DNA of 64,000 bases, from the NCBI GenBank assembly GCA_021234155.1, contig JAJEKV010000035.1, positions 7,065,891 to 7,129,890 of the forward strand, written 5' to 3'. The notes beneath the pieces are model-generated. The model was not told the DNA's origin. It saw nothing but the letters and a program-made list of their open reading frames with translations, and did no database searches. Below are positions 1 through 64,000 of the stretch, piece by piece. Source of the stretch: Isoetes taiwanensis (lineage: Eukaryota > Streptophyta > Lycopodiopsida > Isoetales > Isoetaceae). Within the stretch, counting starts at the first letter, position 1. Every line of letters starts with the position of its first letter. The position numbers and the translations under genes are program-made.

Positions 1-30
1 GCAATCCATTCCCAAGGAGAAGAAGCAGGA

Positions 31-282
31 GTGTATAGAAAAGCAAAATTATGTTTCAGATGCTTCCAGCCAGGGCATAGGACCAACAATTGCCCCCTGC
101 TAATGAATGCGGCATTGGCAGAACTGGGATGGGAGACACCTTCGGACGCAGACGACGACGAAGCACGAGACTACATCCATGGTGAGTGTCACATTTTCGC
201 AGCTATTGATACGGTGAAAATGCGTAAAAGTCAAGATAAGGTGATCTCAACGAATCGAAAGCCCAAGAGAAATCCTTTGTAG
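31..282 (+). pseudogene. gag C-terminus with CCHC zinc knuckle
   Basis: The frame reads CFRCFQPGHRTNNC at 52-93, a perfect C-x2-C-x4-H-x4-C retroviral-type knuckle that binds element RNA during packaging. An acidic stretch (SDADDDEARDY) follows, then a region leading towards the protease. It is the 3' part of gag, with the rest upstream of base 1. The equivalent region in the right copy (about 32,680-32,830) has lost several bases in the knuckle. Identification is firm; whether the gene is truly broken is not. Confidence 0.8.
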
Positions 283-640
283 TATTGATAGACTCAGTGG
301 AGCAATCCACAACTTTGCATCCCCTAGGATGGTAAGCATGTTGAAGCTAAAGCCGCTAAAGTCCAAGCCCAGGCCCATGTTAGCCAATGGAGCAGTTAGG
401 CATACAGCAGGGAAGAGAATAAACTTCAATGTAGACTTGCCAGGCGTTAATGTTGCATTGGGAGCAGAAGTCATGAATATAGGCAAGTATGATCCCGATT
501 ATTGGAATGGAATATCTTGGACCAGCAGAGCAATCATCGATTGTGGGAAACGTAAAGGTGACCTTAACAACCCGTGAGGGCAAGGTCATCGAGATCACAG
601 TAAAAGAAGTAACCCCAATCATGCAATGCATGAGTAGTGA
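265..640 (+). pseudogene. retrotransposon aspartic protease
   Basis: The active-site region reads LIDS at 286-294 with the catalytic aspartate codon at 291-293. A small indel directly after it moves the frame, so the expected D-S-G tripeptide is split. Downstream, across another frame change, comes a stretch matching the second conserved part of gypsy proteases (YDP followed by a G-M-x-x-L type segment, about 487-515) and then a TxREGKV-like stretch. The protease would mature the Gag-Pol polyprotein. It lies between the gag knuckle and reverse transcriptase, as usual for this group. Confidence 0.65.
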
Positions 641-799
641 AAAAATTGCTTAAGTGCATAAGAAAGCACAAGTGGCCTATCTCCTTAAGCTTGAGCTCAA
701 GATCGGGCCCGGAGAGAAATAAAGAGATCAAAGAATCTAGCAAGCTTCCCGGGCCAATAGTAAAGTTGATCGAGGAATTTCACCTACTTGTTTCCTCGA

Positions 800-2400
800 T
801 GAGATTAAGCGACTTCAAGTCCTATAGAGGAGTCGAGTGTGAAATAGCACTTGAACCCGGGACCTAAACCTACAAGCAAGGCACCTTATAGGATGTCAAC
901 CGAGGAGTTGATCGGAGTTAAAGAAGCAATTGCAAGAATTGCTAGACCTAGGGTTCATAAGACCTAGTGTCTCCCCGTTTGGAGCCCCTATTCTCTTTGT
1001 GAAGAAGAAGGATGGGAGCCTTAGGATGTGCATTGATTACCGCCAGTTAAATAAGCACACCATCAAAAATAAGTATGCCTTGCCTAGGTCAGATGACTTA
1101 ATGGATCAGTTGCAGGGAGCAAAGATCTTCTCCAAAATAGATCTCAGATCAGGGTATCACCAGATTAGGATCAAAGAGGAAGACATCCATAAGACAAATT
1201 CAGGGACAAGATATGGGGTGAAAGCATGTTAGGGCCTACATAAAAAATTACCAAAAGGTATTTTTTCTTTGGTATTGTCCAAAGTACATAATTGTATTTT
1301 AAAGTATCTAAACTACAAGATTGACTAAAAGAAATTGTGTTATGTTCAAGAGTAGTAGTACATACATGTTGTAAGGTACTTTGTGATGTCAAGAAGATGT
1401 TAAGAACTCAAATATATCATCATCTTTGACTACCCAGAGTATTTTCCAGGTAGTTTCCAAAACATGTAGGCCCTAACATGCTCTTACCCTAACTATGAGT
1501 TCACATATGCCCTTTGATTGTCTAATGCGCCACCACATTCATGAGGTTAATGAACCACGCCTTCGGGCTAATTTTAGATTCCTTCATCATAGTCTTCTTC
1601 GACGATATCTTGGTGTACAAACAAGTCCGCGGGAGGAGCACGCCAAACATTTGAGGAAGGTGCTTGAAAAGTTAAGAAGGCATCAACTCTTTGCGAAGTT
1701 ATCGAAGTGCCACTTCGCAACGGAAAGAGTGGAGTACTTGGGGCACGTGATCACAGCAGAAGGCATTTCCACAGACCACAAAAGATCGGCAGCCGTGATC
1801 GGGTGCGGCACCTAAGAACACGCATGAAGTCGAGCTTCCTAGGCCTAGCGGTGCTATTATAGAAGATTTGTGAAGAATTTTGCCAAGGTAGCAGCGCCGT
1901 TAATCGGATCTCACAAAAGGTGGGAAGATAAAAGATTGGGCATCTCATTGGCAAAACAAGGCCCAAAAAGCATTTGAGACACTAAAGGAAGCTTTGACGA
2001 CCGGCCAGCTTTGGTCTTGCGGATCCGACCAAAGATAAGCTCAGAGTAACAGATGCTAGCGGGGACAGACAAAGCAAATCCTCATGCAGGGAGGAAAAGA
2101 GTAGTGGCCTATGATTCCAAGAAGTTGAACGAGCCGAAAGCAGCGGCTTACCCAACGCCGCGATCAAGAGCTCCTCCATAGTAAGGGCTTTAAGAATTTG
2201 GAGGCATTATCTTCAACGGGAAGAAAATTCCAGCTAGACACGGATCATCAAAGCCTTCAATACATATTTACGTAATTTGAGGCAAAGGAGATGGATGGAA
2301 TTCTTGGAAGAATATGACTTTGAGATAAGTTATAAGCCGTAAGCTCAACGGGTTGCGGATGCCCTTTCCGTGAAGCCATTGGCAACAAGAATTCATTGTA
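800..2400 (+). pseudogene. reverse transcriptase and RNase H of the gypsy element, split by an insertion
   Basis: The N-terminal half is open at 930-1215 and shows [32 protein letters not shown] and [13 protein letters not shown], all hallmark Ty3/gypsy blocks. The 1216-1489 insertion separates this from the catalytic FDD box (1598-1606, the YxDD equivalent), then LRRHQLFAKLSKCHF and VEYLGHVITAEGIS up to about 1,800. RNase H follows with RVTDAS-like and RVVAYDSKKL segments (about 2,040-2,130) and RRWMEFLEEYDFEISYKP (about 2,285-2,340), ending near a VADALS motif. Several frame changes occur after 1,800. Confidence 0.85.
1216..1489. mobile_element. MITE-like element with GGGTRAAAGCATG inverted ends, inside reverse transcriptase
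   Basis: The left end reads GGGTGAAAGCATGTTAGGGC and the right end is its near-perfect inverse (CCCTAACATGCTCTTACCC). No coding capacity is seen in 274 bp. It sits exactly between two conserved reverse transcriptase blocks. In the right copy (33,843-34,117) the insertion is flanked by GGCA on both sides, a 4-bp target duplication; here the left GGCA has been lost. A second member of the family lies at 16,262-16,580. Four-base duplications fit Sola, Ginger or Academ-type transposases, but no autonomous partner is seen. Confidence 0.8.
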
Positions 2401-2429
2401 ACGCCATATCAACACCGTAGTTTAGTTTG

Positions 2430-3311
2430 GCAAGAAGATTGAGGAAAAATTGCCCGACGGACCCTCGACTTCAAGGAAGTTTGGGCGAGCATTTCCAAAG
2501 AGGCCGGGACCCGACAAGGAAAGGGAGATGTTCGAGGCACTACAAGAAGGAGGGAAATTTGCTATACTATAAAAATAAATTGTGTGTGCCAAAATCTTGG
2601 GAAGTTAGAAAGCTTATCTTGAATGATACACACAATAGTCCTATAGCGAGGGGCATGCGGGTTCATGAAGACATACTTCAAGGTTAGAAGCGCTTATTAT
2701 TGGCCCGGCATGAAGAAGGAAATAGCAAAATATATTAGAGAGTGCCGATATGCCAGTGAACAAAGGCGGGAACAGCTCCGGATTCAGTGCCTTGGAACCA
2801 TTGCCCGTACAACGCTAAGTGGGAGGTAATAAGCATGGATTTCATTCTGGGACTCCCAAGAACGACAAAGGGGCAAAGATGCCTTGATGGTGGTAGTAGA
2901 TAAGTTGTCAAAGATGGCACACTTTGTGCCGCATGGGGACAACCGACACGGGCATTAGACACGGCTAACCTATTTGTTAAGGAGATTTTTAGGCTCCATG
3001 GCATGCCGAGGGAGATAATCTCGGATAGAGACTCCAAGTTTATGAGCGCCTTTTGGCAGGACCTATTCACCACCATCCAGACAAAGCTTTCGATGAGCAC
3101 GGCATATCATCCCCAAACAGATGGTCAGACGGAGAGGACAAACAGGATCATCGAAGATATGTTAAGAAGCTATGTATGGAACAAGCAATTCAAGTGGGAT
3201 GATTTCATCCACTTAGTAGAGTTTGCATACAACAGCACCAAGCAGGAGTCATCGCAGATGAGCCCTTTTATGATTAATTACGGGTATCAGTGTCTTACCC
3301 CGGATACATTA
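2430..3311 (+). pseudogene. integrase: HHCC zinc domain and DDE catalytic core
   Basis: The H2C2-type region spans about 2,560-2,770: NLLYYKNKLCVP, then a segment with NDTHNSPIARGM, YYWPGMKKEIAKYI and a degraded C-x2-C. The catalytic core has its first Asp in a MDFI context at 2838-2840, the second in IISDRDSKF at 3024-3026, and Glu in TDGQTERTNR at 3132-3134, with 35 residues between the last two, giving a classic DD35E triad. MSTAYHPQTDGQTER is diagnostic of gypsy integrases. A frame change occurs around 2,890-2,940. The frame stops where the 3312-3859 insertion begins. Confidence 0.85.
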
Positions 3312-3859
3312 GAGGTAATTTGAGATCTCCTTTTGTCCCCATAAGAATCCTCCAATAGAATGAGTACTCTACATCAAACTGCAATTAATGCAGCATTAAC
3401 AACTTCATTGCTGTCATTTTTTCCCTATAACTTTTGATCTACTCATGACAATGCTGCGGCGTTTGTTGCATTAGATGCAGAATGAAAAGATCTTTCAAAT
3501 GATATATGGTTATGATGTATTTCAATACAAGCCATATGTGTTAACCTTAAAAAATATGGTTTTTTGCTCTTTTCTTATATATTTACATCCCAAAAGATAT
3601 AACAATGGGTTGTCATTAGAAAGATCTTGAGGAGACGAATCCATTGCCACAAATAGTGTTCGAATCGGGAGTTTTTTGATCAAAAGTTATAGTAGAAAAA
3701 ATGACACGCAAAAGTTAGTTAGAACTGCATTAATTCTTTCTGCCACATAATCTTGGAATAAAATACACCGGAGCTCTTCTCTTATTGGACCCCGGTTTAA
3801 AAGCCGATGTGGCTTTTTAAGCATCCCTAATGGGACAAAATGGGATCTCAAATTACCTC
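3312..3859. mobile_element. inverted-repeat element with TA target duplication, inside integrase
   Basis: The left end is GAGGTAATTTGAGATCTCC and the right end is its inverse (GGGATCTCAAATTACCTC). It is flanked by TA on each side (ACATTA before, TAATGC after). The 548-bp interior has no plausible protein. A TA duplication suggests a Tc1/mariner-type (Stowaway-like) non-autonomous element, although the terminal sequence is not the standard Stowaway one. Integrase coding resumes immediately after it with TTPVSKVE-like sequence, so it is an insertion into a formerly continuous gene. It is also present in the right copy at 35,936-36,475. Confidence 0.75.
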
Positions 3860-4529
3860 TAATGCTTGGCACAACCCCCTGTGTCCAAGGTGGAAGTCTC
3901 AATGAGATGCTTTTCGGAAATGCAAGACTTGGTGGAGGAAGTGAGAGGATACCTTCTTGCAGCCAAGCGGCGCGTAGTGCTAAAGCCGACAAGCATAGGA
4001 CAAGAAAGAGAATTTGAAGTGGGAGACAAAGTTTGGTTGAAGATCAAAGTCAAGCAGGCCAAGCTCGCGATCGGCAATTGCAAGAAGCTTGCTCCAATAT
4101 AATGGACCCTTCAGATAGAGAAGAGAGTAGGTACCCAATCCTACAAGTTGGACCTGCCAAAGACATCTTAAAATCCATAAAAGTTTTCCACGTAAAGTCT
4201 TTAAAGAGGCACACCCCAAACCCCGAGGAAGTATTGGAGACAAATGAGTTTTTAGAAATGACGGACGAGCATATTGAAATCGTCCCTAAGTCCTTCTTAA
4301 TAGATCTTATAAGAAGACGAGAAGGTCAAAATTTCTCCAATACCTTGTGAAGTGGAAGCACTTACGATGGAAGACGCTACGGGATACCGAATCGATCTTA
4401 AGAAGCGCAAGACTCGGAGTTTATGGAGCAATGCAAGGGTCGGCTCACACCGGAAGTAGTCGACATCAGCAAACCAAGAAATCGGCTCAGGCATATGTCG
4501 ATTTGGGTTTTAGATTTAAGCATGTGTAG
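3860..4529 (+). pseudogene. integrase C-terminus and chromodomain
   Basis: After the insertion the sequence encodes an SEMQDLVEEVRGYLLAAKRR helix, then EFEVGDKVWLKIKVKQAKL, the GPF/Y-type integrase tail. A KVFHVKSLKRHTP segment and EIVPKSFLIDLIRRREGQNF (about 4,275-4,335) lead into VKWKHL (4,348-4,365), the aromatic-cage strand of a chromodomain. One frameshift separates these last two pieces. Chromodomains of this type steer integration towards modified histones in heterochromatin. The frame ends at 4529. Confidence 0.8.
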
Positions 4530-5349
4530 CTAAGGTTAATCTACGCATGCGGCCCTATGCTAGGCATGGGTTGCATCGCGTTGTTCTGCGGCGATGATGA
4601 GACCACTAAGGTGCTCTCTAGGGCGCGTGGTGTAATGTCAATGTAGGCATGACCCGCCGTTTCCATTGGATGAGTGGAAAGTAGATTAGAAGTCTATACA
4701 TTTCCACGGAAGTAGACGACCTCGAAGAAAGGAGGTCATTCGGTATGCACCGATGGGAAAAGCACCTCTAGTCAATGCCTACGAGGAGGGCCCTTCACGC
4801 CCCATATACCTGAAGGACCCAAGTCCCACACGCTAGGCAACTACGGATGTGGCATGGCGGCATATAGGCATGATAGGGCTGTCTCCTCGGCGGGATGGGA
4901 GAAACATAATCTTCCCTAATGCCCGAGAGATATGCCTTGCATCCATGTAATTGTATTTAATGGGTGGTTCCCTTACAACCAACCCTTATAATAATAATTA
5001 AATATGTACTAACGTAAGCGTACATCCTGCGAGGCAATTAGAAGGACCGAGCGGCGGAGGATAGGCGCTATCGAGGACTCACAACACATAATTTTGCCAT
5101 GATGTGTTGTGAGGAGGCTTATAAGAAGTTTTAGCTTAAAACCTTTAAACTATAATCGATGTTAATTTTGTCAATAATAGATTATGAAGTAGAGGGGCGG
5201 AAGAGCCTCTCACCATAGTACAATTACAATAAACTACAAAGATTACATGAGGTGATTAATATAACATGAATATAAAAAGTTGTTATTGCGGGATATGCAG
5301 GGTGCCCAAGGTGGGGGGAGGCAGCGTGATCGGGAGGGCACATCAAGTC
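4530..5349. other. non-coding 3' internal region of the gypsy element
   Basis: About 820 bases lie between the pol stop and the polypurine tract. No gene or convincing motif is seen. It contains an AT-rich patch (4,984-5,010) and is matched throughout by the right copy (37,151-37,949) with scattered small differences. Confidence 0.5.
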
Positions 5350-5362
5350 AAGGTGGGGAGAA
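5350..5362 (+). promoter_or_regulatory. polypurine tract
   Basis: The purine run AAGGTGGGGAGAA abuts the start of the LTR and would prime plus-strand DNA synthesis. It is identical in the right copy at 37,950-37,962. Confidence 0.75.
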
Positions 5363-6961
5363 TGTGGCGTTCGGCCAATATAATATAATCAATCGTATAT
5401 TATACTACCCGTCTGCGTTACATGTCACGATTGACATGTACTTGAGAGCGGGATAACGTTACACCTAGGAGCTAAAGGTTTGCACCTAGGGGCAACTTTG
5501 GATGTTGGGTATGTAATTAAACATACACAACAAAAGGTTCCTTGTTCATCCATTTCCAAATGGCTTAAAGCCATTTGTCCATATGGATGCCCTAACCTAG
5601 ATAGGGTCTATATAAGGGCTAAAACCCTAGACCCTAGCTCTCCTTTCATTTTGCCAATTAGGGTTCTCTAGAACTTCCTTTCCTTTTTCGCATTTAGGGT
5701 TCCCTTGGGCCCATTCGGCCAAGGTAGGACTCGAAATCGCATTGCCGAACTCCAGAAGCCGGATTTGCTGTGAGGGTTGTTGAGTAGCGTTAGTCTTCGC
5801 CAAGATCGGGGAGTATGGGCGCCCCAGGATCGAGGAGGCGAACCAAGGAGGCAGGTATCTAGTTGTTACTTTGTGCAAAACCCGTCTTTGGGCGTGGCAA
5901 TATGCCGATTCAGTATGTTAGATCATCTCCAGAAGCCTTGTAGATCCCTAGATCTGAGACTCTAACGAATGAACCTAACATTGGATGTTAAGTAGATAGA
6001 TTGATGTGATTCTCTATTTCTGTTCTGTGATATTGTATGTATTCCACTCTATGATCTCCTTGTTTTGGGAAGGGGGTAGAGACCTAAAGGCTGTGTAGTA
6101 GATGCTCCTAGCATAGCACCTTAGTTCCCACATAAATGCGGCCCGTGCCGTGAGCCCACCTGGCTGTGGGTGAAGGGGCAAGGCAGTTGATAAGGAGGAA
6201 CTTGTCTCATGTGGTGCGACCCCTCTGGTAGTAAAGCCTATCGGGGTCTCTGCGGGCCTGGAAGCTTAATGGCTTGTCAGCTGGCGTGTGGGCAAGGCAT
6301 GAGCTCGACACTCGTGGGGTGGTGAATATGACCTTCCAGTGAGTTTAAGTCGAATAAGGGCAGTGGCCCTCTAGCCGCCTGCGATGAGCATGGATGCCTC
6401 TGGAGGAGAGGAAACTCTCTTCCTGCCTCATCGGGGCTGGGGAGATGCAACCCAGCAGTAGTAGCCTCTTTGGCTATTCACCCTACAGTTATACGATCCG
6501 GTCCCAACACCTTTCAGCCTACTTTACCGCAAAGTGTGCACCTGGGGGGCGGATGGAGTGGACTACCCAAAGCCATGTTCTATGCCAGCCAAATCCATTG
6601 CCATGAATTACATGCGCAATGAACTCACGGAGACCTAGCCGTCGATCATCCCCTTGAGTCCGAGCCACGGGTAGGATCTCCCCTTTGTATTGTTGCTATG
6701 AAGGTATTGTTATCTACGTGATGTTGCTATCTCTATGGTGATTGTATATTGTTAGTTGTGCTTTACTTGTTTCTTCACGCCCTTCCAGATAGGTCGAATT
6801 CGACAGATGGAAGGCGGGGTGAATGACACATCCACTCTTCCCTTCTTTGGCTCTCCCAGGTGGGGAGTAGAGTCGGGTGGATATTTTGTCCGTGCATTTA
6901 CCCGGGGAATGCTCCTCCTTAAATGGATCGGGGCATCGTATAAGGAGTAGGGGACGTCACA
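5363..6961 (+). repeat. 3' LTR of the gypsy element
   Basis: The repeat begins TGTGGCG directly after the polypurine tract and ends CGTCACA. These match as inverted termini apart from one base, as expected for a TG..CA-bounded LTR of about 1.6 kb. It contains a TATA box, a run of AAACCCTAG-like telo-box sequence and no credible gene. No second LTR is in the window for this copy, so age cannot be estimated from LTR divergence. Confidence 0.75.
5609..5615 (+). promoter_or_regulatory. LTR TATA box
   Basis: TATATAA stands in the context GGGTCTATATAAGGGC and is followed within 10 bases by AAACCCTAG telo-box-like motifs common downstream of plant TATA boxes. It is perfectly kept in the right LTR at 38,208-38,214. 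It is the likely start region for element transcription. Confidence 0.6.
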
Positions 6962-7473
6962 CAATGAATAAAATTTCACCATAGAAATTGCACTTGGAAA
7001 ATAAAGGTAAATCTTGGCAAAATAATATTGGCCATGATTCGCCTAGATTTCTATAGAAAACATTCATGTCTAGAAAACATTCGCCAGCATAACTAATCTT
7101 GCAACTCTATTATTCGCCCGACCTTCTAAATTATGCTTAGACAAATTTGGCCTTAAGGGCAACCCTGGATGGGCCTTTGAGCACCAGAAGCTTTTGCTTC
7201 AGGCAGCATCTCCACCGAGCCAGTCAGATGAGCTCTCTTTCTTAGTTTAGAGCTTTGGATCATCTGCCATGCAATACATAATCAAGTGTCATGCTCCAGC
7301 AAAATAAGAATTAATAGTAGTTCTTGCAGCACATACAAGAACAATAATCTTTACGGCCCGAAATTCCTAGCTCCATCGTTTCTGATCTCTTTAATTCCTC
7401 TCACAGATTAGAGAGTCCAAATTCCACTGGTGATCCCATTGCCCATGGTTCCCAAAAGAATCGCAAATCTCCA
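6962..7473 (-). other. copia-like leader region cut by the gypsy LTR
   Basis: This stretch follows the gypsy LTR and precedes a minus-strand primer-binding site. On the minus strand it would be the start of a copia-type internal region. No protein is recognisable in 512 bases. The gypsy element appears to have inserted here, separating the leader from the rest of the element, which is not in the window. Confidence 0.4.
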
Positions 7474-8248
7474 CTCTGATACCACTTGATACAATTCATG
7501 TATATTTGGGAAGTTGTAGCAACACAGAATCATAGAACCATAATGAAATAATAGAACACTGGACTAAAGAAACTTTATTCATGCACACTTGATATGGCAG
7601 CACCATTAACCACCCAACCGGATCCACTGGGTTATGGCAAAACACAAGTGCTCTATGGCAAATACAAAGCTCTGGCCTTTGGCTTATTGGCCCTCCAGGC
7701 TAATCTCACTACTCCAAGTAGCCACAATAAGAAAGTAATTGCAAATCTGTAAAGTCGCTGTAGCAGTAATCCTGTCATGTTTTTAGCTATTACTCTCTCA
7801 TACGGATGAACTACGATATGTGTCACTCCAATTCAGAAACTAGACTCCGAGCCGGTTCCAACGACATAAAGGTCACTGCAATCGGACCTCTCGTTGCCGA
7901 GATATGTCCAACTGAAATTTAGGTTCTATTTATAGATCTCTCTGCGACTTCAGCCTTTTTTAGTAGGCAGTTGCCTTTTATATCAAAATATCTCCTTGCC
8001 TTTAATTAGATTATATGACTTATCATATGGGACATTATCTATGATTTTTTTTCTCAACCAATAATCATCCCAATGATAGTGCCTCGACCCCTTCCATAAA
8101 TATCAATGGTTCTTCACACCCAAATGCTATGTTATCCTATGCCCCTTTATATTATTAGGTGACCTTAGGAATAACATTTACATAGTCTTTGCCATAATTC
8201 CAATAACCCATTCGCCGTGGACCACTCCCCCGTGCTTCCTCCGTATCA
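7474..8248 (-). mobile_element. Ty1/copia-like LTR with tRNA-Met primer-binding site
   Basis: On the minus strand TGGTATCAGAG (7484 to 7474) is the standard plant tRNA-Met-i primer-binding site, two bases from the end of a 762-bp segment. That segment starts TGATAC and ends GTATCA, perfect short inverted termini of an LTR (7487-8248). The region is almost identical in the right copy, where the primer-site C/T-rich part has lost a few bases. No copia coding sequence is attached. Confidence 0.6.
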
Positions 8249-8400
8249 GTTTGACCTATAATATTCTGGAGGGACTTATTTTGGCAAGGATCGGAGCGCT
8301 CTCGCTCAAGGATTTCGAGGATGGAATCGAGTTAAAGCCATGCTCTAAGGATTATAGGGTTGGAACCAAGCCAAAGCCATGCTCATATCTTGCATAAAGG
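8249..8400. other. spacer with short imperfect direct repeats
   Basis: AAAGCCATGCTC occurs twice about 46 bases apart in similar contexts (near 8,334 and 8,380). No gene is seen. The stretch leads into a GGAA microsatellite at about 8,398-8,416 that forms the LINE 3' boundary. Confidence 0.4.
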
Positions 8401-8639
8401 AAGGAAGGAAGGAAGGTACTTTTATCGTCCACGGAGACCAATCGGTCTATGGGACCCAATACAAAAAAAGCAGCGGCAAGCGATTCTTGCCCGGATTAAA
8501 AACCCCGCCAGAAGGGTTTCGAGGGAAAAACGACAATCGACAATGGCCTGACAAAAAGCTGTCCTAACATATAAAATCACGAGAAACACCCAAATATATA
8601 CGGTCATGCACGCACCCGTAGTGTGCCTAATCAGTGGCG

Positions 8640-9250
8640 GCGGCGGGGCAAAGGTGACCTCGCCCGTCCGATTACCTCTGAATATGACCCGAGGGCGCGT
8701 CTTGGCGGTGTGTTCATCGGCAAATGTAAGGCAAGTCCGGCCGTACTAAGGGAGCATATCTGGCCGGATCGGGATGAGCGTGGGCAACTCTGGAAAGTAT
8801 GAGACTCATCCTCAATGGCACCCGTTTGGCCAAGATCGACAGCCGATCGTCTGGCGGGGCTCCCAATCCACACCGCGTCGCCGAAGAAGATGGTGGGCAC
8901 TGTCGCGAATGGAGGCAATGAGTGCAAGCTTTTAGGGGCAAGGCAGGAGCACATGGTAGAGCTGTGGGCCCCTAGGCTAACTGGGGGTTGATGTGCTCCT
9001 TGTAATGGGCGTTTTGACATGCTCTAAAGAGCGGGGTCCCGAGCTTGCCAAGGAAACAAAACAGAGTACTCCCCGGTACTCATCCGCGATCGGCGGCGTG
9101 TCCACTGCGCATCATTATCTGCGTTCCATCTGGCCGAACCAGTCTCTCTCTTACCCTCCAGCGGGCCCTAAGCGGCTGCGGACCCATTGCCCGCAGTGTA
9201 AGCCCAGTCGCGGGGCCGAGAGCATCACCCATAGTAACCACTTTACGAAA
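8640..9250 (-). pseudogene. LINE C-terminal region with cysteine/histidine knuckle
   Basis: Fragments such as LPPFATVPTIFFGDAVW and GAIEDESHTFQSCP remain. The second resembles the C-x-x-C..H..C knuckle near the end of LINE ORF2 proteins (EDE-SH-F--CP). Frame is lost repeatedly, so the exact stop cannot be placed. Confidence 0.5.
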
Positions 9251-9479
9251 ATAGGCGATGTATGTCTATCAAGGGCTGCTGGCGGCGGCAAGAATCCGGT
9301 TTCTACGTGAGAATCGATAGGGGGCGAAGGTTTCACCCCAAGTGCCCGTGCCAAAATGCCTTCGCACACTGCTCCAAGTCATTCGAGTTAAGCCAAAGGC
9401 GGCCAGGGCCCCAAACTCGACCCGTCTGGAAGGGCAGGCTCGGCCCGAGTGCGAGCGCAGATGTGGCCCGATGGCCCCA

Positions 9480-10460
9480 ATCATAGAGCTCTGCACGGTA
9501 TTTGTTGATACGCATGGCATAAAGCGCTTACCGGCTGCTGGCCACACCCATAAGCCGATAGGCGCCTCCAGCGAGGCGAGGAGGGAACTCCACCCCTAGG
9601 TACTTGTAGGTGGGCGTGGCGTCCATAGGCTGTCCCCGATATGTGAGTCACGGGGAGGCATGGGGTGGCGTGAAGAGGATATGAGAACCACCACGGTCTT
9701 GGCGATTCAGCATGTCGTAGCGACAAAAATGTGTCTAGGGCATCGAGGTGAGGCGCATAGCTTAAAAGGTGTGGGCTAGCGAGCCAATATCGTCCGCATA
9801 GATGGTGGCGGATGACTGGTACAAAAGGCGTATGCCATCCCCCATGCTTTCGATAAGCCCGAGGGCTCTTAGCGATCAATGTAGAGGCCAAAAAGTGTTG
9901 GCGAGAGGGCAACCTTGCGGACCCCGATACCTCTTGGTGAATGCTTGGCCCATCGGTACGCATCCTGCCAAAACAACTCTCTCATACAACTTGTATATGG
10001 CATTACGCACGGCGGGGAGCCCGATTGACCTTGATCTAGCCCACGGCTTTTCAGAGGAACCAGTGTATCAAAAGCCTTCCCTAAGTCCACAAAGCGACAA
10101 TACAAGTCCCGCTTGGATGATTAAATTTTGCCTTCAATCGGTGCGCCCGGTGTAAAGATATGGTCAATCATTGGAGTGGCGGGGTCTAAAGCTTTTTACT
10201 GTGTGAGGGCTCGCACATTCACGCCTCTTGCCCGGCGGTCAAGCTGCTTTGCTCGAGAATGCCGGTAAAGAGTTTGGCAAAATCTTGAATCCGACCATGA
10301 TGCGTCCGTGTGGTGGCGGACGATTATGGGTCGCCCGCCTTGTGAATGGGAACGACCACGCTTGTGGTCCATTGGCGGGAAAGGCCTTCTGCAATGCTCG
10401 GTGAACAGGGTAGTGAGGGCCAGGCACAAGGTACCCCTTATTTGAGTAACTTCGGCACGC
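9480..10460 (-). pseudogene. LINE reverse transcriptase domain
   Basis: RFVDLGKAFDT (about 10,096-10,064), the LSPTLFGLYID block (about 9,910-9,875) and IYADDI (9,803-9,787) are the three signature regions of non-LTR reverse transcriptases, with YADD as the catalytic pair. A VVVFSYPLHATPCLP stretch follows (about 9,700-9,650), corresponding to the NxxKTKVMVFS region after the catalytic box. Several frameshifts occur. In the right copy the YADD codons are themselves scrambled (near 42,365-42,385), which may be base-calling error. Confidence 0.8.
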
Positions 10461-11019
10461 ATACCATCGAGGTCGGTTTGCCTTCCCATTAGCCGGCCGT
10501 TCTGCGGGCCCTCCTCAACATCCTCCTCCACGAGAACCAATGGGGTGGGGGTATGGGCGTCTGGCGTCCCCTGGCCGGTCATAGAGCTCTTTGCAAGTCT
10601 TTTGTTCCCCCCTAGGCGGGTGTGATATCCCCAGCCATTTTGGGCTGGCCTTGAAGCACTCTGCCAAAAGGTTCGAGGATGAGTGTCTAGCGGCGAACAT
10701 CTCCCCGATGCACGGCAAAAGGTACCGCCTTTGTCTCCCCCGGATGGGCGCGATGCGTGTGTGGCCTGCTGGCGGGTGCTGGATCGAGGAATGTGAGCTT
10801 GCCGCTTGCGTTCTTTACTCCGCATCAAACCATCGGTTCTGGAATGAATGTTCTTGCTGACCAAGGCGCGGCGAAGTGCCAAAGCACATGTCCGTATCAT
10901 CCGTAATAGCGAAGTCAGGTGGTACGTCTGCTGCTCTAGTGTGGGAGGTCGCCAAAATGCGGGAGGCGTGCATGAGCATCTCAGGCGTCCTCTTGCTGCT
11001 CATAATCTAGTCTCAACCG

Positions 11020-11570
11020 GACGGCGAGGGCCGGGGCATAGTGGGGGTTACGGCTTGCCAAACCAGGTCCAAATAAAGTGGGAGGTGATCAAGTCGACCT
11101 CCTCATCCCGACTTGTCTCGCCCACCCGGGAAGCGGTGATGAGATGCATATCTTGCGCAACTTCTGAGCACATAGTCCACCACACTAGACCCTCCCCACG
11201 ATTGTCACATGCATGTGCACTTGCGAGAATCGGACCCTTTGATGGCCATTGCAAATTATCAAGTCAAAAATACCACATAGCGAGAACAGCCCCATGCGCC
11301 AGCAGGTGACCTGGCTGTCATCCGATCCTCGTGGCGGGTTATACGAGGGCGTAAACTGCGAGGACATCGTCGTCGAGGGGTCAAGTCGCATGGGCTGCTC
11401 TACTCTGTCCGTGCATTGATTGAAATCTCCAAGAAGGGCGACCCTACCCAAGCTGGCGGTCTGCTTGTATGTCATCATATAGATCGACATACGGGTCCAT
11501 CCTATCCGCATCGGGTTGGCGGTTCTTTTTTGCAAAAGCCGCAGCCGGCGGTTAAAACAGCGAAAACACA
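11020..11570 (-). pseudogene. LINE apurinic-type endonuclease domain (partial)
   Basis: VALLGDFN (about 11,440-11,419) is the conserved LLGDFN block of AP-like endonucleases, which nick target DNA to start integration. Further on come FSLCGIFDLIICNG and EGLVWWTMCSEVAQDM, the equivalents of the CN-G and S-x-VDYV regions. The catalytic N-terminal Asn/Glu blocks are missing because the element is truncated upstream. Frame changes break the domain into at least three pieces. Confidence 0.7.
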
Positions 11571-12552
11571 AGGCAAGGATCTTTAAAATCGAAAGATCCT
11601 ACCGGTTTGCTCTGTCTTTTTATCAAGAGGGACGGATGTTTTAAATTGGCAGCTCAAGTGAATCGATTTGAATCCCAATACAATCTGGAGCATTGAATCG
11701 GAGAAATTATGCCATGGCGAGAAATCTTTGGCTCGATTTGGGCGGCTCAAGCCTCAATAACATGCTTTGTTTTGAGTGCAAGACCTGATAGATGTTCTTG
11801 CTCTAATGCAATCGATTTCACACAGTTTCTAAATTATCGGTTCTAAATTTACTGTAGGAACCCAAAAAATTCCACGTGTTTTTATCATCTTCATATGGAA
11901 TTATGATGGTGGGCTAAAAATTTACTTGGTTTTATAGAGCATCCATAGCGGGATGCAGCTTCAAATTAAGCTCCTATTTTGTCTGCGAAATCCGAGATCC
12001 ACCTGATTTCTACCAGAGAGCATTTACATATAAATATTTAAAAAAAACAAGGTGCTGCGCACGGAGGGTTGCCCTCCATGGTCGGAGGGTGAAGTGGCTT
12101 AAATCATAGTTCAAAGTCATGTTTTGACAATCAATTCAAATTGCTACTTCAAGACAATGGAGTACTTGATAACATACGAAACAATCAATCAAAATTGCTA
12201 TTTTAAAATATTTTTTGTGAAGGTGATGGTACCCATTTGCATCACTAACTCCTCCTTAGATGTTGAGCGTAGGCCCTGTCGAAGGCAATGATTTGGAGTC
12301 CGTGGTTGAGCTCAAACGTGCATTCACCCCGGCTCAACCAACGATCAACGATTGGAGCAATCAACGATTGAAAAATGCCTTAAACCATAATGTCATGCAA
12401 GTTTAAGCCCTGAAGCAGCTCCTGCATTGGCCAATGTTCTCCCTTAAATTTGAAGTTTCAAAAGTAAGGAAAAAGGTCCCTTTTTTTCAGCATCTGTATG
12501 CATGCGTCCTGCTTCCAATTCTTATTAGGATGAAACAATTTGAAGATCCATA
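11571..12552. other. non-coding spacer
   Basis: No gene is seen. GATCTTTAAAATCGAAAGATC (about 11,578-11,598) can form a short hairpin. From about 12,000 onward the two copies become almost identical, in sharp contrast to the LINE. The text CAACGAT is repeated three times around 12,338-12,370. Confidence 0.4.
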
Positions 12553-12720
12553 GTTGTTTCCATAACCAAAGACTTTCAACCATCTAAAATCATGCACATG
12601 CGTGTTTTTCAAATAGATAAGCACTCCAGTTAAAGTTGTTCCACAACCAAAGACTTTTAGACCAACTAAGTTCATGCACATGCATGTCTTTCAAATAGAT
12701 AAAACATTTCAGTTAAAGTT
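12553..12720. repeat. 82-bp tandem repeat, two units
   Basis: Two consecutive units begin GTTGTTTCCATAACCAAAG (12,553) and GTTGTTCCACAACCAAAG (12,635). Both contain TCATGCACATGC and TTTCAAATAGATAA in the same order. Divergence between units is moderate, so the duplication is older than the 32-kb one. It is also at 45,112-45,275. Confidence 0.8.
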
Positions 12721-14130
12721 GGCTTAAAAAGGCCATTTTAAAATGCTTTAGATTACATGTACAGCCAAGATTTTAAGAGCAGGCCATTGCACATCTTACA
12801 ATTATTCTAAAATTTTGCTACTCATTGCATAATTATTGCCACCTAATATGGCCTTTAGGCCTCCAATTTGTCCTTCCAAGATGACGGCACGGAGTGCTGA
12901 AACTAGCTTGCAATCTCTCATGGCATGGCACACCAATTAAATGCGTATATCCGGTTACTCCTGTAGACAGAAGGCAGATCAAACATAGACTACAGACAGT
13001 TGTGCTTAAACTTGAAATGCACTCAAATTCATAATATGGAAGAAGGATGCAATACTTCTGACGAACCTTGTCAAGGAGTAGGTTTCCCAATGACATTTTC
13101 TTGATGGGTTTTTTTTTTTTTTTTTTTTTTGTCAAAATGTTCGTGGCCGTTCAACAAGGCTTTTTTTTTTTTTTTGCCATGGTTCTGCATGGGCGGCTGG
13201 ATTTGCATGCGATTTAGTTTTGGCATGTCGGAAAGCAAATTTTAGCGATGTTTTTTTAGTGGAGTGGAGTGTAGCAGCCATCCGCCTCTACGATTGGAAG
13301 CTATCGGCTATGGGAGTATTTGGCTATGGGCGATTAAGGGAACAAAGCTTATTTTCCGTTTTAACTTTGTTTTAGGAGCGAGGGCTTCGATGAAACGGTC
13401 ACGTGTGCCACTTCTGGGATTGCAGATTTGGTTTATTGTTGCTAATAATATCTGAGGAGGAGTAGGATCCTCCATTTGCATTCAATTTTGACCCTCTTTC
13501 TTGCAATATTTGCATTCAATTTTGAGGAATCGTTGAGTAGTTTATATTGCCTGATTAATGTTTTGGTTGGATCGGGGCTTGAGTGCTGGTTTAGGGGCTT
13601 GAATTGCCCACTGACTCTCTCTCCTTTGCTCCGTTTCTCTATGCTCGGTTGCCACGCGTACAGATCCATAGCTTTTTGTTGGGATTCAATGGTTGAGTCA
13701 ATCAATGACCATTGTCCTTTTTTTAAAGAAAGCGATTAGATTAGGGGCGATTAGAGTAGAAAGTAAAAAAAAGAAGTAAGTCCTTGGCATGAAAAGTTTG
13801 ACATAATTACAATAGGCTTAGAATTCCTTGAAGCACTAAAAGAGGCTTAGGATTCTTTGAAGCACTAAGCATACATGTTAATATCGATCTATAACATAGA
13901 TTCATCGGTAAAAACTCCACAAATGTCTCCACCAGGTTGGAGTTTGAACAAATGTATATAGAAAGGAAACAATTCTTCTTTGCGATATCAAAGTCCATTA
14001 TCGTCTCACACAAATGATGAAATGTCTATCTATGACATAGTTTGCAAGAAAAAGATTTACATTGCCCATACAACTAAGGAAAGGCCTCACTAAATTCAAG
14101 GTTCCAACGGCCACGGTTGCAAACAAACAA
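12721..14130. other. non-coding spacer with poly-T tracts
   Basis: Two long T runs (about 13,108-13,130 and 13,161-13,176) flank a 30-base stretch, and lengths differ by a base or two from the right copy. They may be reverse-strand poly-A tails of retroposed sequence. A short repeat GAAT(T)CTTTGAAGCACTAA occurs twice near 13,821-13,866. No convincing protein is seen. Confidence 0.4.
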
Positions 14131-14159
14131 TCCCATCGTCCAGAGACATCCGGATCGCC

Positions 14160-14495
14160 ATTCTAGAATGGGGCGAGCATGCATGTTTTGCATGCATCTT
14201 GGTGGCGCGCATGCGGTTCACAGTTGGGAGTTCACTATTTTAGGCGGCGTTTCGCATCGACTTCTCATCGGTAGCTTCCTCTTCTCTCTCGGCGGTTACC
14301 TTATTCTCTTTGAATTGTTTCGAGGCGGGGAGGGCTTCTTCACCTTTGGTTTGGCTAATTGGCGTCTCTTCATCTTTGTCCTTTCTTTCGGCCTTTAGCC
14401 TTCATCCTGTGACCTTAGTCCTCGATCCTGGTTTGTTAAGGAAGTCCTTTGGTATTCGGGGGTTTGTTGGTTTCATGCGAGTCCCATTCTAGAAT
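14160..14495. mobile_element. ATTCTAGAAT-bounded element, short form
   Basis: The left end is ATTCTAGAATGGGGCGAGCA and the right end inverts to ATTCTAGAATGGGACTCGCA, giving imperfect inverted termini of about 22 bases in a 336-bp element. A GCATGCATG palindrome lies just inside the left end. The flank CCCATCG..CATCCGGATCGCC precedes both this and the next element. It is probably a non-autonomous DNA element; the family is not recognised. Confidence 0.5.
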
Positions 14496-14523
14496 CCCAT
14501 CGATCCAGGACATCCGGATCGCC

Positions 14524-15137
14524 ATTCTAGAATGGGGCGAGCATGCATGTTTCATGCATGCGGGCGGCGCATGCCGTTCGTTGGGAGTTCACTATTTTAA
14601 GTAGCGTTTACGCATCGACTTCTCATCGGCTTCCTCTTCTCTCTCAGCGGTACCTTATTCTCTTTGAACCCACCCTCCCCTTCTTTGTTGTTGTATTTTT
14701 ATCGCGTGTACTTGCGCGTAATCAACCCCTCCACTCACGGGAGGTTTGTTTTGTCTTCTTTGTTTTGTTGGTGATGTGCGGTCTGGGTTAGCGGCGGCAT
14801 CTGTTTCGGCGTTTCCATTAAAGTGGGTTTTGGGGCGATTTTTATGCCTTCGTTTGTCCAAGCCCCTTGCGAAGGCTTATCACTAGGTTTTTCCTCGAAA
14901 ACCCGAAAGTGAGGTTTTTAATCCGGTGATAAGCTTTTCGGCGGTACGACTAATAATCTCTATTAGCATTGTATTTTGTTGGGGTCCAAATGATATAATT
15001 GGATTTGCCCTTTATTTTTTGTGGGTAGTTCGCATGTGTGCGGCTACCCACTATCCTCCATTGTAGAAAATCTGCTGAGATGAATGAGAAGCAAGTCGGG
15101 CGGTTTGTTGGTTTCATCGCGAGTCCCATTCTAGAAT
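14524..15137. mobile_element. ATTCTAGAAT-bounded element, long form
   Basis: It has the same left end as the short form 364 bases upstream and the same right end (GGTTTGTTGGTTTCATGCGAG then TCCCATTCTAGAAT). Its 614 bp contain about 280 extra bases, including a LINE-tail-like segment (14,870-14,985) and a strong hairpin (15,021-15,051, GTGGGTAG..CTACCCAC). The two forms stand head to tail and share flanks, suggesting local tandem duplication followed by internal deletion in one. Confidence 0.5.
14870..14985 (+). other. LINE 3'-tail-like structured segment
   Basis: GGCTTATCAC and GTGATAAGC pair across a core reading TTTTTCCTCGAAAACCC then GGTTTTTAATCCGG. The same core, inverted, lies in the LINE 3' region at about 8,488-8,533, followed in both places by TTGTATT..GGGTCC. 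This suggests the long ATTCTAGAAT element carries a LINE-derived 3' end. Confidence 0.5.
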
Positions 15138-15940
15138 AGTATAATCGGCTTGCTTGTCAATGCTGAAAAGTGGAAAGACAACCCATTGAACAAATACATC
15201 TCATGATGTGATATGACTCTAAAATCTCAGTTCATCAATATACCTAGTGTAAATAGCATGCTCTTTGAATAAATCCAGATGCATTTGCAACAACAACAAA
15301 CAAATAAACGTTTCCTGAGTAAAAATAGATGAGCGAAAAGCATCAATTATTTTCTCTTACTTTCATAGACATGATCCATAAATATGTGAAAGACACTTAG
15401 CATTTGTGCAAGGCAAAGCTATTGTTTTGAGATATATGAACCATATCTATAAAAATATTGCATACAAAAACAATAGCCCTTCTATACAACCAGCGTTATC
15501 AACAAAGTGGCCAAGAATGTAACCGACTAGCCTTTTACCTCCCCTCGGCGGGGGCTCGGATATGGCAATCTATAATGCGACCTAGTTACTCAAGCGAAAT
15601 GCAAATCTCTGCTTGAGAAGGCTTGACATATTTTCATCAAGCTGCAAAGTCTCAATTCAAGTAACAACAACGGCCTTGGTCTATTAAGTCATGGCATTAA
15701 ACATTCACCGATTCACGGGTAGCTAAGAAGCTGGATCATTGCCAAAGCGTAGCACTGGCGGTGCATACCACGAAAACATTTTGTACAATAATACAAGGAA
15801 TCAATAAAACTTCGGTTCGACTTGCAATAGGTTTAGGCTTAGAATTCTGCTTTTTATGCTCCTACTAGCAAAAGCTGAAGCATGCATTATAATTCTTGCA
15901 AAATCTGACTGTCTGGATTTTCAAATTCAAAAGGAGTATA
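15138..15940. other. non-coding spacer
   Basis: I see no gene or element here. It is matched by 47,698-48,510 with short noisy patches. Confidence 0.4.
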
Positions 15941-17085
15941 TTTTTTTTTTTTTTTTTAAGGACTTGAGCCTTTATTATCGAGAGAAAGTTCACAGTATAA
16001 TGGGGACTAATAACTTCGTGGGAGAGAATGTCCGCGAGAGCAAAACCACCCACTCAAATACAACATCTAAACAATATGAAGAGCAAGCAAAAACTCATAA
16101 GTAAGTATGAATCTGAAGATAGTGCTCCTAAATACGGCTCTTCACCTCATTAGCAATTGATGAGCACTTGAATGCTTTGACAATTCGTTGTTGGGCATCA
16201 AGAAGGACCTGTGCATCTGAACAAGCAAGACCTTTGAATATGAGAAGATTCCTTCTTTTCCGGGTAAAAGCATGTTAGGGTGTCCCTTAAAAAGTATTAT
16301 TTAGTGACCAAAAAGGTACCTAAAAAGGTAGCCAGGACTGGGTACTAGGTACCTGTATAATATCTCAATATAAGGTATGTTTTAGAACTTTTTATATATA
16401 TATTGGTCTCCGATAGCATTATCTTTATCTTAGCTTTGAATATTACCATGTCCTTGACTTTTATTTTGGATTTTTGTGTTAGTTTTAATGAAAAGAAAAA
16501 TGAGAAAGTACCAGGTTTTGAAGTACCTAGTGTATGTACTTTTAGGGTTCAAAAGTGGTACACCCTAACATGCTTTACCCTTCAAAATGGACGGATGATC
16601 CATCACGAAGCCAAATGAAAGGCCCTTTTTTGCCAAATTATCCCAACTACTTGGATAAAAGCTAATAATAACACTGGCGGCTATTCAAATTGCAATGAAA
16701 GGCCTTGAAGCCACAACCAAGCATGTCGACATGTCTACATAGGAAGAAGCAATGCTCAATTGTCTAGTCCCTCTATGCACATAAGGGACAAAGTCACGGA
16801 GACACCTCGGGCCGAAATCGTGCACCCGAGAATATTAGCAGCCTTGAGACAACGATGAGTGACTTGCCACCATAAAAGCGGATACTTTGGGATGGAGTAG
16901 TTTATCCCATACCCACTTCCACAACTTGCTTTACGCCGATCCACGGGAATATATTTATGAACTCCACTGTAAATGCAAATTCTCGAGGGCAATATGCTCA
17001 TAGACTCTGCAATGTTTTCTTCCTTTTATCAATGACCATATCCATAAACCTATACCATTGTGGTTATTTACAGGGTCAGGAGACA
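15941..17085 (-). mobile_element. second LINE fragment: zinc-binding C-terminus and poly-A tail, minus strand
   Basis: On the minus strand a KWVWDKLLHPK-type segment and LLWWQVTHRCL (about 16,930-16,850) match the zf-RVT domain at the end of plant L1-type ORF2. In the right copy this continues into CPLCA, then WLQGLFHC and SAWIIWSIW. After a 319-bp insertion the frame resumes with a RRNLLIFKGL segment (about 16,255-16,225) and SDAQVLLDAQQRIVKAF. AATAAAG precedes a 17-base poly-T at 15,941-15,957, the reverse-strand poly-A tail. It is heavily 5'-truncated and a different family from the LINE at 8.4-11.6 kb. Confidence 0.75.
16262..16580. mobile_element. MITE-like element with GGGTAAAAGCATG inverted ends, inside LINE
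   Basis: Ends are GGGTAAAAGCATGTTAGGGT and the inverse ACCCTAACATGCTTTACCC, matching the element at 1,216-1,489 for about 19 bases. The left flank is TTCC (16,258-16,261). In the right copy TTCC stands on both sides of 48,833-49,154, a clean 4-bp target duplication. The interior differs from the first member except near the ends. It interrupts a conserved WSIWK..RRN segment of the LINE protein. Confidence 0.8.
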
Positions 17086-17209
17086 TATCTTCATAATTCA
17101 TAGCTTTACGAAGTACTTAGTTATTTTTTTCAAGCAAAAACGTAAAGACAAATAATCGTCAAGCTCATAAAAATGCAAAATATTGATCTACAAAATAACG
17201 GATGTTTAC

Positions 17210-17493
17210 CTTTAGCAACCTGGTTCTTCTGGAAAATCGACTCAGCAAAAGCATCATAATGAACTTGACCGGATTCTTCTGCAAATTAGTTCGAGCAAAT
17301 GCCTAAACCCTAAATTCATGTTTACGATTTCCTCATTGAAAAAACCTCGCGAAAAAGCGCTAAGGAAAATAAGTTCGACCTCTGCTTATCATGCGACAAC
17401 AAAGCTTGGTATAGCCTCAAACTCGAGCTCCATTCCATACTTGTTGACCCAGCCTTGAGGTTCCACATAAAAAGCGACATCCCACGAAGACAT
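17210..17493 (-). CDS. candidate small spliced gene or gene 5' end, function unknown
   Basis: On the minus strand an ATG at 17,493 in a GCCGCGATGTCTTCG context opens MSSWDVAFYVEPQGWVNKYG and continues to a stop at 17,389. A second open segment, 17,278-17,210, starts after a TTTGCAG acceptor-like site, encodes ESGQVHYDAFAESIFQKNQ and ends at AAAG followed by GTAAAC, a good donor. The region upstream of the ATG is pyrimidine-rich like a 5' leader. The right copy keeps the same pattern (50,052-49,778). I do not recognise the protein, and the join between the two segments is not clear because a stop precedes any obvious donor. It could be a broken gene start into which the LINE fragment later landed. 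Confidence 0.3.
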
Positions 17494-19121
17494 CGCGGCA
17501 AAAGAAATGTTTCTATTGTGGTTTTCTGACTGAGCTAGACTATAGGAAGAAGTATGGAGGCAGTAGAGGAGAAGAATTATGATGGGAAATTAAATGTTTA
17601 AATACTACATCAAATTAATTGAATGTTGCACAATAAATTGAGGTGTTATATCCAGTAAAAGTGAGTGAATTTCTGATGCGCAGTATTTGATTGATATTGC
17701 GATGCTCCTAATCTAGAACATTTGAATTGAGAACAATGATAGCAATATGTTAGCAAGTGCTACACTTTAGCAATTTCCTTCTTCTTCCAGATGCAATAAT
17801 TTAACCGTTGGATATGTTTTGTGCTCCTTTTATGATATGTTTTGTGCTCCTTTTTATGAAACCCAAAAACCTGGATACATGAAAAAAGTGCGTGATGTGA
17901 TAGATAGACATGAATTCAAATGATCTGGGGTTATACTTGCTCTTTGCAATCACTGTTAACTAAAGATCAATCATGCCTCAGTCCTAAGTAGATGGATATA
18001 AAAAGAAGAATATTGTCTTTTTTGTCCAAAACAATTGAAATTGTAGATTAAGAAAATGTGAAAAGGCCAGTAGGCCAACCCTCTTGCTCTGAGATATATG
18101 GATCATCAAACTTTTTAGATAAATGATAAAGAAGAAGTTCAGTGTTCATTGTACTTGCATCTTGTGCACACGAAATCTAGTAGCCCTTACATAACAAATT
18201 TTGTGCCTTTGTCATATCTGATAATAGAAGAAACTAGAAACGTGTGCCCGGCGATGCCGGGCATTAGTCATGGACGTGTGATTGAGTGACCTAATAGAAT
18301 AGAAAGCTATAGATAAATAGAACAGGAAGCTATAAATGTAATCTACATACATCTGTCAAACTTGTTCACAAAAAGAGAAGAATCATTTACAAAGAATCAT
18401 TGTAAAGGATCCATGAAACAAACAAAGCTTAATCTTAAGGTTTAGGACTTAGATAGTTGTGGTTTGATTTTGATTATGACTTAAATAAGCATGTTTCTAT
18501 GTGATTCTTAGTGATTGCACGAAAGGGTAAGCATACTTATAAGGAATGAAATTTATTATTGACTTACATTTCACAAATTACATATTAAGATCGTTGTAAA
18601 GGACTTAATTTGATACCTAATGCCATGAACACACCATCACATATAGTAGAACTTCTCACAGATTGCTATTATGAATGAGGCTAATAAAATTGAAATAGCA
18701 AAAATCATCGATCTTCCCAAGTGTGCAACAAGCAATCTAGACACTCTAGGATAAACTCAAGGACACTCTAGATACTTTATCAACCTAAAATGCATCAAAA
18801 AGTTGACATTTTAGCTTTAGTTCGATTGGAAGCATTAAAACAACAATGCATTTAGTTCATGGATTAGTTCATGAAAGCTCTACTTCTACTAATTTATCAT
18901 ATCTTATAGTTGATCCAAGCAAGCCAAAGGTCCAAAAATATCTTAACACTATGATATCTCCAAATATCTAAGATCAGTTTTGATTAATAAAAATGGGGTT
19001 TGTCCTGTATGAGGTCAAGGGAGATAAAATAGTAAGCATGTTCATTGTATGCAGATGCCATGAAGTTGATCTTGTAACTTTCAACATAAAAATATATGTA
19101 TAAACATGGGATACTGCCATC
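17494..19121. other. AT-rich spacer, nearly identical in both copies
   Basis: There is no protein-coding signal. A direct repeat ATATGTTTTGTGCTCCTTTT is at about 17,813 and 17,836. The only other notable object is the Helitron-like end at 18,234-18,262. The two copies of this block differ at very few positions. Confidence 0.4.
18234..18262 (-). mobile_element. Helitron-like 3' terminus
   Basis: On the minus strand the hairpin GCCCGGC-ATC-GCCGGGC (18,262-18,246) is followed by eight bases and then CTAG (18,237-18,234) with T as the next base. Helitron 3' ends have a short GC hairpin shortly before CTRR and insert between A and T. The 5' TC end has not been found; the element body would lie to the right and may be interrupted by the large transposon. 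It is conserved at 50,790-50,818. Confidence 0.5.
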
Positions 19122-19125
19122 AATA

Positions 19126-19157
19126 AACCATCATTCAATTAAATTGGGATTATGTCT
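19126..19157 (+). repeat. left terminal inverted repeat of the large transposon
   Basis: These 32 bases, beginning AACCATCATTCAATT and ending GGGATTATGTCT, are a perfect inverse of 63,698-63,729. AATA (19,122-19,125) precedes them, matching AATA after the right repeat at 63,730-63,733. Confidence 0.8.
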
Positions 19158-20145
19158 ATTCCAAAATCGCGCCGTATAAGCTATTTATTGACCATTATAT
19201 TGAATTAACCACACTTTTGCACTGAGTTCATTTTCGGGCTAGGAAGATGCATTTTATGTTGAAATGCAAGGGCATCCAAATATTCGGTCCAAATGACCCA
19301 TATTATGAAAGAATGTTGGCAATATAAAAAGTAGGAAATTGCTTATTAATTCGTACAATCACCGGCGACAACGAAATCTAAACATTGAAATTGTAGTGTT
19401 TTCTGAATAAATAACAGCAAACAAAGTTGCTTCTGAGCGAGAGATTTTTCAAAGGGTCAAATGTGGCGTGGCGATTTTATTCCCATAAATAGCGTATTAT
19501 AGTGGAACATAAACTTTAAAACTAATCCAGAATCATCGTCGGCCGGCCGGTATTTGCGGCGTCTTTGAGATCCTTTTCGATCATGAACAAACCATGCTCA
19601 CGGATTCCATATAAGATGGATTACAACATCAAAGGGATCGGGATAAAGCGGGCCGGGATTCATAACAGCGACATCAAGCCATCCACGAAGTTCTATTTCT
19701 AGCTTCGCGGCACTGCCGGAGAGGTCTGCGTGGTTCATCTGGCGGTAATAGAATGTGCCATAATAACAAGCGGCGGAAGCGGCCGATGGTTTGCCAATTT
19801 CATGCATGCGTATTTATAGACACCTAAATTATTGGCCGGTATATACATACAAATTATTGCAAGTATAGCAAACCATACCGCGTAATATAAAAAAAGAACA
19901 ATACGTTACCGAGAACCAATAATCTTTGATATAAGAACACAATATATATTCGAAAAGAGTTTGGTGTAAAGTATATTTCATATTCAAAACTTTTTGGAAA
20001 GTGTATTTCACGTATACATATATATATATATATCAAAAAGTTCCCTTTCTAGAAACGCGATCTTCTCTAGGTCCTGTCAATTTCCCTGTCCAGATTAAGT
20101 TCTTGGGTATAGTGTTTGTATCTCTTGACCTTTTTTTCACGTAGC
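19158..20145. other. left subterminal region of the transposon
   Basis: About 1 kb without a gene lies between the terminal repeat and the stop of the minus-strand gene. A TA dinucleotide run is at 20,020-20,033. It serves as 3' flank and probably the terminator of the FCP1-like gene. Confidence 0.45.
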
Positions 20146-23100
20146 TATTTCGTGCAAGATCTTTGACAAAGCGAAGCGAGGAAGTCATCTTTGTCAAAAT
20201 CCTCGGGATGATAGGATGGTGGATTTAGTGGTTAGTGGTGATTGAAGCAACACTTCAAAGGCGTCATCATCAACTATAATGATGTCTTCCTTCTCTGAGC
20301 ATGAAAGTCATCCATCATGTCGCTCAAGCATTTCACAAATATTTTTTTTACACAGTAGGATCCTTTGGGTTATTGAATGACTTACATTTGCTCACGATCC
20401 CAAGCGGATGCCCAATCTCTATGTAACTTCGGGAACTACTCTCAAAACTTCACGTATATTTCTATTCTCCATCGGCGACCAAATTGCTGCTTGAAATAAA
20501 AAGAAAGCTTGGTCTAACATCTCCTTCCGGATCTGACGGTGGATATACCCATTTAATTATATGTCTCAAATGGTTTATGTGCATACCATGATAAAGGAAA
20601 TTGTGCTTTAGGTAGCGTTTTGCGAGCACTCCATTCAAATCGAACACCAGGAATTTTGGAGGAAGCTGGATTAGATGCGTAATAATAAAGCACACACTTG
20701 TGAGACAAGGAAAAAAAAATTGAAATGGCGGCTTGGCGATTTTCAATCTGTTGGAATAATTGAAATCGGCGCTGGCGCGATTTTCAATCTGTTGGAATAA
20801 TTGAAATCGGCGCTGGCCGATTTTTCATTCTGTTTGAATAACATACCTTTACGGTTCTGTTCAACATCCGCAATGATGAGCTTACTCTCGGTTGTCTTGA
20901 TTACGCGAGGAAGTGTCGACCACATCATTAGTGTTTGAACTATGGTTGATACTTCATTACTCTTTATGCTAACATTTCGAGCTTTCGAATCCAGCTTTGT
21001 ATCATCTAGGATTTTGTCTTCTTCGTTTGCGTTACCTACATCCACTTCTGTCGGATTTTCCAATGTGATTGGAATGATAGGCACGCTCTCGGCCGCATAG
21101 TTAAGCTGTTGCTTGTCGATATTCTTCTTTATGCCCTCTAGGTGCTTTCTCATTTCTTCCCGCTCTGCAGCCAGATCTGCAGGTAAGTTGGACTTAGAGC
21201 TGGAAGCTTTATTTTTTGCACTACCTAGCGGACCCCTAGGTGCCACCTCTAGCACTTTCTCGAAAAAAATATCGAGGAAGTCCTTGGCTTGACCATCAGA
21301 GACCACACTTTGGCATTTCCTAGCTAGCTTCAGAGCTTCCCGCCCGACATAACCTCCAACATGAAACTCCCAACCGTAGACTCTAAAAGGCGAAAGGCTT
21401 CAATCGAGAAAAACTTCGAAAAGGGCCAAAGAAAACCCGTACTTATTCAGCCTCCCCTTATCTTGTAGTCGGTAGCTCATACTTGATTGGTGAATTAAGG
21501 GCCGAGGTCGACCAGTTTTCTTCTTCCTCTTCCTCTTCCTCTTAGTCCGGTCCACATCCACATCTGCGGTCCCTTTCCCTTTGTCTTACGCCAATTGGAT
21601 TCGACATAAAAACATTCTTCAATAGGGGTTCATCTAGGCCGATAGCTTAGCGCCAAGCAATCTTCTCACCTTCGGTTTCCCCTTGAGTCTTTCATATTCT
21701 TTATCATCCATAATGGCTATCATAAGGACTAGCACATGTGAGATCTTACTTTCGGTTACTAAACTCACTATCTTTGTTTTCATCTATCATTCTTTGCTTG
21801 CCTCATCACTTTAATGCATTCGACATCATTTCGCGGCAGACTAGTGCATATCGCGTGGAAATGTCGGGTGGCAAAGCTATCCGCGATAGTATAATGCATC
21901 TCGGTCGTCAAACCAGCTTGCATGTGTTGAAGAAGGTCTTTGTAATCATCACATGTCCATCTCGTTACCCGCGGCTATCAAGAACAAATAGAGTGATGTC
22001 GGTTGGCCCTTCACCCACCTCGGCATGGCACACTTATAACCGGTGGACACCTTATAGAAAAAGGGGACTTCGTCTCTTGCCGTCTTCTTCACCAAAGCAA
22101 CTTTTCTTTTTTAGGTCGGGGCCCTTAACTTTCGTGTGAATCCCCTTAAGAGTTGCCACATTCTTAGCCTTTTCTTTGCTTCACAAAATCTTTTGACCAA
22201 AATACATATTTCTTAATGTCATCATTAGATCGTTGTACTTTTGCATTAAGCCTATCTCGATAACATCATGTCTCACGAGAGCCTTTGCGGTTCTTCACCA
22301 GCGGCTTTTTTCGGGGACTTTCATATTTTTTATCGATTAGCATGCATCTTGAAAGATGTCAAGTGCTTTCTTTGCGGGCGTTTTCTTGTAGATAACTTCC
22401 TTTTCGATGCAACTATCTAGAAACGAGATTAATTCTGCATCATCAATCCTTGTGCCTTTCTCATTTACGTGATACCTATATCAAAATAGGCGTATCTTGC
22501 GGAGGAAACACGCCATCTGAATCGGCAACTTCTTTTTCGAATAAAGTCCCAAAATTAGTTCCACTTTTCCCATACACAGTCGGAAAAAAAACAATCTTGC
22601 GGGCATCCTTTGGCACCGTTTGCTCTTACGTGCCCGGCTTGTGCATCCCCTTTTTCTTCTTTGATCTAGTGCCCTTGTTCTTGTCTGTATTATGGTTTGG
22701 CACGGTGTCCTTTCTAGTAATTTGAATTGACACTCTTAGATTGCCCTTATGCGGTCGGCATTGGTTTTCCATATTCGATCCATTGGTTCTGGCGTGCATA
22801 AAGCTGCTCCACATCTGATTTTGCAAAATATGGGCGTTAGATAAAAAAAAATAAGCAGTCGTGAAAGTAACAATATAAAAGCAGCGCCCGGTAGCGTTTT
22901 AGTTAATCAACGTATTTACAAAAAGCGGCGCTGGCGCGATTTCTTCATGATGAAAATTGGCGCCCGGTGGCGTTTCTTGTAAATCCGTCACACAAATAAC
23001 AACATAAAAAGCGCGCCCGGTGGCGTTTTGCTAATCGCGTATTTAGAAAATGCGCGACCATATGAAGAAATCGGCGCCCGGTGGCGTTTCTTGTAAATCG

Positions 23101-24907
23101 TGATTAAGCGAATCGTGATTAGCGAAACGCTATGTGTGGAACATAAAATACCTTTTGTATAGGAATGTCTTTCCCATGTCATCATTCGATGGCGCTGATT
23201 TGGCTAATTACTGGCTGGCTGTTGTGGAGCCAGCGAGGAATCGGCAATTTCGGTTGAATCTGATCTATAGAATAAGCGATTTCCGGTTTTTGTGCTTGGT
23301 GATCAAAACCTTCTGCGCCTCCAGCGAATCTTTGGCCATCTATTATCATGAAGTGAATATCGAGGTTGCCGGTTAAATCTTCAAGTTTATTCCATATCAA
23401 CACCTTCTTAGTCTTCATATCAAAAGGCACCACATCTGCTTAGGCATTGGCTTTTTGTCACGGGTTTTCTATCATCTTTGTTGACTATTTCCATTCGCGT
23501 CTTTGCTTGTCAAATCTTCTGGCGACAAACATAGCCTTCGTGGACTGAAAAGCACAATCGACATGGATAGGATCGCGTGAAGCTAAGGCCCGATGGATAC
23601 TTGTCGACATATTTCTTGAGTTTGCTCATGGCCTCTAAGCTGTCTCGCCTTGTCATCATCACTAGTCATATCGTAATGCCTAGAGCGTCACGGTGTTTCC
23701 ACGGCTCTAGAACTTGCATCTTCCTTCTCTTTTTAAAGCTTGTAGGTCTGGACTAGGCGGCGGACCTTATCTTGATTGCTCTTCTCCACGGTGAGAGACC
23801 TTCACATATTTTTTTTGGTGTCAATAGATCACCACGACCAATAAATTTGAAGAGGTTATCTGCGGCCTCATCCGTTCTTAGGGCGTCTCTTTAAAGGAAC
23901 TAACCTTTGCGATAATTTAACTTCTTCAATACTTTTTATTTTTCGACCCGCTTCAAGTAATACGGAACGGTAAGAATCGTCTGTTCTTCGCATGTGATCG
24001 AGAATACCTTGTTTCTTCATTTGATCTGTTTCCTTAACTCTAGACATGAAAATCAGATCTGTCTTTCCGCTAGTCTTGAAGATCTCCACATACCATTCGA
24101 GCCCTCACGGTAGATCTTCTTACGGACATGGAGGCTCTACGAGCCTTCATTATTTCGATTCGTATCGTCAATGGTCTAGCGTGTGCCAAATCTGCAAGCC
24201 CGATACATCTTCATCCGTTCTTGGTTTTAAATGCGGATGTCCACGGACCTGCTTGCGAGCTTTGCTTTTCTTTTCACATTTTTAGAAGATCACGAAAGTT
24301 ACAATCATGTGGTGAGTAATGAAATCGCCCGGCCTTTTTCATAGGCATATTACTTTCAAAAACATAAATTGTACCGCGGGGAAAGTAGCGAGACAACCAA
24401 AACCACTCATAATTATAAATCGGCGGCCGTGGCGTTCTTAAGAGGGGACCTCTGAGACACTTCTCTTTTATAAGAGACATACTAGGCTACAAAAAGACTT
24501 GTCAAAAGAGCTGGAGAATCTGAGTAAAAGACTTACCACGGTCTACATTATACAAAATGGAGAATTGTTCCAACAAAAACATATCGAGATAAAGGGAGAA
24601 GATTATAACAAAAACACACAAAAACAAGGTAGTAAAAGCGTTAGAAATGACCGCGAAACAATATGAAAGGTAGACAATACGAGAGACAACATACCACGAG
24701 AAAATACCGGGTTGAAAAACATCCTAGAAACCTAACAATAAAAGGGACCGCCGAAATCAATTACAAAACAAAAAGCGGATCAATTACGAGCTTGTTGGAT
24801 TAGTGCTTTACGCTTGTTCGGCACCTCGGGCTTAGGATTTGTGCTTTGGGCTGTAAGCCCACCTCTACCAGCGCCTCGGCCGCGGCGGCGAATCCTCTAG
24901 GCGCCAT
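20146..24907 (-). CDS. multi-exon transposon gene with C-terminal FCP1/NIF (HAD) phosphatase-like domain
   Basis: The minus-strand start is at 24,907 (MAPRGFAAA here, MASRGCGGRG in the right copy) with a probable donor GTAATTG. Further exons include EIFKTSGKTDLIFMSRVKE (24,089-24,030), VLIWNKLEDLTGNLDIHFMI, KIVFFPTVYGKSGTNFGTLF, and a long exon ending at 20,847 with KDFLDIFFEKVLEVAPRG and a KHLEGIKKNIDKQQ helix. A consensus donor (GTATGT, 20,846-20,841) and acceptor (at 20,666) bound a 181-base intron. The last exon opens LPPKFLVFDLNGVL and later has IIIVDDDAFEVLL and FDKDDFLASL, the order of FCP1/NIF domains, with a stop at 20,146. DLNG replaces the catalytic DxD, so activity is doubtful. 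The N-terminal part is unrecognised. Exon joins are approximate because of indels. Confidence 0.6.
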
Positions 24908-26490
24908 AGAGCGCAAGTCGCGGATAGTATGAGGCCCAGGGTTTTGGTTTAAACTTATATGTATCGTTCATAATCTAGGCCGTCCAGTTTACAACCGTAA
25001 ATTCAAATTCGGCGTCCTTTTAAATTTATACGCCTTAATTAACCGCCCGTCCGCTCATTTACAAATTTAAATTGTGTTTTTCTTTTTAGTGCAATTTCAA
25101 GATAACAATTAATTATTAATTTCAAAAGCATATGTGGCAATCTACTACCACCTAATCGGCCACCTACTATCGGGCGCCAAGATCATTCCTAGTATCGAGC
25201 GCCCAAGAACAATCGACTATCGGGCGCCCAAGATCCGTTCGATCCCATTCGATCGATCGAGCGCCTTCAATCCATTCGATCGAGCGCCTTCAATTCCCAT
25301 TCGATGTCTGGCTGAACTATGGTGAATTCGAATGCATTCTCTTGTTCTCAATTTTTTAGTCCTCTATTTTTTACAATGCATTACGGTTCTTTATCGATTA
25401 ATAGGGAGAAGAATGCTATCTTTTAACGACAAACTTGAAGCCTAGTAGGATTGTGTAAAATCGAAGATTTGAATCAAGTTCTATGTGTCATGGTGTTCCT
25501 CTTGGAAAGCTTGTTTACGTAAGATTTCTATTCTAAAGCGCAATTATGAAGATGAGGCTCTTCCAAAGAAGACATCCGTTGGCGTCTGATTGGTGGCGTG
25601 GGCACATTTGTAGCATGGCCAAAAAGCGTCGAAAAAGGTATGTATATTTGGATATTCAAAAAAAAATATATCATATCATCTGCGTGATGTTGTGAACTTT
25701 GAATTACTTGATGGTCTTTAGCCAGATCTTATCAACCCCATGAAACTACACATTAATGAAAATATGTAGTTTCTTGGGGTTCAGTCCTCTTGGGCTGGAG
25801 GGCATCCGCGAGGATTCAATATTTTCGACATTACATATAAAAAAAAATAAACTAATGACGAAAAAGTATAGTGCAAAATTGCGCCCGGTAGCGGTTTGTA
25901 TTCATATTCAAAAAGTTATGTACATTTCTTCTTACGCAAAAAATCGCCCGGTAGCGAATTCTTTCTATCTCTACAATATGTCGAGGCGAGGCCCACTTCA
26001 TCGCCCAATCCATAAAAAGTCCCACGAACCACCACGATATGGCCGGGATCCTCATCTTTCACGAGGATGTCGAGTCTCAAACCCAGTGTTGTATCGATCC
26101 ACGATACTATAAATCAAATCCTTGTACTTATTTGTTGGCATGAGCCTTACTAAGAGCATGAGGAGTCGATATGTCCATAGATCGCGATGGAAGTGTACCC
26201 ATGGCCCACGATCTGAGGCTGTCTAATGGATTCTCCAACTCTCTTTGAGCGTTTTGAGCGGCACACTCAAGTAATATCTTGTCTGAGGGTCGAGTTGATG
26301 GTGGATCGGGGGAACTAGAACCCGGCCGGTGTATTTGAACCAGCCGGTGTCCATGCATAAGGAAAATCCATGGCACTAGAGCGAGAAACAAAGTAATTAA
26401 ACAAGATCTATTTCACCGCAGCGCTGGCGCGATTTGTATAAAACCGTATGAAATTGAAATGCCAAACTAAAAAAACGGCGCTGGCGATTT
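20725..26490. repeat. dispersed GCGCCYGGTAGCG-type motif, at least 13 copies
   Basis: One orientation, GCGCCCGGTRGCG, is at 22,884, 22,960, 23,013, 23,074, 25,881 and (shortened) 25,945. The other, GCGCTGGCGC, is at 20,769, 20,808, 22,928, 26,421 and 26,476. Weaker copies are near 20,735 and 24,421. Most have AAATCG or CGATTT beside them, forming short imperfect palindromes. They lie only in introns of the minus-strand gene or between the two genes, never in recognised coding sequence. Candidates for a role are transposase-binding or intron-borne regulatory sites. The true core may be CCTGG/CCAGG, as both copies are noisy exactly there. Confidence 0.6.
25734..25781. repeat. 17-bp-stem hairpin
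   Basis: The arms AACCCCATGAAACTACA and TGTAGTTTCTTGGGGTT pair over 17 bases with one mismatch around a 14-base loop. It is identical at 58,264-58,311 although nearby sequence is noisy. It could be a small MITE or an RNA hairpin. Confidence 0.6.
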
Positions 26491-26699
26491 GATTAACCTA
26501 GTGGAAAACGTAACCCAAAAATAGAAATCAAAGCGCGATTTCTCCCATTCAACATATTATTCTAACAAAATGCATAATGCGAGAATCACGAGAATCACGA
26601 AATTCAAAATATAAAAACCCGGTTAGAAGCGGATATATAATAATAATACTCCTTGTTTAGTTCAATATTTAGTTCATTGTTTTAGTTCATTATTTAGAA

Positions 26700-26970
26700 G
26701 CGATAGAGGAAAGAGCTAGTGAAGATCTATGATCTATGATCTATGATCTAGATCATAGAAACAAGATCATAGATCGAATATGAAATAGAAACGAGATAGA
26801 GGAAGAAGCTAGTGAAATAGAATAACTTCATTATTTAAGATCATTAATTAGAGCAGGATAGAGGAAAGAGCTAGTGAAATAGAGGAAGAGCTAGTGAAAT
26901 AGAATAACTTCATTATTTTAGATCATTAATTAGAGCGGATAGAGGAAGAGCTAGTGAAATAGAATAAGAG
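26700..26970. repeat. tandem repeat with AGGAAGAGCTAGTGAAATAG
   Basis: A unit of roughly 79 bases (AGGAAGAGCTAGTGAAATAG, then AATAACTTCATTATTT, GATCATTAATTAGAG) occurs about three times, with one extra 20-base sub-repeat. A palindromic ATGATCTATGATCT block precedes it (26,727-26,775). It is matched at 59,229-59,495. Confidence 0.75.
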
Positions 26971-27710
26971 CGGAGGGAATCGGCAAGATCCGCGGATAAT
27001 TCAAGGTAGGGCACTTTAGGACTGATGCATGTAAAAGTAAATAACATGCTTTATGGAAAATAACTACTTTATGTAAATAGCAGATGAAATACTAACCGAG
27101 AAACCTTAAGAAGTGATTGAGAAGCCTTAAGAAAGCCGAGAAAAAGCAATAGCAGCTAATTTGGAGAAAAAAGCAATAGCGGTAGAAAGCTTTAACACAA
27201 AAAACCAAAGTTATTCAAAGTCGGAGAGATTGTAGAGAGCCGAAAAGCCAAAAACCCGAGAAAACCTTGTATAGAGCCTACAAACCTTGTATAGAACCTT
27301 GTATTGAGCGAAAAAGCATATAGAAGCCGAAAAGCATATAGAAGCGGAGTTTAAAAGCGGGAAAAGCGAGAAAAAGCGAGGTTTATAGAAGCCGAAAGTC
27401 GAAAGCAATTAGAAGAAAAAGCCGAGAGAAAGCGGGCGAGATTGAAGCAAAGCGAGATTGAAGTCGAAAAAAGCGCCCGAGAAAAAGCCGATTGCATCGA
27501 GAGATGCTCGAAAAGCGCCCGAGAAAAAGCGATTAGCGCCCGGAAGAGAAGATCGAAAGAGGCGAAGAAAAGTTGGAAAGTTGGATCGGAAGAGATCGAA
27601 AAGTTGGAAAAGGGATTAAAGCTGGAAATAATAAGCTGCTTTAAAAAATTAGTGCAGCGCCATAATAAGCTTAATGCGAAAAAATTTATTACAAGGGTTA
27701 TAAGTTATAA

Positions 27711-27790
27711 GATTTATAAGGTTAATAGTTTTAAGGTTAATAGATTTAAGGTTAATAGTTTTAAGGTTAATAGTTTTAAGGTTTATAAGT
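27711..27790. repeat. 15-base AT-rich minisatellite
   Basis: AAGGTTAATAGTTTT-type units are repeated about five times with single-base variants. It lies 260 bases upstream of the transposase-like gene and is also at 60,206-60,285. Confidence 0.75.
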
Positions 27791-28050
27791 TAAGGTTAAT
27801 ATTTTTAAGTTCATAAATAAGGTTATAAGTTTAAAAGTTTATGAATTTGAATTTAGAAGTTGTTTCTAAGGTTACAACATTTAAGGTTATTATAAGTTAA
27901 TATATTATAGGTTCACTTATTATTATTATAGATTAAGTTATTATAGGTTATTAAGGTTATTATTAAAGTTAACTTTCATTTAAGAACATGTGTTAGGGAG
28001 ATGTTATTTGGATATGCTAACTTACTATAGGTTTTATGCATTTTAGGTCA

Positions 28051-29876
28051 ATGGCATGCAAAATGCTAAATCCCCAAGGCCCCAACTAATGAAGATGACA
28101 AAGATGATGGGAAAAGAAAGGAAAAGACCAGAAATGAAAAGGATGAAGATGACAAAGATGATGGCAAAGGAAAGGAAAAGACCTCAAATGAAAAGGATGA
28201 TGCCAAAGGAAAGGAAATTGTACTTTATACTGGATTGATTGGAAAAACAAGAAGGTCAAGATCACGCATGCATGCAGAGAAGCGATGGGAGAAGGGATTA
28301 TTGTTCTAGCGAGATCCTATCAATGCGATTGAATGATGAAAAGATTAGGGGAGGGCGGGTTAGGTGTGGCAATCTCAAAATTATATGACAATTGGAAGGA
28401 AAAGGGTTCGGGCAAACAAGAATGCCTAGCTTGTGTGAAGCAACTAGAGGTTCCAACTATTGTTGCATGGCCTAGGGGCGATATTCAAGCTGGAGGGAAC
28501 TACCGTTTCCTATAGATGTAGAACCATTGTCAACAATGTTCACCACAGTGTAGCAAGAGGCCACTTCCAACTTTCAAACATTATCCCACCAAAAGATGCA
28601 AGTCAGTTATGATTGTTCTCACGAAGCTATGATGAAGGTTAGAGGAGGTGAATGTTGTTGGGCTTCTTGTGTTAGAATGTTCACAATAGAGGAGTTGGTG
28701 GGAGCAAGAGCTACATATCCCGGGAACATAAGTGTGATAGCGGGGAGGAATTTCATGTACACCATATTTGGCTATGCAATTCGGGATGAAAGATCAAAGA
28801 AGAAAAAGATTCCCATTGAATGGAAAGTGGATATGTTCAAAAGCATGGATGGCTATACATGGAATTCCAACCTCTTCTTGGCACAAGCGGCAAAAGAGAC
28901 ATGAAAATGGTAGTAAAATTGCATTGCATGGGAACAACGGCACAGTAAGGCCTACCTCAGAACTATAGCTGCAAAGGAAATATTTGAAAGATATGTGGTT
29001 TCAATCACGAGAAAACATGCCACATAAGAGTAAGAAGGATGAGCAGGGTAGAGTTATTGTTGAAAGAGATTGCCATCCCATTGTACCCGGAAAAGAGCAT
29101 ATTAGAGGAAATAAATGCATTGCTTGAGAACTTGGAGTGGCCTCTATATCCCATTAGTTTTAGTAGGCTATGGAATAAGCATTTCAAGCATGTGACCATA
29201 GCAACTTCAAACAACTTTGCCAAGTGCAATTTATGTGCTAAGCTGAAGGAGACACTAGATAAGGCTGTGCAACCAAGTCTAAGGGCAAAGATAAGGGAAC
29301 ATATGAAGGACCATATGGCAGGATCAACTATCATGTAGATCAACTTATTGGATGTGGAGGACCTTATCGCAATGGAACCTAATAACTATCTATGTATTAT
29401 ACATGATAAAATGGACCAACGAAGACTTGTCTTCCACAATTCAAAATACATTCCTAAGTCATGTGGAAGATCATACCCTTTGCTTGATTTCAATGGCTGG
29501 GGCAATATTGCATGGGCGATCTCAGACCTATTATGGCCATTTCAGGTTTAGAGTTGTGGAGTGATGGTCCAGATTTTCACATTAGGAGTATCATGAGGTG
29601 TTTAGAAACTATGAGAAGGGTTACAATGGTCACCCTCTGAGGATCCCTCTGACTAGCCGGGCACTACATAGTGCATTGTTGGATGGAACCCCTAATAGTA
29701 TTGAAAAGTTTAGCAAGGCAAGATTTAGGAGGAATGGACCTAATGAACATGTTGGAGCTTCAACATCTACGTGCTAAACCTCGAGATGCCTTGAGAAAGT
29801 TCCTCTTGCAACTAGATAATTGTCTTTGGTCAAAATAAGAATAGGTGGATGTTTTTCTTTCCTATCCTACTTAACA
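28051..29876 (+). pseudogene. DUF7869-like putative transposase, truncated by the duplication junction
   Basis: This is the left copy of the plus-strand transposon gene. It keeps the charged N-terminal repeat zone (EDDKDDGK-type units, 28,089-28,215), KSMDGYTWNS / SKAWMAIHGIPTSS (28,828-28,880), the CNLCAKLKE cysteine pair (29,224 onward), HDKMDQRR (about 29,403-29,426) and LDN followed by QNKN (29,812-29,840). The sequence leaves homology at 29,876, about 36 bases past the NKN codons, losing the last 350 or so residues. Frameshifts are frequent. It cannot make a full protein. Confidence 0.65.
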
Positions 29877-29877
29877 A
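29876..29877. other. right junction of the large direct repeat
   Basis: Up to base 29,876 (CTACTTAACA) the sequence matches the right copy ending at 62,359. After it, 29,877 onward reads TCTCCCTCTCG here but the right copy continues with the transposase gene. If the repeat is a simple tandem duplication, the unit is 29,877-62,359 (32,483 bp). No more than one or two bases of microhomology are visible. Confidence 0.7.
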
Positions 29878-31915
29878 TCTCCCTCTCGAAGGCCTATGGC
29901 CACTTCTTCTATTCAAGCGATGGCATACACATGTGGTCAAGCCGACATCGAACTGGCTCGTTGTCTTCCGGCGAACTCCTACATTGAAGCTACCATCAAC
30001 GCCTACTCCCTTCTACCGAGCATTATGTCCGAGTTCCACAAGAGACCATCTTTTGGTAGAACTCCCACCTTTGTAGGATATTTTGCACCTAACACTGCCT
30101 CAAGTCACTGCAAGATATCCCAAATGTAGATAAGTATTTAGAGAATAAGGGCCCGGCCCCAACTACATGTCCATCTCGCTGGTCAGGAGGGAGGTACTTT
30201 CCTATACAAGAACAGAGCTATCTTTTTATCTCTTCGGGTCAAACTCGTATAGGGGAAACCCTACCAGCTTTTAGAAGTTCAACCTGATAGCCATGGCCGC
30301 AGCAGAGGAGGAATGCAAGCACTGAGTACTAACAAGAAGAAGAGGAAGAAGAGGAGGAATACGAGTTTGACACCCCAAGACTGGATCCGAGCAGAGAGGC
30401 AGCAATGTGCACGTGCCATCCAAAGCTTCAAGAGGGACCGAGAGCACAAGAAGAGCCCCACACTGCAGGGCATTGCTGCTTGACACCTGTTCATAGCAAA
30501 GCTTATGCATATCTAACCCCTTCATGACATTAAGAATCTTCCCACACTGCCGTGACAGAGGTCTTAGGTAGATGAGATTTTGCATCTCCTACGACGTTAC
30601 AGCGATCTCCGATTTAATTTCCATCGACGAGAAGCCTGTGACTTCCCTTTAGCATAAGAGAAGCTGCAATCTTCACCGCAGACATCATCGATATAGAAGC
30701 TACGCAAGTATCGTGCGATGATGACCGGGGTGCTGAATCTCGGTTCTCGAGGAGGAGTTCCATGGCGATTCAGAACAAATGGGCATCAAGGGCAAGTCCA
30801 CTCAAGATTGTTACCGAAGCTCACAACACCAACTCCGAAGCAACATGAAGGCAAAGATCACCTAAGGGAGGTCAGTGCACCAAGACTTCCGTGAGAGCTA
30901 GAGGAAGCACTGGATGACGCGGAAATGCGTCAGGCAATCCTCGTCACGGGCGCTGTGGTATGATAAAAGCCAGATACTACCTGGCCAAGGCGCTAGACTA
31001 AGAATATGCGAATAGTATTCACCGCCAATTTTAGGCCCACGAGGCTAAGAAGGGGTCTTTATGCTTATCGCCTCTCAGATTTGGGGCACCATGCTCGATT
31101 AGCATCAAACATCGATCATGCGTTGTCCCGATCAAGAGAGCGATTTACTGTATGACCATCTCTCGACTTTGCAATCCCTTATAAAGTGGTAAAGATTTGG
31201 CAAAGGATACCGCGATACATCGATAAGAGAATTGAAGACATGGAGGCAGCACTCCAAGGAGGGACGACAACAAATATTCTCGAACTTAACAGGGTCATTA
31301 GGTAATGGCTTCAAGTGAAGAAATTTTGGAGGACCACCCTCGACTACCTCAAGAAATTTCAAGAGTAGAAGTTTATTAATTTGTATGTAAAAGTTTTAGT
31401 ATATATATATGAATATAATATATATATTTTTTTGTATATAATTGTTCCCTCAAATTGTATAAACAAGTAAAGCAACGTAACACACAAAACAAGAACTAAT
31501 GATCGAATGTACCTAAATGCATGCAGAGAGTACCTAGAAACCTTGATGAACACAGCAAATGAGAACAAGAACATACCCCACCAAGGGGCCCACCGAGGAA
31601 TTTGCCTCAATCCAAGCAAAGAATACCTAAGAGGAGCTATCCCATCAGATCTGACATCCACGATATAAGGGGTATTGTTAAGTGGTGGGGTAGCAGCAAT
31701 AGGAGGACAAAGACTCTGTAATACCCTTGCTCTGAAACAATTCAAATGGCCAGCTGCAACAAAGAAGAGAAGGGTATGAGTAAGATCTCCTAGTTCTGAT
31801 CCTCAGCTCCAGCCGCATACTACCCGTGATCGAGGAGCGGTGAAATAGCAGAGATTCGACGCTTCATGATCCTAAAATAAGGGATTGTAGCATCACGTAA
31901 TCGACAATAAGAAAG
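29877..31915. other. unassigned 2-kb segment present once in the window
   Basis: This lies between the repeat junction and the first recognisable gag. It has no counterpart elsewhere in the window; under a tandem model its twin is left of base 1. It has patches of open frame (for example a TPQDWIRAERQQCARAIQSF segment, 30,373-30,435) but no family I recognise, and no LTR similar to 5,363-6,961 is in it, so the gypsy 5' LTR is missing. Confidence 0.5.
29896..30129 (+). CDS. 77-residue open frame, unknown
   Basis: It opens with MATSSIQAMAYTCGQADIEL and ends at a TAG at 30,127-30,129. Composition is protein-like, with no membrane segment or recognised motif. It begins 20 bases after the repeat junction. 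It may be the fragment of a larger gene cut at the duplication breakpoint or a chance frame. Confidence 0.25.
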   Translation: MATSSIQAMAYTCGQADIELARCLPANSYIEATINAYSLLPSIMSEFHKRPSFGRTPTFVGYFAPNTASSHCKISQM

Positions 31916-32650
31916 TTGACTCACTTCCTTAGTAATGTGTGGAAAGCCGAAGTTAGAGCAAATTTTCGTGAGGCAACAGATCCTAATGGAAGCAAGAGGC
32001 TACCGGACGAGATGAGTGTGAGTACGGCAACGAATGGCATGAAAGATAAAGATAAAGGCAAAGTGGTAGCAAATGTTGAAACCTCAAGGAGCAAACCAAT
32101 TTGGTGGAAGGGTATGCTAAAGCTCACGGTCCCGAAGCAGGGACGCTGTAAAATTCGTGAAGTTCGCCAAGGCCTAAACATCATTATGTGCCAAGAGAAC
32201 ATAGGTGCAACATGATGCAAAGCTTCTATAGGGCCGCGAAATAAATCGCTATTGGCTAAATACACTTAAGAATTTATGAGACTAAGGCTTTATGTGCCAA
32301 AGTTGAGTGAAAAGCATGCCAAGGCTATATCGAGGGTTGAACGACGAGATCCGCAAGCTTGTGGGCGGCAATAAACCCAAGTCCGGGTTTAGAGGCGTAA
32401 AGGCCATAAGTTTGCAAGGAACAGACTGCAAGAGCATGCACCAAGGCGAATATTTCCTTTGATAAGGGAAGGGCACAGAGGCTATAGCCCAAGGGCGGCA
32501 AGCCCAGTGAGCTAGCAAGACGCAAAGACAACTCAAATTCCTTTATGGGAAGCAAGGCAACACAAGTGGTGGTAAGGTGGAAAGGAAACAGTAAGCTTCA
32601 AGGAGCAAGGAGCCGTGTCTAACTATTCCCAAACAAAGGGAGGCAATTTC
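31916..32650 (+). pseudogene. gag N-terminal and central region of the gypsy element, right copy
   Basis: The segment EFMRLRLYVPKLSEKHAKAI (32,271-32,330) matches the retrotransposon gag family core, the helical capsid-like region. A KFARNRLQEHAPRR segment follows (about 32,405-32,445) before the zinc knuckle region at about 32,680. Frame is broken several times. This shows what precedes base 1 in the left copy. Confidence 0.65.
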
Positions 32651-33842
32651 TCGCACCCATTCCTAAGGAGAAGAAGCAGAGTGTATAGAAAGCAGCCTAT
32701 GTTTCGTAGATGTGCCTCAACAGTGGCATAGGACCAAATACCTGCCCCCTAATGAATGCATTGGGTAAATCGGATGGTGACACCTTCTGACGCAGACGAC
32801 TCTATCGGCACGACTACATCCATGGTGAGGTCACATTTTCGCAGCATTGATATGTGAAATGCGCAGAAGTCAAGATAAGGTGATCTCAACGACCTGAAAG
32901 CCCAAGAGAAATCCTTTGTAGTATTGATAGACTCGTGAGCACTACAACTTTGCATCCCCTAGGATGGTAAAGCATGTTGAAGCTAAAGCCGCAAAGTCCA
33001 AGCCCGTGCCACCATGTTAGCCAATGGAGCAAAGAAAGGCATGTGCCAGGAAGAGAATAAACTTCAATGTAGACTTGCCAGGTGCTAATGTTGCATTGGG
33101 AGCGTAAGTCATGAATATAGGCAAGTATGATCCGATTATTGAATGGAATATCTTGACCAAATAGAGCAATCATCGATTGGGGAAACGTAAGGTGACCTTA
33201 ACAACCCGGTGGGCAAGGTCATCGAGATCATTGTAAAGAAGTAACCCCAATCATGCAATGCATGAGTAGTGAAAAATTGCTTATGCATAAGAAAGCAAAG
33301 AAGTGGCCTATCTCCTTAAGCTTGAGCTCAAGATCGAGCCGGAGAAAATAAAGAGATCAAAGAATCTAGCAAGCTTCCCTGTGCCAATAGTAAAGTTGAT
33401 CGAGGAATTTCACGACTTTGTTTCCCCGATGAGATTAAGGCCCATTCCCATAGAGGAGTCGAAAGTGTGAAATAGCACTTGAACCTGGACTAAAACTACA
33501 AGCAAGGCACCTTATAGGATGTCAACCGAGGAGTTGACTTGAGTTAAAGAAGCAATTGCAAGAATTGCTAGACCTAGGGTTCATAAGACCTAGTGTCTCC
33601 CCGCTTGGAGCCCCTATTCTCTGTGAAGAAGAAGGATGGGAGCCTTTTAGGATGTGCATTGATTACCGCCGCTTAAATAAGCACACCATCAAAAATAAGT
33701 ATGCCTTTGCCTAGGTCGATGACTTAATGGATCGCCAGGTGGAGCAAAGATCTTCCAAAATAGATCTCAGATCAGGGTATCACCAGATTAGGATCAAAGA
33801 GGAAGACATCCATAAGACAGCGTTCAGGACAAGATATGGGCA
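32650..33842 (+). pseudogene. gag knuckle, protease and first half of reverse transcriptase, right copy
   Basis: The protease aspartate codon is at 32,930-32,932 and reverse transcriptase blocks ([24 protein letters not shown] equivalents) run to 33,840. The open frame is more broken than in the left copy, mostly by losses and substitutions at CAG or CTG-like positions such as GGAGCAGTTAGGC versus GGAGCAAAGAAAGGC. The reverse transcriptase is interrupted at a GGCA site by the next element. Confidence 0.7.
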
Positions 33843-34117
33843 GGGTGAAAGCATGTTAGGGCCTACATAAAAAATTACCAAAAAGGTACTTTTCTGTGTA
33901 CTTCTGTGCAAGTACATAATTGTATTTTAAAGTATCTAAACTACAAGATTGACTAAAAGAAATTGTGTTATGTTCAAGAGTAGTAGTACATACATGTTGT
34001 AAGGTACTTTGTGATGTCAAGAAGATGTTAAGAACTCAAATATATCATCATCTTTGACTACCCAGAGTATTTTCCAGGTAGTTTCCAAAACATGTAGGCC
34101 CTAACATGCTCTTACCC
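33843..34117. mobile_element. GGGTRAAAGCATG MITE in reverse transcriptase, right copy, with 4-bp duplication
   Basis: This is the 275-bp counterpart of 1,216-1,489. GGCA stands directly before (33,839-33,842) and after (34,118-34,121). Counting only one GGCA, the two flanking reverse transcriptase segments abut in the canonical reading frame, which confirms both the ends and the length of the target duplication. Confidence 0.85.
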
Positions 34118-34121
34118 GGCA

Positions 34122-35010
34122 CTATGAGTTCACAGTTATGCCCTTTGGATTGTCTAATGCGCCAGCCACATTCATGAGGTTAATGAACGACGTCTTCCGC
34201 GAATTTTTAGATTCCTTCATCATAGTCTTCTTCGACGATATCTTGGTGTACAGCAAGTCTGTGGAGGAGCACGCCAAACATTTGAGGAAGGTGCTTGAAA
34301 AGTTAAGAAGGCATCAACTTTTTATGGGTTATCGGCGCCACTTCAAGAACGGAAAGAGTGGAGTACTTGGGGCACGGATCACGCAGGCAAGGCATTTCCA
34401 ATGCACTCCCGAAAGATCGGCCGCGGATCGGGGCTGGCGGCACCTAAGAACACGCATGAAGTCGAGCTTCCTAGGCCTAGCGTGCTATTATAGAAGATTT
34501 GTGAAGAATTTTGCCAAGGTAGCAGCCATTAATCTGGATCTCACAAAAGGTGGAAGATAAAAGATTGGGCATCTCATTGGCAAAACAAGGCCCAAAAAGC
34601 ATTTGAGACACTAAAGGAAGCTTTGACGATTAAATAGCTTTGGTCTTGCCAGATCCGACCAAAGATAAGCTCAGAGTAACAGATGTTAGCGTGATGATGA
34701 CAGCGCAAATTCCTCTCATGCAGAGGAAAGAGTAGTGGCCTATGATTCCAAGAAGTTGAACGACGCCGAAAGCAAATACCCAACGCACGCATCAAGAGCT
34801 CCCCGCCATAGTAAGGGCTTTAAGAATTTGGAGGCATTATCTAAGAAGAAAATTCCAGCTAGACATGATCATCAAAGCCTTCAATACATATTTACGCAGC
34901 CGCCTTAATTTGAGGCAAAGGAGATGGATGGAATTCTTGGAAGAATATGACTTTGAGATAAGTTATAAGCCGTGGAAGCTCAACGGGTTGCGATGCCCTT
35001 TCCGTGAAGC
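34122..35010 (+). pseudogene. second half of reverse transcriptase and RNase H, right copy
   Basis: It opens with MPFGLSNAPATFMRLMNDVF and has the catalytic FDD at 34,231-34,239, better preserved than on the left. RNase H remnants (VVAYDSKKLN, RRWMEFLEEYDFEISY) reach about 34,980. Frame breaks occur around 34,330, 34,440 and 34,560. Confidence 0.8.
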
Positions 35011-35039
35011 CATTGGCAACAAGAATTCATTGTAACGCC

Positions 35040-35935
35040 ATATCAACACTGTAGTTTAAGTTTGGCAAGAAGATTGAGGAAAAATTGCCGACGGACCCTC
35101 GACTTTCAAGGAAGTTTGGGCGAGCATTTCCAAAGAGGCCAGGACCCATAAGGAAAGGGAGATGTTCAGCACTACAAGAAGGAGGGAAATTTGCTATACT
35201 ATAAAAATAAATTGTGTGTGCCAAAATCTTCTAAGTTAGAAAGCTTATCTTGAATGATACACACAATAGTCCTATAGCGTGGCATGGTGGTTCATGAAGA
35301 CATACTTCAAGGTTAGAAGCAAGCATTATTGGCCCTAAGATGAAGAAGGAAATAGCAAAATATATTAGAGAGTGCCAGATATGCCAGCAGACAAAGGCGA
35401 ATAGCCCGATTCCGTGTGCCTTGGAACCATTGCCCGCATCCAACGCTAAGTGGGAGGTAATAAGCATGGATTTCATTACAGACTCCCAAGAATGTAAAGG
35501 GGCAAAGATGCCTTGATGGTGGTAGTAGATAAGTTGTCAAAGATGGCACACTTTGTGCCGCGGCAGACAACCGACACGGCATTAGACACGGCTAACCTAT
35601 TTGTTAAGGAGATTTTAGGCTCCATGGCATGCCGAGGGAGATAATCTCGATAGAGACTCCAAGTTTATGAGCTTTTGGCAGGACCTATTCACCACCATCC
35701 GTGACAAAGCTTTCGATGAGCACCTGCATATCATCCCCAAAACGTGATGGTCGACGGAGAGGACAAACAGATCATCGAAGATATGTTAAGAAGCTATGTA
35801 TGGAACAAGCAATTCAAGTGGATGATTTCATCCACTTAGTAGAGTTTGCATACAACAAATTCTCAAGGTGAGTCATCGCAGATGAGCCCTTTATGATTAA
35901 TTACGGTATCAAGAAATCTTACCCCCCGATATTTA
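35040..35935 (+). pseudogene. integrase zinc domain and core, right copy
   Basis: It matches 2,430-3,311: YYKNKLCVPKS, the CQICQQ-type cysteine pair near 35,375, MDFI (about 35,468), and the SDRD and TER catalytic regions near 35,650 and 35,755, both now frameshifted. The frame is interrupted at 35,936 by the TA-flanked element. Confidence 0.7.
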
Positions 35936-36475
35936 GAGGTAATTTGAGATCTCCTTTGTCCCCATAAGAATCCTCCAATAGAATGAGTACTCTACATCAA
36001 ACGCAATTAATGCAAAGATTAACAACTTCATTGTTGCCATTTTTCCCTATAACTTTTGATCTACCTATGACAATGTCGCGCGCTTGTTGCATTAGATGCA
36101 CGAAAAGATCTTTCAAATGATATATGGTTATGATGTATTTCAATACAAGCCATATGTGTTAACCTTAAAAAATATGGTTTTTTGCTCTTTTCTTATATAT
36201 TTACATCCCAAAAGATATAACAATGGGTTGTCATTAGAAAGATCTTGAGGAGACGAATCCATTGCCACAAATAGTGTTCGAATCGAAGTTTTGATCAAAA
36301 GTTATAGTAGAAAAAATGACACCGCAAAAGTTAGTTAGAACCGCATTAATTATCACCGCCACATAATAATCCGGAATAAAATACACCGGAGCTCTTCTTA
36401 TTGGACAGCTTTAAAAGCTGATGTGGCTTTTTTAAGCATCCCTTAATGGGACAAAATGGGATCTCAAATTACCTC
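35936..36475. mobile_element. TA-flanked inverted-repeat element in integrase, right copy
   Basis: It has the same ends as 3,312-3,859 (GAGGTAATTTGAGATCTCC and inverse) with TA on both sides. The 540-bp interior is nearly identical to the left copy. Confidence 0.75.
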
Positions 36476-36477
36476 TA

Positions 36478-37150
36478 ATGCTTGGCACAACCCTGTGTCC
36501 AAGGTGGAAGTCTCCCAGCAGATGCTTTCGGAAATGCAAGACTTGGTGGAGGAAGTGAGAGGATACCTTCTTGCAGCAAGAAGAAGCAAAAAGTAAAAGC
36601 ATCGCCGGACAAGCATAGGACAAGAAGAGAATTTGAAGTGGAGACAAAGTTTGGTTGAAGATCAAAGTCAAGCAGCCAAGCTCCGCGATCGGGAATTGCA
36701 AGAAGCTTGCTCCAATATGGGCTGGACCCTTCAGATAGAGAAGAGAGTAGGTACCCAATCCTACAAGTTGACCTCGCCAAAGACATCTTAAAATCCATAA
36801 AGTTTTCCACGAAGTCCGCTAAAAGAGGCACACCCCAAACCCCGAGGAAGTATTGGAGACAAATGAGTTTTAGAAATGACTGACGAAAGCATATTGAAAT
36901 CGTCCCTAAGTCCTTCTTAATAGATCTTATAAGAAGACGAAAGGTCAAAATTTCTCCAATACCTTGTGAAGTGGAAGCACTTTACCGCTGGAAGACGCCA
37001 CGTGGATACCGAATCGATCTTAAGAAGCAAAAGACTCGAAGTTTATGGAGCAATGCAAGGGTCGGCTCGCCACCGGCGAAGTCGACATCAGCAACCAAGA
37101 AATCGCCTGTGCATGTCGATTTGGGTTTAGATTTAAGCATGTGTAGCTAG
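36478..37150 (+). pseudogene. integrase C-terminus and chromodomain, right copy
   Basis: It contains SEMQDLVEEVRGYLLAARR-like sequence, then the GPF-type strand region and the IVPKSF..VKWKHF chromodomain region (about 36,894-37,000). At least five frame changes separate the pieces. Confidence 0.7.
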
Positions 37151-37949
37151 TAGTTACTCCACGCGATGCAAAACTTATGCTAGGCATGGGTTGTATGCGC
37201 GAAATCGGCATGATGAGACCACTAAGGTGCTCTCTAGGGCGGGTGTAATGTCAATGTAGGCATGACCGCTTCCCAGCTTGGATGAGTGGAAAGTAGATTA
37301 GAAGTCTACTGCTCCACTGAAGTAGACGACCCCTCGAGAAAGGAGGTCATTCAGGTATGCACCGATAGGAAAAAAGCACCTCTAGTCAATGCCTACGGGA
37401 GGGCCCTTCACCCCATATACCGGAAGGACCCAAGTCCCACGCTTAGGCAACTACAAGGTGTAGGCATGAGCGCATATAGGCATGATAGGGCTGCCTCCTC
37501 GGCCGATGGGAGAAACATAATCTTCCCGCCGGAGAGATATGCCTTGCATCCATGTAATTGTATTTAATGGGTGGTTCCCTTACAACCAACCCTTATAATA
37601 ATAATTAAATATGTACTAACGTGAAGCGCACATCCCGCAGCAATTAGAAGGACCGAGCGGCGGAGGATAGCGCTGATGAGGACCTCACAACACATAATTT
37701 TGCCATGATGTGTTGTGAGGAGGCGATAAGAAGTTTTAGCTTAAAACCTTTTAAACTATAATCGATGTTAATTTTGTCAATAATAGATTATGAAGTAGAG
37801 GACTAAGAGCCTCTCACCATAGTACAATTACAATAAACTACAAAGATTACATGAGGTGATTAATATAACATGAATATAAAAGTTGTTGTTATTGCAGATA
37901 TGCAGCCCAAGGTGGGAGACGCTGCGGATGCCGGGACAAAGATCAAGTC
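37151..37949. other. non-coding 3' internal region, right gypsy copy
   Basis: This is the counterpart of 4,530-5,349, ending at the polypurine tract 37,950-37,962. No gene is seen. Confidence 0.45.
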
Positions 37950-37962
37950 AAGGTGGGGAGAA

Positions 37963-39536
37963 TGACGCTCCAAGATAATATACGCCTAACACGATATTAT
38001 ACTAATACCGACGTTACACGCATGTCACAGCTGACATGTACTTGAGAGCGGATAACGCTACACCTAGGAGCCAAAGGTTGCACCTAGGGGCAACTTTGGA
38101 TGTTGGGTATGTAATTAAACATACACAACAAAAGGTTCCTTTGTTCATTCATTTCCAAATGGCTTAAAGCCATTTGTCCATATGGATGCCCTAACCTAGA
38201 TAGGGTCTATATAAGGGCTAAAACCCTAGACCCTAGCTCTCCTTTCATTTTGCCAATTAGGGTTCTCTAGAACTTCCTTTCCTTTTCAAGATTTAGGGTT
38301 CCCTTTGGGCCCATTCGCCAAGGTAGGACTCGAATCGCATTGCCAGTTCAAAAAGCCGGATTTGCACAACAAAGTTGTTGAGTAGCAGCCGCCTTCGCCA
38401 AGATCGGGAGTATGGACGCCCGAGGATCGAGCCAACCAAGGAGCAGTATCTAGTTGTTCTCTACAGCAAAACCGCCTTTGGGCGGGGTAATATGCCGATT
38501 CAAGATGTTAGATCATCTCCGTAAGCCTTGTAGATCCCTAGATCCGAGACTCTAACTAATGAACCTAACATTGGATGTTAAGTAGATAGATTGATGTGAT
38601 TCTCTATTTCGCTCGCGGATATTGTATGTATTCCACTCTATGATCTCCTTTGTTTTGGGAAGGGGGTAGAGACCTAAAGGTCGTGGTAGTAGATGCCCTA
38701 GCATAGCACCTTAGTTCCCACATAAAATGCGCCCGCGGTAATGAGCCCACCGGCCGTGGGTGAAGGGGCAAGGCCGGGTTGATAAGGAGGAACTTGTCTC
38801 ATCGCGACTGACCCTCCGGGTAGTAAAGCCCATCTGGGTCTCTCGGCTAGGGCTTAATGGCTTGTCACCGCTGCGGTGGGCAAGGCATGAGCTCGACACC
38901 GGGGTGGTGAATATGACCTTCCAAAGGAGTTTAAGCTCTAATAAGGGCGCTGGGTCCCTAGCCACCTCAGCGATGAGCATGGATGCCTCTCGAGGAGAGG
39001 AAACTCTTCCCGGCCTCATCTGGGCCGGGAGATGCAACCCAAAGAGTAGAGTAGCCTCTTGGCTATTCACCCAAGAAGTTACGATCCAGGCCCCAACACC
39101 TTTCAGCCTACTCCGCAAAGTGTGCACGGAGGGGGCGGATGGAGTGGACTACCCAAAGCCATGTTCTATGCCAGCCAAATCCATTGCCATGAATTTCGCC
39201 TGCAATGAACTCGAGACCTAGCCGCCAGTCATCCCCTTGAGTCCGAGCCCCGGTAGGATCTCCCTTTGTATTGTTGCTATGAAGGTATTGTTATCTCTCG
39301 ATGTTGCTATTCTATGGTGATTGTATATTGTTAGTTGTGCTTACGCTTGTTTCTTCACGCCTGCAGATAGGTCCATCTCGATGGAAGATTTGGTGAATGA
39401 CACATCCACTCTTCCCTTGCCGGGCTCGGGCCTCGTGGGAGTAGAGTCGGTGGATGGCCCCCGCCGTGCAACAGCTGGGGGGAATGCTCCTTCCTTCTAA
39501 TGGCGCGGCATCGTATAAGGAGTAGGGGACGTCACA
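37963..39536 (+). repeat. 3' LTR, right gypsy copy
   Basis: It starts TGACGCTCC after AAGGTGGGGAGAA and ends CGTCACA. TATATAA is at 38,208-38,214. It is followed by the same copia leader as on the left, so it is the same integration event. Confidence 0.75.
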
Positions 39537-40819
39537 CAATGAATAAAATTTCACCATAGAAATTGCACTTGGAAAATAAAGGTAAATCTTGGCAAAATAA
39601 TATTGGCCATGATTCGCCTAGATTTCTATAGAAAACATTCATGTCTAGAAAACATTCGCCAGCATAACTAATCTTGCAACTCTATTATTCGCCCGACCTT
39701 CTAAATTATGCTTAGACAAATTTGGCCTTAAGGGCAACCCTGGATGGGCCTTTGAGCACCGTAAGCTTTTTGCTTCAAAAGATTCCCACCGAGCCACCGA
39801 TGAGCTCTCTTCTTAGTTTAGAGCTTTGGATCATCTCGCCATGCAATACATAATCAAGTGTCATGCTCCAGCAAAATAAGAATTAATAGTAGTTCTTGCA
39901 AAGACATACAAGAACAATAATCTTTACGCCCAAATTCCTAGCTCCATCAAGCTTCGATCTCTTTAATTCCTCCTCACGACATTAGAGAGTCCAAATTCCA
40001 CCGGGTGATCCCATTGCCCATGGTTCCCAAAAAGAATCGCAAATCTCCACTCGATACCACTTGATACAATTCATGTATATTTGGGAAGTTGTAGCAACAC
40101 GTAATCATAGAACCATAATGAAATAATAGAACACCGACTAAAGAAACTTTATTCATGCACACTTGATATGGCAGCACCATTAACCACCCAACCGGATCCA
40201 CTGGGTTATGGCAAAACACAAGTGCTCTATGGCAAATACAAAGCTCTGGCCTTTGGCTTATTGGCCCTCCAGGCTAATCTCACTACTCCAAGTAGCCACA
40301 ATAAGAAAGTAATTGCAAATCTGTAAAGTCGCTGTAGCAGTAATCCTGTCATGTTTTTAGCTATTACTCTCTCATACGGATGAACTACGATATGTGTCAC
40401 TCCAATTCAGAAACTAGACTCCGAGCCGTTCCAACGACATAAAGGTCACTGCAATCGGACCTCTCGTTGCCGAGATATGTCCAACTGAAATTTAGGTTCT
40501 ATTTATAGATCTCTCTCATGACTTCAAATTTTTAGTAGGCGCTTGCCTTTATATCAAAAATATCTCCTTGCCTTTAATTAGATTATATGACTTATCATAT
40601 GGGACATTATCTATGATTTTTTTTCAACCAATAATCATCCCAATGATAGTGCCTCTCGATTCTTCCATAAATATCAATGGTTCTTCACACCCAAATGCTA
40701 TGTTATCCTATGCCCCTTTATATTATTAGGTGACCTTAGGAATAACATTTACATAGTCTTTGCCATAATTCCAATAACCCATTCGGGCCGGGACCACTCC
40801 CCGCTTCCTCCTCCGACGC
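39537..40819 (-). mobile_element. copia-like leader, primer-binding site and LTR, right copy
   Basis: The minus-strand leader is 39,537-40,048, the primer site about 40,059-40,049 (damaged: the AGAG part is shortened) and the LTR 40,062 to about 40,819. The far end, GTATCA on the left copy, reads GACG here. The LTR body is almost identical to 7,487-8,248. Confidence 0.55.
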
Positions 40820-40963
40820 TTTGACCTATAATATTCGAGGGACTTATTTTGGCAAGGATCTGAGCGCCTCGCCAAGGATTTCGAGGATGGAATCGAAGTT
40901 AAAGCCATGCTCTAAGGATTATAGGGTTGGAACCAAGCCAAAGCCATGCTCATATCTTGCATA

Positions 40964-43900
40964 AAGGAAGGAAGGAAGGAAGGTACTTTTATCGTCCCAC
41001 GGAGACCAATCGGCCTATGGGACCCAATATAAAACGCAGAAGCGGATTACGCCCGGATTAAAAACCCCGCCAAGGGTTTTCGAGGGAAAACCGCGGCAGC
41101 AATCACCACCGACAAAACCGCCCTAACATATAAAATGCGTAAACACCCAAATATATATACAAATGCACCGCACCTCGTAGTGCCTAATCACGAAAGCAGC
41201 CAGCGGGGCAAAGGTGACCTCGCAGTCCAAGATTCCCCGAATGTACGCACCCCGTGGCACGCATCCGACGGTGTTTCATCAGCAAATGTAAGGGCAAGTC
41301 CGCCGCATTTTCAAGGGGAGCATATCCGCCCGATCCGACCAACGGGCCGGCAACTCGAAAGTATGAGACTCATCCTCAATGGCACCCGCTTGACAAAGAC
41401 CGACAGAAGTCCGTTCCGGCGGGCTCCCAATCCACCCGCCTGCCCCGATGCGAAGATGGTGGGCACTGTATGCGCATGGAGGCAATGAGTCTCGCTTTTT
41501 CGTGGGCACCGGGAACGCAGTAGAGCTGTGGCCCTAGGCTAACACTCTGGTTGATGTGCTCCTTTGTAATGGGCCGCTTTGACATGCTCTAGAGCCGGGG
41601 TCCCGAGCTTGCCAAGGAAACAAGCGCCTAGGGTACTCCCCAAGCAGCCGCCACGACGGGCACGCGGTCCACCGCGACGACTGTGTTCTCGCGACGCCCA
41701 TCCGGGCGAACCAATCGATCTCTCTTACCCTCCAACAGCCCCTAAGCCGCAAGGACCCATTGCCACAAAGTAAGCCAGGTGCGGGAGCCGAGCATCACCC
41801 ATAGTAACCACTTTCAAAAATAGACGATGTGTCTATCAAGGGCTGCCTCACCGAAGCGGCAAGAATCCAGGGCTCTGCAAGCAGAATCCGATAGGGGACT
41901 GGGTTTCACCCTGCGTCTGCGGCCAAAAAATGCCTTCGCACTGCCTCCAAGTCATTCCAGTCGCTAAAGAGACGAATGGCCCCAAACCTCGACCCCTGCA
42001 TGTATGGACAAAGCTCGACGAAAGTGCCCTAATGTGATGTGACCGATGGCCCCAATCATAGAGCTCGCCTGGGATCATTGTTCTCGCATGGCATAAAGCG
42101 CGCTACCACATTACCCGCAAGCGATAGACTCCCCAGCCAGAGCGCAGGAGGGGAACTCCACCCTAGGTACTTGTAGGTGGGCGGACGCCCATAGGCAGTC
42201 CCCCATATGTGAGTGCAGGGAGGCATGGGGTGACGGGAAGAGGATATGAGAACCACCCTGGTCTTGGCCGATTCACGCCAAGCATGTCCTCAGAGTCCCC
42301 GACAAAATGTGTCTAGGGCATCCGTGTGAGATCGTGATAGCTTCGGGTGGGGCTAGCAGCCAATATCGCCCCCGATAGATGAGTCGGGCGATGACCCGGT
42401 ACAAAAGTCGATGCCATCCCCATGCTCGCAGAAGCCGTGGCTCTAATCGACAATGTAGAGGCCAAAAGTGTTGGCGAGAGGGGCAACCCTCGCCGACCCC
42501 TCGATACTACCGGTGAATGCTTGGCCCATCACCGCATCCCGCCAAAACAACTCTCATACAACTCAGATATGGCATTCTCGCATGCAGCTGGAGCCCCAGC
42601 TTGACGCAGCTTAGCCCACGCTTTTCCCCGGAGGAACCAGATCAAAAGCCTTCAAGTCCACAAAGCAAAGAATACAAGTCCCGCCGATGATTCCGCTGCC
42701 TTCAATCGCCCCGCAGCAGTAAAGATATGGTCAATCATTGAGTGGCGGGTCTAAAGCCTGCCTGCGGTGAGGGCTCGCGACATCCGCCGCCCGCCTCAGC
42801 CGGGTCAACGCTGCTCGAGAATGCCAGCCAAGAGTTTGGCAAATACCGAATCGACCATGATCGTCCTGAATTGGTCGACAAAGGTGGGTCGCCCGCCTTT
42901 GTGAATGGGAACAGCCCCGCTTGGGTCCATTGTCGGAAAGGCCTTCCCGCAATGCTCGCTGGAATGGGTAGTGAGGACCGCACAAGCGGCCGCCCTGCCG
43001 CCCATTTGAGTAACTCCCTACCGCATACCATCGAGGTCACCGCCTTCCCATTAGCCACCCGCTGCAGGCCTCCTCAACATCCTCCTCCACGAGAACCAAT
43101 GGGGTGGGGTATGGGCGCACGCTGCCCCTCGGGCGTCATAGAGCCGCCGCAAGTACCGCTCCCACCGGCCGGGTGTGATATCCCCCCTAGGGTCGGGCTG
43201 GCCTTCTAAGCACTCGGCGCCAAAAGGTTCGAGGATGAGTGTCTAGCAGCCAACATCTCCCCTCGATGCCGCGGGAAGGTACCGCGCTTTGTCTCCTTCG
43301 ATGGGCTGCATCGTGGTGGTGGCCCGCAAGCTGGTGCCCGATCCGTATCGTGACGGAGCTGCCGCTATGCTTTTACACCCGCGATCAAACCATCGGGTTA
43401 CGCTGGAATGTTGCTGACCCCGAGCGGCGACGCTAAAGCACATGTCCGGGCGATCCCGTAATAGCCGGTCACCGGTCCGTCCTGGCCGCTTCAGTGTGGA
43501 GGTCCGCAAAAATTACCGGGAGGGCGCATATGAGCATCTCGGGCGTAGTCCTCCGCCCGCCATAATCTAGTCTCAACCGAGGGACGGCGAGGGGCTGGCA
43601 TAGTGGGGGTTCCCGCGCTTGCCAAACCAGTCCAAATAAAGTGGGAGGTGATCTCGAGTCGACCTCCTCATCCCGACCGCTCTCAATCCCTAAAACGGGC
43701 CGATGAGATGCATATCTTGCTAACTACACGGCACATAGTCCACCACACTAGACCCTCCCCGATTGTCCCGCCTCGCATGTGCACTTTGGTGAATCGGGCC
43801 ACCGCGGATGTGCCATTGCAAATTATCAAGTCAAAAATACCACATAGCAGAGCAACTGCTCGCCAAAGCGAAAGTGACCCGGCCGCCATCCCATCCTCGC

Positions 43901-44130
43901 GGGCTGTTGTTTCTTCAAGGCGAAATGAAGGCAGACATCGCCGAGGGGGTCAAGTCGCATGGGGCCGCTTACTCCTCGTCTGCGCATTGAAATCTCCAAG
44001 AAGGACGACCCTACCCAACCGGCTGTGCCCACCAGATGTCATCATATAGATCGACATACCGGGTCCATCCTATCCAAGATCGGGTTGGCGCTTCTTTTGC
44101 AAAAGCACAGCTCCTAGCAGATTCGCAGCA
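40964..44130 (-). mobile_element. LINE, right copy, minus strand
   Basis: It begins with the same GGAA microsatellite (40,964-40,983). Remnants include LLCGIFDLIICNG (about 43,850), a YKYLG segment (about 42,170), and a frameshifted YADD region near 42,365-42,385. The 3' core CCTCGAAAACCC..GGGGTTTTTAATCC is clearer here (about 41,050-41,090) than in the left copy. Noise is very high: runs of CGCC, CCGC and CCCG appear where the left copy has CTG, CAG or TGG. Confidence 0.7.
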
Positions 44131-45111
44131 ACGAAAACACAAGGCAAGGATCTTTAAAATCGAAAGATCCTACCAGCTTTGCTCGGTTTTTATCAAGAGG
44201 GACGGATGTTTTAGGCTGGCAGCCCAAGTGAATCGATTTGAATCCCAATACAACTGGAGCATTCAATCGAGAAATTATGCCATGAGCGTAAATACCGCTC
44301 GATTTCGTAGTCGGCTCCAAGCCTCAATAACATGCTTTGTTTTTAGTGCAAGACACAGATAGATGTTCTTGCTCTAATGCAATCGATTTCACCGGGCGCT
44401 TTAAATTATCCGGTTCTAAATTTCTGGAACCCAAAATTCCACGTGTTTTTATCATCTTCATGTCGATTATGATGGTGGGCTAAAATTTAGCAGTTTTATA
44501 GAGCATCCCGCTAGCCGGATGCACGCTTCAAATTCGCTCCTATTTTGTCTGAAATCCGAGATCCACACAGATTTCTACCAGAGAGCATTTACATATAAAT
44601 ATTTAAAAAAAACAAGGTGCTGCGCACGGAGGGTTGCCCTCCATGGTCGGAGGGTGAAGTGGCTTAAATCATAGTTCAAAGTCATGTTTTGACAATCAAT
44701 TCAAATTGCTACTTCAAGACAATGGAGTACTTGATAACATACGAAACAATCAATCAAAATTGCTATTTTAAAATATTTTTTGTGAAGGTGATGGTACCCA
44801 TTTGCATCACTAACTCCTCCTTAGATGTTGAGCGTAGGCCCTGTCGAAGGCAATGATTTGGAGTCCGTGGTTGAGCTCAAACGTGCATTCACCCCGGCTC
44901 AACCAACGATCAACGATTGGAGCAATCAACGATTGAAAAATGCCTTAAACCATAATGTCATGCAAGTTTAAGCCCTGAAGCAGCTCCTGCATTGGCCAAT
45001 GTTCTCCCTTAAATTTGAAGTTTCAAAAGTAAGGAAAAAGGTCCCTTTTTTTCAGCATCCATGCATGCGCCCCGCCCAATTTTATTAGATGAAACAATTT
45101 GAAGATCCATA
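44131..45111. other. non-coding spacer, right copy
   Basis: This is the counterpart of 11,571-12,552. From about 44,565 it becomes virtually identical to the left copy. Confidence 0.4.
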
Positions 45112-45275
45112 GTTGTTTCCATAACCAAAGACTTTCAACCATCTAAAATCATGCACATGCGTGTTTTTCAAATAGATAAGCACTCCAGTTAAAGTTGTTC
45201 CACAACCAAAGACTTTTAGACCAACTAAGTTCATGCACATGCATGTCTTTCAAATAGATAAAACATTTCAGTTAA
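45112..45275. repeat. 82-bp tandem repeat, right copy
   Basis: The units start at 45,112 and 45,194 with the same internal differences between units as on the left, so the tandem predates the large duplication. Confidence 0.8.
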
Positions 45276-46690
45276 AGTTGGCTTAAAAAGGCCATTTTAA
45301 AATGCTTTAGATTACATGTACAACCAAGATTTTAAGAGCAGGCCATTGCACATCTTACAATTATTCTAAAATTTTGCTACTCATTGCATAATTATTGCCA
45401 CCTAATATGGCCTTTAGGCCTCCAATTTGTCCTTCCAAGATGACGGCACGGAGTGCTGAAACTAGCTTGCAATCTCTCATGGCATGGCACACCAATTAAA
45501 TGCGATATCCTACATTCCTCAGAGATGTATATGCATCAAACATAGACTACAGACAGTTGTGCTTAAACTTGAAATGCACTCAAATTCATAATATGGAAGA
45601 AGGATGCAATACTTCTGACGAACCTTGTCAAGGAGTAGGTTTCCCAATGACATTTTCTTGATGGGTTTTTTTTTTTTTTTTTTTTTTTTTGTCAAAATGT
45701 TCGTGGCCGTTCAACAAGGCTTTTTTTTTTTTTTGCCATGGTTCTGCATGGGCGGCTGGATTTGCATGCGATTTAGTTTTGGCATGTCGGAAAGCAAATT
45801 TTAGCGATGTTTTTTTAGTGGAGTGGAGTGTAGCAGCCATCCGCCTCTACGATTGGAAGCTATCGGCTATGGGAGTATTTGGCTATGGAGCAGTTCTGGG
45901 AACAAAGCTTATTTTCCCGTTTTAACTTTGTTTCTGGGAACAGGGCTTCTGATGAACAGATCTGTGTGCCACTTCTCTGGATTGCAGACTGGTTTTATTG
46001 TTGCTAATATACAGAGGAGTAGGATCCTCCATTTGCATTCAATTTTGACCCTCTTTCTTGCAATATTTGCATTCAATTTTGAGGAATACGTGAGTAGTTT
46101 ATATTGCACAGATTAATGTTTTTGGTTGGATCAGGGCTTGAGTCGCCTGGTTTAGGGGCTTGAATTGCCCACTGACTCTCTCTCCTTTGCTCCGTTTCTC
46201 TATGCTCGGTTGCCACGCGTACAGCCATAGCTTTTTGTTGGGATTCAATGGTTGAGTCAATCAATGACCATTGTCCTTTTTTTTTTTAAAGAGCGATTAG
46301 ATTAGGGAGCGATTAGAGTAGAGAAAGTAAAAAGAAGTAAGTCCTTGGCATGAAAAAGTTTGACATAATTACAATAGGCTTAGAATTCCTTGAAGCACTA
46401 AAAGAGGCTTAGGATTCTTTGAAGCACTAAACGCCATGTTAATATCCCAGTCTATAACATAGATTCATCGAGTAGCTTCTCCACAAATGTCTCCACAGTT
46501 GGAGTTTGAACAAATGTATATAGAAAGGAAACAATTCTTGCTGCAGTATCAAAGTCCATTATACGTCTCACACAAATGATCAGAAATGTCTATCTATGAC
46601 ATAGTTTGCAAGAAAAAGATTTACATTGCCCATACAACTAAGGAAAGGCCTCACTAAATTCAAGGTTCCAACTTGACACGGTTGCAAACA
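45276..46690. other. non-coding spacer with poly-T tracts, right copy
   Basis: Poly-T runs are at about 45,666-45,690 and 45,721-45,734. No gene is seen. Confidence 0.4.
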
Positions 46691-46723
46691 AACAATCCCA
46701 TCGATCCGAGACATCGGATCGCC

Positions 46724-47052
46724 ATTCTAGAATGGGACGAGCATGCATGTTTTGCATGCATGCGGGCGGCGCATGCCCGTTCTGGTTGGGAGTTCACTAT
46801 TTTAGCGCCAAGCCGTGATCGAATTTCATCGGCCTTTCCTCTTCTCTTCTCTCAGCATCTTATTCTCTTTGAATTGTTTCCGTGCGTGGGAGGGGCTTCT
46901 TCCCCGCCCGGGTTTGGCCAATTTGGCGCCTTTCATGCCGCCCTTTCGCCTTTTAGCCTTCATCCCGGACCTTCGCCCTCGATCCTAGTTTGTTAAGGAA
47001 GTCCTTTGGTATTCGGGCGGTTTGTTGTTTTTATGAAGTCCCATTCTAGAAT
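46724..47052. mobile_element. ATTCTAGAAT-bounded element, short form, right copy
   Basis: It is bounded by ATTCTAGAAT at 46,724-46,733 and 47,043-47,052. The left terminus reads ATTCTAGAATGGGACGAGCA here, closer to the inverse of its right end than in the left copy. Confidence 0.5.
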
Positions 47053-47080
47053 CCCATCGATCCGGTGACATCGGATCGCC

Positions 47081-47697
47081 ATTCTAGAATGGGACGAGCA
47101 TGCATGTTTTGCATGCATGCGCGCATGCCCGCTCCGGGTTGGGAGTTCACTATTTTAGGGCGCCAAGCTTCGATCGACTTCATCGGGCTTTCCTCTTCTC
47201 TCGCCAGCAGACTTTATTCTCTTTGAACCCACCCTCCCCTTCTTTGTTGTTGTATTTTTATCGCGGCACGCTACAGAATCAGCCCCCTCCACTCGGAGGT
47301 TTGTTTTTGTCTTGCCGCTTTGTTGGTGATGTGCGTACGTGTTAGCGAGCCGCACCGCTTCGACGCTTCCATTCGCGGGTTTTGGGAGCTTATTTTATGC
47401 CTTACGCTTGTCCAGCCCCCTTGTCAAGGCTTTATCACTAGGGTTTTTCCTCGAAAACCCGAAAGGGCGGGGTTTTTTAATCCCGGTGATAAGCTTTCGG
47501 CAGGTACACTAGCCCAATCTCTATTAGCATTGTATTTTGTTGGGGTCCAAATGATATAATTGGATTTGCCCTTTATTTTTTGTGGGTAGTTCGCATGTGT
47601 GCGGCTACCCACTATCCTCCATTGTAGAAAATCTGCTGAGATGAATGAGAAGCAAGTCGGGCGGTTTGTTGGTTTCATGCGAGTCCCATTCTAGAAT
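47081..47697. mobile_element. ATTCTAGAAT-bounded element, long form, right copy
   Basis: It is bounded at 47,081-47,090 and 47,688-47,697. It contains the LINE-tail-like core (about 47,440-47,490, TTTTTCCTCGAAAACCC then GGCGGGGTTTTTTAATCCC) and the GTGGGTAG..CTACCCAC hairpin at about 47,581-47,611. Confidence 0.5.
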
Positions 47698-48510
47698 AGT
47701 ATAATCAGCTTGCTTGTCAATGCTGAAAAGTGGAAAGACAACCCATTGAACAAATACATCTCATGATGTGATATGACTCTAAAATCTCAGTTCATCAATA
47801 TACCTAGTGTAAATAGCATGCTCTTTGAATAAATCCAGATGCATTTGCAACAACAACAAACAAATAAACGTTTCCTGAGTAAAAAATAGATGAACGAAAA
47901 GCATCAATTATTTTCTCTTACTCGTATAGACATGATCCCGCAAATATGTGAAAGACACTTCGCATTTGTGCAAGGCAAAGCTATTGTTTTGAGATATATG
48001 AACCATATCTATAAAAATATTGCATACAAAAACAATAGCCCTTCTATACAACCAGCGTTATCAACAAAGTGGCCAAGAATGTAACCGACTAGCCTTTTAC
48101 CTCCCCTCCTGACAGGGCTCGGATATGGCAATCTATGTCTGACCTAGTTACTCAAGCCGAAATGCAAATCTGCACTGAGAAGGCTTGACATATTTTCATC
48201 AACTGCAAAGTCTCAATTCACCGTAACAACAACGCGCAGGTCTATTAAGTCATGGCATTAAACATTCACTTCTGATTCCTGGAGTAGCTAAGAACTGGAT
48301 CATTGCCAAAACGTAGCACAAGCAGAGATTGCATACCCTGAAAACATTTTGTACAATAATACAAGGAATCCAATAAAAACTCAGATTCGGCTTGCAATAG
48401 GTTTAGGCTTAGAATTCTGCTTTTTATGCTCCTACTAGCAAAAGCTGAAGCATGCATTATAATTCTTGCAAAATCTGACTGTCTGGATTTTCAAATTCAA
48501 AAGGAGTATA
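47698..48510. other. non-coding spacer, right copy
   Basis: This is the counterpart of 15,138-15,940. I see no gene. Confidence 0.4.
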
Positions 48511-49665
48511 TTTTTTTTTTTTTTTTGAAGGACTTGAGCCTTTATTATCCAGAGAAAGTTACAGAGTATAATGGGGACTAATAACTCAGTGGAGAGAATG
48601 TCCACCAGAGCAAAACCACCCCACTCAAATACAACATCTAAACAATATGAAGAGCAAGCAAAAACTCATAAGTAAGTATGAATCTGAAGATAGTGCTCCT
48701 AAATACGGCTCTTCACCTCATTAGCAATTGATGAGCACTTGAATGCTTTGACAATTCGTTGTTGGGCATCAAGAAGGACCTGTGCATCTGAACAAGCAAG
48801 ACCTTTGAATATGAGAAGATTCCTTCTTTTCCGGGTAAAAGCATGTTAGGGTGTCCCTTAAAAAGTATTATTTAGTGACCAAAAAGGTACCTAAAAAGGT
48901 AGCCAGGACTGGGTACTAGGTACCTGTATAATATCTCAATATAAGGTATGTTTTAGAACTTTTTATATATATATTGGTCTCCGATAGCATTATCTTTATC
49001 TTAGCTTTGAATATTACCATGTCCTTGACTTTTATTTTGGATTTTTGTGTTAGTTTTAATGAAAAGAAAAATGAGAAAGTACCCAGTTTTGAAGTACCTA
49101 GTGTATGTACTTTTGCAGGTTCCAAAAGTGGTACACCCTAACATGCTTTTACCCTTCCAAATGGACCAGATGATCCATGCAGAAGCCAAATGAAAGGCCC
49201 TTTTTGCCAAATTATCCCAACTACTTGGATAAACTGCTAATAACACCTGCTGGCTATTCAAATTGCAATGAAAGAGGCCTTGAAGCCACAACCAAGCATG
49301 TCTGACATGTCTACATAGGAAGAAGCAATGCTCAATTGTCTCGTCCCTCTATGCACATAAGGGACAAAGTGCAGACACCTCTGGACGAAATCTGTGCACC
49401 AGAATATTAACGCGCAGACAACGATGAGTGACTTGCCACCATAAAACAGATACTTTGGGATGGAGTAGTTTATCCCATACCCACTTCCACACTGCTTTCT
49501 GCCGATCCCTGGGAATATATTTATGAACTCCTGTAAATGCAAATTCTCCAGGCAATATGCTCATAGACTCCTGCAATGTTTTTCTTCCTTTTATCAATGA
49601 CCATATCCATAAACCTATACCATTGTGGTTATTTACAGGGTCAGGAGACATATCTTCATAATTCA
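48511..49665 (-). mobile_element. second LINE fragment, right copy
   Basis: The zinc-binding region is better preserved here: WKWVWDKLLHPKVSVLWWQV, then a CPLCA pair (49,363-49,349 side), then SAWIIWSIWK up to the MITE at 49,154. The frame resumes at 48,832 with a RRNLLIFKGL segment. The poly-A tail is the T run from 48,511. Confidence 0.75.
48833..49154. mobile_element. GGGTAAAAGCATG MITE in LINE, right copy, with 4-bp duplication
   Basis: This 322-bp element is flanked by TTCC at 48,829-48,832 and 49,155-49,158. The ends GGGTAAAAGCATGTTAGGGT and inverse are intact here, clearer than in the left copy where the right end lost a T. Confidence 0.85.
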
Positions 49666-49777
49666 TAGCTTTACGAAGTACTTAGTTATTTTTTTCAAGC
49701 AAAAACGTAAAGACAAATAATGCGTCCAAGCTCATAAAAAATGCAAAATATTGATCTACAAAATAACGGATGTTTAC

Positions 49778-50052
49778 CTTTAGCAACCTGGTTCTTCTGG
49801 AAAATCGACTCAGCAAAAGCATCATAATGAACTTGACCGGATTCTTCTGCAAATTAGTTCGAGCAAATGCCTAAACCCTAAATTCATGTTTCTGATTTCC
49901 TCGTGAAAAAACCTGCGAAGAACGCTAAGGAAAATAAGTTCTGACCTCTGCTTATGCAGCAACAAAGCTTGGTATAGCCTCAAACTCAGAGCTCCATTCC
50001 ATACTTGTTGACCGCGCAGTTCCACATAAAAAGCGACATCCCCTGAAGACAT
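49778..50052 (-). CDS. candidate small spliced gene, right copy
   Basis: The minus-strand ATG is at 50,052 (MSSGDVAFYVEL) and the exon ending at 49,778 with AAAG then GTAAAC is identical to the left copy. The first segment differs by several indels. It is otherwise unrecognised. Confidence 0.25.
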
Positions 50053-51680
50053 GCGGCAAAAGAAATGTTTCTATTGTGGTTTTACGGCCTGAGCTAGACT
50101 ATAGGAAGAAGTATGGAGGCAGTAGAGGAGAAGAATTATGATGGGAAATTAAATGTTTAAATACTACATCAAATTAATTGAATGTTGCACAATAAATTGA
50201 GGTGTTATATCCAGTAAAAGTGAGTGAATTTCTGATGCACAGTATTTGATTGATATTGCGATGCTCCTAATCTAGAACATTTGAATTGAGAACAATGATA
50301 GCAATATGTTAGCAAGTGCTACACTTTAGCAATTTCCTTCTTCTTCCAGATGCAATAATTTAACCGTTGGATATGTTTTGTGCTCCTTTTATGATATGTT
50401 TTGTGCTCCTTTTTATGAAACCCAAAAACCTGGATACATGAAAAAAGTGCGTGATGTGATAGATAGACATGAATTCAAATGATCTGGGGTTATACTTGCT
50501 CTTTGCAATCACTGTTAACTAAAGATCAATCATGCCTCAGTCCTAAGTAGATGGATATAAAGAAGAATATTGTGCTGCTGTCCAAAACAATTGAAATTGT
50601 AGATTAAGAAAATGTGAAAAGGCCCGTAGGCCAACCCTCTTGCTCTGAGATATATGGATCATCAAACTTTTTAGATAAATGATAAAGAAGAAGTTCAGTG
50701 TTCATTGTACTTGCATCTTGTGCACACGAAATCTAGTAGCCCTTACATAACAAATTTTGTGCCTTTGTCATATCTGATAATAGAAGAAACTAGAAACGTG
50801 TGCCCGGCGATGCCGGGCATTAGTCATGGACGTGTGATTGAGTGACCTAATAGAATAGAAAGCTATAGATAAATAGAACAGGAAGCTATAAATGTAATCT
50901 ACATACATCTGTCAAACTTGTTCACAAAAAGAGAAGAATCATTTACAAAGAATCATTGTAAAGGATCCATGAAACAAACAAAGCTTAATCTTAAGGTTTA
51001 GGACTTAGATAGTTGTGGTTTGATTTTGATTATGACTTAAATAAGCATGTTTCTATGTGATTCTTAGTGATTGCACGAAAGGGTAAGCATACTTATAAGG
51101 AATGAAATTTATTATTGACTTACATTTCACAAATTACATATTAAGATCGTTGTAAAGGACTTAATTTGATACCTAATGCCATGAACACACCATCACATAT
51201 AGTAGAACTTCTCACAGATTGCTATTATGAATGAGGCTAATAAAATTGAAATAGCAAAAATCATCGATCTTCCCAAGTGTGCAACAAGCAATCTAGACAC
51301 TCTAGGATAAACTCAAGGACACTCTAGATACTTTATCCAACCTAAAATGCATCAAAAAGTTCGGCATTTTAGCTTTAGTTCTGATTGGAAACGTAGAAAC
51401 AACAATGCATTTAGTTCATGGATTAGTTCATGAAAGCTCTACTTCTACTAATTTATCATATCTTATAGTTGATCCAAGCAAGCCAAAGGTCCAAAAATAT
51501 CTTAACACTATGATATCTCCAAATATCTAAGATCAGTTTTGATTAATAAAAATGGGGTTTGTCCTGTATGAGGTCAAGGGAGATAAAATAGTAAGCATGT
51601 TCATTGTATGCAGATGCCATGAAGTTGATCTTGTAACTTTCAACATAAAAATATATGTATAAACATGGGATACTGCCATC
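50053..51680. other. AT-rich spacer, right copy
   Basis: It is almost identical to 17,494-19,121. It holds the second Helitron-like 3' end (minus strand CTAG at 50,793-50,790, hairpin 50,818-50,802). Confidence 0.4.
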
Positions 51681-51684
51681 AATA

Positions 51685-51716
51685 AACCATCATTCAATTA
51701 AATTGGGATTATGTCT
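51685..51716 (+). repeat. left terminal inverted repeat, complete transposon
   Basis: It starts AACCATCATTCAATT and is identical to 19,126-19,157. Confidence 0.85.
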
Positions 51717-52672
51717 ATTCCAAAATCGCGCCGTATAAGCTATTTATTTATTGACCATTATATTGAATTAACCACACTTTTGCACCGAAGTTCATTTTCG
51801 GCTAGGAAGATGCATTTTATGTTGAAATGCAAGGGCATCCAAATATTCGGTCCAAATGACCCATATTATGAAAGAATGTTGGCAATATAAAAAGTAGGAA
51901 ATTGCTTATTAATTCGTACAATCACCGACGACAACGAAATCTAAACATTGAAATTGTAGTTTTTTACGATAAATAACAAAGCCAGCAAGTTGCTACGTAA
52001 CGTAGATTTTCATGGGTCAAATCGCTGCGGACGCCCCCCATAAATAACGATTATAGTGGAACATAAACTTTAAAAACTAATCCGAATCATCGCCGACAAA
52101 GCCGCAGCAGCGGTGCCGAGATCCTTTCGATCATGAACAAACCATGCTCGATTCCATATAAGATGGATTACAACATCAAAGGGATCGATAGAAGCGATCG
52201 ATTCATAGCAACGACATCGCCAGTCCCGGTTCTATTTCTAGCTCATGCACCGCAGAGGTCCGCATGTGGGTCATCATCCGCGTAATAGAATGTGCCATAA
52301 TAACAAGCGTATATGGAAGCCGGGTTTTGGTTTGCCAATTTCATGCATACGATTTATAGACACCTAAATTATTGACTCGTATATACATACAAATTATTGC
52401 AAGTATAGCAAACCATACACGTAATATAAAAAAGAACAATACGCATAACGTAACCAATAATGCCGATATAAGAACACAATATATATTCGAAAGAGTTTGG
52501 TGTAAAGTATATTTCATATTCAAAACTTTTGGAAAGTGTATTTCCCTGATACATATATATATATATCAAAAAGTTCCCTTTCTAGAACGATCTTCTAGGT
52601 CCCCCAATTTCCCCCGTCCGATTAAGTTAAGGGTATAGTGTTTGTATCTTTCGACCTTTTTTCCCCGTAGAG

Positions 52673-55600
52673 CTATTTCGTGGCAAGATGCCGACAAAAC
52701 GGGCAGAAGTCATCTTTGTCAAAAAATCCTCGATGATAGGATGGTGGATTTAGTGATCGCGGACTGATTGAAGCAACACTTCAAGGCCATCATCAACTAT
52801 AATGATGTCTTCCTTCTCCCCAACGCCAAGTCATCCATCATGTCGCCAAGCATTTCACAAATATTTTTTTTACCTCAGAGGATCCTTTTGGGTTATTGAA
52901 TGACTTACATTTGCTCGATCCCAAACAGATGCCCAATCTCTATGTAACTCAGAACTACTCTCAAAACTTCCTCAGATATTTCTATTCTCCATCGACGACC
53001 AAATTGCACAAATCTAAATAAAAAGAAAGCTTGGTCTAACATCTCCTTCAGATAATGGCCGCATATACCCATTTCAGATATATGTCTCAAATGGTTTATG
53101 TGCATACCATGATAAAGGAAATTGTGCTTTAGGTAACGCTTTTGCGTAGCACTCCATTCAAATCGAACACCGTAATTTTGGAGGAAACCGATTAGGTCTC
53201 AAATAATAAAGCACACACTTGTGAGACAAGGAAAAGAAAATTGAAATCGCTTTGGCGCCATTTTCAATTGTTTGAATAATTGAAATCGCCCCGGCGCCGA
53301 TTTTCAATTCCGCTTGAATAATTGAAATCGCTACCGGGCGCCGATTTTCATTTCGCTTGAATAACATACCTTTCGTTTCCCCGCTCAACATCCGCAATGA
53401 TGAGCTTACTCTCGGCCCGCCTTCTGGCCCGCCGTAAGTGTCACCACATCACTTAGTGTTTGAACTATGGTTGATACTTCATTACTTTTATGCTAACCTC
53501 GACTCGAAGCTTTCCGAATCCAATCGTATCATCTAGGATTTTGTCTTCTTCGCTTATGCTACCTACATCCACTTCGCCGGATTTTCCAATGTGATTGAAT
53601 GATAGGCACGCCTCTACCGCATAGTTAAGCCGCTGTTTGTCGATATTCTTCTTTATGCCCTCTAGGTGCTTTCTCATTTTTTCCCGCCTCGCAGCCGTGA
53701 TCCGTAAGTCGGACTTAGAGCTGGAAGCTTTATTTTTTGCACTACCTAGCGGACCCCTAGGTGCCACCTCTAGCACTTTCTCTAAAAAATATCGAGGAAG
53801 TCCTTGGCTTGACCATCGAGACCACACTTTGGCATTTCCTAGCTAGCTTCGTGAGCTTCCCGCCCGACATAACCTCCAACATGAAACTCCCAACACGTAG
53901 ACTCTAAAGGGCGTAAGGCTTCAATCAAAAAAACCTCGAAAGGGCCAAAGAAAACCCGTACTTATTTAGCCTCCCCTTTATGCCGCCAAGAGCTCATACT
54001 TGATTGGTGAATTAAGGATGTGGTCGAATCCAGCTTTTTCTTCTTCCTCTTCCTCTTCCTCTTCGGCCCGTGTCCACATCCACATCTGCAGCCCCTTTCC
54101 CTTTGTCTTCGCAAATTGATTCGACATAAAAACATTCTTCAATAGGGGTTCATCTAGCCGATAGCACCGCCAAGCAATCTTCTCACCTTCCGGTTTCCCC
54201 TTGAGTCTTTCATATTCTTTATCATCCATAATGGCTATCATAAGGACTAGCACATGTGAGATCTTACTTTCGGTACTAAACTCACTATCTTTGTTTTCAT
54301 CTATCATTACCGCTTTTTGCCTCATCACTTTAATGCATTCGACATCATTTGCAGCAGCCTAGTGCATATGCGTAGGAAATGCCTGAGTGGCAAACCGTCA
54401 CGATATAGTATAATGCATCTCGCCGCCAAACCACCGCATGTGTTGAAGAAGGTGCTGAAATCATCCCGTGGTCCATCTCGTACCACGGCTATCAAGAACA
54501 AATAGAGTGATGTCGGTTGGCCCTTCACCCACCTCCTCCTGCATGGCACACTTATAACCGCTGACACCCTTATAGAAAAAAGGAGACTCGCTTCATCACC
54601 GCCTTCTTCACCAAAGCAACTTTTCTTTTTAGGTCGACGCGAACTTTCGTGGTGAATCCCCTTAAGAGTTGCCACATTCTTCGCCTTTTGTCGCTTCACA
54701 CAAAATCTTTTGACCAAAATACATATTTCTTAATGTCATCATTAGATACGCTTGTACTTTTGCATTAAGCCTATCTCTCGATAACATCATGTCTCCCCGA
54801 GAGCCTTTGCGCTTCTTCACCAACAAATTTTTTTTCAGACTTTCATATTTTTTATCGATTCGCATGCATCTTCGAAAGATGTCAAGTGCTTTGTCGCAGA
54901 CGCTTTTCTTTGTAGATAACTTCCTTTCGATGCAACTATCTAGAAATCAGAGATTAATTCCCCGTGATCATCCAATCCTTTGTGCCTTTCTCATTTCTCG
55001 TGATACCTATATCAAAAATAGACGATCTTTATGGAGGAAACCCGCCATACGACCGCAACTTCTTCCGAATAGGCGCCCCAAAATTCGCTCCACTTTTCCC
55101 ATACCGGTCAAGAAAAAAAACAATCTTGCAGCATCCTTTGGCACCGCTTTGCTCTTCTCGTGCCGCCTTGTGCATCCCCTTTTTTCTTCTTTGATCTAGT
55201 GCCCTTGTTCTTGTCCTCAGATATGGTTTGGCACGCTGTCCTTTCTAGTAATTTGAATTCGCACTCTTAGATTGCCCTTTGTCCGGTCGGGCATTGGTTT
55301 TCCATATTCGATCCATTGGTTACGAAAGCGTCGCGAATCGCCCACATACCGACCGCAAAATATGGGCCGTTAGATAAAAAAATAAACAAAGGTCGTGAAA
55401 GTAATAATATAAAACGCCAGCAGCGCTGTTAATCACGATTTACAAGAAATGCGCCGGGCGCGATTTCTTCATGATGAAGAATTCCGCCAGCGCCGCTTTG
55501 TAAATCCGCCACACAAATAACAACATAAAACCAGCAGCGCTTTTTGCTAATCACGATGAGAAAATCGCAGCCATATGAAGAAATCGCCCAGCGCCGCTTT

Positions 55601-57430
55601 TTGTAAATACGCGATTAGCGAAAAACGCCACCGGGCGCGATTAGCTTAACGCTATGTGTGGAACATAAAATACCTTTTGTATAGGAATGTCTTTCCCATG
55701 TCATTCAAGAGCGCCACGATTTCGCTAATTTCGCCCGCCGCTAGGAGCCACCGAGGAATCGGCAATTTCGACCAATACGCCTATAGAATAACCGATTTCC
55801 AGCTTTTTGTGCTTGATCGATCAAAACCTTCAAGGCCTCCAATCAATGCCGGCCATCTATTATCATGAAGTGAATATCGAGGTTGCCGCTTAAATCTTCA
55901 AGTTTATTCCATATCAACACCTTCTTCGCCTTCATATCAAAAGGCACCACATCCGCCGCAAGATTGGCACCTCGCCCCGGTTTTCTATCATGCCGTTGAC
56001 TATTTCCATTGCGTCGCTTGTCAAATCTTCTCACGACAAACATAGCCTTCGTGGACCTCAAAAGCCCGTCGACATGGATAGGATGCGGAAGCTAAGGCCC
56101 AAAGGATACTTGTCGCGATATTTTGAGTTTGCTCATGGCCTCTAACCGCCTCGCCTTTGTCATCATCACTAGTCATATCCGTAATGCCTAGAACGCCCGG
56201 TGTTTCCCGCTCTAGAACTTGCATCTTCCTTCTTTTTAAAGCTTGTAGGTACGCATCAGCCGACGGCCTTTGTAATCGATTGCTCTTCTCACAAATTGAG
56301 AGACCTTCACATATTTTTTTTTGGTGTCAATAGATCACCACCGACCAGCCAAATTTGAAGAGGTTATCTCATGGCCTCATCCGCTTCTTAGGGCGCCTTT
56401 TTAAAGGAACTAGCACCGCAGTAATTTAACTTCTTCAATACTTTTTATTTTTCCTCACCCGCTTCAAGTAATATGGAACAAGAAGAATCGCCCCGTTTCT
56501 TCGCATGTGATCGTAATACCTTGTTTCTTCATTTGATCTGCTTCCTTAACTCTAGACATGAAAATCGATCTGCTTTTTTCCGCTAGTCTTGAAGATCTCC
56601 ACATACCATTCGTGAGCCCTCTCGTAGATCTTCTTCGACATGGAGGCTCTACCCCGAGCCTTCATTATTTCGGGTCAGATCATCAATGGTCACAACGCGG
56701 CCAAATCGCAAATCGATACATCTTCATCCGTTTGGTTTTTTCTCAGGCAGATGTCCCCGACCTCGCAAGCAGTTTTGCTTTTCTTTTCACATTTTTAGAA
56801 GATCCCGAAAGTTACAATCATGTGGTGAGTAATGAAATCGCACCGAAGCCGCCAAGCTTTCATAGACGCCTTTACTTTCAAAAACATAAATTGTACACAG
56901 TGGAAAGTAGCGTAGACAACCAAAACCACTCATAATTATAAATCGCTACCGAAGCCGTTTTTAAGAGGGGACCTACGTACACTTCTCTTTTATAAGAGAC
57001 ATACTAGGCTACAAAAAAGACTTGTCAAAAGAACTGAGAATACGTAAAAGACTTACACGGTCCTACATTATACAAAATGGAGAATTGTTCCAACAAAAAC
57101 ATATCTGAGTAAAGGAGAAGATTATAACAAAAACACACAAAACAAGGTAGTAAAAGCAAGAGAAAATGACACGTAAAACAATATGAAAGGTAGACAATAC
57201 ACAGAGACACGATACACGTAAAAAATACACAGTTGAAAAACATCCTAGAAACCTAACAATAAAAGGGACACGTAAATCAATTACAAAACAAAAACAGATC
57301 AATTACCCGAGGCGCTTTGTTGATTCGCGCTTTCTTGCTTGTTCAAGCCAGCCTCCGTGCTTGGGATTTGTGCTTTAGTGTCGCCCACCTCTACCAAATA
57401 CCCTCTACCGCCGCATCCTCTAGACGCCAT
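52673..57430 (-). CDS. FCP1/NIF-like multi-exon transposon gene, right copy
   Basis: The start is at 57,430 (MASRGCGGRGYLVEVG) and the first donor at about 57,305 (GTAATTG). A long central exon encodes FLEKVLEVAPRGPLGSAKNK and the EGIKKNIDKQ helix (53,827-53,620). A Glu run (EEEEEEEEEK, about 54,057) comes from a CTTCCT repeat. The donor GTATGT is conserved at about 53,365-53,370. The FCP1-like exon (DLNG region about 53,160; VDD region about 52,790) is frameshifted here, so the left copy is the better guide. It is probably the transposon's second function, perhaps regulatory. Confidence 0.5.
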
Positions 57431-60400
57431 AGAACCGCAAGTGCGGATAGTATGAGATCGGGTTTTGGTTTAAACTTATATGTATGCGCTCATAATCTAG
57501 GCCGCCGATTTACAGCCGTCAGAATTCAAATTCGCCCTTTTTTAAATTTATACCGCTTTAATTAACCGCCTCGGCCCCGCCATTTACAAATTTAAATTGT
57601 GTTTTTCTTTTAGTGCAATTTCAAGATAACAATTAATTATTAATTTCAAGAAACGATATGTGGCAATCTACTACCACCTAATCGCCACCTACTATCGAGA
57701 GCCTCCAAGATCATTCCTAGTATCGAGCTTCCCAAGAACAATCGACTATCGAGAGCGCCTAAGATCCGCTCGATCCCATTCGATCGATCGAGCCGCCTTC
57801 AATCCATTCGATCGAGCCGCCTTCAATTCCCATTCGATGTCCGCTGAACTATGGTGAATTCAATGCATTCTCTTGTTCTCAATTTTTCGCCCTCTATTTT
57901 TACAATGCATTCGGTTCTTTATCGCTGTCGGAGAAGAATGCTATCTTTAACAAAGAAACTTGAAGCCGAGTAGGATTGTGTAAAATCAAGATTTGAATCC
58001 AAGTTCTATGTGTCATGGTGTTCCTCTTGGAAACAAGCCAGAAGATTTCTATTCTAAACCGCAATTATGAAGATGAGGCTCTTCCAAGAAGACATCCCTA
58101 AGTGGCGATATACAGCTTGGAAAGCGTGGGCACATTTGTAGCATGGCCAAAAGAACGCCCTAAAAGGTATGTATATTTGGATATTCAAAAAAAAAAAAAG
58201 AATATATCATATCATCTCAAGATGTTGTGAACTTTGAATTTTGATATCTTTAGTCAGTTTATCAACCCCATGAAACTACACATTAATGAAAATATGTAGT
58301 TTCTTGGGGTTGGTCATACCGGGCCGGAGGGCATCACAGATTCAATGTTTTCGACATTGCATATAAAAAAAAAATAAAACTAATGACGTAAAAGTATAGT
58401 GCAAATTGCGCCAGCGCCGAAGTTTGTATTCATATTCCAAAAAAGTTATGTACATTTCTTCTTCTCGCAAAAAATGCGCCAGCGCCAATTCTTTCTATCT
58501 CTACAATATGTCGACAGCCCACTTCATCCGCCTAATCCCGCAAGAAGTCCCACCTGAACCACCCTCGATATGACAGATCCTCATCTTTCCCGAGGATGTC
58601 GAAGTCTCCAAACCGTAGTGTTGTATCGATCCCCGATACTATAAATCAAATCCTTGTACTTATTTGTTGGCATGAGCCTTACTAAGAGCATGAGGAGTCC
58701 GATATGTCCATAGATGCGATGGAAGTGTACCCATGGCCCCCGATACAGCCGCCTAATGGATTCTCCAACTCTCTTTGAACGCTTTGAACAAAGACACTCA
58801 AGTAATATCTTGTACAGTGGTCCGTGAGTTGATGGTCGCCCAGTGGAACTAGAACCAGCCAAAGGTATTTGAACCAGCCAAGGTCCATGCATAAGGAAAA
58901 TCCATGGCACTAGAACGAGAGAAAAGTAATTAGCACAGATCTATTTCACACGCCACCGGGCGCGATTTGTATAGAGCCGTATGAAATTGAAATGCCAACT
59001 AAAACGCTACCGGGCGGCGATTTGATTAACCTAGTGGAAAACGTAAACCCAAAAATAGAAATGCGCCAAGCGCGATTTCTCCCATTCCAACATATTATTC
59101 TAACAAAATGCATAATGCGTAATGCGTAATGCAAATTCAAAATATAAAGCCGCTTAGAGCGTATATATATAATAATAATACTCCTTGTTTAGTTCAATAT
59201 TTAGTTCATTGTTTTAGTTCATTATTTAGAGCGTATAGAGGAAGAGCTAGTGAAGATCTATGATCTATGATCTATGATCTAGATCATAGAGCAAGATCAT
59301 AGATCGATATGAAATAGAAACGATAGAGGAAGAGCTAGTGAAATAGAATAACTTCATTATTTAAGATCATTAATTAGAACAGATAGAGGAAGAGCTAGTG
59401 AAATAGAGGAAGAGCTAGTGAAATAGAATAACTTCATTATTTTAGATCATTAATTAGAACAGATAGAGGAAGAGCTAGTGAAATAGAATAAGAGCAGAGG
59501 AATCGGCAAGATCACAGATAATTCAAGGTAGGGCACTTTAGGACCGATGCATGTAAAAGTAAATAACATGCTTTATGGAAAATAACTACTTTATGTAAAT
59601 AACAAGAATACTAACCCGAAAACCTTAAGAAGTGATTCGAGAAGCCTTAAGAAGCCGAGAAAAAGCAATAGCAGCCTAATTTGGAGAAAAAGCAATAGCA
59701 AAATGAGAAGCTTTAACACAAAAAACCAAAGTTATTCAAAGTCAGAGAGATTGTAGAGAGCCGAAAAGCCAAAAAAACCAGAAAACCTTGTATAGAGCCT
59801 ACAAACCTTGTATAGAACCTTGTATTGAGCCGAAAAAGCATATAGAAGCCGAAAAGCATATAGAAGCCGAGTTTAAAGCAGAAAAGCAGAAAAGCCGAGT
59901 TTATAGAAGCCGAAAAGTCGAGAAGCAATTAGAAGAGAAGCAGAGAAGCGCATTTAGATTGAAGCAAACGAGATTGAAGTCGAGAAAAGCCGTAAAAGCC
60001 GATTGCATGCAGATGCTCGAAGCCGTAAAAGCCGATTGCCCAAAGAGAAGATCGAAAAGAGAGACGTAAAGTTGGAAAGTTGGATCGGAAAGAGATCGAA
60101 AAAGTTGGAAAGGGATTGTAAACCGAAATAATAACCGCTTTTAAAATTGCATCATCACGCCATAATAACCGGCCAAAAATTTATTACAAGGGTTATAAGT
60201 TATAAGATTTATAAGGTTAATAGTTTTAAGGTTAATAGATTTAAGGTTAATAGTTTTAAGGTTAATAGTTTTAAGGTTTATAAGTTAAGGTTAATATTTT
60301 TAAGTTCATAAATAAGGTTATAAGTTTAAAAGTTTATGAATTTGAATTTAGAAGTTGTTTCTAAGGTTACAACATTTAAGGTTATTATAAGTTAATATAT

Positions 60401-60543
60401 TATAGGTTCACTTATTATTATTATAGATTAAGTTATTATAGGTTATTAAGGTTATTATTAAAGTTAACTTTCATTTAAGAACATGTTAGGGAGATGTTAT
60501 TTGATATGCTAACTTACTATAGGTTTTTATGCATTTTAGGTCA
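57431..60543. promoter_or_regulatory. divergent intergenic region, right copy
   Basis: It has the same content as 24,908-28,050: CCATTCGATCGAGC repeats (57,720-57,840), hairpin 58,264-58,311, GC-rich motifs (CGCTACCGGGCG near 59,004, CGCCACCGGGCGC near 58,953), the 79-base tandem repeat (59,229-59,495) and the AT minisatellite (60,206-60,285). Confidence 0.45.
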
Positions 60544-63477
60544 ATGGCATGCAAAATGCTAAATCCCCAAGGCCCCAACTAATGAAGATGACAAAGATGA
60601 TGGGAAAAGAAAGGAAAAGACCAGAAATGAAAAGGATGAAGATGACAAAGATGATGGCAAAGGAAAGGAAAAGACCTCAAATGAAAAGGATGATGCCAAA
60701 GGAAAGGAAATTGTACTTTATACTCGGCCGATTGGAAAAACAAGAAGGTCAAGATCCCGCATGCATGCAAATGAGAGGCAAGAGGGAGAAGGGATTATTG
60801 TTCTAGCAGATCCTATCAATGCAAAGGAATGATGAAAGATTAGGGGAGGACAAAGTTAGGTGTGGCAATCTCAAAATTATATGACAATTGGAAGGAAAAG
60901 GGTTCAGTGCAAACAAGAATGCCTAGCTTGTGTGAAGCAACTAGAGGTTCCAACTATTGTTGCATGGCCTAGGGACAAGATTCAACCGAGGGGAACTACA
61001 CGCTTCCTATAGATGTAGAACCATTGTCAACAATGTTCACACAAAGTAGCAAGAGGCCACTTCCAACTTTCAAACATTATCCCACCAAAAGATGCAAGTC
61101 GATTATGATTGTTCTCCGGCTATGATGAAGGTTAGAGGAGGTGAATGTTGTTGGGCTTCTTGTGTTAGAATGTTCACAATAGAGGAGTTGGTGGGAGCAA
61201 GAGCTACATATCGTGAACATAAGTGTGATAGCAGAGGAATTTCATGTACACCATATTTGGCTATGCAATTCAGATGAAAGATCAAAGAAGAAAAGATTCC
61301 CATTGAATGGAAAGTGGATATGTTCAAAAGCATGGATGGCTATACATGGAATTCCAACCTCTTCTTGGCAATAACCGCAAAAAGAGACATGAAAATGGTA
61401 GTAAAATTGCATTGCATGGGAACACCGGCCCGGTAAGGCCTACCTCAAGAACTATAGCCGCAAAGGAAATATTTGAAAGATATGTGGATTTCAATGCGTA
61501 AAACATGCCACATAAGAGTAAGAAGGATGAACAGGGTAGAGTTATTGTTGAAAAGAGATTGCCATCCCATTGTACCCGTAAGAGCATATTAGAGGAAATA
61601 AATGCATTGCTTCGAACTTGAGTGGCCTCTATATCCCAAAATTCCCCGCTTTTAGTAGGCTATGGAATAAGCATTTCAAGCATGTGACCATAGCAACTTC
61701 AAACAACTTTGCCAAGTGCAATTTATGTGCTAAGTCAAGGAGACACTAGATAAGACCGTGGCAACCAAGTCTAAGGGCAAAGATAAGGGAACATATGAAG
61801 GACCATATGACGATCAACTATCATGTAGATCAACTTATTGGATGTGGAGGACCTTATCCGCAATGGAACCTAATAACTATCTATGTATTATACATGATAA
61901 AATGGACCAACAGTAAGACTTGTCTTCCACAATTCAAGTACATTCCTAAGTCATGTGGAAGATCATACCCTTTGCAGATTTCAATGATCGGGGCAATATT
62001 GCATGGGCGCCTCGCACCTATTATGGCCATTTCAGTTTAGAGTTGTGGAGTGATGGTCCAGATTTTCACATTGGGAGTATCATGAGGTGTTTAAGAAACT
62101 ATGAGAAGGGTTACAATGGTCACCTACAGATCCTACAGCTAGCCGTGCACTACATAGTGCATTGTTGGATGGAACCCCTAATAGTATTGAAAAGTTTAGC
62201 AAGGCAAGATTTAGGAGGAATGGACCTAATGAACATGTTGGAGCTTCAACATCTCGCGGCTAAACCCTCGAGATCCGCCCAAAAGTTCCTCTTGCAACTA
62301 GATAATTGTGCCGGTCAAAATAAGAACAGTGGATGTTTTCTTTCCTATCCTACTTAACAGTACCGTGGGTGTTTTTGAAAGAGTCAATTTGGGGTTCCTA
62401 ATGCCCTGACATACTCATGAGGATGTGGATGCATTGTTTGGAAAATATAGTCATGTATTGAGACAAAGCAGACAGCTACCAACTTTCCCGTGCTATTGGA
62501 AATATTTCATGGATGTACAAATCCATCTCCTATAGGATCTATCATAGAAGAAGTGCCCGATTGGAAGAGTTTTGTGGATGGTTATGCTCTCGACATGGAA
62601 GGTCATTCTAGACCTCTTCAATTCACTTTTTGGGTGAGAGAAGGGATTCCAATCATGCAATGGAAAATGAGACCTTCAGAGGAGAAGAAGGAGAGGTGGG
62701 GCAGAAATTTGGCGCAGGGATGCAAATGGCAAGCCTATGATACCTCCTGGTCAACCAAAAGCTCTAAAACCAACTGAAGAAGTCAAGCAATTGGGATTGA
62801 CTAAGGATGGCATCAATGACTACATCAAGCATTGGCAAACTAATTCGATGACACAAATCGTGCATTGATAGATTATTGGAAGAAGGTGATCAACTTGTTG
62901 GATGAGGTAGACACATCCTCCTCAAGAGCTGAAAAGAAGGGTGGTTCCCTAAAAAGTAAGTGGAAAACATTAGCTGGTGCTGACGAAGATGATGGTACCA
63001 TTAGTAGCATTGTGAAGGCATATGCTCCTCCTCAATCTGATAAACACTATGTTGGTCCTAAGAAGGATAGGCCAAAATATCTAGGCATGGATTCTTATGA
63101 ACCTTCTACTGACGTGGAGTGCAACCAATTTGTAGTAGTAAAACCAGCAGATCTAGAGACCTATCCAGTGTGGTTGGGATGGACTATCTCGGATATTTGC
63201 AAAGAAGAAGGTGATGTTAACTTCAATAAGGTGCGGCGTGGAATGGTGGTGTCCAAAGACATCGGTTGAGTAATGTCACCGATAAAGAAAGATATTCCAT
63301 TGTTGGACAAAGAGGTGGAGGAGAAATCCAAGTGATCCCGATCTTTGGCTAGACATTGAAACCGTATTGTACTGGTGGACTCCAAAAACTATTCCTAGTA
63401 AAACAGCGAGAGTTACAATACCTCAGGATGTAAGGAATAAGGTTCTCATATCCTTGGGGATGCTAGTGGAAAAATGA
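60544..63477 (+). CDS. DUF7869-like putative transposase, full-length locus
   Basis: Blocks in order: a charged low-complexity N-terminus with EDDKDDGK and KEKTSNEKDD repeats (60,590-60,720); a CCWASCVRMFTIEELVGARA segment (61,147-61,207); WICSKAWMAIHGIPTSS (about 61,315-61,362), like the VCxKAFLxILGI block of the family; HFKHVTIATSNNFAKCNLCA with a C-x2-C pair (61,670-61,730); HDKMDQ (61,893-61,910), the D-x-M-D-Q block; LDNCAGQNKN (62,298-62,327); DWKSFVDGYA (about 62,560-62,590); and a C-terminus with ETYPVWLGWTISDICKEE and VLYWWTPKTIPSKTARV. The stop is at 63,475-63,477. The two Asp blocks fit an RNase H-fold DDE nuclease (inference). Frame breaks occur, many at CAG-like sites. The DUF7869 assignment is from memory of motifs. 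Confidence 0.7.
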
Positions 63478-63508
63478 AAAACAATTACTATGTATCTTTT
63501 CTACAGTT

Positions 63509-63514
63509 AATAAA
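63509..63514 (+). terminator. polyadenylation signal of the transposase-like gene
   Basis: AATAAA stands 32 bases after the stop codon, a plausible plant near-upstream element. Confidence 0.5.
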
Positions 63515-63625
63515 AGTTGTGTACTACTTGAGTTCCATGATATATGATTTTGTAATTTGAAGTTAAGGTGTGAGTTTATATTCCCGTGTGTGATTATATG
63601 TTAACGTCTATTCTAGTCTAAGGGC

Positions 63626-63672
63626 AACAAAGTTACTAAAAAAGTGAATTTAACAAAGTTACTAAAAAAGTG
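63626..63672. repeat. subterminal 21-base direct repeat
   Basis: AACAAAGTTACTAAAAAAGTG occurs twice (63,626-63,646 and 63,652-63,672), perfect, with a 26-base period, immediately inside the right terminal repeat. It may be a transposase-binding array. Confidence 0.7.
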
Positions 63673-63697
63673 CAATATAAAATTTATCCCAAAATTA

Positions 63698-63729
63698 AGA
63701 CATAATCCCAATTTAATTGAATGATGGTT
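63698..63729 (-). repeat. right terminal inverted repeat, complete transposon
   Basis: It is a perfect inverse of 51,685-51,716, followed by AATA at 63,730-63,733. Confidence 0.85.
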
Positions 63730-63733
63730 AATA

Positions 63734-64000
63734 GAACATGCATGAGCATATTTTACTCACCTCTCTAGCAGTGGTTATTTAGAAAAGTTGTAAAACAATT
63801 CGAGATGGAGCCACTTGACAAAGACCTTGCTGCACCCGTCTTAAAGAGCATATCATATCAGATTTGAGCACATAAGCCAATGCTACATTGAAAATACTTA
63901 CAAAATAGGGTGAAGCAACTAAATGACAACTCATGTCGAATGTAAATGGCATGTGGAGCTTTCCATGAGAAATGCTCGTCCGCATAATATTCACAACATT
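63734..64000. other. right flank of the transposon
   Basis: I see no gene or repeat in these 267 bases. They are unlike the sequence left of the transposon, as expected for an insertion site. Confidence 0.5.

Follow-up and report, generated by a model that had tools for sequence, protein, structure and literature searches.

The window, that is, the whole 64-kb stretch of Isoetes taiwanensis DNA analysed here, contains a DNA transposon of 12,045 bp with 32-bp inverted ends and a target duplication of AATA. We are confident that it represents a full-length copy of a high-copy element that relies for its movement on a DUF7869-family DDD transposase and carries an accessory gene on the opposite strand. 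The parts of this element, and a second copy within the window, are as follows.

51681..51684, no strand: left target site duplication AATA, read from the sequence
51685..51716, plus strand: left terminal inverted repeat, 32 bp, exact reverse complement of the right end
52690..53170, minus strand: NIF/FCP1-like HAD domain (DLNGVL, IWSS and IIVDD motifs; PF03031), frame-broken, limits approximate
53170..56400, minus strand: rest of the partner region, one or two genes, limits approximate, including a stretch that looks ParB/DGQHR-like
60563..63269, plus strand: putative DUF7869 transposase gene, frame-broken, limits approximate (PF25273 profile, hand-stitched reading)
63698..63729, minus strand: right terminal inverted repeat, 32 bp, exact reverse complement of the left end
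63730..63733, no strand: right target site duplication AATA, read from the sequence
19126..29876, plus strand: second copy of the same insertion, truncated on the right where the units of a tandem duplication meet (end match and shared flank)

An earlier note on this DNA had described the ends as exact inverses of one another with AATA on both outer sides, and the sequence bears this out. Allowing up to 3 mismatches, the 32-mer end occurs at 3 places in the 64-kb window, compared with 0 in 100 shuffles; no Rfam matches were found within the window. The third of these places, at 19126, provides the window with a second left end, and two left ends could in principle reflect separate transposition events. 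However, this position falls within a 30-kb direct repeat, its left flank is identical to that of the main copy, and the 32.7 kb of shared sequence is arranged in tandem, the units meeting at a joint of 16 bp; separate events are therefore extremely improbable. The second copy is thus the same insertion lying inside a 32.7-kb tandem duplication, not an independent one, and the duplication itself is possibly an assembly artefact. Aligned over 30.7 kb, the two copies differ by 1,428 gap openings, most of them 1 bp long, suggesting that the reading frames have been broken by assembly error or decay, perhaps with introns as well; the multi-exon structure that the note gave the minus-strand gene is accordingly no more than a possibility. 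All three copies that were read in this family (the two in the window and the C290 copy) are frame-broken.

The proposal that the element is a mobile unit is supported by its many paired copies and by their 4-bp duplications. A genome search with the 32-bp end (3 mismatches or fewer) yields 1,718 forward and 1,709 reverse matches, more than 3,400 ends, compared with 0 for the reversed pattern. Among the 100 end places listed, neighbours in plus-then-minus order form 17 pairs with a span of 12.0-14.0 kb, 6 with a span of 18-27.5 kb and 2 with one of more than 100 kb; none of the five minus-then-plus neighbours in this set lies within 29 kb. When 20 of the 23 opposed end pairs spanning up to 27.5 kb were tested, an exact 4-bp duplication was present at 18, compared with 4 of 380 mispaired flanks, and duplications of 5-8 bp were present at none of the 20. 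The two pairs that have no duplication count against the transposon reading. Two features of class II elements are present: paired inverted ends in many copies and a target duplication of constant length.

The plus-strand gene very probably encodes the transposase of this 12-kb unit. The HDKMDQ and LDNCAGQNKN blocks that had been claimed for it are present at about 61893-61910 and 62298-62327, with a further acidic motif at about 62410-62430, and its suggested assignment to DUF7869 is borne out by a PF25273 match of 9e-29 (100.9 bits, compared with a curated cut-off of 26) on a hand-stitched protein of 711 aa. The matches on single open frames in the window fall below the cut-off (0.0019 and 0.00018; 18.3 and 21.6 bits). 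In addition, an independent relative, L037, which is a single frame of 947 aa, detects the window gene by tblastn with a best E of 6e-12. When L037, L001, L038 and the window (as a hand-stitched row) are aligned, three Asp residues and one Glu are invariant in all four sequences. The three Asp residues suggest a DDD transposase, a catalytic-triad role that is our own assignment from the alignment, and the protein would then be expected to have an RNase H-like core. A fold of L037 predicted from the 4-row alignment had a mean pLDDT of 35, and the model was discarded. The genome contains 9,902 DUF7869 candidates, and all 150 of those scored exceed the cut-off. Outside this genome, no relative was found in the viral contigs scanned, in the PDB sequences searched or, using the stitched query, in the prokaryote contigs scanned. 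Scanning the prokaryote contigs with alignment A1 gave 3 matches, in bins labelled bacterial, which may be eukaryotic contaminants. A literature search found no paper naming DUF7869.

Other DUF7869 elements in the genome also have recognizable boundaries. In another family, of 9.5 kb, both ends were found for L001 and L002, with 4-bp duplications of GTAG and AACT, respectively. In the L022 group, 19 of 25 loci end at the same right terminus with differing flanks, and the remaining 6 do not extend to this common end; the left ends of L022 and L012 lack a matching inverted repeat, and both observations weigh against the transposon reading. In other DUF7869 elements of this genome the divergent partner is an N6/N4 DNA methyltransferase, with the motifs DLPY and FSGSGTT in L087. 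A comparison of 150 DUF7869 places with 150 methyltransferase places gives 24 pairs no more than 15 kb apart, of which 22 are divergent, compared with 0-1 pairs when positions are shifted.

The partner region of the window element is different. Here the earlier note had claimed an FCP1/NIF-like domain, and this claim stands in part: PF03031 matches a hand-stitched reading of 204 aa at 7.2e-06 (26.2 bits, curated cut-off 21.8) and, more weakly, a single unstitched frame of 92 aa in the C290 copy (0.0012, 19 bits, below the cut-off), but there is no match in the unstitched window frames, even when whole minus-strand frames are used with stops as X. The catalytic motif of NIF/FCP1-like HAD domains is DxD. 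In the window domain this motif is absent and the sequence reads DLNG, so activity is doubtful. The broader suggestion of a phosphatase-like partner likewise survives for the window, where the domain lies in the partner region, but not for the other DUF7869 elements, which pair with a DNA methyltransferase, so that phosphatase-like partners are not the rule. Farther along the partner region, a stretch at about 55843-56091 was read by us as ParB/DGQHR-like. It has no match in Pfam, the C290 copy reaches only 0.0063 with DndB (PF14072), below the cut-off, and NCBIfam does not back a ParB-like domain for the window partner or for the methyltransferase-type partner. Searches for a methyltransferase in the window partner found none. 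A resemblance by eye between the window's own partner and a methyltransferase was dropped when 101 of 300 shuffles reached its score, as was a ParB-like relation between the two types of partner, whose score was reached by 53 of 300; the alignment scores for homology between these partners lie within the shuffle range. A literature search found nothing joining ParB, N6-adenine methyltransferase and transposase.

These findings raise the question of whether the partner contributes to transposition at all. It could be a host sequence acquired by chance: the reading frame of the window partner is broken, the genome has many NIF-like domains (of 3,261 candidates, 150 were scored and gave 151 matches), and at both of the 2 loci examined such domains adjoin a different putative transposase. 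Such an origin is nevertheless rather unlikely, given the recurrence of the divergent methyltransferase layout in 22 of the 24 close pairs.

Taken together, these results lead to a model in which the DUF7869 protein would bind the element ends, cut with an RNase H-like core that bears three acidic residues, and join the ends to a target cut with a 4-bp stagger. The opposite-strand partner would be an accessory, NIF/FCP1-like in the window element and an N6/N4 DNA methyltransferase in other DUF7869 elements. Tentatively, this accessory may target the chromatin or the methylation of the element itself or of its ends. The fullest form of the model, to which we give somewhat less than an even chance, is that DUF7869 represents a transposase group undescribed in print, that the lycophyte elements regularly carry an opposite-strand N6-adenine/N4-cytosine methyltransferase, the corresponding place being occupied by a NIF/FCP1-like protein in the window's high-copy family, and that the element marks DNA or resets its own silencing. 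In any event, element boundaries and target duplications now back a probable function, that of a transposase, for a placeholder family, and land-plant DNA transposons are seen to bear bacterial-type DNA methyltransferase genes in a recurrent divergent layout. The presence of this enzyme beside DUF7869 in sister elements hints that such elements may chemically mark DNA; 4mC/6mA in lycophytes and self-marking by transposons become directly testable.

Among known systems, DUF7869 itself (PF25273) is a domain of unknown function in Pfam, and L001, L037 and the stitched window protein all score above its curated cut-off. The window element might also be an ordinary member of the Sola superfamily, in which case DUF7869 would simply be Pfam's placeholder label for a Sola-type transposase, a reading that we consider evenly balanced. 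As described in the available portions of two papers, Sola elements have a DDD transposase, 4-bp duplications and terminal inverted repeats of 11-1124 bp, are mostly 2-9 kb with some exceeding 15 kb, and occur in the moss Physcomitrella (PMC10741241), and Sola2 elements can bear captured Fanzor1 genes (PMC3627910). Sola1-3 therefore resemble the window element in duplication length, inverted repeats, transposase type, size, a seed-free plant host and captured extra genes, although this is a likeness of descriptions, not of compared sequences. However, the AT-rich AWWT targets of amoebozoan Sola2 (PMC3627910) occur at 0 of the 19 duplications here, as does TTAA, and NIF-like or DNA methyltransferase partners are absent from the Sola descriptions in those portions (PMC10741241, PMC3627910). 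For methyltransferase-bearing elements of the present kind, the literature search found nothing beyond retrotransposons with cytosine methyltransferases in dinoflagellates and charophytes, as described in the available part of PMC5890265. These, too, are mobile elements bearing a DNA methyltransferase, once in a plant relative, but they are retrotransposons with C5 enzymes, whereas the DUF7869 elements are DNA transposons with an enzyme of the N6/N4 type.

In the window, an earlier note had described a 12-kb DNA transposon with perfect 32-bp inverted ends, each bordered by AATA. This description holds: the ends are exact inverses, AATA borders either one, and the span they bound is 12,045 bp. 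The 32-mer is found at 3 places within the window, versus none in 100 shuffles.

51685-51716: left 32-bp end
63698-63729: right 32-bp end
53325, 55443-55642 and 58950-59082: short GC-rich dispersed repeats within the element, e.g. CGCCACCGGGCGCGATT
19126: left end of a second copy
34105-34560: Ty3/gypsy-like reverse transcriptase frame, seen by eye

The genome searched, which contains the window, comprises 1,658,258,908 bases in 1,110 contigs; the Isoetes taiwanensis assembly as published comprises 1658.30 Mb in 204 scaffolds and 909 contigs, with gaps filled using long reads (PMC8566536). Genome-wide, with up to 3 mismatches, the end occurs at 1,718 forward and 1,709 reverse places, and its reversed pattern, used as a control, at none. 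Among 100 listed places, all with 0 mismatches, plus-then-minus neighbours lie 12.0-14.0 kb apart in 17 cases, 18-27.5 kb in 6, and >100 kb in 2; minus-then-plus neighbours number 5 (29-139 kb), and the remaining places have no partner within that listing. When the flanks of 20 of the 23 pairs spanning ≤27.5 kb were inspected, an exact 4-bp duplication was present at 18 (the exceptions being the pairs at C284 and C24) and 5- to 8-bp duplications at none of the 20, while mispaired flanks matched over 4 bp in 4 of 380 cases. The 4-bp duplication is also present at each of the three long pairs among these (18.2, 20.2, and 25.6 kb), as would be expected of elements carrying internal insertions. 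The 19 duplications, including the window's, have an AT fraction of 0.74, and no fixed motif was found among them.

Window 6-29876 recurs as a direct repeat at 32657-62359 with 88.6% identity. With flanking sequence (L032) added, the repeat begins at L032:5180 (L032:5180-10000 being involved) and at window 29893, giving a duplication unit of ~32.7 kb with a 16-bp joint. A genuine tandem duplication is possible, and the repeat may instead be an unmerged contig overlap; aligning the copies reveals 1,714 mismatches (845 transitions, 869 transversions) along with 1,428 gap openings, most of them 1 bp long, an indel-rich pattern that looks like unpolished long-read sequence. Under either explanation, the 19126 copy and the element at 51685-63729 represent a single insertion.

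The earlier note tentatively linked the plus-strand protein to DUF7869 (PF25273), and its hand-stitched reading indeed matches this family at 9e-29. Among ten unstitched window frames scanned against Pfam, two match DUF7869 below the curated cut-off (0.0019 and 0.00018), and none matches another family at <0.1. As a check independent of stitching, L037, a public-contig relative with a 947-aa frame (DUF7869 at 1.6e-42), was compared with the raw window; separate stretches between its residues 208 and 847 match each of the two copies, spread over several reading frames (best E 6e-12). Three Asp, in HDKMD/DGMD, LDN/IDG, and GHTHxxxD, are invariant across L037, L038 (also from a public contig), L001 (from the window's genome), and the stitched window, as is one Glu; from this alignment, we assign the three Asp as a putative catalytic triad. 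The contigs of L037, L038, and a further relative, L039, are binned as cyanobacterial or Bacteroidetes, which may reflect contamination or genuine transfer.

A DUF7869 profile search of the genome placed all of the best 150 of 9,902 candidates over the cut-off. In the group of locus L022, 19 of 25 loci reach a common right terminus ending ACTTTGTT, with differing flanks, and 6 do not. The elements L001 and L002, each 9.5 kb long, have inverted ends that match imperfectly, and their duplications are GTAG and AACT. The ends observed in the three families start, read inward, with AAC.

The partner genes vary. The FCP1/NIF-like domain (PF03031) claimed for the window's partner is found in the stitched reading (7.2e-06) and, below the curated cut-off, in an unstitched frame of C290, another copy of the element (0.0012), but not in unstitched window frames. 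HAD phosphatases carry DxD; the window domain has DLNG at that position. A stretch of the C290 partner also matches DndB weakly (0.0063), and the window's version has no Pfam match. On the opposite strand of L001 lies a DNA methylase (PF01555 at 5.4e-15), whose NCBIfam matches, all far under cut-offs, include adenine-specific models; the stretch upstream, read as ParB-like, gives a nonsignificant DUF6551 match (0.03) and no NCBIfam support. DNA methyltransferase genes of L001, L086, and L087, situated in or near DUF7869 elements, share FSGSGTT, with DIPY/DLPY in L001 and L087; the L087 motifs (DLPY, FSGSGTT) and the L086 FSGSGTT are in open frames. The best 150 of 1,443 PF01555 candidates scored as matches, and between these and the 150 listed DUF7869 places there are 24 pairs no more than 15 kb apart (22 divergent), versus 1, 1, 0, 0, 0, 1, 0, and 1 in eight shifted controls. 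Searches of the window's partner detected no methylase, and comparison gave no support for homology between the two partner types. The best 150 of 3,261 NIF candidates gave 151 matches; two weak ones examined adjoin a putative transposase of another kind, and the 15 kb retrieved contains no DUF7869 match. This putative transposase, seen by eye (SDGCSSQFK, HGKGEHDG) and over cut-off for no Pfam model, stands beside a divergent NIF-like gene at L082/L083 (C1040:7435500-7450500), where a RING-like gene is also present, and at L084/L085.

Ends, duplications, copy number, and DUF7869 content are established for the window's element, as is methylase pairing in other DUF7869 loci. In the mechanism we propose, the DUF7869 protein would cut and join the element's DNA, and the partner would act on DNA or chromatin.

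No paper naming DUF7869 was found in a literature search, and the element may already be in Repbase under another name. We leave it unassigned to Sola, to which it is likened by description rather than by sequence comparison. AWWT, described as the target of amoebozoan Sola2 elements (PMC3627910), is matched by 0 of the 19 duplications here. Duplications of four bases, a DDD pattern, the element's size, and its occurrence in a seed-free plant all fit Sola transposons (PMC10741241).
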